Below the pieces are notes generated by a model. The model saw only the letters and a program-made list of their open reading frames with translations. It was not told where the DNA came from and did not search any database. 64,000 bases of DNA from positions 20,804,922 through 20,868,921 of the forward strand of contig NC_092678.1 of NCBI RefSeq assembly GCF_964355755.1, read 5' to 3'. The DNA is from Antedon mediterranea. Lineage: Eukaryota; Echinodermata; Crinoidea; Comatulida; Antedonidae. This document shows, piece after piece, positions 1 to 64,000 of the stretch. A program made the translations under genes and the position numbers. How positions within the stretch are numbered: the stretch's first letter is position 1; each line of letters begins with the position of its first letter.

Positions 1-3000
1 ATACAAGATGCAATTTTCCAATTGGCTTGTAAGGAAGCTAGTACAACATATTTTGCCAATATCCAGTAGCAATCGGCAAGTGGAAGTAAGATTGTTATAC
101 ACACTTGAGCAATCACACACAGGCGGTTCTTCATAACCAGCAAAGCGAACATAATTTGAGAATTTTAATATTTCAACAAGGATGTTCATGTGAATTGAAA
201 GTATGTTAATGATGTAATAGTAATGATGATTAAAATATGTATCAAGTTTTAATAAGGTTGAATAGTACAGTATTAGTCAATGAATTTTCCTAACACAGTG
301 TAATGAATGCATCAGTGTTTTTGCATTGGGATGCTCCCACCTGAGGGAAGAGTTCATGGAATGCACCATTATCCGATAGGGGTGTTTAATAAAATTATAT
401 ATTCGATTTATAGTCCTCTTCTCAGAGAGAATTTAGGCCAATGTCGGTTTATCCAGGTAAGCTAGGCACGAATTAGACTCTTTTCCTGAATCCTCTTTCA
501 TCATTTCCTCTCATCATTATGCTTTTCTTTTGTCAATGTATCGATCCTGCATTCAGGCAATTTTATCTCGCATAAACAATTTAATTATATTCTTGATATA
601 GCATTCCTATATAAACTGTAGGAGACCTACATATTCAAGTACGATAAATATGTAATTTAATGTAAGTCACCAGCGATAGGTGTGAAATGTAGTTAGGGTT
701 TTAGGATATAGAGATCAATCACCTAGAATCAGCATTCAGTAGGAACATACCAACAATGCACCAAACTTGTAAATTATAATAATTACAATCCCATAATTTT
801 CTACTTTCGATGCAGTCTAATGATTTTATTTGTTAAATTTGACGAGACACAAATTAAATTTGTCTATATATAATTTAGTTACACATACATTATATATAAA
901 TTTTAACAGCGCATACCAAAGCCCCATTCTGTTTTGTTTTTTCAAAGTACATCTTTTTAAAATTGAAATTGCTGTACTTTTAATTATTTATGCAGATGAT
1001 TATTATGTTTCTTTTATCTTTATTTATTACTTATTTAAATTATGAAAAAAATAAATTAATCACCAACCTGCTTTGATCCGCTTTCTCCTTCTGTTTCAGT
1101 CAACTTTCCATTCCTACTGTAGCTCTGATGAGATCTAAAAGATGAGAGAACATGATTTAAAAGAAATCTTAAACTAACATTTACTGAAAAGATATTTTTA
1201 TTTGAAGCTCTATCGTATCAGAGAGCTTTACTGAAGATCAGCTTTAAAGCCTTGTTCTCACTGGACTTAAAACATGGTCAATTCAATCAGTAGTAACTTT
1301 ACTTTAAAAGCCAACGGTACTTTGACCATTGTTCTCACTAGTATCATTCACACGGTTAGTTTTACCAATTTGTTTTACCAAGATTTAACAGCAGTATTTT
1401 ACCGAAACCAAGGTAAGTTCTACCATGGAAAAATAAGGTGGACGAAATGGTTATACCTGTACTACGCAGACAAGGTTTGTAACATTAACTGTTCAGCTTG
1501 GTTAACTTAACCCTAAGGGAACTGTAGCCATACGGATTGGACGGTAAATTTAGTGGGTAACTTGCTTAACTTGACTAAATTAGGTCCAGTTTGAATCAAT
1601 TTTAAGAAATTTAATTTTTTTGTCATATCTGTTCTAAATTTCTTATAATTCTTATTGTTCAGGCCAACAGAGTTTTCCTTTGCTTAAATTAAATGAATAA
1701 AATACATATTTAATATGATTTCCAAAATGTTTGTGAACTTGACTAAATTGTGGTACGTACTGACAAATAAAATATTTATGCAAATACACTAAGTAATAAA
1801 GCGATAGTAAATTATTAATTTAAAGTTTATCAGACCTTATAATAAAATGTTTATTATTTGTTTATTGAGGTTGAAATAAATAAGAATATATATTTATATA
1901 GTTAGTATCGATAGTTGCTAATACAACGTTGTCCTGTTTGAAATTTTTTACTCAATACACTTGCTTCATTAAGTTGTTTTTGTTTGCCGATCTTAACCAA
2001 GTAGTCGCAAATTGCTTGCATGAGTCGTGAATAAAGAGCGTTTAAGGAACTGTTATTGATGCCATTCTTGCACAATATTTGCGTTTTCAACTTGAAGAAG
2101 CCGCAACAAAGACAAAATTTAAGGCATGGACGATATCACATCGCATATGTTTTTCCCACACTCGGTTTTAAATTATTCATGGAACTGCAGAAAACAATTT
2201 ATTCTAATTTTTTTGCAGATGGTTCTGTGCCAAATGGTTTAATGCTATTGGCTGAATTAAGTTTCAAAGTTGTTGTTGTTAAGCATTGTTGACAACTTTC
2301 TTGAACATTTGTACATTTTTCCAATTAAATGACCGTTGTTGATAGTCAACTTCAGTGGGAAATGGGAGAAAGTTTGGATGTTTTAGGGAGGTGGGGAGGC
2401 ATAAGGTCGATTGATGTTTTGTAAAATATTACTTTAGAAAAAAGAGATTTTTTATGAAAGTTTTAGATTCCAGGATCTGAAATGTACAGTTACTTATTAA
2501 ACCTCCTATTACTAGTTAAAATGTACAATAATTATTTCATCAGATAACAAATTGTTATATTACATTCACAGAATTATTATTTAAAATTGATCATTATTAA
2601 AATTTTAACCAAGGCTACAACTCATAACTTATTCAGTTTTATGTAAAAATTTAATTAATTTATTCTAATCACTTTTGTCCTTACTGTTACTACAAGGCAA
2701 TATTCTATGTTACATTTTCTTAACTATCCAGGTAGGCTAGGCACAAAATAGACTTAAGGATATTTTTATACTTTATTTTTTTAAATTATAAGAAAATGAG
2801 TAAATATCAAGTGGGAACCAAGATCAAAAGGTTTTCCAATCATTCTAAAAAAAAGGTTGGTAATTGTACGTTATACTATGGAATCTGTGGTTTGTTAAAT
2901 CCGCCTCAGTGGCGTACTGGCTATGAGCGCTCACTATCTAAACCCAGGGGCTCTGGAGCTTATGGGGGCCCTAGAGCTTATGTGGGGCCCTGGAGCTTAT

Positions 3001-4451
3001 GGCCGACCCTGAGCAGTATCCAGAGGAAAACACAGGCATTAAAATATGTTGAAAAAAGCTGAAAATGCCCAAGGCCTCCAGCGTTGGAGGGCCACTGATC
3101 CACCCCTAGCCTCTGGGGAATATCACATTAAAAAGGCCAGTTGTATTAAAAATAAGTGTGTGTGTGTGTATTAGGCATTCTTTCCACTTGAGAAGGAAGT
3201 TTGCACACATTTATGATATTCTGGAGTGTACTCTGCCAGCAGATTCCATAAGTAAACATTAGTTAGTGTTATGCAAATTCTCAACCAATTTACTATACAA
3301 CTGAAATTTGTTAAGAGTAATCAGAACTTTGGTCGTCATATTTGTATATGATACAGTACTCGTTAAAATCCTCTATCATGTCTAGCTTATATTTTTTTTT
3401 ATTTTTGAATTTGAAATAAAAGGTAATTGATACATTTTTAAGAGATTTAATTTTTGAATGGTAGAAAGTGAATCAAATTCACCAATTACTGGTAGTTCAA
3501 ATATTTATTTAAGAAATATTTTTTATCAAATTACAAAAAATACAGAAAGGTTCACTAATGTGCAGCTTCTACCAACATAGTATGTACTGCCTTGAAAGAG
3601 TTGAAGATCCACAAGATTATGAAATATTCAGGAATTCAGCATTCATTGTAAAAATTACAGCTGAACATATAATAACCTAATGTTCTATCTGTAGCGTAGT
3701 ATTTTCTAAACTTAGAGGGGCGCGCCCGAGCACCTTGCATCTGCCCCTGCAGTATGACCACATGTAAATTTTGATTTGGTAAAATGCTTAAGTTTCAAAA
3801 CTGTTTTGAACTATGGATTTATATCCGAAGATATGATTGAAACATTCATACTAAAAAATGAGATTAGTTAATTAGTCAGGAATGGTTGTAAGTTACGGTT
3901 TATACAAAATGTATATTTTTACTAAATATCTTTCTGTACAACTAGTTATACATACCTATTAGTACCGTTCTTACTTCATACCAACTAACGTTTATGAAAC
4001 TTGTATCTAAAAATCTTCTTTTATTGTGGTTGAAAAATCGTTGTAAAATAGTGTAGTTTGCCGCCATTTTTACCCTTTACAATACACCTGCATGCCCCCA
4101 AGTAGACTGTCTATATTTGTTCTTACGGTTCATTACCTGTGATTGACACTTGATAAGCCACACCCCTATTCATTACTATTCAAGTTCATGTGTGCATACA
4201 AAATGTAAGCCTCTAAAGGTTTAAATTTTTAAGTATTACACAAATGAAGGTCAAAGTTTAAGTACATAAATCCTAGTATTATACTTTCTAATAGTGAAGA
4301 AGTTAGAACAAAATAAGAACAGGAAAATGATACACAACAATTAATCATGATAAATGAAACATTGTTCAAAACATACATACTGAGAAAGTTAAATTACTTT
4401 ACTGCAGAGGTTGTTTACTGCAGTATAGTTACCTACTGCAGTAGTTACTTA

Positions 4452-4573
4452 TGCTTGGTTCCTACTAGAGATGCAACAAAATGACGTAATGCAACGTTAG
4501 GGGTTATTCGACTGTTGCTTGTCATTGTTTGGGTCTACGTCCTTGCGTTACGTCCTAGTGGGAACCAAGCTTT
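4452..4573. mobile_element. MITE, family with CTTGGTTCCCACTAG termini
   Basis: The two ends are imperfect inverted repeats: CTTGGTTCCTACTAG on the left and the reverse complement of CTTGGTTCCCACTAG on the right, both followed by matching ACGTAA/GCAA-rich arms. No coding capacity. A better-preserved copy is at 30081-30265 and a decayed one near 20732. Confidence 0.7.
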
Positions 4574-6758
4574 ACTGCGGGTGAGAGACTTACTTAAGTA
4601 AGTAGTAAGTTGAGTACCTGCCCCTATTTGGTTAATATAGGTGATTTTAATTATAGAATTCAGGAATTAAATTGTAATATCTCATAGTATATTAACATTT
4701 TATATTAGAAAAGCATGTTAGGTCAAGTTAAAATGCAAATTTATGCAAATTATTATACAATACAAACCAACCTCTTTAAATTTAATTATTTCAATGATTA
4801 CTAAACCGTATGATTTATTCATCATAATTTTCTAAGACTGTATATTATTAAATAATATGGCAATCCACGCAAATCTACATTATAATAGATTGGCCTTGAT
4901 AAAATATACTACTACTAGATGCTTCGTTTAGCCTACAAAGATGCTTGGGCCTACACAGCAGAATCCAATAGCATCATGATGGACTTGTTTGATCAGTTCA
5001 ATATTAATCAATACACATTGATTGGAATAAATAAAGATGTATTATACGAACAATGTATGGTGATTATTATACCATGGTAAAACATATCTAATAAATTGTC
5101 AGAAACAACAAGAGATACAATAATGGACTGGTAATAATCAATATTTAAAAAAATATAGGCCTAAATAAAGCATCTATGCTAAGTAGTGTCGATGTACTTT
5201 TCTAGTACGTTGTAAACACAACTTTAGCACCTACCTTCTCATCTCGGCTTTGACTTCCGCATATATGTTACAGAAGGCGGCGCTCGAACGCACTTTTAAT
5301 TCGACTTAAATAAATGATCTCCCGAATACATACATTGCTTCCTTGAATTTTATGATTTTTCGCTGTCGGTTTTTATGTGCAATGCAGTCCAACATAAACT
5401 TTATAGCACCAGTGGTCAATCAGTCAAGTCCTTAGTAATGATTTGTTAGTCACGTGATAAGAGCTATGGAAACCAGTTATGTTGAGGGCTAACGTGTGAA
5501 ATGCGGACAGGTAAAGGCGGGAGAGATCAAACAATGCGTTAAATACCTGACCAAAGAGGGTGCTCTAAGGCCTTGCAATCGCTGAATCAAGATTATTATC
5601 GCAATATTTAATAAAATAATAAAGATCATTTAGCAATATATTAAATCCTTTATGCTGTGACTGTTTAGACTCTCCTTTTCGTAAAAGGTACATTGTCCCC
5701 TTAGGCCTATAAATTATATTCATTAAAGCAGAAGTTAGCTTGGGTGAAAAGAGACTTTTTTTTGTCTTGTGTGGGTTCGTCCCACTTTTATTATGCTATG
5801 TTATAAGTATAACAATAAATGTTTATACATGTTGTGTGTATATTTAAATATTATTTTTAAACATATTGTTATATGATACATTGTTAAAAGCAGGTACCAT
5901 AAATTGATATAGCATACATTGTATATGAATGATTTCGATGTTAAAATCCACATTTTCCTTCATTTACATTTAAAAAAAATAAAATTAATTAAAATATATA
6001 AATGACAATAAAAAGATGATAAAAATTCATTAAAAACGTAGTTATGACAGTAGTCATTATTCTATTCTGTTCGTTCGTGTAGAGAGAAAATTCATGCTTG
6101 TGCTTTTTTACATAATATTTACCAACTTTTCCGAGAGGAGATTACTAATTTGGGTTCCCTGCTGTATATAAACTCCCATTTCTTGTCTTCCACTGTCACT
6201 CCCCAAACCAAGTTCTTTGGGTTAGAATCATCGAGTCATATCAATATTAATAACTCCATTCTTCTTTGCATGCGTTGGTGGTCGCATATAGGCTACTGAA
6301 AGATAGTCTATACAAGTGTTTTGTATATCTCCCTGGATACCAAGTTATTGCTTACTAGAAAATCAATTCCACATAATATATTAAATACAGGAACGTTATT
6401 GAATCTCATCTCAGATGGTAAATCGTTATATAAAGTAAATTATAGAATATTTGGGTTATTATTATTAATGTTTTTATAAATTATTTTTTAAAAACTTTGA
6501 AAAAGAAACTTCTGAACGATTTTGAGACAGATCCATTTTTTGGTCATAGGCCCACAGATGTCTGTCTTTGAAGATCCATTCTTGGCAAATGATAAGATAA
6601 TATAAAATACAAAGAGATTCACTTCACTGTTCAAGCTTAGTATTTTTGGAAGGGTGCAGATGAGGGTCAGAATCAAATGTGCCAAAACAAATATAGGTCT
6701 GCAAAATATTATTAGACGTATATGTGTACGTTCTGTATAGTCTTACAGTCGAATATTG

Positions 6759-6796
6759 TCTGTCGGAATTTCTGTCGGAATTTCTGTCGGAATTTC
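6759..6796. repeat. 12-bp tandem repeat, about 3 copies
   Basis: TCTGTCGGAATT is repeated three times head to tail. It is a short simple-sequence expansion with no visible function. Confidence 0.9.
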
Positions 6797-6984
6797 AGGT
6801 TCAACCGGCACCTTCAGTTCTCTTTTAAATCTAAATTATTCACATTTTGGTTCCGAATTTTCAATATAATTGCAATCCTCGCCGTAGCTTATTCTCAGGA
6901 TGGAGGAATTTCCTCCATGTTCTGAGTCAATAAAACCAACTAGATATTTTACAATAAACAGTTTAACGCACGATGTAATGATTC

Positions 6985-7157
6985 TAAAGCTCTGTCTACA
7001 CTATCTAACTTTACTTGTGATAAAAAAAAAAGTGCTGTGCCGATATAATTAGGATTATGATGATGTCATATCACTACTATTTGAGAATATCACTACCACA
7101 TTTGGGTACATGACGCTTTTTTTGTCAAACTAGTTTGATAGTGTAGACAGAGCTTTA
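6985..7157. mobile_element. MITE with AAGCTCTGTCTACACTATC termini and TA flanks
   Basis: A 173-bp element whose ends are near-perfect inverted repeats of AAGCTCTGTCTACACTATC and which is bordered by TA on both sides. This is the target-duplication pattern of Tc1/mariner-type non-autonomous elements. A shorter copy is at 47009-47147, with fragments at 29139, 44512 and 63632. Confidence 0.8.
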
Positions 7158-9057
7158 AAATAAGATTAAACCAATATAATAATAACAAATATAAACGGAA
7201 CACGGTTTATGACGCCCTGAGGGAAAATATACCAGTATACTGGTGGATATTTAAAATTGATCATCACCAATTTTACAATCGTTTTATAATGTCGTGTTAT
7301 TAATTTTAGTCATGCGAACGGATTAAAATCAACTCAGTGTAGGCCTATTATTTTATCGACGTCCTTTAAAAATAATTGAAATCATTTTCTTCTTGAACAA
7401 AATATGGAAACAGAAAGCTCATAAAATGCTGATTGCGGATTAAGTGTTGATTCATGTTTTGTTGAGCTTTAATAGAACATTAAATCTCTTTGGCTTTTCT
7501 TCTTTTTCCATTTTTCTGTAGGCCTACTTTAGCTCAGTGTAGTCTATAGTTTACCATTTATTATTGGCGCTTTTCATCAATTGATGAAATCAGTTCTCTT
7601 TCTTTTATGATATAAACAAAAGAGGAGGCAAATCTAAGAAAGCCACTGCTTAGCCTTTTCAGTATTGTGCTTAAAATAAGGGAAAAAAATAAATATTGAT
7701 TAAATATAAATTTCATTCTAGATTTTCAATATTGGTTTGATGCCTTAAACCCAAATTGCTCTATCAATTTTAATCGCCTTTAAGTATTACTTATTACGCC
7801 TACTGTATCTTTATAAATTCTTTGTCATTATTTTTCATATTTTTTCTTTAGGCCCAAAAAATCAGCTTACTTTCTGAAATATAGCGAAATTAATAGATAA
7901 TTTAACTTAGGCCTAAACCTGTAGTTTTTTCGGCTTAAAAAAATCTATAGCATGATAAGCATTTCTTTTTTTCGCAAAACTAAAAGCGACCTGTAAACGC
8001 CCATCTAAGATTGTCTGAATTTTTTAGATACATTTTAATACAAATTAAACACTAAATTTATAAAAAAAATGTCCATGCTTGATAATTCAGCCGACTGGTA
8101 TTTTCAAAATCCCAACAGAAGTTTTCTAAAATTGGGCGGAAACAAGCTTCCGTACCGGCAACCGAAATGACACTGAACCGGAAATGGGTATTGTTATTAT
8201 TGAATGAATTTAGAGATAATTTTGAAGATGAAATGATGAATCATCAATGTTTTTGGTGCCATGCTGCCCTTCAAAAGATTAACAAATTATTTATAATGTA
8301 ATAGTTATTACATATTTTATAGCTGTACAAGAATGAAAGACGTAGGTATCTATATTTTTGTGTTTTATCTGTAGGCCTCCGCCAATCTGGAAACGATGTG
8401 GAGAGTGACCGCAGCTGGAGTCGACCTCCACTTTTTTGTTCCAGTAGCTGGAGAGATGATAGCCGATGGGTGGTGGTGTGTTGCTTATTTTTCACCGTGT
8501 TTTTGCCAGCCTAGAGAGTTTGGCTTTATGTTAATATATGTATAAGTTTATAATTATATTTGCAAGATGATTGCTTTTGTGTTTGTCCTTTATTATTTTT
8601 TATTTTGCAGCAGTCAGCCAGCATCATATATTCATAGAAAGTAAAATTACAAATAAATACTGTAATTTTGTTTATTATATTTTCAATACTGTACCTCGAT
8701 TTCGACAGTAAAATGAATATTTGTTGGTTTATTTTGATAAATAACTATTTTAAATGTATTATTAAACATCACACCCTCTACGAACCCACAGCAGCATAGG
8801 GTACCAAGTTTTATGTATGTAGTGTACACAGGGAAGACTTTATCCCATCCAGAAGACGAGGCAATGAAACTGAGAGTGTAAAAGTATTATCTTTAATTTA
8901 GGCTTGTACATTAGTTAACAATAAATGCCTTGGTGCGTTTATAAATATGATAATTATACATACATCTTAATTGATATTACCTGACATACTGCAGCAGTAA
9001 ATGTAAACCAATTGAAATTGCTTTTCAGATTTGATTTGAAATATTGAAAGCGCCATC

Positions 9058-12000
9058 ATGTCTGAGGACGGAGAAATTGGAATTAAGAGTGATACGGTCA
9101 AATACAGAGGGCCAAAAAGTAATTCTCAGGTAATGCACTTGTGACTAATTTATTTGAAAGAGTTTTTTTCCTCAGACTAGAAAAGGTAAAAGATAGTTAT
9201 TTAAAATTACACATTAGATACATAAAACTGGTGAAAATTCAATGCAAACAATGGTAGAGTAATAGTATATAAAGCGCACAATGTGAAACCTCTAATCACT
9301 GTACCCTAGGCTTTTTGCAAACATGCATGTAAACATACACTCCCATAATGCAGCTAATTTTATTTATTTATTCGGTATATAAAAATATATTACAAAACGA
9401 CAGTCAAGGACTGAAATGAAATGTATTACAAATGACTAAAAATTAGTTAAAATAGTAATAATCAGTGCAAAGTTGTGTCTTGACCTTACCATGTATCCAT
9501 TTGAATTTATTTAATGTAGGAATGAATTTGACAATTACTATATATTTCAATGTGAAATCAAACTTCTATTTTTGTTTAAAATTGTTATTGGCAATTCATC
9601 AGGGGTGAATCCATGTGGTGAAGAGAGGATTAAACATTGATTGAGGGCACTCAGTTGGATCCTCCACATCCCCAACACCCAAAAAAAAAAACGTTTCTTC
9701 AGTTTTTGTAAAAAGTACTGGGAGAGCATAGCTCAGACTCTCTGCCTGTTATACAGTATGTCCACATTTTATTATCATTAACAACAACATTTTAATATCA
9801 AAGTATCATCTTTATCATGTCGTTGTCTGGAGCATTGTCACTGTCATCAACAATATCACAAATTTATTCTAATCTTACTCCTCATCTGTCATCAACAACA
9901 TTATTATATCACTGCAACATCATTGTCAAATTTTATTGATTCAATCATCCATTTGTTAAATTTTTTGGTATTTTTAATAATTACTAAATCTTTTATTATT
10001 CAAAATATCATTGATTGAATAGTACAGAGTGTCTGTAGTTGTGACTCACTCGCATCAAATTTATCATTCTATGCAACAAACGTAACAGCTGCTGAAATCT
10101 CTATTATCTAACAAATAGCATCAGTTGGTGTCTTTCCGCTGCACTCACTCCCATCATTATCTAATTGATGCTTGATCCTCCTTTTAATTGTTTTCTGTAT
10201 TTTGTCAATTAGTTCAACATTTTAATGAATGTTGATTGTATTTCTGCTTTCATGATTACAAGGTCATAAGTTCACGTTTTGGATTTTACGTAACAAAATC
10301 ATTTATACGTAAACGATTTTTTACAAAGTTTTACTGTTGACAAAAGGATGTACTGCAATACTATGTATCATTGTGTTGTAATCTAATTGGGTATTGCTAC
10401 TGTACAACCTGAAAAAAAACGTCCAGAAAACATAGAAAACCACATTAAACCAAATTCATCATCATCATTCACCATCATTATTATCATCATCATTCACCAT
10501 CATTATTATCATCATCACCATCATCATCATTATCGCCATCATCATCATTTTCATCATTACCATCATCAATATCGATATCATCATCATCATCACCATTATG
10601 AGCATCATCATCATAATCATCATCATCATCATCATCAGCATCATCATCATCATACATTATCATACCAATCATCACCATTATCATCAGCATCATCATCATT
10701 GACAGAATTTTATAACATTAGAAATCTATCTCACTTCTCAGTTGGCAGATTTGGCATTTTGAAAAGTGTAGGCAATTTGGATAGAGTAAAAGACTATTAG
10801 TATTATGGGTAATATCTTGTGGTGATTTCAGCACTTTACAGTGATTTTAACATTTAGTTTAAGTGGGAATTTTACTTGAGGACATTGATCAATTCAAAAA
10901 CAAATACTTGATCATTCAGAAGGGGAAATCCAAGGGAAAAGAAACCCAACTACAGTAGCTTCGCCATTGGTATACTGTAGTACTCTTGGTGTATAGTAGT
11001 AATATCATTCAATAATTAGAATAGTAAGTATTTAATACATAAATTGTGTAAAGTAATGATGAGAGGGAAAATCATGCTTATAATTAATTCCATCTGACAT
11101 TTAATAAATACATAGAATAAATCATGAAACATAAGATTTAATTAAAAATGTTACTTTAAAGGTACTGTAAGACAGGTATTAGTATGGTAGTATATCATGA
11201 AAGTAACCATGCGAACATTTAATGCAGTTACTGCAGTAACTATCCTTATTTTGTTCGGTAATCAAACACAGTGTTTATTGCTGTGACCGCCTCATCCACT
11301 TTATTTTCCAAACTCCATCTCCATAAACAAACTAAAGCATACTTTATTTCAGTAAAAATAATGTAGAATTTGTTGCAGTAACTACAGTACTGTAAATTTT
11401 CAGTAAAATAATAATAACTACTGTACTAATACTACTAACACAGTACAGTAGACTAATTTCGACATGATCCCTACAGTATTTTATAACAACAGGAGGCTCT
11501 GATGTTGGGTAGTACTGTATTAATACAGTACAGTAGTATATTTATAGTAGGACTTTTCCCAATCCAATAACTACAATACAGTATAACAATATTGCAATAG
11601 CCACAGACAAAGTGTGATGAAACCCATCGGTTATGATCTGAAAATGAAACAAAAATTAGATTATTATAAAATAACTCATTGACAGGTATGTATGAAAAAT
11701 TATATTAAATATTTAAATATGACATAATTTTCTCCTGAATATTGCATGCTTGGTTGGATTATACATCAGTGATTGGTTCAGTAGAGCTCCTGCTGTGCTC
11801 TCAAGGCATTTACAGTGATGACAGGTCAACCATGGATATTATTATAATAGGTCAAATATCATTGGTTTATCAAGGTCATATGATATACTGTGTAAATGTC
11901 AGTGTTTACTATTTAATTACTCCAGTCATATTGAGATATTCATGTTGTTTAGCAAAATTAAAATTTAAATGTACAGTAAATTAATTTTGGTTATTAATAA

Positions 12001-15000
12001 ATTTTATTAATATTATACTGTAGACTTTAAGAAGCTTAAAATTTCTTGAAATAAATTTGCGACGACCTACAGTACATATTATTACATCATGACATTTTAT
12101 TTATTTATTTGGAATTACACCTTTAGATCGGTGGCACACTTAGCACAAAGGTGCATCCTTCACAATATAAAATATAACAATTAACAGAAAAGTAAAAAAA
12201 GGCAAAAGCAACTATCAACCCCTATCCTACCCCCCCCCCCCCCCAATTTACATCGATACATACAGTAGATCATTACTTTACACAATGAATACAAAACAAG
12301 ATATAGTAATGAAGTGTATAAAATAAAATAAAATCAACTGATAAACACATTAAAATCTATCAAAGTAGAGTCAAGAAACACGGAACAAGTTGTCATATTC
12401 CCATACCCACTGGATACACACAATAAATATATGGTGACAGGGCTGCAAATTAAGGGGTATTTGGTTGCATTTGCGACCTAATTTTTCTGTTTGCGACTAA
12501 AGAAACAGAATAGGTCGCGCATAGCGCGACAAGATCGTCTGCTTGTGCGAGTTGTTTCAAATTGAAGTCGGATGTGTTTTCCCTATTTCAAACACTGTGT
12601 AATTTAATCTCTCTACTACGGAAGGCTCAGGAGTTTCCACTAGTCACCGCCGCGATCGCCGCAAAGGTGTCAGGTTCATTCAAGCGTACAAAGCCCCTAA
12701 ACATTTTACACTCGTTGTGATTGGAAGTTTGTCCATTTATTGCATGCTGCCTTACCCAATCACACAAAAGGACACCAAACACACAGCACAGTGTGACGCG
12801 CGGACGACACAAACCTCGTGGAAAATCATCTGTTTTAAAGTTAAAGTTTTTAAAAAATACAGTACACAAATTATACACATTCTTTATTCTTGTGGGTCTA
12901 AGCTTTCTTTGGGCTATGTCCAATGAATTACTACTTAGTTTAATGTCTTGCCTAGCTGTCGATTAGCCTCGACTCGACACATTTTGTGTGAAGAAGAGTG
13001 CGCAAAGGCAATCACGTGAATTGACTTGGAATCCTAGGCCTTCTGTAGAAAGTATCGTATCGCAGTTGTGTAATCACTTCTTGTTCCTATACGCTTGGGT
13101 GCACACGGAATAACATATTTAACTGATGAATTATTCATGTTTATTTTGTGACGTTTCATGAGGGGGTCCCCAACTTATGTACGAAAAAAAAAATCGCGGG
13201 CGGGCGCGGTAGATACAAAGGATTGTCGCCGCGCAGTCATCAGCATTTTTTAGGCAGTATAAATGGTTATATCATGATTAATAAATAATGTAATTAATGA
13301 TATATATAATAATATCTATTCATTATATAGATTAAACAGCAGTATTGTTTATCAGTAGATTTAATACTTTATTCCAGATTCTGATTATCGAAAATTATAT
13401 ATCAGAGAAAATACCGCAACTTTTCCTACGAAGTAGCTTCGTAGATAAAACAGGCTACGTTGTTGGCTACGTTGTAAACATTTGATGGGATTTTTCCCAA
13501 GAACATGCTCGTCTTGATGTGATAGGCTATCTTCTCCGCAATTCAAACATTAAATGGATCATTTATTACGCGGAGATAATTTTGATTTAATTCCCACCCA
13601 GACCCTGTCCTGTTCTGTGTGGTGGTGTAGCCCTGTTCGTGTGCCGGTGGTCTCGACTTATTGGCGTTTTATTTGGCAGGTCATACGTGCGAGTTGAGTA
13701 GGACCTACGAAAGAGGCCTAGGCCAAGGACTAAACAATTAATAAACAAACAACTTGGCATTACGATTTTATATTTCAACAGTCTCGATTGTACATTCAGC
13801 ACTGTACGTATTCGAAACAAAATAATCATTGGTACTTGATTCGAAATCCATATTTACATACCGCCCGCCCCATATAGCCAAATACGGTATGATAACCTAC
13901 GTCATTCTTATCGGATGTTTGCGGTCTGCAAATCGATTTCTATACGTGTTTCACAAGTCTGTATTTTCAGACAAAAATCGCGGTCGAAATAAAAACAAAT
14001 AAATTAAAAAAAAGATAATACAGACTTGGGGCAAGTCTATGGTTTAGCGAACAATAACCTACGATCTATTTACGCGTAGGCTACGAAAGGTTACGCGTAT
14101 ATTACAAAGCAGTAATTTCTTTCTGTACCGTAACAATAATAGATCTTTGCGTGAATATAAGTGGCGCATCAGGACCAGTGCCTAAAAAATGTGCATAACC
14201 CAAATTAATTGAATTCTTCAGTGCTGAATTTTTATGTGCTCAGAAATCGATTGAAACAACCTATAATTACTCAAAAATCGCCCCCCCCCCCAAAGCGGGG
14301 CCATTGGCGGCCTCCTGACCCCCAGCCTAAGGTTGTACTGTATTTCATTTTTATACACCCCCCCCCCCCCCCACTAAACTAAAAACGGATCTGCGCGGAT
14401 GGGGTTTGAGGGAAGGGGGTTAGTTGTCGATGAAAAGGTGCTACTAAAAAAATTGGTGGTGCTACCAAAAATTATTATTAGCCATCATACAAATTTGATA
14501 GTGCTACCAAGTAAAAAAGTTAATTTGCAGCCCTGGGTGATTTTCTAGAATTTTCTAGGTCGTCGCAGATCAAAATCTACAGTACCTATTCTCATTCAGT
14601 GAATGGATAATCCTTTTGAAAACAGATTGATTCACGTTTGAAAAGTGTATACGAACAATTGTAGTAGTTATCTGAATAGAAATATGGTACAGCATAGAGT
14701 TCACTATAATATCTCTATGGGTACAGATAGCATACATTGTTAAAAGGATTTGTCTTGTATCAGCCTGAAAACATTACTGCTACTACACATGAGTGATTGT
14801 TGTTATTAGATTTTTATTCATGTGTGAGAAAAATGCAGCATATAAAATGTGTTAAAATGCTGAATGAATTGTATAAATATATTCACAACATAGAGAGTAA
14901 TACAATGTTTACACATGGTGTGTTATGACAGAATTGTGAATAAATAACATTAATATGTTCTCAGGCAATGTTGAATTGTTGAAAAATAAAATTAATGTTT

Positions 15001-18000
15001 GCCTGCGGCAAGGGAAATGTGTTCACATGGAACTCTGTGTAGAATAAAAATTATGAGAATACAAAATATGTGCAATATTATTTAAATGTGGTCGCATGAA
15101 GCTGCATAAATTATAAATTTACAATCATGTATTAAAATGATTGTTTTGCATATTTTCAGGACTTCCAAGGAGGAAATGACAATAAATTTGGCAAAGCACA
15201 GTTGATTCAGTTGGTAGGGTTATTGGAAAATGAACTACAAACCAGAGATCTAATAATTCATCAATTCAAGGTGAGTACACACCTATTATATAATGGTATG
15301 ACCTATAATCCATAGTATTTCACTGGCACTATTTCCTAAATGTCCTAAAAGAACAAAAATCATTCAGGACAAGAATAAAATAATGATTATACACTATAAA
15401 AAGGAATTTTTTTGTAACCCTTTTATGAAATGGTATGACCCATAAACAATGCCATTATTTCAATGTGGCTTTACTGTATTGTTGATTTTTTACAATAAGA
15501 CCTTTTAAAAGAAAAGGGAAAAAACATTTATTTAATTTTGCCAAGTTGAAAATATATATCAATGTATTTTTATGTGTTAGGACTCAGTAGAAAATATAAC
15601 AGTAGTACAAAACAACCCCAAAATGTTGATACTCTGACACAATTGAATGACACTGCTCGTGGAACATCCCAGCAATATGTGTCCACCGTGTGTTTCATAT
15701 TAAACACGCTCAGTTGCCCCATGCACTCTAATGGCATATTGATCATACAGGCCTATGAGATGCGTCCCTATGACCTAGCCAGCTGACATCTAGGCAGACA
15801 GCTGATGCCGATAGCGGATATTACCCAATATCATCTAGTAACCAAACTAATCATATTGATTCTGTACCTTTATTGTTTTCTTATTTGCAAACGGCTTGTG
15901 GTTAATATTGATCAGCCACATTTATTATTCAATACCATATTAATATTATATTATAATTATCATCAGTGTACTAGTTAATTAAAATGATCTGACATTTGAT
16001 GCAAGTGCTAGTTATCAATATGGTTGTTTCTTTTTACACCATATGTTGGCTCAGTTTCCAAAATATTAAATGTTGTCGTATAAAATAAAAATAAGTACTT
16101 TGAAAACTATACTATAGTATAATTAATTAAAAAGCAAATAATTTTAAACAACAGTTTTCATTAACACTAATTACTAACTATGCTATTTGTTCCTGTACAG
16201 CTGTACAGTATGTAGTTCTGAGCTTTATCTTTTTAAGAGGCTACAAAATGAAGAAAGTTTGTCCAACACCCATATCTAATAATGGTACAGTCCACGAAGC
16301 ATGCCTGCATAAAGTAGTATTATTTAGAGTACATTGCTATACTCAAACAAGGACCTAATAATGAATAATGATGATCAAGTATCCATGTTTACCCCCCAGT
16401 GCGGGCTGATACACGCATCAGTATGTTAAATATAGATATATTACTTTTCTTCTTTTCTCATAGCTTGAGCGTCAGAAATTGCTACGTAGCAAGTCTGTGC
16501 AAAAGAAACTTATATTCAATAATCCATATGCTGCGCTAATCCGGGATCGTCCAGATGGCGAACCCGGAGAGGAAGAAGCCAACCACCCCCTCAACCACCT
16601 ACAGACCCTGATAACGCATCACAAAAAGGCAGAGCAGAATATGATTGGCCAATTAAAAGCTTTGACCGAAAGCCATGCAAAGGTATTTATATTCTTAGTC
16701 TACTTTGTGCAAAACTTACCCGGATAAACCTCTGAGAGGAGAACATAACTTAAAAATAAATTTGAGCACCCCTCCAAGACAGTGATATTGTCCAATATTC
16801 CCAATACCCTGAATCCCCTTGTGAATGTGATAAATGTAAAAAAATTATTTATTTTGAGAATCCTGAATACCAACCACTAAAAACCAAGTTTTATAAGACA
16901 GTAGTTTTAATAATTACAAATATACTATAATAATGATGATGATTATTGATAATATTGATAGAAATTATTTTTTGCAATCAAATTAAAAATATATTAATAT
17001 ATATAAGGCATTTTGAACCAATCTAAAATTATAAACTTCAAGTGACAATTATCATTGTCACCAAAACCTTTAGTCACAAGTGTTGAAACACTGCTAATTT
17101 CCGTAATGGCTGTGTACCAGCTAAGCGTGTTAATTATGTTTAATGAGATGTTAATTAGCTTGCTGAGCCAATACTTAATACCCACAATCAAGCTGACTCA
17201 TATGTTAATGAGTATTGATGAATGCACTGTAGTCTTTTGCGTGTCATACCGCCATTTGATTGATCCACTTGTTCAATTACAATGGTGTTAATCAATAATC
17301 TTAGCCTGTCATCAAGTATAATTATTAATATACTGTATATTATAGTATGAATAATACGTATGTTTTATTTAGTAGGCAAAGATATCAAGGCCTAAATAAA
17401 ATTTACATATTAATTAAATAACATATTGAAGCAATAAATATATTAGTATATTGATAAAAATTATTATTAGTAAATTAATATTGTAATTTTGTTACTGCTG
17501 TATTATTACAATTTTGAATCCTGCTGAATTTAAGAAAATACATTTTCTTAGATTGTGTTTACTACCCTGCAAGTGCAATTAAGTCATAATATAGGGAACC
17601 TTTTGATAAAGATAAGTCCCTGCATGGATACAATAAATTAAAATAATGTAACTAGTTCCTACAGGTCCTACTGTAGGTAACACTAAACCAACACATTTTT
17701 CTCTTGGTTTTCTTCTTTTTATTTCTTTTGTTAAGTGCATTGAGGCTTTGCATAATACGCTATATAAATCCTATTTATTATTATTATTATAGTTAATAAT
17801 AATATCATTTTTTCACATTAATTTTGTCCTTATAGACAGTATTAATAAAAATTTTAATTTTTGTTAAGATTGTTTCTCAGTTGGAAGATGAACGGCACAA
17901 GCATGCACAAGACGCCGCTCAAGGAGATGATGTTACCTATATGTTGGAGAAGGAGAGGGAACGTCTTATACAACAGGTGATGTTTCTGGTGCAACTTTAT

Positions 18001-21000
18001 AATGTTCACTATCAAAAAGAGAAAATGTCTCCATGATCTGGGTTGTACATTTTTCTGTTTGACACAGTGACCTTTAGGGGTGTAGAAATGTTCAGTCTCT
18101 TCTGACAAACTTGTGCCTATATACCCTTTGCTGAGTGTAAATCATATATGATGCTATAGATTTAAATAGATATAGATTTTAAATGTAATATTCAATACTT
18201 ATATTTCATTTTTTTCGAACAGGTTGAATTTGAAAAAGCTCAACAAAAGAAGCTGGAAAGAGAAAACAAAAGAGCACAAAATGTTATTGTTCAGGAACGT
18301 AAAAACATCAAACAGGTTGCTAAATTTATGTTGGCAGAAAGAACTGTCCTTTTAGAACAACTCAAGGAAGAGCAGCAAAAATCTGACATGTTGGCGCAGT
18401 CTTTACTGACTCTCCAGCATAAGGTGGAGAGCACTGAAAACTATTTATCTGCAGAATCAAAAGATGCTGCCAAACGGGAGGCAGAGATGGAAAAGCAACT
18501 TTCTGAAGTTGATGTTGAAAGAGAACAGTTAAAAGCAAAATTTAATCGTGAAGAAAACAGAAATAAAGAACTAAAAGATGAAGTTCAGATTTTGAGAAAG
18601 AAAATTAGTGATCTTGAACAAGCTTTAGCGAATACAGAACAAAAATTAAAATTAGAGGTTGCCAAGAAAAACTCAAAGATTAGTCCAAGCAATAGTTCCG
18701 TTTCCATAGTTGAAACTCCTGCAAAAGACACTAAACAAAAGACTCCGAATGTAACAAGAGCAACTTCTAAGGTTATAAGAGATCGCAAATTAGATCGCTC
18801 TGATGGTTCTAATTCTTCCAGTTCGGAAGATCTTCATAACCCAAGGACTGCTAAAAATCCTGGAGTTACTAGACCCGGAAGCGGAGTTGTCAAACCAGGT
18901 TCTAAGATGAAGCCAAAAGTTGGAAATTCGTCACCGACGACACAGGTGCGAGGAAGCAACAACGGGAGGGCATCGCCAGTCAACAGAAGTAAGCAGGGTG
19001 GTGTAGCAGGTAGTAAACGTGGTGAGGCTTCAGCCTCTGCTAACCCTCCCACTGCCAAAGTTCTTCCACTGACAAAGCAGCAAGGGAAGCCTGGCTCTCC
19101 AGGTCGAGGTACTGGTTCAATAATCAACACTGGAGAGGACAGGTCTAGGGATACCAAAGTCACTAACAATTCTAAGCAAACCACAGCTTCTAACCAACCC
19201 CTTGTAATTCAAGCACCTTCCCAAGGTGGAACACAATCCAAAAAGGTTGTTTCACCCAGGGGGAACCCCCCTCCTATTCCTCCTAACAAACCAACCCTTA
19301 TACCTCAGAAATCTGCTCCTTCGAGCGGGTACACTAACAGTGGAGTTGGTAAGACTGTGGTAGCTAGAAAATCCGATTCTTTGGTGGAGGCTCGCAAACA
19401 GTTCTACGCAAGTAAGCTGGGCGGAGTTGCGGGGCACAAAACAGGCGCCCTTAATGCCAACAGTAACAACTCTAACGCAGAGGGCATGGCCAGGGACACA
19501 CAGGTGGGTGAGGTAGAATCAAGAAGGTTGGATACTTCTACTTCAGGCCAGGCCAGCCCAGCTCCACACCTCACACTGACAGGTATTACTAACAACCAGC
19601 CTTCCTAGTACGGCATGCACGCTAGCTACTTTTATTAGCACTAAAACCGGCTGTTGTAGTTAGGTTACTTATAGCTTGACTAGTAGATTGTGGCGTGACT
19701 ACATATGTTTATAAATATTTTTATAACACAAATAATACTGGTAAACAAAATTGTAAACTTTAGTATAATTGTACACAAGATTTGTTTTACACATATAGTA
19801 TATCATTTTATTTATTAACCACATAACTAGGGCTTTTGGTTGATATATATTTAAAACATTAGCAATTGCTTGCTATAAGCTGAATGAACTAAACAATACA
19901 AAACTATATACTATTTGCTAGTTCCCTTTAGAGAAATATAGACCTGTTTGCATTGAGTACAGTATACAAAGTGCTTCTGTACCAATGCAGGCTTGTCTAG
20001 TATACAGTTTTAACCAATTCCAGCTGCTGAAGTAGGAAGTTAAAAAGTCAAAATACAAACATTAACACTACTAAATATCATTTTAAGAAAAGAAAAAAAA
20101 ACTTATTGTAGCCTCACAACCAAGAAGCACAATTAATAAAATGTAATTTCTAAAGTAACATATTAATATTAATCTAGTCGTAGCTAGATAACAGTCCTCG
20201 CCAATAGCTATTGTTTTTACAATCACATGACCAATATTTAATTATGACTAAAATTTAATTTAGTAACATTTTAATACCAGTATTATAGTTGTCATGTGAC
20301 CAACATATTAGAACCGTCATGTGACCAACATGTTAGAACAACTAAAATTTAGTAACATTTTAATACCAGTATTATAGTATCTAGTCATAGCTTTCATTAT
20401 GTCACATTGATACTATGTGATGCGCTTTCAGTCACATGACCCACTGGTAGTTAGAGTGCCTTTACTTCAATCCCAAGATTCCCTGGCCATGTCCTCTGTG
20501 CTGGTTTTTGCTGCTGTTTTGATGTTCTGCTTCATTGTTGGTGTCTTTTTGGTGTCTCTACAATGTCACTTTCTCTTTTTTTTTAAACAGTGTTTTAAGA
20601 TTTGCTCATACAAAGGTTAATGCAACAAAAAGTATAAGTTATTTCCACTTAATTTGGTAACAGTAAACATTTTCTAAACTTTTTGAAAGATCAATTTAGG
20701 TTAAGCATGCACAGTCCTAGATCATGATGATTGCTTGGTTCCCAATTGGATGCAATACAATGACAGCATAAGTTGGTTGATCAATCACAAGTGACGTTTT
20801 GGATGACCCATTGATCAAATTACCTCCTTGTGTTGTGGCCAGTTGAAAAACCAAGTTTAAGCTAGCTAAAGCTAATGTGGTTTTAGTTGAGTGTGTTGAG
20901 GGAATATCTAGATGATAAAACATTAGAAAAAATCAGTAATAAACTTATTATATTTATTGAAAGTGGCCTATTTCTTTGGCTGGGCGTATTATGCGATGTT

Positions 21001-24000
21001 GAAATTTATTAAGTAACAAGAAAATATAAAACAAACACTGCAGTTAAATAGTAGATCTTTGAGATTGCACCACCTAATACACTAGAATTAGGGGAGAGGG
21101 TTTAGTTCACATAAAAGTTAGAGTAGATTTTTTGTTTGTATACTGTTATCATGTTCAGTGGAAACAACTTTAACCAATTGCCTCCAACCTACCATTCTCC
21201 ATACCTGTAAATTAAAATTCTATTTTTGTTTTATTCTATTTTAAAAATAAAACAATAAATTGAGTGAAGAGAAGGAAATGAACAGTATTGTGAGAATTAG
21301 AAATATATATATATATATAGATAAATAAATATTTTCTGGAAAACTAAGAGATAGAGACCAATGATTTATAAGGCCTTAGAAAAAGGCTTGATTGATTGAG
21401 AGAACTTCAAACTATTTTTAGTGTACTACAAGCTGTTGTTTATTTTGAAGTGTGAACTTTGACATTTTTTATAAATAATGTGATGATGATTATCAGAGTA
21501 AAATTTATTTCTTAAACAGTTTTTTAAAGTTCATTTCCTAAATCGAAGTGCCAAGTGTGTGTATTTATTAACATTTTAGTGTTAAACATTTTTTAGTGTT
21601 TTTTTTTCTTCTTTTGCTTTAGATTTCAACAAAATTCTTGAACGGTTTAATATGTAATATCTCTCAATCCACACACTAATATTAAATAAGACTGAAATGA
21701 TAAAAGAAAGTAATAAGGGTGATATATTTTTTGAAAACTTCATCTAAAATAGAATGTATTCTCTGTACAGTTCATACAAGAATTCCTCAAAAGACATCAA
21801 GTAAAAGTAGTCACCATAGAGGTAGTAACTAAACAAACATTTTGATCCATCCATTTACATTGGCTTATGCAGGTTTCAAAACCTCCATTAAACCCACAAT
21901 GCATCTGTGTTGCGGCCTTAAAGCTTAACACTAATTACATAATTAAGATATCAAATTCCTGCACTTAATGGTAGTTATCACTCTAGTCACGCTTTCCTTT
22001 CACGAACATAACCTTTAATATAGCGTTTCATGCTGGAAGCGCTGTTTATTTATTCTTGGGAACCAAATACTTGCTCAAACACATTACATTTATAATGTAG
22101 ACATTTTCATGTATTAATAATGGTCATCACTTAATCATCCTTCTCAAGCTTTTCCTTAAATGCTCTTCGCTTACTAATATAATATAATATATAGCATTGG
22201 TCACACATTGGTAAAATTGGATTTCTTTTTAATGGTCAGCAGGTCAAGTTTAACATATATGTTTTACTTGTCCTTAATACCAAATTTAACTTTCCAATAA
22301 AAAGTTGCGAACAGAAGCAAGTAGTGGTTCTGATTTAATGAAACACCTCTCACATCATTCAACCAAAACATCCAAAACTGTTGGTTACAGACAATTATTT
22401 ATTTTTAAGATTCTAATTTAAATGGCATTTTTTTAATTTGTTCGTTTTGTTTCCTAAATATTTGCTTTATATAATTGTTTGTTTGTCCCCATTCGAAATG
22501 ATCAAATTCTATTGTCACTAATGAAATAATTAAAATTTTGTAATCTATTTCCATAGGTCAAAGGTTTTATGTTTGTGTGTGCGTGCTATATCTGTTGATG
22601 TGTGTTAATCCGTCCCCTGCATGTGTGTGGGTGTGTCCCTAAATCTGACCCACTCTCTTCACCACCAGCATGCTTCTTGCCCAGCCTAACCTTTCCTACG
22701 CTACTACTAACACTTCATCTGAATTCATTGCAAAACTCTGATTGCATTGCGAAGCTGGGCTGGACTGGAGTAGATCATCAACCTTTGAACTTTGACATTT
22801 TATTTTATCTTTATATATATTTCCATTAATAAGTCATATTTCATTCTAATTGCTTTTAATTAAATTGCACTCATTTCTATTGGAATATTTATATAATTAT
22901 GATGTATTTTACAAGCTTTTTATAAGTTTATTTATTTATATATTTTTTTTATATTCAAGGATTTTCATATTCGATATTTATTATGACGTTCTCTTTTCTA
23001 AGTTTGCTTCACTTTTTGTTTGTTGTGTTTAAGCAAATTCCATCATGATTTTAATTATTTCTAATTAATCATCAACAAATATAATTTAAATATCCATTTC
23101 AACATTTCAAATTAAATCTTCATTTTAAAGTAAAATGTGTACATCATTTTTTTTTAAACATTGATCAATGTACATACATTTTTATATTTCAAATTTATAT
23201 TTAAAAAAAATAACACTATGTTTATTAATAGAAATTACAGTTAATATAAAAAAATCATAAAAATGACTTAACCTATTTTCTTCACCTCCCCCTTAATTCT
23301 GGCATGCACAGTGTACCATACCCCTACTGACACAGAGTAAGTACTGCTTTAACGAATGCAGATTTGTCACATTATCCCCTCCATACGAATGTATTTCCAT
23401 CCTTCTTGCACTTAACCAATCACACAGGGCTTGTAAAAAAAAATTAATAATGGTAAAAAAAATTAATAATGGTAAAAAAAATTGCCATTGGTCCTGTTTA
23501 GACTGAAACCTCATGCAAATTCAAGTAATTGAAATCAGAAATCAAATTATAAATATCAGAAAACTAATCGAAAAACAAAAAAACAACATATCTAATTTAT
23601 TAACAGTCATGAAGATAATGAAATATTTAAGAAAGTGACAACACCTCCCTAACTGAGATTCACATTTGAATATTTTCATTAAAACAACATCTGATAATAA
23701 AAGAATAATTACATATTTAGTTTTATTTAAAAGAATCAGGATTTGAATAAGTTTCTAAATACACTATATCAAATTTGATCTTTAAATTCATTGCTTTGTG
23801 TGGTTGGTCTCTTCTGCATGACTTCCAACTTTCTATGTTGAATCAAACTATCATCTACCATTTCTCTCTCACCGGAACATGTGCGTGGTCAGGTTTGATA
23901 TAAAGCTGATACTGAGGTTAACTAAATGTTATGCGAAAATGTGAGGATCAGATATATTTGGACTAACTAATCTTAAATTTATGAGATTACAGTAGATACA

Positions 24001-27000
24001 CATGTTGAGTATTTGGAAAATGTGAGGATCAGATACATTTGGATTAACAACTAATCTTAAATTTATGAGATTACAGTAGATACACATGTTGAGTATTTGG
24101 AAAATGTGAGGATCAGATACATTTCGATTAACAACTAATCTTAAATTTATGAGATTACAGTCATATATCGAGTTCTTCTGAAGGAAAAAGAAATGCTCAT
24201 AAATTCTCCCTTTTCAACAAGACTAGAATGTTGCTGTAGTTGTTTTGAATCACAAAATATTATTTATTGCATTTTTAAGTTATGACTACAAACAATTGAA
24301 ATGTTTACATATTCTAACCTTGTCATTATATTTATATATTGTTGTTGTGTTTTTTTTCAATTTGTTTTTAATAAATTATATTTATTTTTTTTTAAATTGA
24401 AAGATTATCGTACAAAATATTGTTTAGTCCTTGTATCTATATATTTAGAAAGAAGCAACTAACAATTTTTTGTACCATTTTTATCACTATTTATTTATTG
24501 TTATGAAAGTTGTAATAACAGTTATTCCGATTTTGTAAACAACTGTACAGGTTGCAAGAATTTTTGTAAACATTTCATTTTATGTTCATTTTTATTTTAA
24601 TTACCATATTTGACTTTATTAGTTTACATATTTAAAATTTATGTGGAAACGTTTATTGAATAATTTAACACCACAAAATTTGAAGAAAAACTTCCCAACA
24701 TGCAGGGAGTTTGGTTGTTAAAAATTTACAAAAAAGTTTAAATATATAAAAAGTTAAAAAAACTATGACATGGCTATTGCATGATTAATAATTTATTTGA
24801 CAATTCAATGATATATTTATATAAATTAATTATTTTATAAATATTCATTATTTAACCAGTTTGTTAGTGCTCCTAATCAGTTACCAACCAATCATAACTC
24901 ATTGTTCTGATAATTTGCATGGCAAATATTAATTATTCATTGTATCTCATGAATATTTGATGAAAGTCTGTGATTGTTATTTTGCTAGAAGAAATCAGCA
25001 TCATGACTATTTTTTAACCATTCTATTTTTTCCCGTTGCTAACAGATATTGACCTCATGTCCTGACCTTTATTTAACTCTTAGAATATTAAACATTCAAT
25101 ATCCAGTCCAGTCTGGAAAACTTTTTTTTGCAAATATTTGGTACTCAAAAAATAAATCCTGTCAGGTTCACCTTTCAGAATGAAGAATTTTTCTATTGAC
25201 ATCAGCATTTTTATAATTGTTTTAATGAATTATTCATCATGTCATTTGCATATCTTTTATCCCTCCTTTTTTTTTAAATAATTTTTTTTATTACAGAACA
25301 TTGCACTTTTCTTTTACAAACTATTTCTTATTATGTATTATGTTTGAGAATGTATGGTATATTATTAAAAGTTGTGTATTTATGCATATTGGTAATAACA
25401 TTTGCATATTATTTCCTCAGGATGTTTTGATTGGTTTGTGTCAGTAAATTATTACAGGTGGCCGTGCATTATTCATGGTCCTATTTGCATATAAATTATT
25501 GTTATTTAATTTCTTGCAGGTCTCTCTGGCCAAGTAGTTAGACATCAGATAAGTTCAGCAGCCGGTGCTAGCCCCTTGCACCTGGTAGCTGAGAGGGGGG
25601 AGGTAGGGGCAATTAATAGACTTGTAGTTGAACAGCATTTGGATCCTAATTTAACTGCCGACGATGGATCTACTCCGGTTCATATAGCGGCCCTTTATGG
25701 CCATTTTGGTAAGTTTAATGCTTTATACGTGATAATACCATGCTAAAGGCACAATAGACAATAGGGTTTGAATAATTACTTGAGTGTCACAACCCTAATT
25801 AATAGCTAGATCTCGGGCCATCACAAATTGAAAGCTCCCTGTTCAAGTAATTGTAAGATAGCTTAATTATATATCAGTCAATACATACAGTAGCCCAATG
25901 CACATTTAATTAGCAAATCTGATCTATCAGTACCTAATTCTCTCTAGCAACCAACGTCACATTAAGTATTGTTCTTTACAGATTGTTTAAAGTCTTTGTT
26001 ACAACACGGTGGTTCAGCCGCCGCCGTTAGAGTTGATGGTTTCACACCGCTTCACGCAGCTGCCAAATTTGGACATGCAAGGTAAGACCTATCAAATATG
26101 GGGTTGAATAAAGGTTAAACAGCCAACATTTAAGTACCTAGTACATTTATGTTTTTAAGATATGATATCAACTTAGTTCTCATCCTTCTCTACTGTAGTC
26201 TGGTGTTCTTTTAGCAGTTCCTTTATGTGATATCCATTTAATCTTGATGTTATTCTTATATCTTCTTTTAGATGTATGCAGTTACTACTCGATGCTGGCA
26301 GCCCTGCAAGCCAGCCAGATACCATAGGATGGCAGCCTTTGCATCAGGCAGCTAGCAGTGGTTCTGGAGCTTGTGTTCAAGTTCTTCTAAGCCAGGGTAT
26401 TTCCAGTTTGTGTCGATCACAAGTATGTCTTTTACTCTTTTTAATGAACCTTTTGTGGCTATTTTTTTAGTATTGTTACAATTAATGTACAAATTAATAA
26501 TATTACTTTTACTTTTAGACTGGATGCACTCCTTTACATATAGCAGCAGAGAGAGGACATGTTGAGTGTCTTCAAGTGTTGCTTCAGCACTTCACAGCTA
26601 AAGGTCTGCATAGTGAGCTGAATGCAGCAAGCCAAGAAGGATGGACAGCGGCACATCTTGCAGCCTCTCTTGGACATGTTGTAAGTTTATCATACATACA
26701 TGACATCTAGATTAATGGCCATTATTGCTTCTGTTGTCAACACTGGGGAAGTATATAATTGTTGTATTAATGGACTTTACTCCTAGAACATGAAGTGGAT
26801 AACCAATCATAACTTAGTCTATTCAAATCTCCCTATTGAAACAGAAAATCTTGACTACATTTTTTTGTTGTTGTAATTTAGGAAGCTCTTGAGCTGCTCT
26901 GTCGACACGGCCTAGATCTGGAAGCTCTTGACATGTGGCAACGAACTCCTCATGATGTTGCCACACCGACCTGTAAACGAGTTATCGCTTTCAGTAAGTG

Positions 27001-30000
27001 CTTACAGTAACATTTTCTTGGGGTTAAGAATTCATCAATGATAGATTATTGCTTCAAAAGGGACATCCTGAAAAATTGTATTTATTTCCTTTAAAGTATA
27101 ATTTTTATAAAATGTTACAGACCATTCTTAGTACGATGGTGTATTTTTGTTCATCAGGTTCACCAGACAGTATCAAGGTGATTGTTGCAGTTGTTGTTGA
27201 TGGAGAACAAGGACAGAGTTGTCAGCGTTGCAGCATCGGCTGTATACTGATCTCTAAGCGTACCAATTGGACTTCTTTTCATAGCAGTGTAGCAAATGCT
27301 CTTATGCAGCATACAAAGGTAAAGACTTGCCAGTCTTGAATATCAGTCTGTATTGTTTGTCTGCATAAATTAGTTTGAAAAGATCATGTCATCAGATTGG
27401 ATTTGAACCTAGAGGTTGATAGACAGCCATCAAAACCCTTAGACTTCAGCTTGTCGTAACTTTGATGGTTTTTCTTCAATCAGGAATTAAATGGAGCTGA
27501 TGGCATTGGAAAGACGGATGGAAGTCCAACAGAAGATACACCAGATGGAGAGATGGAACTTAGTCTAAATGCAGCAGCTATTGCTTCTTACACACTAGGT
27601 AAGCTTCTTTCTCTTCTTCAGAGTCTATCGGAACTAGGTTATTACTAGACTAGATTGAAAATAAAATATCATTATCTTTGTTTTGCTCAGGTAGTGTAAC
27701 ATGGACCAGTCATAAATACCCATCCACTCCTCCATATGTGTTGACCAAGTCCGGATCTGATATAGAGATTCGACTGAAATCAGTAGCTAAAGGAAGTCTG
27801 GATCAGTTGGCCTATACCAGTCATGTGTCAGCTAAAACTTTGCAGACATTCTTACGATTGGTGAGTAATATTCATATGATAGTTATCACTGGATTTGATT
27901 TTAGCTTTTTATACTTGTTCATACTGGTTCTCACTAGTTCATACTTGTTCTCACTGAGATCTGGCAGGGATAACAATAAGACTCTGTTTTACAATAGCCA
28001 TCTCTTTACCAATTATACTAATTTTGTTTATATATACACTTTTTTCTTATACTACAGGTTGAACAGTACCGTAACGTTGTGTTCTATGGACCACCTGGCT
28101 GCTGCAAGTCACATGTCGCTGTTAAACTTGCTCAGTGCCTTAAGGTTAGTGTCTAGTTATACACAGCTGGTCCAAAACCTATTATCTCACACTACTCATT
28201 TTCATTCAAAATAACTTATGTGTTCTCTTCACAGACTAGACAAGATAAAGAAGGATTGAGATGTACAGTTATTGTGCTACCTCTGCAACATAATGTTACC
28301 AGAGAAAGCCTAAAGAAAGTTCTTATCGAAAAAGGTAATCACCATCATCATTATCATAAATAATCCTCATCAGTATCTTGATCATTATGCTAAGGAATTG
28401 TCTCTAATATTTAGTTGTGAAAGACAACTCTAGTGCCCGCAAGGTTCTGGCTTGATTCATGCTTTTCAGACTCATTTTCTAATCTTTTTTTTTTTAAAGG
28501 TTTCTTGCGAGCCATTGAACATGTAGGTGATTGGCCAATGACAGCACCCATCCTGGTTTTGGACGGCTTGGACCAAATCAATGTTTCAATCATTTTGTCG
28601 GATTTGATCCCAGCTCTTGAACACCTGAGAGCCAGTAGCCCTACATCACCACCAGCTTACCAACTACATCCAAGGAACTGTATCATAGCAACCATGAATA
28701 GGAACAGGTAGTGTAGTGATCCCACAATGCTTTGTAATCAATTTCAATTGAAGTACATATGAGATAATTTATTTGATTACGCAAAACAGTTTCCGTTGAT
28801 GAAATGAAAAATAACATATAACCATATTTTGTTTAGGATGACTGGTCTAGACTTATCCATGCAACAGCTGTTCCGTTGGGTACATTTTAAATGGGATAAT
28901 CAGCCGGTGCGTTGTATGTTAGCACGCCATATCCGTCTCCGTTTGATCTCTGCCAACGGAGGTCAACCTTTCCCACCAACTGACGGCCAGAACTTGTTAG
29001 GAGCTTGGGTGTACAGTGCGTGGTGGCGACTGAACGAGTACTTGCAGAAATTGAGTTTGGTTGAGACGATTCAAGGCCCAAGGTTGTTGTACGATTTTCC
29101 ACTGGACGTTCACAACCCAGAAGTTGTTTTTAGGTGAGTAACGCTCTGTCTACACTATCCAACTAGTGATATGCCCAAATATGGTAGTGATATGACATCG
29201 TTATCATTTTATGAAATGCTAACACAAGATTTTGAATTTTTTTTCTTAGATGGTTGGCGAAGACTTGGAATGTACAAATTGCACCAGCTGTAGAAGAAGC
29301 GATCGTACAAGGTTCGTCAGCTGGTGGGCCAACCCCTACAACGCAAGTGGTAAACACCGCCCTCTGTGTGTTGCTACGTAAGGCTATCCTACCGAACTGT
29401 CCCTTCCAGGCATCAGGTAATTTAAAAGCCAATATTAAATATGGTATTAATGTTTTTATTCAAATAATGGACTGTACCATTTATATGTATAGGGGTGTTA
29501 AATGAATTTGCAGTGAGAATGAAAATTACAGTTAGTATTTAACTGAAATACTTATATCTTTATTCTTATATTTCAGAATATCAGGGGTATTTGTCCAACT
29601 TCCGTGGCATGAAAGATGGTCCTGTACTGTCGCAGACTTCAACTATCATTCGAGCTGAGCGCAGAAGTAGAAGTCTCGATCGTAGCAAGGTAGCAGCTTC
29701 TAACTATCTCAGTCTTCCACGTGATCAAATGGTTCTTGATTTGGGTAAGTAATAACAGTCGTAAAATTATTAAGCTGCCAGTTGGATAATTAAAATCCTG
29801 CCTCTCTCAACATTAATAATTGTATTCATTGTTCTGTTTCCTAATTGCACTGTCTTTTTTGTATAGTAGGTGAGGATAGAGCATCTACTGTGAAGAGAAA
29901 CAATAAAACTGACATTGCCAAACGTGTCATTGAAATGTACAATGGGTAAGCCTTTTACAAAATTCTATTTTTTATAAAAAATAAATACAATAAATTTAGC

Positions 30001-30690
30001 TATCGAGCTATTGTTGTTATACATTAATATGTGTTACTACAGTATAGTATAATCCCTATTATATTAACAAAGTACCCCCTTAAAGCGTGGTTCTCACTAG
30101 CGACGCAACACAAGGACGTAACGCAACGCAAGTGAATTGACCAATCACAAGCGATGGCTTATTCGCTTGTGATTGCTAACTGTCTATAACTTCGCTTGTC
30201 ATTGGTTAAAACGCTTGCGTTGCATTTACGTCCTTGCGTTACGTTCTAGTGGGAACCAAGCTTTATAGAGGTGTCCTCTGAATATGGGTTGATACTAGTT
30301 TAATTTAAAGTATATTTTTATTTCGTCATTCTTTTTAAAGTGTCCTCTGTATGTGTCCCATGAACTTTTTGCCTGAAATAAAATGTTAAATAATAATAAA
30401 CAATTTAAAAAATAAAAGTTCTTTTGTTTTAATGTAGGCCCGACGTGCCTGATATTCAACTCCGGGGTGCGACCAATCAAATACAGTCACATCACATGAC
30501 CAGAATGAGCAGCTCTTCCCAGAGTCCTTTGCTTTCGGAGATCACTAATATTTTGGACCAAGGCCAAGAAGAAATTGAAGAAATAGAGAAGACAATGAAA
30601 CGAGCCAGCTGGGAAGAAGGGAAGCAGCAAGTGAACGTGGGAAGACAGAAGGCATCATGGGATACCGGCATGTGGGAAGAAACTGTATAA
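9058..30690 (+). CDS. CTTNBP2: Cortactin-binding protein 2 (CTTNBP2), full length
   Basis: Scaffold that binds cortactin and the cortical actin and microtubule cytoskeleton (family knowledge). Coding exons: 9058-9129, 15160-15270, 16464-16682, 17869-17976, 18223-19582, 25520-25708, 25982-26081, 26272-26422, 26519-26680, 26882-26993, 27158-27318, 27484-27598, 27691-27860, 28058-28144, 28235-28334, 28500-28707, 28837-29133, 29250-29416, 29577-29744, 29867-29945, 30438-30690. All phases agree, giving 1462 residues (human about 1660, from memory). Order: CortBP2 coiled coil, about residues 25-310 (MEKQLSEVDVEREQLKAKFN is characteristic); Ser/Pro-rich linker with the cortactin-SH3-type motif GNPPPIPPNKP; ankyrin repeats, about 624-860 (for example TGCTPLHIAAERGHVECLQ); C-terminal half with GPPGCCKS (about 1021-1028) and LVLDGLDQ (about 1090-1097). 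The first ATG follows an acceptor at 9028, so the 5' UTR is spliced. The first and last exons are the least certain. Confidence 0.93.
10455..10700. repeat. Trinucleotide (ATC)n microsatellite in CTTNBP2 intron 1
   Basis: About 245 bases of imperfect ATC/CAT repeat, interrupted by TTA and ACC variants. It opens long His-rich frames on the plus strand and Met/Asp-rich frames on the minus strand, which are repeat artefacts. It lies deep in intron 1. Confidence 0.95.
12438..14535. mobile_element. hAT-like DNA transposon, non-autonomous or decayed
   Basis: The left end reads CAGGGCTGCAAATTAA and the right end is its reverse complement, giving 16-bp terminal inverted repeats 2.1 kb apart. GGTGA directly flanks both ends (12433-12437 and 14536-14540), a 5-bp target duplication. 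The CAGGG start is typical of hAT elements, although classical hATs duplicate 8 bp. The interior is GC-richer than the surrounding intron, with poly-C tracts at 14281 and 14360. I recognise no transposase in any frame; the longest internal frame (12627-12923, minus) has no familiar motif. Confidence 0.75.
19583..19608 (+). other. Alternative 3' terminus of CTTNBP2 (read-through of exon 5 donor)
   Basis: If the donor at 19582/19583 is not used, the frame runs eight more codons (GITNNQPS) to TAG. This gives a 631-residue protein with only the coiled coil and proline-rich part. An AATAAA sits at 20135-20140, about 530 bases downstream, inside the 5.9-kb intron. Vertebrate brain CTTNBP2 short forms and the paralogue CTTNBP2NL have about this length and domain content (from memory). 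Use of this end is inferred. Confidence 0.45.
20261..20378. repeat. Nested direct repeats in CTTNBP2 intron 5
   Basis: A 29-bp outer repeat occurs at 20261-20289 and again at 20350-20378. Between them, a 24-bp inner repeat containing GTCATGTGACCAACAT occurs twice (20291-20314, 20316-20339). It lies just downstream of the possible short-isoform stop. Confidence 0.85.
20732..20830. mobile_element. Decayed copy of the CTTGGTTCCCACTAG MITE
   Basis: The left terminus (TTGCTTGGTTCCCA) and the interior TCAATCACAAG resemble the copy at 30081-30265. No right terminus is recognisable. Confidence 0.45.
23435..23484. repeat. 19-bp tandem repeat, about 2.5 copies
   Basis: Poly-A followed by TTAATAATGGT recurs with a 19-base period in CTTNBP2 intron 5. 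Confidence 0.85.
23936..24162. repeat. 81/84-bp tandem repeat, about 2.7 copies
   Basis: Units begin AAAATGTGAGGATCAGATA at 23936, 24017 and 24101. The second and third units share a 3-base insertion absent from the first, so the third probably arose from the second. Located in CTTNBP2 intron 5. Confidence 0.9.
24913..25490. promoter_or_regulatory. Cluster of four octamer motifs (ATTTGCAT)
   Basis: Perfect ATTTGCAT occurs at 24913, 25244, 25400 and 25483, all in the same orientation, in the last 600 bases of CTTNBP2 intron 5. This is the POU-homeodomain octamer on the reverse strand (ATGCAAAT). Regulatory function is inferred from clustering alone. Confidence 0.35.
28058..28707 (+). other. 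P-loop NTPase-like core of CTTNBP2 (exons 14-16)
   Basis: Exon 14 encodes LVEQYRNVVFYGPPGCCKSH, which matches an AAA-type Walker A (GPPGxGKS) except that the second-to-last glycine is Cys. Exon 16 encodes PILVLDGLDQ, a Walker B-like hydrophobic strand ending in Asp, followed 40 residues later by a CIIATMNR strand that resembles sensor 1. Spacing between the motifs is about 70 residues, normal for AAA/STAND NTPases. Nucleotide binding is inferred. Confidence 0.55.
29139..29205. mobile_element. Fragment of the AAGCTCTGTCTACACTATC MITE
   Basis: CGCTCTGTCTACACTATCC and the following TGATATGCCCAAATATG match the left half of the family (compare 47009-47147). It starts only about six bases after the donor of CTTNBP2 exon 17; the right terminus is missing. 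Confidence 0.6.
30081..30265. mobile_element. MITE, intact copy of the CTTGGTTCCCACTAG family
   Basis: A 185-bp palindromic element flanked by TA. The left arm has GCGTGGTTCTCACTAGCGAC and the right arm is the reverse complement of AAGCTTGGTTCCCACTAG. The inner arms, with GACGTAACGCAACGCAAG, also match. Located in the last CTTNBP2 intron. Confidence 0.8.
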
Positions 30691-33299
30691 TCTAAAGATG
30701 GTAAAAGAAATTTACATACCTGACATGATTTGTTAAACTGTTATGAGAGAGTAAATTTGATTGGTTAGTTAATATGAGAGACTCATATTGATATGAGAAG
30801 CAATATTTGATTGGATGTAAATTACCATATTTATAGGTGAAGTGTGATCACTGCAAAAACATTTTTTAAACATGTTACATGAACCGAGAGTATATCTAAA
30901 CGAATGTAGATAAAAAAGGAAAAATGCTGTTCTAACTACAAGTTTTATTAATTAATTAATTAACTAATTAAGTAAGAACCACTACTTACTGCATGAGCTA
31001 TTTATAATGTAATTATGTCCAGGTTTTTTAAGAAAATTGAAGTTTAAAAAAAAATTAAAATATGGTGGGTTGTTTTTATTGTAAATATTATAATATAAAA
31101 AGTTTTTATGTATATTGTTCATGGCGTGGCTTTGAAATATCATGTATTGTGTGTATGTATCGTGATGTTAGTGTAAATATTATATAATATAAATGTAATG
31201 CATTTTAGCAAAACATTCAATAGGTGTAAGGTTTTAAATAGGGATCAAAATTATTTTACTGCAGTAACTCCACTTTCTTGCTGCAATAACATTGGTATTT
31301 CAATATAGAAGGCAGTCTGCAATGTGTATGATTGTCAAAAAAATCTAGGTAACAGAGTAAACGAAATGTGATTACTGCAGTTACTGCAGTAGAATAATTT
31401 GGATATGGTCTCTTGCAGCATAGTATAAAGCTTATTAGACGCTATGCTCTAGGATTCTGTTATGGGTGATACAGTGTGTTACGTAAGGGGCGATGAGTGT
31501 GACATCTTAATGTTGTATTAATAATGTGACTAAAATATACAATTTGGTGGAATAGAAGTGACAGTCTGGCCTTTGATAATATATTACTAAACCGGAAAGG
31601 GTAACATTTTAGTTGAGTTGAGGAATTATATGTACTGTATTTTGCATTATTAATTTTCATTTTTGTCATTTAACTGGTTTTATTGGGGAAAAAACACTAG
31701 GAATTATTATCATCAAGCCTGTCTTACAAACAATGCATGATCTAAATATTACATTTTAACATTAATGCCTTGACGGACAACTGGAAATATAATGATATAC
31801 CTTTAGACATATTCTACTCTACTTACAGTAAATAACCCTAGTATTATGGGTACCTAAGTTGCTAAAAAATTGTTTGGCACTTGTTAATATAAGTATGTAT
31901 TCAAGTTTGCAAAAACTATGTTAGAAACTAAATGTTAGTACCTTAGGCACTCAATTGAAGCCAGATTCCATGTTAATTTGTATTTATAAGTCTGTTCATT
32001 CCTAACCTTGTTATTTTAAGTAAGTATATAACACTACTCAGAATAATTATAACTAATGTTTGATTAATGTGTATTTATATATATGTGACTAGCTGTATGT
32101 AATATTCATACCTCCACAGAAAGACATTTTGAACTTAGAGGGAGTCTTTAATGAGAGGACATTTTTTATTGAATATTTTAATTAATATGGAATGGTAAAA
32201 TATCAATTATATTAATTAGAGCCAACAGTAGTTTTTGTTATTTATTAATAATTTTATCATAATAATTATTATATTTAATATACTTTTTATGTGAGTGAAA
32301 TTAAGTATTTAGATTTTTTTTGTATGATGTCATTAATATTCCATAACATATTTATTAATATTTATTTATAATTAGCATTTTCACAATTTAGTTGATGTTG
32401 ATTGCTGAAAAAGCATAAAAAGCAACAAAATCATAAATGCATTTTATCAAATAGTACATGGACATTATTTGTTGAAACATGGGCGTGGTCTTATATTAAA
32501 CACACCTTAAAATCAACCTTCAATGGGTGTGGTCTGATATTTAATCCACTCTTTTTACAGATCTTGGTATTTCTCTGTTAGTATGTTCGTTAGATTAATG
32601 TCATTGGATATTTAAACATATTATTTTATCATAATTTACTTTAGTGTTTTTTTGGTAGAAAAAGAATTACTGTTTATGTGTGTACAAACAACAAGGATAT
32701 TGTTTTTGATTTCAAAGTAATGGACATATTTTGTAGTATCATTTTTCATTATGTAATTTTTCTAATATTTTTTCTGTCAAAACTAAATGCAAATGTATCA
32801 TTAGACACCTTTTATTTATATTTCTTAAAATATACTGATGTGGACAGGGCTTATAATGATGTAATCATGATAAACACGGCAAAATTACTTATAGTTTTTA
32901 TACTGTGTGGACATGCTGTAGAATTGCCGATATGTGATTTGTTTTTATTTATGACATAACCTTGCCTTAATAGTGTGTTTTATTGGGGAAGATTGAAACT
33001 ACACACTCTTCCCTGGCTTTATAGTATTCATTCATATATATATTTGTTGTAACAAAGATAACATAAACAATACATACACAACTCCACAGTAATAACCTCG
33101 GACAAGCATTGGTGTAATTACTGGGAAAAGTGTTTTTTATTTTAGTATATAAGTTTTAATATGGTTTATAATGACCTACGAAACGTATATTATGAAACAT
33201 TATAACATACAGTATTTAAGAATTGTATGAACGTTAAGTATCTATTTGGTAATTAGTTGATGCTCTACATAACTTTGGGAGTGGAGTTGTAAATTGTCA

Positions 33300-33392
33300 T
33301 GAGAAAAAACCCTGACATATGACAGGACTTGAACCCAGGACCCTTAGATTGGTAGCCAAGCATCATAACCACCAAGCCACAGCTCCACTCCA
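33300..33392 (-). mobile_element. tRNA-derived SINE head (family 1)
   Basis: On the minus strand, TGGCTTGGTGGTTATGATGC resembles an A box and GGTTCAAGTCC matches the polymerase III B box, with tRNA-like spacing. A homologous plus-strand copy is at 44384-44475. It does not fold as an intact tRNA gene by eye. Confidence 0.6.
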
Positions 33393-33630
33393 CTTTCATA
33401 ATATCGTTTTGTCGGTACCATAATTCTTCACATGTTTAGTATCATATTTTAACCAGCTTTTAACGATTGAGTTTTTATTTGAGTTTACAGAAAAGCGGTC
33501 TCTTTTAAGTGGACTGTAAAAAATATCGCTTTACTGTGATTCGCAATTAAAACAAACTCAGTCAAAGAATATCTGCTATCGATACTCACACCACCATTTG
33601 GCAGTCATTACCCACCTCTAGAAAGGTTAA

Positions 33631-33672
33631 CACGCGCGTGTAAACGTTGATACCCATTGTACGCGCGCGTAC
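33631..33672. repeat. Two CG-rich perfect palindromes
   Basis: CACGCGCGTG (33631-33640) and GTACGCGCGCGTAC (33659-33672) are both perfect palindromes of alternating purine-pyrimidine, centred 30 bases apart, about 1 kb upstream of the WASL start codon. Confidence 0.7.
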
Positions 33673-34539
33673 TCTTTGTCCCGTTGTGCGTGTCGCTAAT
33701 CCATTTATAGGTATTATACTCAAAAAGATATCGACTTATCCACTCATATTGTATAGAACGAAATGATACTGACTTCACTATAACTTTATTGACCTGACGT
33801 GCGTAGTTCAGTTGTAGGCCCAGTATGGGCCTAAACCTATACGTATCTGTTGTGCAATTGAAGTAGGGTAAATCTGTATAATTGTTAGCTTAGTTTGTGG
33901 TCACGATTAAACAACACAGATTATACTGTTTTTATTTCCATGACTTCTGCTGTATTTAGCGATGTAACATGGAACTGCAATAAACAGTGGTGCTAGATTA
34001 ATTAGTGTCTGTTATTCTTTTTTGTGTATTTTATTCATATTGTTGTTTTTTATTGCCAATCAAATTAGCGTCACAAAAACATGAAATAAACCAAAACAAA
34101 AGAAAGACTGAGATGAAGGGGACAAAAAAGTACGTTTGTGACTTCATTTCAGGTTACATTAAGAATTTTAAAAAGATAATGAAATATAAAAACGTATACA
34201 AACTATTAAAATATAAAAATATTAATAAATAAATAAAATTACGTTTAAATTAAGAATTAAGATTGTTTAGGAATGTGGAGAATGTGTGTGTGTATCTTTG
34301 AGTGACATATTCGTCTTATTTCCGGGATTTCATCATAAAGACAGTTCAAAAGTTTAAAGCGAATCAGCAAAAAATAGCCCTGATTTTGAGACCAAAAAAG
34401 AGAAAGAACACGTTGTCATTTTAAAATTTAAATAGTCAAGCTGGGTACGGTATCGCAGGTGGGTTGGTGTGTGGACATTTAGTTCCAAAAAGTTTGTACA
34501 AGAGGGAACTATAGAGGGGGTGATTTTTGTTCAATTTTG

Positions 34540-34637
34540 AAAGCGGAAGTGAAAATAAATTTGACGGCGATCGAGTGTTGTTTTTGCAAAATTAGTGGTC
34601 AGTTTTACCGGCCAAGTTGTCAGAAACTGCTGCTAAA
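34540..34637 (+). promoter_or_regulatory. Probable WASL promoter / 5' UTR with ETS site
   Basis: GCGGAAGTG at 34543-34551 is a strong ETS/GABP consensus, common in TATA-less housekeeping promoters, about 90 bases before the ATG. No TATA box is visible. The exact transcription start is unknown. Confidence 0.35.
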
Positions 34638-37600
34638 ATGACACAATCACAGAGAAAATCTGTGCAAAATAACGTACAATGTTCACTGCTTAATCATCAA
34701 GAAAATGATCAAGTGTTTAAGCTCTTGGGGAAAAGATGTGTTGTAAGTAAATTCGTGGGAGTGTTTATTTTTTTTTACGCCTGGCGAGCTAGGCTAGCCT
34801 CTAGCCTAGGCCTGGCAGCAGCTAAAGCTTTAGCCTAGATAAGGATAATCTCTTCCTGGTTGATTTTCTCACGGTTATTTGTGGACTATGGGTACTGAGT
34901 TTTGGCGTAGTGTACTACATGGGTCTTTTACTTCCAATGAGGTGGTGAGAATGAGTGCCAAACAAAAATAAAACAAACCAGAAATTTAAGAAATGAGACT
35001 GACTCTCTTTTTTTTAAAAAAAGACCTCCGAAAAAGGGAAAACTTGGGGGAAACCCACATACAGTACAAAAGCACAGCTACAGTATGCAACAGACTGCTT
35101 GTATTGTGTTTGTAGGCTAGAGTATTACATCATAATTTTATCGGTAATTTGTACATACATTAATGCTTTTAACATTGTCGTAATTAATTGTAGGCCCTAC
35201 TCCAAGGCCAATACCATATTATTAATATGTTTTCATCATTTTGTTATACTACTATTTGTAACTTTTTCATAATTTTAGACTCTAGCAACCTCTGTTGTTC
35301 AAGTGTTTCTGGCAAAGAGTGGAAGTTCGTGGGTAAAGCAATGTTGTGGCGTAGCGTGTTTCGTAAAAGATAACCCAAACAGATCATACTACATCCGAGT
35401 ATACGATATCTTAGTAAGTACTGTATACGATATCTTAGTAGGTACTTCCTAGCACAGCTTTTAATTAATTCATGTATTTTGCTGTAATGGTTAGGACCTC
35501 TCCCTGAGAGAGGTGCATCAGTTAAAAATAATTATTGATGCAGGGGTGCGTCAAAAATCCTAAATGATACAATGGTGTGTCAATGTCCGTCACTTTACCA
35601 CCCACTACCATCATGAGCAACATGGGGTTGTGTAGTTGGTCATACAATTGACAATGCATTATTGTTATTCATAAATTCACATGTCATCATGTACAATGAT
35701 ATCTTGATCATATTTAATCATCAAGATTAGATCATCTAGTGTGCTCTATGATTGACTTTCAGAATAATCCCCATCGAGCGAAATGATTAAAATAATTTAC
35801 ATTTTACATCAGTAATACACATTAAATGACAAATATCTTCTTTGTAAAAGAATGTTATAGTTACTTACTCAAGATATATTGGTGACTAAGTATTTCTACA
35901 AACAATTTATCAATAAATAAAAAGATAGAGGAATGATTCACCTTGTTTTCACCAAGTGTGACGTTTAATATAAACCAGTTATTCTCTCTGTATCAAAAAG
36001 TCTTCTTTGATCGATTGATTTTTGTTTTACTGAGTGAAAGTAGAAATTGATTAATGCAGTTGTTCAAATTCTATTGTGTTAATATATTTCATGTAATAAT
36101 GAGTCTTAAAATGTTGGCCTAACATGAGTCTAGACCTCAGTATCTACAGTAGGCTGCCACCTACTACTGTATGACCTATGTAACTTTGACATGATGCGAG
36201 TTTTCTCAAGTTTACTGTACAAATATCCCGCACAAAATGTTGTTAAAGTCAGTGTTGATGAAAACCATACAGTGTACTGTATATTCTCCTGACCTAAAGT
36301 TTTAAAAAAAACTTCCTTTATTATAATTGGCAATCACACCATTTTAAACGAAACAATTTACTTTTTGTAGGTTTGTAATTCACCACATCCAAATTATAGT
36401 AGGTCTACCTGGAAACATCAATATAGCGTGTCACAGGCCCATGTACCATCATTAATCATAAAGTTAAACTAGGCTGTATCGGAGTAAACTTTTAATGATT
36501 ATTTCCAATAACTAGTCATTACATACAGTATGAATTAAAGGAATAAGTACGGAAATAGTTGTAAATTGTCATTAAAGATGGTTACGTATAAATTAAAGAA
36601 ATTTAAAGGAAATCGTTGACAGTTATTGTTCAGTGAATCAGCCATACTAACTTCTCTTATATCTCCATTATGATGCAAATTTTAAAATGTGTCATCACAA
36701 AGGGATTTCCAGTCTGTAAATTCTCTCTAATTGTTCAACAATATCCTTACAGGTAAACGTAAAACTGTCCGGAAATGTACGTCTTATGGACTTCCTGGGC
36801 AATATTCAAAACATATCAAAGACCTTTTATTTCCATCACCTATGATTCAATTAATATCTTACAAAAATACCGACAAAAATATACTCATTCAAAACTTTCA
36901 AAACAAACTGTCTTCCGATTGGTCTGATGGAAGTGATATTTATTTCTTGTGACATTGTAAAACCAAACAGTTCTTAATAAACACCCTTCTGCCAAGCTGT
37001 GTTGATGTGAATATACTTTATACCTTGATATTTTTATTTGGATTTACTGTTGATAATTGCAAGGGATGATTTCATTACTGAAAACTGTGAAATATGATAT
37101 TGTAAGTTTGATATCTTTTTTTTTTTGACTTGCAAAGTTCTGTTGAAATGGTTACCTTAAGCATGTGGGATAATGTTGAGGTTTATTTAGGGGGTCATAT
37201 TAGGGTGCTTTCGAATTGAGCCGACCAATCTCATGTTAATTCATGACAAGACATTGGTATTTGCTTCCTCACTAGATTCTTGAACACAGTTTTGGAGGTT
37301 TCTAAGGTTGAGTTGACACCCAACCAACCAACACTGTCCAGGTCCTTGGAAATATTTCATTTTTTCAACTTCAAATTTATTTTCAAATAGTAATTGTTGC
37401 AATGATCCACCCATATTTGGAAGAGAGGTGTAGGGCAAGACAGTGTCCAGGTACTTGAAAATAGCTCCCCATTCAAGTTCAAATTTATTGTCAAATACAT
37501 ACAGTAGTAATTGAAATGTGTTGCAATGATCCACCCATATTTGGAAGAGAGGGGGAGGGCGAAACACTTTCCAGGTCCTTGAAAATAGCTCCTTATTGTT

Positions 37601-40600
37601 CAAGTTCAAATTTATTGTCAAATACGTAGTAATTGAAATTTATTGCAATGATCCACCCATATTTGGAAGAGAGGGGGAGGGCAACACACTGGAGGTCCTT
37701 GAATAGCTTCATATTTTTGCAATAATCCACCCATACTTTCGGAATATTTCAACAGAACATTGCATGTAAAATATATATTTTCTTCATTTTATTTAACTAA
37801 ACATTATTTTATAGAAAAATCTTATGGTTTGGGAACAAGAGCTTTACAATCAATTTAAGTACAAGAAACCAAGACCATTTTTTCATACATTTTCTACAGA
37901 TGTAAGTAAAACGTGGTTGGTCACTGGAAAATAATGGAGAGTTACTGTAGCTGGATTATTGATTTCCTTTGTTTATTTTATTGATCAGCTTAGAAACAAT
38001 ACCATAACAACAAAGGAAAATGAAAAAATCCTGACACTTACAAGTTTTTGTATAAAAATGTATTTTTTTGTAATAATTAGATGTAATGTTTGTCTGAAGT
38101 TTAGAGTGATACAGATACTATATATTTATTATCCAATTATTATATAATTTCCTTCTTTGCACTGAAGAAGAGCTAGATGCTCTGCAATTTATTTTTGGCT
38201 GTTCTACTTTATTGTTTGATTTTAAGCTATTTGCTTTTTTTAATTTGTATCTCCATTGAGATCCAGACACTGATACCCACAGCATGATCATTTTTCAGTA
38301 ATTTGCCTTTAGATTAATATAATTATATATAGTATTAATTATAGTATATTTATATATATATTTTCATTTTTAGACCTGCTGGGCAGGACTGAATTTCGCA
38401 AGTGACCTAGAAGCGGAAAACTTTGGTGGTGTTATTTTAGAAAAGATCAGCTTAAAACAGCAAAGACGAGGTACAGTATTATAAACAGTTTTGTCAATTT
38501 CTCTTTAGTTAGCGACACAACTATTGATGGAACATCCCTATCAAGGGTACATTTTCATGTGAAATGAAGGAAGAGAAAATATATGTGTCTACACTATGGC
38601 CAACCCCTATTCAGGGGATACTTTGTTGTGTTCCGAAGGGGGTTCCTTAATAGATCTTCTACTGGAACTTAAAAATGACTATAGTAGTAAACGAAATCTT
38701 GAAGCTGACGAGCTATTACAAGACTGAAATACTTGGAGAAGATTTCTTAAATACCAGTAGCAGACCCGTACCATAAAGTTGGGGAGGTCGTTTTCATGAC
38801 AGACTCGGAATACAGACCTGAATATTGGTGTATACATAGATTTGAAGAAATTTAAATATTGTTGCTGGATTGTCTGTTTTAATTGCTTCTTGAGTCACCG
38901 TTGTTGAGCACTTTCTATCTTTATTGTTAATACTTCCTTGAATACAACACAAGATATCTTAAAGGCCCATTTACACTAGGACGATAACGATGGACGATAA
39001 ATATATAAACATGCATTTTTTTTACATAAAACAAAATAAATTAGAAAGGTTTTCGTTCTAGAACTATAGGATAATTATTTAGGCTGTCTTTGATAAAAAT
39101 AATATTTTTAAAATTCCAATCAAATGACGTCATGATAAATAAAAACAATAAAATCGTTGTATTGTCACGATATTATTGCTCTTACTAATCATGACGTCAT
39201 TTGATTGGACGTGTGAAAATATCATTTTCATCAAAGGAAGCATAGAAGGTTATTCTATAGTTCTAGAATGAACAGTTTTTAAATTTCTTTTGTTTTATGT
39301 ATGAAAAATGCACATTTGTCTATTTATCGTCGATCGTTATCGTCCTAGTGTGAATGGGCCTTTAATCATTAATATTATGCAGTGTTTTTAAGTTTCTCAC
39401 AACTTCCTTCTTCCTAAACACAGACAAACGTCGACAGGCGCCACCAGTTCCTCCAAGTAACCAAGGATCGAACGCTCCTCCTCCATTGCCTGGTAAGTCC
39501 ATAATTTCCTCAACAATTTCCTAAATTTCTTAGCATGACAACTGTCCGTTATTAATTAGGTATTTTGTGTCTTTTATAATGATTTTACATTATTTTTAAA
39601 TGAAAAATGAAAACAAATTTAGTAAAAATAAAGTCATAATTGCAAATTCAGTTTTCTTACTTTTGTTTTTAAGTTTTATTTAAGATGAAATAAAGAATTA
39701 GCATAATAAGTTTAGCATTCACGGATAATCACAACATTTATTTTTTATAAAATTTGAGATATTACATTCTTGTTCATGTGATTAGACAGTCACATGACAG
39801 CAGCTCAATGAGGTCAGCCTAGAGTGTAGAAGAATTTATATCATGCAAACTCCGTAAATTATAAATTTCATTTATAATTTAAATAACTGTATTTTCTTTA
39901 ATAACCAATGCGACATTTCACGCTCCATATTTGATTATTTAACCATCAACTTCTTCAGTTCATCGAAGTAAATCGGTGCACGCACCTTCACGTCCCGCAC
40001 CTAGACTGAGTTCTTCCCCAAGTTTACGAGGTACAGTACGACCCCAATAGGCTGCTATGCTATTAGTAGTCTTGCTTGTGCTTAAGTATATTTCAAGTTT
40101 TGCATTCTAGCTTCATGGAGACTCTTTTATTGTTTTATGTTTGTGACTGTGTGTGTGTGTTTTTATGCACTGTGTGAGGTTTGTGGGCGTGTACCTACAG
40201 TACTGTGTATGCTTCTTTCGACATTTGATAGCCAGTTGTTTCTGACATGTTTGCGCGTGTGTGTATTTTTGTTTTTACATATTACCTTACCCTCTATAGG
40301 ACATTAAGTTGGGTGATTGAGATGTGGAGCGAAGTATCCAGGTTTGTGTATGGTATGCTATGTAAGGACGTTTTGCGTGTATGATTTGAGGGAGGAAACT
40401 CTATGGAGTTGGGAGGGCCGGCCCTGAGGTTGGGGAGAAGCATAGCCTGTTGGAATGCTACAGTATGTAAGGGTATTGTACATGTTGTAGAACTTGAGTG
40501 AGGACACCCTGGGGAGATGGGAGAGAAATAGCCTATTGGTATGCTATTTAAGGACGTTGCGTGCATGTGGGGGCACCCTGCAAAGGGGGAGACAGCCCAG

Positions 40601-43600
40601 GGGTTGGGGAGAGACAGCCTGTTTTTATGCTATGTAAGGGTATTGTACATGTTGTATAACTTGAGGGAGGACACCCTGGGGAGATGGGAGAGATAGCCCA
40701 GGGGTTGGGGAGAGAAAGCCTGTTTTTATGCTATGTAAGGGTATTGTATTGTACATGTTGTATAACTTGAGGGAGGACACCCTTGGGAGATGGGAGGACA
40801 CCCTTGGGAGATGGGAGAGAGATAGCCTGTTGGTATACTATATAATGGCATTGTACATGTTGTATAACTTAAGAGAGGAGACCCTTGGGAGATGGGAGAG
40901 AGATAGCCTGTTGTGGTATACTATGTAATGGCATTGTACATGTTGTATAACTTAAGAGAGGAGACCCTTGGGAGATGGGAGAGAGATAGCCTGTTGTGGT
41001 ATACTATGTAATGGCATTGTACATGTTGTATAACTTAAGAGAGGAGACCCTTGGGAGATGGGAGAGAGATAGCCTGTTGTGGTATACTATGTAATGGCAT
41101 TGTACATGTTGTATAACTTAAGAGAGGAGACCCTTGGGAGATGGGAGAGAGATAGCCTGTTGTGGTATACTATATAATGGCATTGTACATGTTGTATAAC
41201 TTAAGAGAGGACACCCTTGGGAGATGGGAGAGAGATAGCCTGTTGTGGTATACTATGTAATGGCATTGTACTGTACATGTTGTATAACTTAAGAGAGGAC
41301 ACCCTGGGGAGATGGGAGAGAGATAGCCTGTTGGTATGCTATGTAATGGCATTGTACATGTTGTATAACTTAAGAGAGGACACCCTTGGGAGATGGGAGA
41401 GAGATAGCCTGTTGTGGTATACTACATAATGGCATTGTACATGTTGTATAACTTAAGAGAGGACACCCTTGGGAGATGGGAGAGAGATAGCCTGTTGGTA
41501 TGCTATGTAATGGCATTGTACATGTTGTATAACTTAAGAGAGGACACCCTTGGGAGATGGGAGAGAGATAGCCTGTTGTGGTATACTATGTAATGGCATT
41601 GTACATGTTGTATAACTTAAGAGAGGACACCCTTGGGAGATGGGAGAGAGATAGCCTGTTGGTATGCTATGTAATGGCATTGTACATGTTGTATAACTTA
41701 CGAGAGGACACCCTTGGGAGATGGGAGAGAGATAGCCTGTTGGTATACTACATAATGGCATTGTATATGTTGTATAACTTAAGAGAGGACACGCTTGGGA
41801 GATGGGAGAGAGATAGCATGTTGGTATGCTATGTAATGGCATTGTACATGTTGTATAACTTAAGAGAGGACACCCTTGGGAGATGGGAGAGAGATAGCCT
41901 GTTGGTATACTATATAATGGCATTGTACATGTTGTATAACTTAAGAGAGGACACCCTTGGGAGATGGGAGAGAGATAGCCTGTTGTGGTATACTATGTAA
42001 TGGCATTGTACATGTTGTATAACTTAAGAGAGGAGACCCTTGGGAGATGGGAGAGAGATAGCCTGTTGGTATGCTATGTAATGGCATTGTACATGTTGTA
42101 TAACTTAAGAGAGGAGACCCTTGGGAGATGGGAGAGAGATAGCCTGTTGGTATACTATATAATGGCATTGTACATGTTGTATAACTTAAGAGAGGACACC
42201 CTGGGGAGATGGGAGAGAGATAGCCTGTTGTGGTATACTATGTAATGGCATTGTACATGTTGTATAACTTAAGAGAGGAGACCCTGGGGAGATGGGAGAG
42301 AGATAGCCTGTTGTGGTATACTATGTAATGGCATTGTACATGTTGTATAACTTAAGAGAGGACACCCTTGGGAGATGGGAGAGAGATAGCCTGTTGGTAT
42401 ACTATATAATGGCATTGTACATGTTGTATAACTTAAGAGAGGACACCCTTGGGAGATGGGAGAGAGATAGCCTGTTGTGGTATACTATGTAATGGCATTG
42501 TACATGTTGTATAACTTAAGAGAGGACACCCTGGGGAGATGGGAGAGAGATAGCCTGTTGGTATGCTATGTAATGGCGTTGCATACATTTGGGGGCACCC
42601 TGCGAAGGGGTAGACAGCCCAGGGGTTGGGGAGAATTAGCCTGTTTGTATGTTTTGTCTTGTATAAATGTCTCTATAGTTTGTTTTGTCGTTCTCCATTT
42701 CAACAAGTTATATATTTATTCAGACAGTTCTAACAGGTGTTCCTACAGACTGCTGTGTTTATTTAACTGTGTGGGATTTGCTACTCAATCCCACAAGATT
42801 ATCGTCATACCATTGTCTTGGTTTTTTAATAACTACTACTCTTTCAAGATAAAAACAAATGTCATACTTATGTTATATAATGTATTAATTAAATTATATT
42901 ATTGATTTTGCTTCATTTTTATTATTGCATGATTTTATTTTTGTGCATGTTTGAATGTTTTGTTTTTATTTATTATTTTTAGATTGTAGATTTTTTTTTG
43001 TAAATTTTATTTGTATGTTACAATAGAATTCCTCTGGAACATACCCCTATTATGGGGACACTATCACATACGGATGAATGGTCATATATGTTTGAATACT
43101 TAAAGGCAAACCTCTATTCAGGGCAAACCTCTATTAAGGGGACACTGCGTTGAAAAGGTCCATAAATACTGTATACTGATTATTTTCTTATATTTATATT
43201 AAGAACTTTAGAGAAATTTAATTATTAAATATCTAGATTTTTTTTTTCATTTTGTTTAAAATAATTAATTAGTTTAGACCTCAAATTTGCTTAATACTGG
43301 TGTATATGCGCTAAAGTGCTAGAAACATTTTAAAATAAAAATAGCGAACTTTAAAATTAGAAAATAAAGGTAGAAGATATTACTGCTTATAAACTGGAGG
43401 AAATAAGCATAACAGTCAATTTCGCAACCTATATTATGATACCTTAGAAATTAGAATAGCAAATGTCAATTTATTGTTTGCTACAATGCAACCTAACCAT
43501 ACCAAATCTAATGTCTGCACTATAATTTAGGAGTTTTTTAAATTTTATTTTCATGATATTGTAAAATTAATGGTTAAGGCAAAAACCACTCAAGGTTGTT

Positions 43601-46600
43601 CGAATTCTTCCACCATATTTATGGGCTATCCTTGGGGTTTATAACCCAGTTGACAGTGGCAGTATACCCATATGCCTGTTTTGTTGTTTTCAAAGTTGGT
43701 GGACTTATCTGAAAGTTGTTACTTATACAAATTTTACAATGAGAATGAATTGCTTCTTTGTAAAATGAATCTTTATATTTATATTATCTATTTTTTCATC
43801 AGAGGTACATCACACACCAAACCAGATATCAAATGACAATAATAAAGAAAAGAAAGGAACAAAGAAAAAGGACAAAAAGAAAAGCAAAATTACCAAAGCT
43901 GATATTGGGCTTCCATCAAACTTCCAGTAAGACTTTATTTTTAAAACTACTTTAAGTTTAGTATAATGCAGTTAGTACGTAGTCCTAGACTAGCTCAGCT
44001 TTCTAGGCCTACTTTAGCCAGTAAGACTTTATTTTTAAAACTACTATAAGTTTAGTATAATGCAGTTAGTACGTAGTCCTAGACTAGCTCAGCTTTCTAG
44101 GCCTACTTTAGCCAGTAAACTTTATTTGCTAGGCCAGGCTAGCTATAGAGCCGGTAATTTATAGGAGCAAATAGTTATTATCGCAATTGAAATAACAACA
44201 GTATACTCTTCATTCTGAAAATATTGAAACAAAGTGTAGACTGACAAAGACATTTTTTTTTATTTTCATAGACATGTCAGCCATGTTGGATGGGATCCTG
44301 ACAAGGGATTTGATGTAAGTAATGATAATCTATATGTCAACAATAACAACAACAAAAATGGATTAACGGTAACAACCCTATAAGTAGTGGAACAGTAGCT
44401 TGGTGGTTATTAACATGCTTTCCTTCCAATCCAAGGTCTAGGGTTCAATCTTGACATAGTGCCAGGGTTGTTGTAATTCACAGATCTTTCTATTCTTCCT
44501 AAGCCTAAAGCTCTGTCTACACTATCAAACTTTATGGTTCAAAATAATATAATTTTTTTTTTAGACTAACAATATGGATCCGTCAGTGAAGGGATGGTTT
44601 CAGTCAATTGGAGTGACGGAAGCCTTATTGAAAGACAAGAACACAGCTAAATTCATTAATGACTTTATTGAGGAACATGGAGGAATTGAAGCCGTCAAAA
44701 AGGAAGCAGAGCGTGCCAAACCAGGTCAGTTTATTTTTTGATTTTCTTTATTATTTCTTTTTTTATTTTATTTATGTCTTTAGGCACATGTGCCCAAGAA
44801 TTACCATAGTAAATTAATCACTGTCCTGTCAGATAGATTCATTCCTTAAGTATCTTAAAATTATTAAAAGTATAAGATTGATTTTTCAGAAATCAAATAC
44901 TAAACTAACTATTTTAAATGTGTTGTTTGATGCGCAGAACTTTTACAAATATATGTATATATCGTAAATCTATTTGATCCTTATGTACTGTAACTATGAA
45001 TATTCTACTTTTTTATCTTTACAGAATTGCCACCCCCACCACCACCATCAGATCGGCACCCTCGTCGAGACGGTGGAATGCCTCCTCCTGCACCACCATC
45101 ACGCCGAGACTTACCTCCCCCTCCTCCCCAGAGAGACACCAGAGCTAGCCCAAGACCCCAAAGAGCACCAGCTCCACGTCCACCTTCTTCATCCTCAAGA
45201 GGGCTTCCTCCTTTACCACCACCAAGCATGAATCAACCTCCCCCGATCACAAGACCATCACGTGGACCACCACCTCCTTCCGGTGGTGGCGGCGGTCCTC
45301 CTCCACCACCACCACCGCCTCCACCATCTGTTGGAGCAGCACCTCCACCACCACCTGTACCATCAGCAGGAGCACCATCTATGGGTGGTGGTGGTGGCGG
45401 CGGCGGAGGAGGAGGAGGCAGAGGTGATCTCTTGAGTCAGATTCAACAAGGCAAAGAGTTAAAAGCAGTAGAGCCTAACAGTAGTACACCTAGAGGAGCA
45501 TTACTTGATCAAATCAGAGGTGGAAAGAAGCTAAAGAAGGTAAGAAGTTCATTATGTGTTAAATTTATTGCTGACCCATACAATTGAATTTGGGCCTGCT
45601 GTTAATGCTACAATGGGGTCAGTTGAAACTAAGGACGATCGCAGCATCCTCTGGTTTTAAAACGTTTATTGCACAAGGTTTTTAATCAAAACTTACAGAT
45701 TTATGTTGATGACCTATTTGAATGCCAGATGATCTTCTAGCGTTTAAACCATTTATTTATTTATTATTTGACCTCTTCAGTCAAAGACTGGTCTCCCAGA
45801 TACGATCGGTAACTGTGAGGGACAGTGCCTGTGTGTGTGTGTACACTTGGATAACCCCTACATGTCTCGAAAGATGTACATGAGGTAGATGTGTACACTG
45901 GTCCTACTGTTTATAGTCCTTATCTTAGAAGACTCGTTCTACCATCAGAACCATGAAGTGAGTGAGCCTCGAACCCTTGCCGATGTTATGGCTACGTAAT
46001 TAAGGTTCCACTTTCTTAAACGCTCTGCCACTCACTCGCTCATTGACTATTGTATACAATTATTGATTTAAAAAAATAAATATTTAATTTTACTTGAAAA
46101 AACTTGCATCGTGTCAGGTGACTGACGACCGAGCTTCAGTGGCCAAGTCACCGCTTGAGTCTATCAATGATTTAGGCAGTTTGTTGAGCAAAGCTCTTGA
46201 CGACCGAAAGAAGGCTATTCAGTCAGGTAAACTAAGCGGTATCATCGCGTCGATGTTGTTCCACCCTCATACTGCTAGCTTACGCCACGCTTTTTACATT
46301 TTTACTTTGTCACATTGGTGTTTGTTTCTGCTTTAATCATACAATCATGAAATTCATCATATTTTTATCGTGTTGTGGTATTAAATTTATTGTAAATGCC
46401 TTACTGGTGTATATATATATTATAGCCTGCTGTGGTGGGCGATGTAAATTTTCTGTTTTTATATATTTATTTAATATACAGGTCTTCTTTGTTTAATAGC
46501 CATCCAGACATGAACTACTCAAAGGGAGTGTAATGATTTTTAAATTGTCAAAAAAAAAAATGTCTTCTTCTATGTAAAATAAAATTCCGTTTTCAGTGTG

Positions 46601-48398
46601 AGGTTGAAAAATGTATTGAAATTTAGTTGTGGAAGAACACATTCTATTTATGAAAAAGCCTCTGTCACAACATTTTTTTTAATTATTATTATTATTCAAC
46701 ATTTAAAACTATTGACGATTTAAATTTGTTTAAATTGAGCTTAAATGTGTGGAAAGCCTGTATATCTTGTATTTATTAGTATGGCACGCTTGTTGTGACA
46801 AATCATCTCATTGTATTGTAAAGTATAATATCATGGTATCATGCAGGTCGATCCATCTGAACAAAATAACGAACCTGTAATTGAAGACGACTCAGGCCTA
46901 GGTGCTGCCCTCAGAAAAGCCCTAGAGCTGAGGTCGAATGTGATTCGCTCAGGTAGGACATGTCATAAAAATTATACATATATATATCTGCATATCTGCA
47001 TACATGCTTAAGCTCTGTCTACACTTATTAAACTAACAAAAAAGGTGTGATGTGCCCAGATATGATAGTGATATGACATCATGTCAATATATAGGCACAT
47101 CACATTTTGTTGTCACATAATATTTGATAACGTAGACAGAGCTTTATACAGTAAATAGAATAGCTTTACAAATAGCTCTACTAACAGTGGTTACGGGATT
47201 TTAGCTATTGAATATTTTCTCAAGCATGTTTAAAACTTAGAAAACCAAAACTAACCATTTACCTAAAACTATCTCTGGGAATATATAAATTTACTAATTT
47301 TTGATAAACTTGGAATCGTTTATCATTTAATCATAATATAACAATAGGATATTCATATGTAAAATATGAATTATTTTAATTTCTAAAAGTGAGGAAATAA
47401 ATGAAACCTTTCTAAACCTTACAATAATGCATGAAATATCAGAAATTAAATAACGGAGATTCAATATGCAATGTTATAAGAAACATTAAACATATTTGAA
47501 ATGTTTGTATATTATTATGTATTTATTCATACATAGTACTTCACACATTTACAAAATTACATCATTCTTATTTTAGGGTGGCAGATGTCAACCATGTTCT
47601 ATAATAAGATAGCTAATTTCAACTTGTTTTATCCGACCAAGTTTATTCATAGAAAAAAGGGAGTGGGGGTGGGGAGAAATCTGTTCAGTCAGAACCTAAT
47701 TTAATTGGTCAAATGTTTGCCAGACTAGGGCATAAATCTGACTAATTAGCTTAAGTCTTAGATGTAAAGCAGAACCTAAATGACATCTGCTCCCAAATTA
47801 CACGTGGCTTCACTGACGCATAAATCTCTAAATGGAAATATGTGTATTAGTTCATATAACACAATAGTAGCATGCTGCATGTATTTTCAAAGCTTTTGCA
47901 TAATATCTTCATATTGCATGACTTTTGATCCTCCGCCCATTTTCCCTCTATAGAGTAGAAGCCCTCTATTTAGACTCAACTGCTCAAGGGACACTCCTAA
48001 GGGGACACTTTCTCATGGAACGAGTGAGGAGAAACTTAACACTATGACAAACACCTATTCAGAGGGCACTCCTTAAGGGGACGCTTTACAGGCCCTGAAA
48101 GTGTCCCATACTAGAGGCTCTATTGTAATTTTCCATACTCTGTAAATGTTAAATATCAATTTTGAACTCTTTCAACTCTATGAAAACCAGTATCCATTCC
48201 AGAAAGACCAGTTTTTGAAACAAAATCTAAGACCTTAAGCAAAGTCTATGGGAGTTGTATGAGTGTCCCATTTTCGTAAAGCTTTACCTTCCCCACGACT
48301 ACAGGCTAACAACAAGATTAAATATCACATTTTCAGATGATAGTGAAGGGGATGAAGATGATGAATTTGAAGATGAGGACGATGAATGGGAGGACTAA
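34638..48398 (+). CDS. WASL: Neural Wiskott-Aldrich syndrome protein (N-WASP)
   Basis: Activates the Arp2/3 complex downstream of Cdc42 to nucleate branched actin (family knowledge). Exons: 34638-34742, 35279-35413, 37815-37901, 38374-38470, 39424-39492, 39959-40030, 43803-43926, 44272-44314, 44565-44724, 45025-45539, then either 46118-46226 or 46847-46952, then 48337-48398. Product 525 or 524 residues (human about 505). Order: WH1, about 12-140 (CCGVACFVKDNPNRSYYIRV); basic patch KKKDKKKSK; CRIB/GBD with KADIGLPSNFQ and HVGWDPDKGFD; autoinhibitory GBD helix; polyproline region, about 298-425; two WH2 motifs ending LKAV and LKKV; central helix from the alternative exons; acidic tail ending DDEWED. 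The ATG at 34638 is the first in frame and gives the normal N-terminal length. Exons 2 and 7 carry duplicated splice donors. Confidence 0.95.
35399..35446 (+). repeat. 24-bp tandem duplication across the WASL exon 2 donor
   Basis: The 24 bases from 35399, spanning the last five codons of exon 2 and the GTAAGTACT donor, are repeated once with a single A-to-G change. The second copy supplies a donor (TTA|GTAGGT) at 35437/35438. Because 24 is a multiple of three, using it would add eight residues (VSTVYDIL) in frame within the WH1 domain. Confidence 0.9.
37335..37745. repeat. About 110-123-bp tandem repeat, 3.5 copies
   Basis: CCAGGTCCTTGGAAATA-type starts recur at about 37340, 37448, 37571 and (as GGAGGTCCTTGAATA) 37690. 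Each is accompanied by GATCCACCCATATTTGGAAG. It lies in WASL intron 2 and produces a spurious minus-strand open frame. Confidence 0.85.
38959..39365. mobile_element. Foldback (long-palindrome) MITE flanked by TTAA
   Basis: The two halves, each about 190 bases, are reverse complements for nearly their whole length. The ends read AGGCCCATTTACACTAGG, and TTAA borders both sides as expected for piggyBac-type insertion. The inner arms share TCAAATGACGTCATGAT. It lies in WASL intron 4, so the pre-mRNA would form a long hairpin. No coding capacity. Confidence 0.8.
40331..42650. repeat. Minisatellite, about 80-bp unit, about 26 copies, in WASL intron 6
   Basis: Units contain TTGTACATGTTGTATAACTT, then AAGAGAGGACACCCTTGGG and GATAGCCTGTTG. 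The outer copies are divergent and carry a second unit type with GGGGGCACCCTGC and GACAGCCCAGGGGTTGGGGA, found at 40568-40620 and again at 42590-42640. Inner copies are nearly identical and differ mainly by a 3-base indel (TGTTGTGGTATAC versus TGTTGGTATGC), which implies recent homogenisation. Open frames on both strands follow from the unit length and are not genes. Confidence 0.95.
43924..44111. repeat. 94-bp tandem duplication starting at the WASL exon 7 donor
   Basis: The block from the last three bases of exon 7 (CCA|GTAAGAC) onward is repeated at 44018 with one or two changes, and a third partial copy starts at 44112. The duplicate carries an identical-looking donor, but reading into it gives CAG TAA at once, so it could only truncate the protein. 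Confidence 0.9.
44384..44475 (+). mobile_element. tRNA-derived SINE head (family 1)
   Basis: GTAGCTTGGTGGTTATTAAC (A-box-like) and GGGTTCAATCTTG (degenerate B box) match the minus-strand copy at 33300-33392 in order and spacing. Located in WASL intron 8. Confidence 0.55.
44512..44545. mobile_element. Fragment of the AAGCTCTGTCTACACTATC MITE
   Basis: A single left terminus, AAGCTCTGTCTACACTATC followed by AAACTTTATGGTTC, stands about 20 bases before the acceptor of WASL exon 9. The right end is missing. Confidence 0.6.
45767..46043 (-). mobile_element. tRNA-derived SINE (family 2)
   Basis: Collinear with 60108-60395 over its whole length (shared CTCTTCAGTCAAAGACTGG, ATGTGTACACTGG, AGACTCGTTCTACCA). 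On the minus strand the head has an A-box-like and a B-box-like segment of a class II (Leu/Ser-type) tRNA. It carries a GT microsatellite. It sits in WASL intron 10, about 75 bases upstream of the first alternative exon. Confidence 0.75.
46118..46226 (+). other. WASL alternative exon 11a (central helix, version a)
   Basis: It encodes VTDDRASVAKSPLESIND followed by LGSLLSKALDDRKKAIQS. The second part aligns with the N-WASP central (connector) helix that binds Arp2/3. The first codon (Val) completes the LKKV of the second WH2 motif. Flanks are CAG acceptor and GGTAAAC donor, phase 0 in and phase 1 out, the same as exon 11b. Confidence 0.85.
46847..46952 (+). other. WASL alternative exon 11b (central helix, version b)
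   Basis: It encodes VDPSEQNNEPVIEDDSG followed by LGAALRKALELRSNVIRS, a second version of the same central helix with different charges and an acidic lead-in. It is phase 0 in and phase 1 out, so it joins exon 10 and exon 13 exactly as 11a does. Splicing 11a to 11b would read GT CGA TCC ATC TGA and stop. Confidence 0.85.
47009..47147. mobile_element. MITE, AAGCTCTGTCTACACTATC family, short copy
   Basis: TA-flanked, with TAAGCTCTGTCTACACT on the left and its counterpart CGTAGACAGAGCTTTA on the right. The interior GATATGACATCATG is shared with the 6985-7157 copy. Located in WASL intron 12. Confidence 0.75.
47953..48125. repeat. Dispersed repeat rich in CTATTCAGGGGACACT-like blocks
   Basis: Blocks such as CACCTATTCAGAGGGCACTC and TAAGGGGACACTTTC recur here and in two other WASL introns, at about 38520-38650 and 43027-43160. 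The common element looks like a family of old dispersed repeats; its ends and class are unclear. Confidence 0.4.
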
Positions 48399-50127
48399 TA
48401 CAACAACAAAATAAAGACAAAATTTATTTTATCTTCTATTGGTAATCCAGGGGAAGGGGATTCAGCTAAAAAATTGTAATAAAAGATCAGACCCAGTCGT
48501 GCGAAACTATTCTAAAAATGTTAATATTTTGGAATTATTTCATAATGATTTTAAAGTATAGAAATCTATTAAAGTGACCTGTAGGCCAAACAAAAGGTCA
48601 TTTTCGGGATGGTCAAATATTATTATTTCTGAAGTATTAGAATAACATGGTATCAATTGAGATACACATACAGTACGCTTCTGTTGATACTAGCTGGAAT
48701 CTTACAATAATGTTTTAATTTCCTTTTTATGGTTTTGTACTGTTTAATCGTTAAAAAATATAAGAGAAATTTATTTATATTTAATAAAGCAGCTATTTGG
48801 ATCCAAAGTTTAAATATCGGTATCTAGGTGGGGAATCTGTACAGTATTATTTTTAGCAAGTCTTAAGTAATTGGTGGGTGTGGTTGGGTGGAGATGGGAG
48901 TGTCCTTTCACATACCGTCGGGTAAAACATTTTTTTTTCAATTTGAATATGGAGCCAACCAAAAACATTTTAGGTTTCAATAGCTAATTATGTATATTTT
49001 ATTTGAAAATATTTCAATTTATAAAGATAAAAAATAGACAAAGTTATGTTAAAAATTTCCGGTATCATTGCAAATTATGAAATACAGTGTCACATATGAC
49101 GTCTGTATTATTTTAGAAATAAGTTTATGGCCTATGATACAGGCGGCACATGTGATACATATATTCACTGTATCACAGAAATTGCCTGTGATACGGTACA
49201 AGTTATAGATACATAGGATCGTATAGGTATTTCACGGAGATTCTAAAATTCTTTATATGAAATACAGTATATATCTGCGAAGTGTATTGAACTCGGACAT
49301 ATACGAAATAGCACATACAGTACTGTATATAATATTTAATTCTTTGACTGAAGCCAATCGCAGTATACATTTTTTCATAGTGGTACATTGGAATATTATT
49401 ATGTATATTATTGTTTTGTCAATATATATAAAAAAAGAAAGAAAATAAAATGTACATTATCATTAATATTTGTAGAATGTTTTACTTTTTTAAAAAAACA
49501 TGGTCGGCAATATCAAATGTTTCGAATCGTGTGAGAAATTCCCAGTCAGCGTTTATTTTAAATAGAAAGTCATTATTACTTTCAATTATGCCGCTGACCG
49601 TGAAAAAAATACTCGAATTAATTAAACACCGTATACAAAAAATCTAATGCGGTATTGACATACATTATTTATTTTTAGAAAATTATATTTTTATTGTTTT
49701 TGTCATTTGAATAATAATAATTTAACACCTCCGACGAAATACATTTCTGAGTCATTCAGCCATAGCCTATACTTTTTCATTTAAATCCTTTATAATACGT
49801 CATATTTTAATCTGTTGATTAAGGCTCATATTACTTATGATTGTATATCTGGTGACTTGGTCAATGCCAAAATATTTATGTATTTGGTTTCAATACAAAC
49901 TGATTAAAAATGATCACCAGTACAAATAGAAAATCCCAATTATTATCTAATACATCGTTTCTTATTGGTGGTTTGTAAAACTCCGGAACACAATGCCTTT
50001 GAGTCATCAACGGAAATGTAACTAAGCGCAGCCAATAAGTAACTCAAGTTCAGGCATCTGCTCGACATTTATTGTCTTATTCAAGTAAAATAATTACAGG
50101 CGCACTCGACGGTTTAAGCCTGTAAGA
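48399..50127. other. WASL 3' UTR and GIMAP upstream region
   Basis: AATAAA at 48783-48788 is the best WASL poly(A) signal; an AATAAA at 48410 is only 12 bases past the stop and probably too close. The rest is AT-rich, and the short open frames at 49.2-49.65 kb have no recognisable content. Upstream of the GTPase, CCAAT (50032-50036) and an inverted ATTGG (49963-49967) are the only promoter-like signals; there is no clear TATA box. Confidence 0.45.
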
Positions 50128-51570
50128 ATGGGTATAAACGAAGAAAGTGGAAAAGAGAAAGCTGGTAAACTGGTGAAGCCAACGCCACTGAAGAAAGAGA
50201 AAAATATAGTGCCATCCAGCGAAGCGTATGCGCTACAAACAATAGGTGAGGCAAATTGCGGACTCTCTTTAGACACTAATTAAGAATATACCGAACTATT
50301 GTTTCTTGTTTGAGAATATATTGTAGCTGAAAATGTTGTGGCCTACTTAAAGGGAATATCCACGGACAAGACATGTATGTTTCCCATCAAACGTCTTCCC
50401 GTGTGTAGGCCTACACAGATGTTTTAGTGTCTTTCTGGTCATATTCAATATGGTCACATGAAATAGATGATAATTTGTGGTATAATGTAGGCTATATTAA
50501 TAGGAAATGTGAATTGTCAAATGACTTATGATTTAGATAAGATAAGTAGGCCTAAGGTCATCCAAGCTTATTACTAGAAACTACAAACTTTTTGAGAATC
50601 CATAACGTTACTTTTTACAGAACAAGACTTTCCAGAAAATGAAGTTCGAATTCTTCTCTTAGGAGTTGATGGCTCTGGCAAAAGTTCTGTGGCACAACTG
50701 ATTACAGGTGGTGAGGTTTTACAGACGGCTAAGAAGTCAAGTAAAAGGATAAGCGCGTACTATCCGTGCATCAGGAATGGCAGACGATATGTTGTAGTAG
50801 ACTCGCCTTGTTTGTTCCATACCCGAATCGCGCCAAAATTTGTCATTACTGAAGTTAATAAACTGATAGGCTTGACAGCCCCGGGGCCTCACATTTGCAT
50901 ATTCGTAGTCCCAGGTGTTAAGTTATCCTCTGAAGAGAAGCAGGCAATGTCAAGGATTCAAAATGCGTTCTTTCCCGGCGCTATAGACAATTCGATAATT
51001 GTTTTGACAAAATCTGATATTCTGAATTCAGATGGAACGTCTATTGAAGACTTTAAATCAAACGCTGCTCCTGTTGTACAAAATATCATGACAAAATGCA
51101 ATAATCGCGTAGTTCAAGTTGACAATGTATCTGGCGATAAAGACACTCAAAGGAATCAAATATTTGATATGATACAAGATGTTCTTCAAAGCAATACAGA
51201 CACATTCTACACAAATGATGTTTACACATTGGCTCAAGTAAATCTCAGAGTACATAAACAGAAAGCCAAAGAAAAATACATGTCTAGTGATGAAGGAATA
51301 CCGTTACTTGATAAAATAAAAGAGGTTGAACGAGTACGGCCACTGAATGATACTACGAGAGAAAATGAAACAGCCGCAGCGTCACAAGATATGATGGAAA
51401 CGGAGTTAGAGAGGTTGAAGGAACAGATGCTGCAAGTGGTGTGTGATCAGGTTCGTGATGGCATTCTCCAAGAATCGATAACTCCATTCGAGCTTAATTT
51501 ACGAAGATTACTAACTTCTGGAACTAAAGCCATTGGAAAATTCTTGTCATTTATGTGGTTTGTGCCATGA
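50128..51570 (+). CDS. GIMAP/AIG1-family GTPase-like protein
   Basis: Predicted septin-like GTPase of the immunity-associated (AIG1/GIMAP) family; family members scaffold on intracellular membranes in lymphocytes and take part in plant and invertebrate immunity (family knowledge). Two exons, 50128-50245 and 50621-51570, join in phase 1 to give 355 residues. There is a Lys-rich N-terminal extension of about 45 residues, then G1 GVDGSGKS (54-61), G3 as DSPC (100-103) instead of the usual DTPG, the GIMAP hallmark GPHICIFVV, and G4 TKSD (169-172). A charged, probably helical tail follows. The end, FLSFMWFVP, is hydrophobic but too short for a clear membrane anchor. The ATG is preceded by an in-frame stop. 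Poly(A) signal AATAAA at 51850. The G3 change may weaken hydrolysis; that is inference. Confidence 0.85.
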
Positions 51571-52572
51571 TTCTCTTAGGAATCCATAAGTTACTAATTG
51601 GATGCCTTTTGGAAATATTCTCTAAAACAGGCCAACGTATTATAACATCCCATGAAGACTCTAGGAATCAGTACAAGCATTAAACTCACTATTTTCAATC
51701 AATTTATAATGTATGTCAATCTGTAATGTTAGTCTAGAAACTTAAGTAAATATAGAATAACAGTTTTAGTTTTAGTTTAGTATTTAAGTTTAAATGTACA
51801 CCGTTCTTTAGTTATCAATTGTATTATAGTGGCGTTTCATAAATTATTCAATAAATTCACTACTTATAAAATGATTGGTTATTATTTTATTTACAGATTT
51901 TAACAAAAATTTGATTATATTAATTTATTAGTAGTTGGGCTATTCTAGACCTTTTACATATTTACTTTTGTTTCCTCGTGGGTGACTCAATATATTAGGT
52001 ATTGCATCCAAACAATGGTGGAAACCATCTTTGCCGATAGCAATTCCTGTATTTCAGCTATTTAAAAACAAAAAATCCCTGTTACGAGGAGAAATGCAAT
52101 TGTTGTCTGTTCATTTTGAACACTACATGAATTAATAAATATTGGTATTTATTACATTCAAATGAATATAACTTTTTACATTACATTATCTAACCAAGCA
52201 AACCTATTTTATTTTATTCGAAAATTTGCAAACTATTGGGATAACCCCTTACTGCCATGGCCTAGTACTGTACTTTAGTATTCCTTTATTCCTGTCAGGA
52301 GACCGATAAACTGGTCCTACTTGTCTATCGGAGTATTGTACAATTACTTTAAAGAAATTGTATTAAGACAGTGTTTATGAACATGCTAATTAGATCATAG
52401 AACAGTGTTGAGTTTATCAAGAGCTGCAGTAACACATATCAAGGCGAATTTACACAGACGAGCGGTAACGGTAATTGGAAAACCGCGTGCGTGTCCCACG
52501 TATAGAATAATGTCTGAGCGGGTTTCCGCTTTACCGCTAGTCGTAAATGGACCTTTATTAGTTTCTCTTTCA
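51571..52572. other. Convergent intergenic region, GIMAP 3' end to ITIH 3' end
   Basis: The GIMAP poly(A) signal AATAAA (51850-51855) is followed by about 600 bases without recognisable features, then a MITE (52439-52557) immediately before the ITIH stop codon. The two genes converge here. Confidence 0.5.
52439..52557. mobile_element. Small inverted-repeat element at the ITIH 3' end
   Basis: The left end (AAGGCGAATTTACACAGACG, then AGCGGTAA) and the right end (reverse complement AAAGGTCCATTTACGACTAG, then CGGTAA) are imperfect inverted repeats about 120 bases apart. The terminal motif AAGGYCCATTTACAC resembles that of the foldback element at 38959-39365, so the two families may be related. 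On the minus strand its end supplies AATAAA 13 bases after the ITIH stop codon. Confidence 0.65.
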
Positions 52573-53629
52573 TTACATGGCGGTGCTGAACATGTCGGAC
52601 CGTGTGTAGTCCGTATAGTGTCCCTGAATTAAATTCAAACCATTCTTTTCAACTTTCCAACATTCTTTCTTATGTTTTCTTAAACTATCCGTTCTTCCGC
52701 TTAGTTTAGTATGGATTTGATGTCCTCTGATTGTTAGTGTTCCCCGTTGTTCTTCATCTTGCACAGTTTTAGGATGAACTTTGACATCAACAGTTGCGTG
52801 CTCAAATTGCCCTGAAAAAAAATACCATTAATTTTATTTAAACTTTATGAATGAGCATGCTCAGAACAGGTATAACGGTATTAAACTTTGCCCTTACCCA
52901 TAAGTCCATGTAGTCCGTCCGAGAAACCTCTAGCGTCTTCCATGTAAATGCCAAAGTACGCCGATGGTGAATCTTTTGGAACATGACGTCGTACAACAAA
53001 GTTGACTCCAGTAGCCAATGTGACATTTGCCTTTTCACCCTTGACCTCTACTGTAACACCATTTATCGTTATTTTTCGAGATTTTCGCCATTTTAGTTGG
53101 ATCGCATTGTTGATTATTATCTCGTTTGGACTTATTAGAATGTCTGAGTATTTAGCTGTTGGGTCATTAGGAGGATCTTTCACAAATGCTATTTGACCAA
53201 AATAGGTCTTTCTTTGCTTGTCACTTTTAACGTTTTCCTCACCAACTATAAGTCCGTTAACAAAAATACCTAAAAAGAAAGCAAACTTTGATTAATTTAT
53301 TCGGAAATTTCAAAAGCCATCTTTACGAATTTTTAAGAACTAGGCCTAAATCAATGGTTTAAAGCAAACATCAATCATTTTAATAGTGTTATTTTTATCT
53401 GCGCAATTTGAAATTGCGCAAGTCATGAATCAAGATGTCTTTTAAAGACTAGCCCGAATTCAGTCAAACTTAGTTTAGTTATTTCATATAAAAATAATAA
53501 TGTAGGCCTACATACCTTTAGCAGGATCAGCGATTAAATTAAATACGTCATCCGGGTCACCGTTTATGTCAAAACATACACTGACATTGCTCCTAGGAAC
53601 ATGTACAACAAAATGTGGATCATTGTCAC
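52573..53629 (-). other. ITI_HC_C domain with DPHF processing motif
   Basis: Three exons encode CDNDPHFVVHVPRSNVSVCF, then GLIVGEENV, YFGQIAFVKDP, GLHGLMGQF and, near the end, CWKVEKNGLNLIQGHYTDY. In vertebrate ITIH1-3 the DPHF site is cut after Asp, and that Asp becomes esterified to chondroitin sulphate. The D-P-H-F is intact here. It is the only such domain in the gene and follows the third module. Confidence 0.88.
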
Positions 53630-56600
53630 CTATTAAAAACAAATCAATAATAAATTAATAATAAATGTTTTAAATACAACAGTACAATACTGTTAGTTAT
53701 TATTATTCAAGGTAGTTTTATTTTCTGTGAAGTTAAATTTGTTTAATGCAGTGAATTATGGGAAAATGGAATAACTTTAATTTTAAAAATAATTGTGGTT
53801 GAAGCTTCTACAACCTTGCTTTTGTTAAATTAATATTGCTACTATTGTCATTTAAGTGATCATTTCGGAGAAATAAGTGGTGGTTGACAGAAAATTTGTA
53901 GGCCTAGATGGTAACATGGTATCTTTAGGATTGCATGATATAGGTCTACTTACACCAAGATCTTCCGCTTCTGCTATTTTCACATGTTTTGTAAAGGGGT
54001 GGTCTAGGCTGCAAATCTCCATACCCTCTCTCAACAATTCTCATAACTTTATCCTGGTCGCTGTCTTGCTTCACGTGATAGAACGTAAAGTTGTTAGATG
54101 TGAGGAAGTTGTATCTTTCTGCTCTTGACGTTATTTCTCTTCTTGTGAAAGTTCCAGCTCCTTGTTCTTCAAGATACGATTCAAATAATTCTAGTAAGGT
54201 GTAGTAAGCCCAGGCACGAGACATCATGTCGTCCGGGTAGCGAGCGTTGTACTGGAACTCATCTGGTGGTCTCTAGTTAACATAAAAAAGATTGTATTAG
54301 ATTATCAATTATAACTTTAATAGGAAACGTTCTTCGTGAGCTTCTTTATCTCTACCTATATTTTCTACAAATTGTGTTTCTGCTTTATTGTCTATAGATA
54401 TTCAGCTCAAGTTAACTTGTGTCCAAACAATTGGTGAATATTTCTACTAGATAGTGGTGCAAATATTGACCAACCTTTGCGTCAGCTCTTGCTTCAAAGT
54501 CAGTGTCCCGACTGATGGTCTTAATTCTGGATATAAGAATATCTCTTTGACGGAATTCATTTAGTCGACCAACCACCACAATCTCCGATCCATTGAAGTA
54601 ATTCTTGAAAACTCTTGTACTCAGATCAGCAGCAATGCCATCAAGGTAGAACACCTGGATGTCGTACAGTAATGGCGTCGCGACCTCATCATAAAATCCT
54701 TCAAGTAATTCCACAGCATTAGAAGAAGCCGGGATACTTCTTGCGATACCGTAACTCGTCAGAGCTAGTCGATTCAAGAAGTCCATATCGACATCATTTC
54801 CAAAACCCAGACAGAAAATCGAATACTCTGGTTGTCCTCTTCCGGCGTCTTCGACATTTTTGATGATCGTTTCCAACACAATCTCACCTTGTGTTGGTGT
54901 GCCATCAGTGAGAAGAATCAGAAGACCAAGAACATCTTCATTTTGTGTTCTTTGTTCGTTCTCTTTACGAAGCTGGTTAATTCCATCAAGAACAGCTCTG
55001 TTTAAATTTGTACCTACAAGATAATGTCATATTATTAAAAACAATACTATAACTTGTCTACAAGCAGTGGCAGTGGCGGGGAACAAATAGGAGAGTTGTT
55101 GATTTGCTCTTCTTTTTTTGAGAGAAATAATAATTAATTATGTACAACTGAGAAATCATGTTTGTACGAACTATGACCTTACCATCAAGTGGTTTCAAAT
55201 CCTCCACGAATCTCTGCGCATCTTGGACATTCTGTTGTGTCGCATCCACCATGTCCGTTCGGAATGGCATCACTGTGTTGGAGAATGCAAGTATATTAAA
55301 CCGATCGTTTGGTCGGACATCATTTAGAATGGTAGTAAAGGCTTTTTTCACTTGTTGGAGCTTAAGACCGTTCATCGAATCACTGACATCAATAACGAAT
55401 ACGACGTTTTTCCGAAGAGCTTGGAGAATGTTTGGCGAAAAGTGATGGATGAAGTAGTCATTGTAAAGCTGGAAAACGAATAGGGATATGTAATGTAAGC
55501 AATGCTAGTTGTTCTTTCGGGTTTCTTTTATTATAAATTATTAGATCATGCCAATGTATAATTTATCCAAAGAGGAAGAAATTATTAGCAGTAGGTTGCA
55601 GTTACACGACTGTAAGCAAGTATGTAAGTTACTGTATACAAACCTGTATATCACCACCGTCATTATTATGTACGACGTCATATTCTACGACAAACTCGCC
55701 TTTAATTCCTGTGTTACTGTAGGCAGATTGTTCTTTTTCACTTGGACTGAACTTTACCGAGGTGACTGTAGATCGCTCTTGAGTAATGGTTCCCGGTAGG
55801 TTCCTACGCTGAGGAACAGTTTGACTGCTTGTGAACATAATACTGGCATCAGTGAAACGTATACCAGCAGGCTCAGCGATCCGCACGTCGATGTTTAAAT
55901 CTTCTACTAACTAAACACAAAAATCACCAGTTGTTAAGGTATAGGAAAATACTGGTTGGTGGTGATGGGCACAAATACGTTTATCGTATGAGAATATGAG
56001 GTTAATGAAGATGATCGATAAAGAGAGAATCAGTAGGTTTGGATTTGATCACGAGATTTGATTGTATGTTAATGATGACAATGACGACAACCAGCTCTTA
56101 CCTCTCCTGGATAAAGTTTAATCACTTCTGCATATTTCCCTTTCGATCTTCTTAGTAGACGTTCGTACGTCACTTGGAATTGAGCTCTTCCATTTCCATT
56201 TATAGGTACAGATACTACCAGCGTCTTTGATCCTCCCCTATAAAGCAAAATCAGCTTTTGCTCATACAAGTTGCTATATTACCTACCTAAGTATGGTATA
56301 AGCCATTACTAGTCGGTCAAGACACTGAAGGACTAGATTGTTAGGAAATATCGTAACCACATATCTTCTGCCCTGTACTTTATATTTTTGGTTCTTTTGA
56401 ACTTTACTTACCAATGTTCTACAAAACCTCCATTGCCATTTATATCTAATGGTCCTTGGTCAGTATTGGGGAAAGTAGACATGTCAAACGCGTCACTCGA
56501 GTACGTTGAACCGTCAATATCCCTACAAAAGTTAAGATAAAATATATCACAATGACCGTGTGTACTTTACTATTATGTATGTTTTTTATAACTAAATTAA

Positions 56601-59600
56601 TAGAGTTAGCAACATTTTCAATCTTCATGCTGAAGCTTGAGAATACTGTATATAGTTAGGCATAATCATTTGTCGTTCGTTCATTCAGTCAGTCAGTCAT
56701 ACCGACTGGTTAGGGCCTACAGTTTTCTTTAGTTGTCGTTTGGAAATTCTAGGCCTAGACCTGCCCAGCACTCTGGTGTTACTTACATCCTAAACGCTGA
56801 GATGACGGCATCACCAGGCATGTCAAACCGGAATACCACTCTACCCTTACGTGCGCTCAAATTATCAAACAGCTTAAATGCTTCTGTGATCGAGTACCGG
56901 GCTCCAATTGTACACTTGATGGTAAACTGACGTAGGTCAATTCCATCCTAGATAAAAAAAAATTTAAAAATAAATAATAATACAAATTACATGATAATGC
57001 ACTGGTATAAAATAGGTTGTGCTCAAAAGGATTGGCATAAATTATCGTTTAAATGCGTATAAAGAAGTATTTATAGAGGGGTCATGTCACTTACTGATTC
57101 TTTTAATATAATCCCTGATGGGATAGCTGGCGGTGAGTCAGTAACTGAAAAAAAAATTACACAAAATAATTATTTGTATACTCATTTTTTAAAGAAACAA
57201 GACCAACTTTGGACTATAAATAACAAAATAGTGTATGGCATTTGAACTAAATCTTTCTCAGCCTTTGTACTATACTGCTGCTGTATAGAAATTGACCTCT
57301 GAATTACTTGAAGGTTGTATTTGAACGTGTCTTCAAGTAGTTTTTCAACGGTTAGATGGAAATAGCGTTTATCAAGCAACTGGCTTATGGAAACTAATTA
57401 CGAAATATTCTTTGAATCTACGTTCAGTGAGTATAATAGTACTTACCAACAGTAGGTTTATAGTCTTTCACAAGAGTATTATACAAAGCAAAGTCATCAC
57501 TGCTAAACGTCACGAGTGGATGAGACAGAGAGCCATCATTTATTTTCTTCTGTGACGTCGGATCGACGAACACAAGAGGTGTCAGTGGCGTAAAGAACTT
57601 GTATTTCTGCGCAACGTCTATGATTTCTGCTGCAATCGTCGGATCGTCTGTCCTTGCGTAACGATCCAAGAGGTGTCTGACTCGTAAATAAGCCCATATC
57701 CTTTCAACAACATCATTTGGAACGTACTGCGAGTTCATCTCTGGTGAAGGATTCTGGGAAACAATGTTGTTGATAATGTTATTTTTTAGACATTAGTTTT
57801 CATGTGTATTTTTTTTATATCTAGAGAGTACTTTAGACAAATCGAGTTCTAAAGATATACTTATTTTTAAAGAATGTTTCTCTTTATATTATTAAGTGTT
57901 ATGAATTTCGAACATTTATGGCTGTGTGTTGTCACTACCAATGTTGCCATATGTAGTCTATATATATATATTTAAATAAAACGTTATGCTTACTCTAATT
58001 GATGTATCAGCTTGGAATGTTCTCAATCGTCCCGTATCTGATCGTCCAGTTACTGTTCCTCTTAAAACACCAGACGCGTCATCTGTCAACTTCCCTGCAG
58101 ACGGTATCTCTGACCCTTCAAAGTACGGATACGTCATGACTGCTGTGAGTGAATCCGGGTCAATTTTGTCGCTTGAATATTGGAAATTCGTATCCATCAG
58201 CAACGCTGCTGATATTTCTCCATATAAGTCTTCAAGGCGTTTCGCAGCATCATCATCTACGTAAATTTTAGTAGCACGACCGCTATTCTGTGCAGCTAGT
58301 CTCACCAGAAACTCAAAATCGGCATCAGGGCCAAAACTGACTGCGTACAAAGAATGCGCACTGTTGATACCGTTTGTTACCTGCTGGACGAGCTGATCAG
58401 TGTCTGTGATGCCGACGCTGGGCTTACCGTCCGTGAATACTACGATCATTGAGTAGATTTCGTCATCATTTCCAGATACATCACGTGCACCTCGGTCAAG
58501 AACTTCATCAGCCTTAGTCAACGCCGAGAACAGATTTGTATCTAGAAAGTAATATCCATGTGTTTTACCTTAACCTCTTTGCATATTGTTTAAAAATTAA
58601 ACTTTGTTTATTTCATAATATATACAATAGCTTTAAAAAGAAGTAACACCTACCTCCTCCATCTGTCAACCTGTTAATAAAATTCTTTGCATCAACTTTG
58701 TTGTTTGTGTAAGCTTCTGCCAATCCTCTCGGACGCCATGCTTTTGGTTGATCGGCGAAACTAATAACATTGAATCTGTCGTTTCGTCCCAGATCGTCAA
58801 TGACTGACTTTACAGCTTCTTTAGTCTGTCGTAGCTTCTCACCTAACCCCATCGATGCGCTTGTATCAATCACGAACACAACGTGTTTGGCCACTTCTCT
58901 CAGTCCATTTGGAGAAAAGTAGTGAACGAAATAGCCATCTTTAGCCTGTACAAGTGTAACTACTTTAATGGCAATCTTCATAGTACAGTACAGTAGTATA
59001 AAACCTATGCCTATTCTGATAGTCATTCATAATTAATAGGCTTTTAAACAATGCGAAATAACTCCTAGGGAAATAATTTGTGTTCGCTGGTGTAAATGAT
59101 TGTAACGATTGTAAACTAAGAGGAATTTGAACTTTGACCTACCTCCATGTAACCGCCAGAAGTATCATGCTCTACGTCATACCTCACTACTATGTCTCCT
59201 TTGATTCCACCCGAGTTGTCAATGTGATTATTTTGTTTGTCGACGGTGAAGTCGTAAACTAACTGTCTGGCTGTAGATCCTCTACGCGTCAATTCATTGG
59301 TCAATACAATATCTTCTCCATCCTCTACATGGTTATCAAACTTGGCGTCTATTGAGTCTATTTCCTGAGGTTCTGTTACGTATATGGCAGTTCGAAGATC
59401 ACGAACAATCTGAAAATGATACGTGTCGCATTTAAACATACATGTTGGTTGTTGAATGAGTCAGCAGGCGCACTGGAACATATAGCGATACAGCACTGCC
59501 ACACACAGCCACTACTTAAAATAGGCCTTCTAGTGGGCCTACTAGTTGCAAAATCTTCAACTGGTTGAAGGCGACAAGGATTATTGAAGCCCTTCTATAG

Positions 59601-62600
59601 CTCTAGTGGGGGAATAAGTCCTCATGGATAACGGCTTATACATGAAGGTTCTGTGTACACACACATTGCTTGGTAATACTTTAGGCCTAATTGTTCTCCC
59701 AATTTAACCTCTATTATTGCTGAACTAAACAAACATGTCCGGTTCATTTTACAATTAACACAAATGTAAAATAATTCCTACCTGTCTTGGATATAGATTA
59801 AGTCGATATTCAAATAGTCCATCAGTGCGCTCAAGTAGTTGTTCGTACGTAATTTCAAACGTAATTGGGACATCTGGTGGTGCCAGCGCTGATACTGACA
59901 CGGTCTCCATTGTAGGAATCCTAAAGAATAGCGAACATGTTAATTTATCTACACACAGGACATAAGTTATGTATAGAGTATTTGCTAGAATTCTATCTGG
60001 TCGGTCGACACTATACGAATGTATACATCATCAGCCATTCCTTTAGCAGAGACGTAGTTCCATATGCTTTGCTTGAAATATTTTTTGAAATATATATTTA
60101 TACTGGGTAACCTCTTCAGTCAAAGACTGGTCTCCCAGAGGGCCCAGTTGGTGATCAGTGGCTGTGATGTACTAATACACCGGGGTAACCCCCTACTCGT
60201 CTCGAAAGATGTACTAGGTTCTTTAAAGTGCACACGAGCTAGATGTGTACACTGGACCTACGGTTTATAGTCCTTATACGAGAAGACTCGTTCTACCACC
60301 AGAACCATGGAGTGAGTGAGCCTCGAACCCCTGCCGATGTTATGGCTACGTAATTACGGTTCCACTGTCTTAACCGCTCGGCCACTCACTCACTTGACTC
60401 ACTCGCTCGCTTGAGATATCTTACTTAAATAGACCGAGATTGAGCTTCAGAGTACTGCCTGCCCTGGATCTCTTCTTAACTAGTAATTCTATACATGCAA
60501 TACATAGACATCGAGAAAGTAAAAGTAACATTGACTATTTTACATAGAAAGATACAAATGACCTCTTACCATCTGGGTATTCTGCCTTTAGCATCAAGAA
60601 CAATTTTCTTAGAGTTGTCATCATGCACAATTGTCGTGTCATACGTTTTTCCTCGGCTCGTACTGTAATTGAAGAAAGTATACACACGATTATCAATTAG
60701 TTTATTGGTGTTTGTCTTCGTGCCTTCCATGCCTATCACCTATGGCGTGCGAACGCTGCCATAAATGCCATAATACTTACGCAATAACGTTGGTGACAAA
60801 TGCGTATCTTGGAATCTGGAAGCTGAACCGAAGATTAACATTGCCTTGGTTCTCGTGCACGAGTCGAGCGGTAATTTCTGTACGTGCATATCTTAGAGCA
60901 ATTTGTGTTTCAATATCGATCAATTCTATGTCAACTCCTTCCTGGGTCTGAAAAATAGCATTTTTGTATATATTCCTTAATACATATTTGTGTTAGAATT
61001 GTGAATTAATTTTAAAATTATAATAAGAAAATATTGAATATTTACCTCGACACCACCTAAAACCGGTTCATCTGAAAAAAAAACCCAACAAATCATGTCA
61101 TTAACAGGATACAAACACAATGTAGCCTTTTAAACAGTCATAATAATTACGAACGTTTTTATATAGAGTTTTGTTTTGTATTAATTACCTTCTCTTACAC
61201 AAAACTCAGACTCGGCTCCGAGTTTATCCTTCTCTGCCGTGTTATATCTTGAGCCAACCAACTCCCATCCAAATCCATCGGGCACTTTTGATTGGCCTTT
61301 ATTGTTGATGAAATTGAATGACGTCACAGGAGTAAGAAGGTTGTAACGTTGGGATAGATCAAACGCACTTTTAAGATACAGTTCCCGTTCTTTCTCATCT
61401 TCTGTTATCTCAAGGTTTCTTAGTGTTTCCTCTAACGTATGGATTGCCCAAGACCGTTCTACAAAGTCTCGAGGTACGTGTCGAGTAGAGCTTGGAGGAT
61501 TCTATAAAAGGGAAATGAATTATATCAATAAGTATACTTCGTCTGAATATGACGTCACATATTCCATCGGCCTTCGATATTAAAGTGTGACGACAGTGCA
61601 GACGATATATTGCCAAAATAATTATTTGGAGGAAGTTTGAATAGAAAATGTTGAAATACTTACAGCTATATTCAACCTTTCTTCCATTGTGACGTCACCA
61701 ACACCAGTAGATCCTGTTGCGCTAACACGAACAGGAATTTCTGTCAATTGTGAGTCAGCTAAGAGACCAGCCACCGACAGCTCGGATCCGTTGAAAAAGT
61801 TCTGAAATTGAGTTTGTGTAAGCGTTGCAAGATCCACACTATTCTCCAAGTATGATATGGATACGTCACGAAGAAGAGGAGTAGAAACTTCATCGTAGAC
61901 TCCTTTGAGCTGCGATGGCACATCCACACCGTCGAAGATTCTTCTAGCTATGCCTTTATTTGCTAAAGCGATTCTTGTTAAGAAAGGAAAATCCACGTCG
62001 GAATCGCGCTTTCCAAAGCCTAGGGTGATTATGGAACAGTCGTTTTGGTTCTCTGTTCTTGTGTTTTGAAGGATAGTTCTTGGATTGGTTTCGCCAATAG
62101 TTGCCGTTCCATCAGTGAGCAAAAACAGGATGCAGACCGACGTACGCCTACCTCCAGCAGCGTTGTTCAGTAACTTCAGTCCTTCCACCAAAGCGCCATT
62201 TATATTCGTACCTGCAAGAAATATGCATATTATAGTTTTAAGTTTTGTTTTGGACTTATTTACCATAATATGAACACCACTGATGACATCTTGTTGGATA
62301 TAGAAACTATTAATGATACTTACTAGCAACACTTTCAAGATTTTCCACATGTATCTTGGCCCTGTCAATGTTTGGTTGGTTTGCTTCTAGGAGTCTATTT
62401 TCTTCCCAGAGCTCCACTGTTGTGGAGAAGGTTAATATGTTAAAATGGTCGGTAACACTAAGATCATCAAGAATTGTCTTTAATGCCATCTTTGTTTGAT
62501 CAAGTTTTCTTCCATACATCGAAGCACTGACGTCGAATGCAAAGACAACATCCTTTGGTAAAGCTTGCAGTCCGCTCGGAGAGAAGTAATGTACAAAGAA

Positions 62601-64000
62601 ATCATCGGACACCTTGAAAATACGAATAATATAATTATAAATGTTTAAACGATAACATTTTGGCCACAACCAGTTTGAATAGGCCTAGTATCTTGGAACA
62701 TACCATTATATCGCCAGGGCTAGCAGCTTCATGCTCTACGTCGTATGTCAAGACAAATACACCATACATCCCCACATCTTGGTTGAACGCCTGCTGCTCG
62801 GACTTAGAAGGACTGTATTTAAAACTAGCTCTAGTATTCTGATTGTTCTTCTTAGTGATATACTGTGACAGAAATACCCGATTGACGTCATCTCCTAAAA
62901 TGGAGTCTATGGCTGTATTCTGGCTGTTGAGAGTTTCTCTCCCACCATAAAATACCGACGAGAATAGAGATAAGTCAGATGATCGTGCGGCCGCTGACGT
63001 CGAGTAGTTAAAGAACCCAGCGTTTATATAAGAAATACCCTGCGCTTCGGTTACTTGAATATCAATGCCGAAATCTGACACGACCTTTAAAAAATACAGT
63101 GGAATCAACATAAATATCAACGTATTAAGTCTGCATATATGACGTAATGATGTTTTCCAGTTTATAATACAGTATGTATATTGTCGATTAATTTGATTGC
63201 ATATAAAAATACTCACATGTCCAGGTTTCACGCTTATTACCAAAGAGTAACTTCCACGAACTCTCTTCAATATTTCTTGGTACGTTACTGTATATGTTAC
63301 ATGTCCTCTTGGTCTCAGGTAAACAGCGGTTGTGAAATTGTTCCAAAGGGGATCACTAAAATTATTAAAAGAACAATGTTATTGGCTGGTTTAATTGACT
63401 TTTTCTTGTGTGAAAATGTGAGATTCTATTAATTATCAATTAATCTATTTTTCTAAGGATTTTAATTACTTTTACTTTTACATTGCTTTTCTTCTTTTTT
63501 TTGGATTTTTTTTGTTCTATTATTTTTTAATTGAATAATTTGCAGGCGACATTTTATTGGTGGTTTTTTCTGTCGAGAAATAATACTGTGGTTGTCAATA
63601 TTTCCTTGATACTTACACACCTTGATTAAAGCTCTAACACTATCAAACTTTATTTGACAAACAAAATGTGATACATACATATAAAAATGTATGCCCATAT
63701 ATGGACACGATGACGTCAACAAGCTTGGCTACTTACGCATCAGGTGGCACATCTCCAGAAGCACTGAAAGTGTACTGATCTGAGTTCTCGCATCGATCCC
63801 TAACCTCGCCATAGTATGTCTCATCGTCTCCATCAACAACCCTACAAAACACGAACAAATCATGAAACTAGAAGAGCAATCAGAGAGCGTAAACTTCTGC
63901 TTAGGAATATGAACATTTTATCACCTGTTCCCATACAGCTATTAAACCATTATTTAAAATCTTATGAAAATCGGGCAATAACTTTTTGATTAATAATGCT
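52573..64000 (-). CDS. Multi-module inter-alpha-trypsin-inhibitor heavy-chain-like protein (5' partial)
   Basis: Secreted hyaluronan-matrix protein family (ITIH); 25 coding exons are visible. Read 5' to 3' on the minus strand: 63841-63737, 63355-63217, 63084-62704, 62612-62324, 62211-61664, 61501-61189, 61071-61046 | 60947-60781, 60662-60570, 59920-59782, 59409-59143, 58945-58654, 58541-57994, 57753-57447, 57144-57095 | 56947-56787, 56522-56412, 56237-56102, 55910-55644, 55468-55183, 55013-54475, 54272-53954, 53629-53516, 53269-52898, 52811-52573. Every junction has GT-AG and compatible phase, giving at least 2068 residues in one frame: (VIT-VWA-linker) x3, then ITI_HC_C. Ordinary ITIH proteins have one such module and about 900 residues. 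No stop, start codon or signal-peptide exon separates the modules. The first VIT exon of module A and the signal peptide lie beyond the window. Confidence 0.88.
53954..56947 (-). other. ITIH module C: VIT + VWA + linker
   Basis: The VIT domain is in four exons; its third reads FQVTYERLLRRSKGKY, the VIT hallmark. The VWA begins FVIDVSDS, an intact MIDAS DxSxS; the MIDAS Thr lies in GTNLNRAV and the Asp in LLTDGTPT. The linker exon (RPPDEFQYNAR...) ends in phase 1 and joins the DPHF exon. Confidence 0.88.
57095..57144 (-). other. 50-nt linker exon between ITIH modules B and C
   Basis: It encodes VTDSPPAIPSGIILKES, entering in phase 1 and leaving in phase 0. It joins the module B linker to the first VIT exon of module C in frame. 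Confidence 0.8.
57447..60947 (-). other. ITIH module B: VIT + VWA + linker
   Basis: Seven exons of nearly the same sizes and the same phases as module C. VIT hallmark FEITYEQLLERTDGLFEYR; VWA MIDAS FVIDTSAS with the Thr in DTNLFSAL and the Asp in VVFTDGKPS. With its 50-nt linker exon the unit is 1863 nt, exactly 621 codons, phase 0 at both ends. Confidence 0.88.
60108..60395 (-). mobile_element. tRNA-derived SINE (family 2)
   Basis: On the minus strand it begins GAGTGGCCGAGCGGTTAAG, a class II (Leu/Ser-type) tRNA A-box region, with a perfect B box GGTTCGAGGCTC about 45 bases later. The body matches the copy at 45767-46043. Located in an intron of ITIH module B, in sense with the gene. Confidence 0.8.
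61046..61071 (-). other. 26-nt micro-exon between ITIH modules A and B
   Basis: With one base carried from the exon before, it encodes nine residues, DEPVLGGVE. It is bounded by TTTTCAG and GTAAAT and links module A's linker exon to the first VIT exon of module B in frame. Gene predictors would easily miss it and split the gene here. Confidence 0.7.
61189..63841 (-). other. ITIH module A: VIT (first exon outside window) + VWA + linker
   Basis: VIT hallmark VTYQEILKRVRGSYSLV; MIDAS FAFDVSAS with the Thr in STNINGAL and the Asp in FLLTDGTATIG. The fourth VIT exon is 381 nt against 267 in modules B and C, an insertion of 38 residues around NAGFFNYSTSAAARSSD. The linker exon encodes NPPSSTRHVPRDFVERSWAI. 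Confidence 0.86.
63632..63700. mobile_element. Fragment of the AAGCTCTGTCTACACTATC MITE
   Basis: AAAGCTCTAACACTATCAAAC followed by TTTGACAAACAAAATGTGA resembles the left arm of the family with a small deletion in the terminus. Located in an ITIH intron. Confidence 0.5.

Follow-up and report, generated by a model that had tools for sequence, protein, structure and literature searches.

Alternative splicing appears to be almost absent from the WASP family, with Aplysia as the single exception in the family-wide survey of Kollmar, Lbik and Enge 2012 (PMC3298513). In that survey, the WASP gene of the mollusc Aplysia californica carries two mutually exclusive exons, 11A and 11B, which encode the end of the second WH2 motif and the C domain. 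These exons were found by a cDNA/EST search and are described as the family's sole instance of an exon subject to alternative splicing. The survey reports that no such exons were found in relatives of Aplysia such as Lottia, Capitella and Helobdella. It also suggests that 11A and 11B might modulate autoinhibition, a proposal its authors label pure speculation, and it mentions, with doubt, an earlier claim that a form of WASP without exon 2 exists. The C domain is defined there by three large hydrophobic residues spaced three residues apart, followed by a doublet or triplet of R/K residues and a final large hydrophobic residue.

A second relevant system is the comparison of Arpin with N-WASP (PMC8810855). 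A chimera of Arpin in which a WH2 motif is followed by the N-WASP C helix becomes an Arp2/3 activator, whereas this is not so for a similar chimera that keeps the C helix of Arpin, which indicates that the C helix can decide activity. The length of the helix at its N-terminus is called crucial in the same source. C-helix sequence and length are reported to decide Arp2/Arp3 binding and activator versus inhibitor behaviour in that system, as they might for the exons described below, although the evidence there concerns separate genes and engineered chimeras rather than splice forms.

The locus described here lies in a window of 64,000 nucleotides from the crinoid Antedon mediterranea (G000:C9:20804922-20868921), which is the whole stretch of DNA that was analysed. 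It contains a WASP/N-WASP gene in which two exons, termed A and B, are probably a tandemly duplicated, mutually exclusive pair that is in use, judging from genomic DNA. Like vertebrate N-WASP (WASL, PDB 6uhc_H), the gene encodes two WH2 motifs, a C helix and an acidic tail ending in DDEWED. It differs from the vertebrate gene in its exon pair, given that, within the family, the survey found alternative splicing of an exon in Aplysia only (PMC3298513). Exons A and B occupy the same place as 11A and 11B, and each of them opens with the V of LKKV. The idea is therefore not new, although the earlier sequence-only reading of this DNA did not name the Aplysia precedent; the pair looks like a second case, in an animal distant from the mollusc in which cDNA/EST data revealed the first. 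The two pairs may have arisen independently, or they may descend from an ancient pair that has often been lost.

Structure of the WASP gene and of its two C-helix exons

The gene occupies the + strand between 34638, where its first coding exon begins, and 48398, where its stop codon ends. Its features are as follows, in window coordinates, and the exon list is partial between 38374 and 43926.

34638..34742, + strand: first coding exon, start of the WH1 region (translation MTQSQRKSVQNNVQCSLLNHQENDQVFKLLGKRCV, then gtaagt), which we take to resemble WASL; no family match for this exon
35279..35413, + strand: WH1 exon, from its translation and a Pfam WH1 (PF00568) match with E 8.3e-7 at G000:C9:20840197-20840334, equal to window 35276-35413
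37815..37901, + strand: WH1 exon (translation KNLMVWEQELYNQFKYKKPRPFFHTFSTD), with a Pfam WH1 match of E 3.1e-6 at window 37761-37901 that extends into the intron upstream of the exon
44272..44314, + strand: presumed second half of the CRIB motif (HVSHVGWDPDKGFD), labelled from a by-eye reading of the translation
44565..44724, + strand: presumed autoinhibitory (GBD/WAID) exon, common to both isoforms (translation ..GWFQSIGVTEALLKDKNTAKFINDFIEEHGGIEAVKKEAERAKP), likewise labelled by eye
45025..45539, + strand: proline-rich region and two WH2 motifs, with LKK at its end and phase 0; Pfam WH2 matches at G000:C9:20850329-20850394 and 20850407-20850463
46118..46226, + strand: exon A, encoding the V of LKKV, a linker and C helix version A (DLGSLLSKALDDRKKAIQS), from in-silico splicing, pattern scan and alignment
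46847..46952, + strand: exon B, encoding the V of LKKV, an acidic linker and C helix version B (GLGAALRKALELRSNVIRS), from the same three analyses
46953..48336, + strand: intron downstream of exon B, with three TGCATG words, from a word count
48337..48398, + strand: last exon, coding part, with the acidic tail DDSEGDEDDEFEDEDDEWED and the stop codon, common to A and B, from in-silico splicing; PDB 6uhc_H N-WASP aligns to its end

The N-terminal WH1 domain is present, as indicated by the Pfam WH1 matches on two exons. The Pfam PBD model has zero matches within the window, because an intron splits the CRIB motif. The WH2 motifs, the C helix and the Trp-bearing acidic tail are all found, and N-WASP can be aligned through both versions of the VCA region to the C-terminus. 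In genome-wide searches covering 354 Mb in 18 contigs, the Pfam WH2 model gives seven matches, and the only adjacent pair among them is at this locus, which suggests that the genome has a single WASP gene at the sensitivity of this search.

The gene also carries tandem repeats. An 83-nt tandem unit in 21.7 copies with 95% matches spans 40794-42581, in an intron upstream of the CRIB exons. A 94-nt tandem duplication, 98% alike, spans 43924-44127 and begins at the end of the exon that precedes the CRIB intron, so that the donor region is repeated inside the intron.

A sequence-only reading of this DNA had proposed that the C helix is encoded by either of two exons at 46118-46226 and 46847-46952, and these coordinates prove correct. 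Exon A (109 nt) has the borders ..gtgtcag/GTGACTGAC..CAGTCAG/gtaaac and exon B (106 nt) the borders ..catgcag/GTCGATCCA..CGCTCAG/gtagga, such that both are flanked by AG and GT, are entered in phase 0 and are left in phase 1. The preceding WH2 exon ends with LKK at 45539/gtaagaag in phase 0, and each of the two exons then opens with V, as had been claimed. The acceptor of the last exon is at 48337 (ttttcag/AT). All exon borders at the locus are of the GT-AG type.

Either exon alone joins in frame between the WH2 exon and the acidic-tail exon. In-silico splicing with only A yields ..LKKVTDDRASVAKSPLESINDLGSLLSKALDDRKKAIQSDDSEGDEDDEFEDEDDEWED and with only B yields ..LKKVDPSEQNNEPVIEDDSGLGAALRKALELRSNVIRSDDSEGDEDDEFEDEDDEWED, both of which are full VCA regions ending in DDEWED. 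The products with both exons or with neither exon each lose the acidic tail through the frame. Including both gives ..AIQSGRSI and then a stop codon located 92 nt upstream of the last junction; the earlier reading was right about this stop and wrong to call it immediate, since it comes after four codons (GRSI). Skipping both gives ..LKKMIVKGMKMMNLKMRTMNGRTNTTTK and a stop, with the frame shifted such that a 25-residue tail replaces the acidic motif, again as had been predicted. Because both or neither ruins the product, the reading frame would enforce a choice between the two exons. Cells would then splice in either A or B, producing two isoforms with a common WH1 domain, CRIB/GBD, WH2 motifs and acidic tail and with different C helices and V-C linkers.

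Search for C-helix coding sequences in the window

Open 19-codon windows were scored with BLOSUM62 against the N-WASP helix. Within 45540-48336, 47 such windows, A and B included, have a GT at their end; of these, exon B scores 32 and exon A scores 24, and the next best scores 2. When the splice requirement is removed and all 38,662 open 19-mers of the window are ranked, B is first and A is fifth. A pattern test was also applied that required an AG, an open in-phase exon of 75-160 nt, a GT donor and the helix spacing. Over the whole window and both strands, only the donors at 46226 and 46952 pass, and only two of 400 simulated intron sets yield any candidate. Because A, B and N-WASP themselves supplied the spacing pattern, A and B pass by construction, and what the test reveals is the absence of any further passing donor. 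A third copy of the C helix was sought and rejected, given that the 47 windows scored in 45540-48336 contain none and that the pattern singles out no additional donor anywhere in the window.

Genome searches with the exon A protein recover only its own place and miss B, and those with the exon B protein recover only its own place and miss A. A diverged copy or a paralogue could therefore escape this type of search. Three other loci with WH2 matches (L001-L003), read on the + strand, were considered as controls for C exons. Their best C-like scores are 14, 20 and 12, with no convincing C helix accompanied by an acidic tail. We take these to be WIP, WHAMM- or WASH-type genes, in which case they provide no usable control.

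Differences between helix A and helix B

When the three helices, those of exons A and B and that of N-WASP (PDB 6uhc_H), are cut to 19 residues, they align free of gaps, a match that depends on this trimming, as full-length MAFFT places a one-residue gap in the N-WASP helix and HMMER does likewise for A but not for B. Over these 19 residues A and B are 47% identical, and L6, R13, I17 and S19 are common to all three helices. The hydrophobic residues of the C-domain rule are present in both exons as L2, L6, L10 and I17. The basic residues differ, with A carrying an RKK triplet that fits the rule and B a single Arg (LRSN) that departs from the expected doublet or triplet. More broadly, helix positions 11-16 differ, with D11 D12 R13 K14 K15 in A and E11 L12 R13 S14 N15 V16 in B. 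The V-C linker is near-neutral in A (net charge -1) and acidic in B (-6). AlphaFold2 models place a helix at residues 12-35 of exon A (mean pLDDT 86.8) and 18-34 of exon B (mean pLDDT 74.9), a hint that the predicted helix begins about six residues earlier in A than in B, although these are single-sequence models that lack an N-WASP control. The helical hydrophobic moment was rejected as a distinguishing feature, because 486, 625 and 1298 of 5000 permutations are as high for A, B and N-WASP, respectively.

These differences bear on whether the two isoforms would behave differently. Both C helices could be used and yet be functionally equivalent, with the duplication being neutral or merely buffering splicing. 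Consistent with this, A and B do not differ at positions 2, 6, 10, 13 and 17, where N-WASP has an identical or similar residue, and the two whole VCA versions match N-WASP in PDB equally (56.1 bits for A and 56.7 bits for B, scores that include the WH2 motifs and the acidic tail). Functional equivalence is nevertheless rather unlikely given how widely the linker charge and helix positions 11-16 differ; the difference in predicted helix length argues in the same direction, weakly, in view of the models from which it comes.

A real functional difference between the A and B isoforms is plausible, and we consider the chances evenly balanced. The differing helices and linkers would face the GBD, which mediates autoinhibition, and the barbed-end clefts of Arp2 and Arp3. 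The expected effect would be a quantitative shift in Arp2/3 activation or in the release of autoinhibition, and not an on/off switch. In this way, splicing might switch nucleation strength or autoinhibition, as the sequence-only reading had supposed. It is also possible, although we regard it as doubtful, that independent duplications in at least two animal phyla have turned the C-helix exon into a mutually exclusive pair, with the two helices differing in their preferred Arp site or in how well they fold back on the GBD. If this were true, one WASP gene would provide an activator that is strong and readily released as well as another that is weaker or differently gated, and splicing would achieve what WASP and N-WASP genes achieve in vertebrates. 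The presence of another such pair at this position in a distant animal would suggest that exon duplication has repeatedly affected the Arp2/3-activating helix, unless an ancient pair has often been lost. Exons A and B also offer two natural helices in one protein context with which the role of the C helix in activation and autoinhibition could be tested.

Divergence of the two copies

At the DNA level, 31 of 58 nt of the helix are identical between A and B, a value reached by none of 10,000 shuffles. The exons are in tandem and have equal phases, and their homology is restricted to the helix part: the global score over the whole exons is reached by 51 of 2000 shuffles, and there is hardly any likeness outside the helix. 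The sequences flanking the exons were considered as a further trace of duplication and rejected, since their likeness is not significant (36/300 and 53/300 shuffles are as high). Identity within the helix by codon position is 12/19, 12/19 and 6/19 for positions 1, 2 and 3 (Fisher one-sided p = 0.024), a comparison that involves 19 codons only. A dead copy would drift nearly equally at all positions; greater conservation at positions 1 and 2 than at position 3 is thus what prolonged translation of both copies would be expected to leave. The GC content of A and B (0.486 and 0.491) is also higher than that of the three introns (0.30-0.38), in which 19 of 2264 windows reach the value of A or B.

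These data can be set against the possibility that only one exon is in use, its partner being a defunct or decaying copy whose frame has been kept by luck or because the duplication is recent. The polypyrimidine tracts are weak at both acceptors and B is without the basic doublet, both of which fit such a history. The copies look old, however, with third positions at 6/19 and the helix at 31/58, and yet the frame, the phases, the AG and GT borders and the helix residues have been kept in both, and the two exons have similar GC contents above the intron means. Simulated neutral decay gives a measure of how often this would happen by chance. At d = 0.6, which corresponds to a mean identity of ~32/58 and so matches the observed divergence, the frame, splice dinucleotides and helix score are all kept in 0 of 20,000 runs from A and in 0.015% of those from B. 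At d = 0.4, everything is kept in 0.035% (A) and 0.58% (B) of the runs, and at d = 0.2 in 0.26% (A) and 9.6% (B), with this last value being favourable to a recently dead duplicate of B. The outcome is therefore sensitive to the assumed age, and it is harsher for A because the score required is that of the other exon, which is 32 for runs from A (own score 24). Overall, use of one exon only seems improbable. The proposal that A and B encode the C helix as mutually exclusive alternatives is well supported, at the level of DNA, by the borders, the phases, the frame logic, the helix likeness and the codon-position pattern.

Possible control of splicing

If A and B are mutually exclusive, some process would need to prevent their joint inclusion. 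The intron between them is 620 nt long, which makes crowding an unlikely mechanism of exclusion. The acceptors of A and B contain fewer pyrimidines (7/16 and 8/16) than any of the six others counted (9-14/16, among which the row for the second CRIB acceptor is one base off). We favour a process in which weak competing acceptors would be under protein control, with the reading frame serving as a filter. A stop codon 92 nt before the last junction has the geometry that usually triggers nonsense-mediated decay. Presumably, messages that include both A and B would be removed by this pathway, and those that skip both would encode proteins without the CA region.

It is highly improbable that the A+B messages (stop and decay) or the skip-both messages (no CA region) are made deliberately as a switch that lowers WASP activity, since one poorly spliced exon would suffice for this purpose and two different helices with like features would be left unexplained, even though the A+B stop lies 92 nt upstream of the last junction and skipping exchanges the acidic tail for 25 other residues.

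Competing RNA pairing among the three introns was examined as another means of enforcing a choice between A and B and was not retained. Duplexes between whole introns are no stronger than those of shuffled sequences (44, 42 and 21 of 60 shuffles are as strong or stronger), in a test that is poor at detecting short docking sites. There are 15 inverted-repeat pairs listed among these introns.

The 1384-nt intron after exon B contains TGCATG, which we take to be the Rbfox motif, at 47428, 47876 and 47915. These are three of the 21 copies on the + strand in 64 kb, and ~0.45 would be expected in this intron by proportion. Possible Rbfox sites downstream of B are a weak lead, as the words were noticed post hoc.

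Neighbouring genes and other loci

Just downstream of the WASP gene, a 324-codon open frame at 50596-51567 encodes an AIG1/GIMAP-type GTPase domain (E 3.7e-35). Farther downstream, VWA-domain exons on the minus strand in 53000-63400 (Pfam VWA at 54415-55026, 57961-58569 and 62313-62684) look like tandem genes, presumably of the inter-alpha-trypsin-inhibitor heavy-chain (ITIH) type. On the other side of the gene, the region 18166-29134 includes a coiled-coil-like open frame of 480 codons to which Pfam assigns no family and, further on, an exon whose similarity to a NAV1-like AAA lid falls short of the cut-off. We assume that this region resembles a gene for cortactin-binding protein 2, which would place another actin regulator beside WASP.

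Elsewhere in the genome, twelve Hox homeodomains are located at C2:7.83-8.21 Mb, three of which are posterior and of the Hox11/13 type. The spiralian KLTGP tail is found in 0/12 of them. These Hox features point to an ambulacrarian (echinoderm or hemichordate) and away from a mollusc. COX1 yields no match in the genome, and neither does the molluscan hemocyanin domain PF14830, a result that carries no weight as evidence of absence because its controls are equally silent. One posterior homeodomain (L016, G000:C2:7848413-7848592) is encoded on the strand opposite to that of the other eleven.
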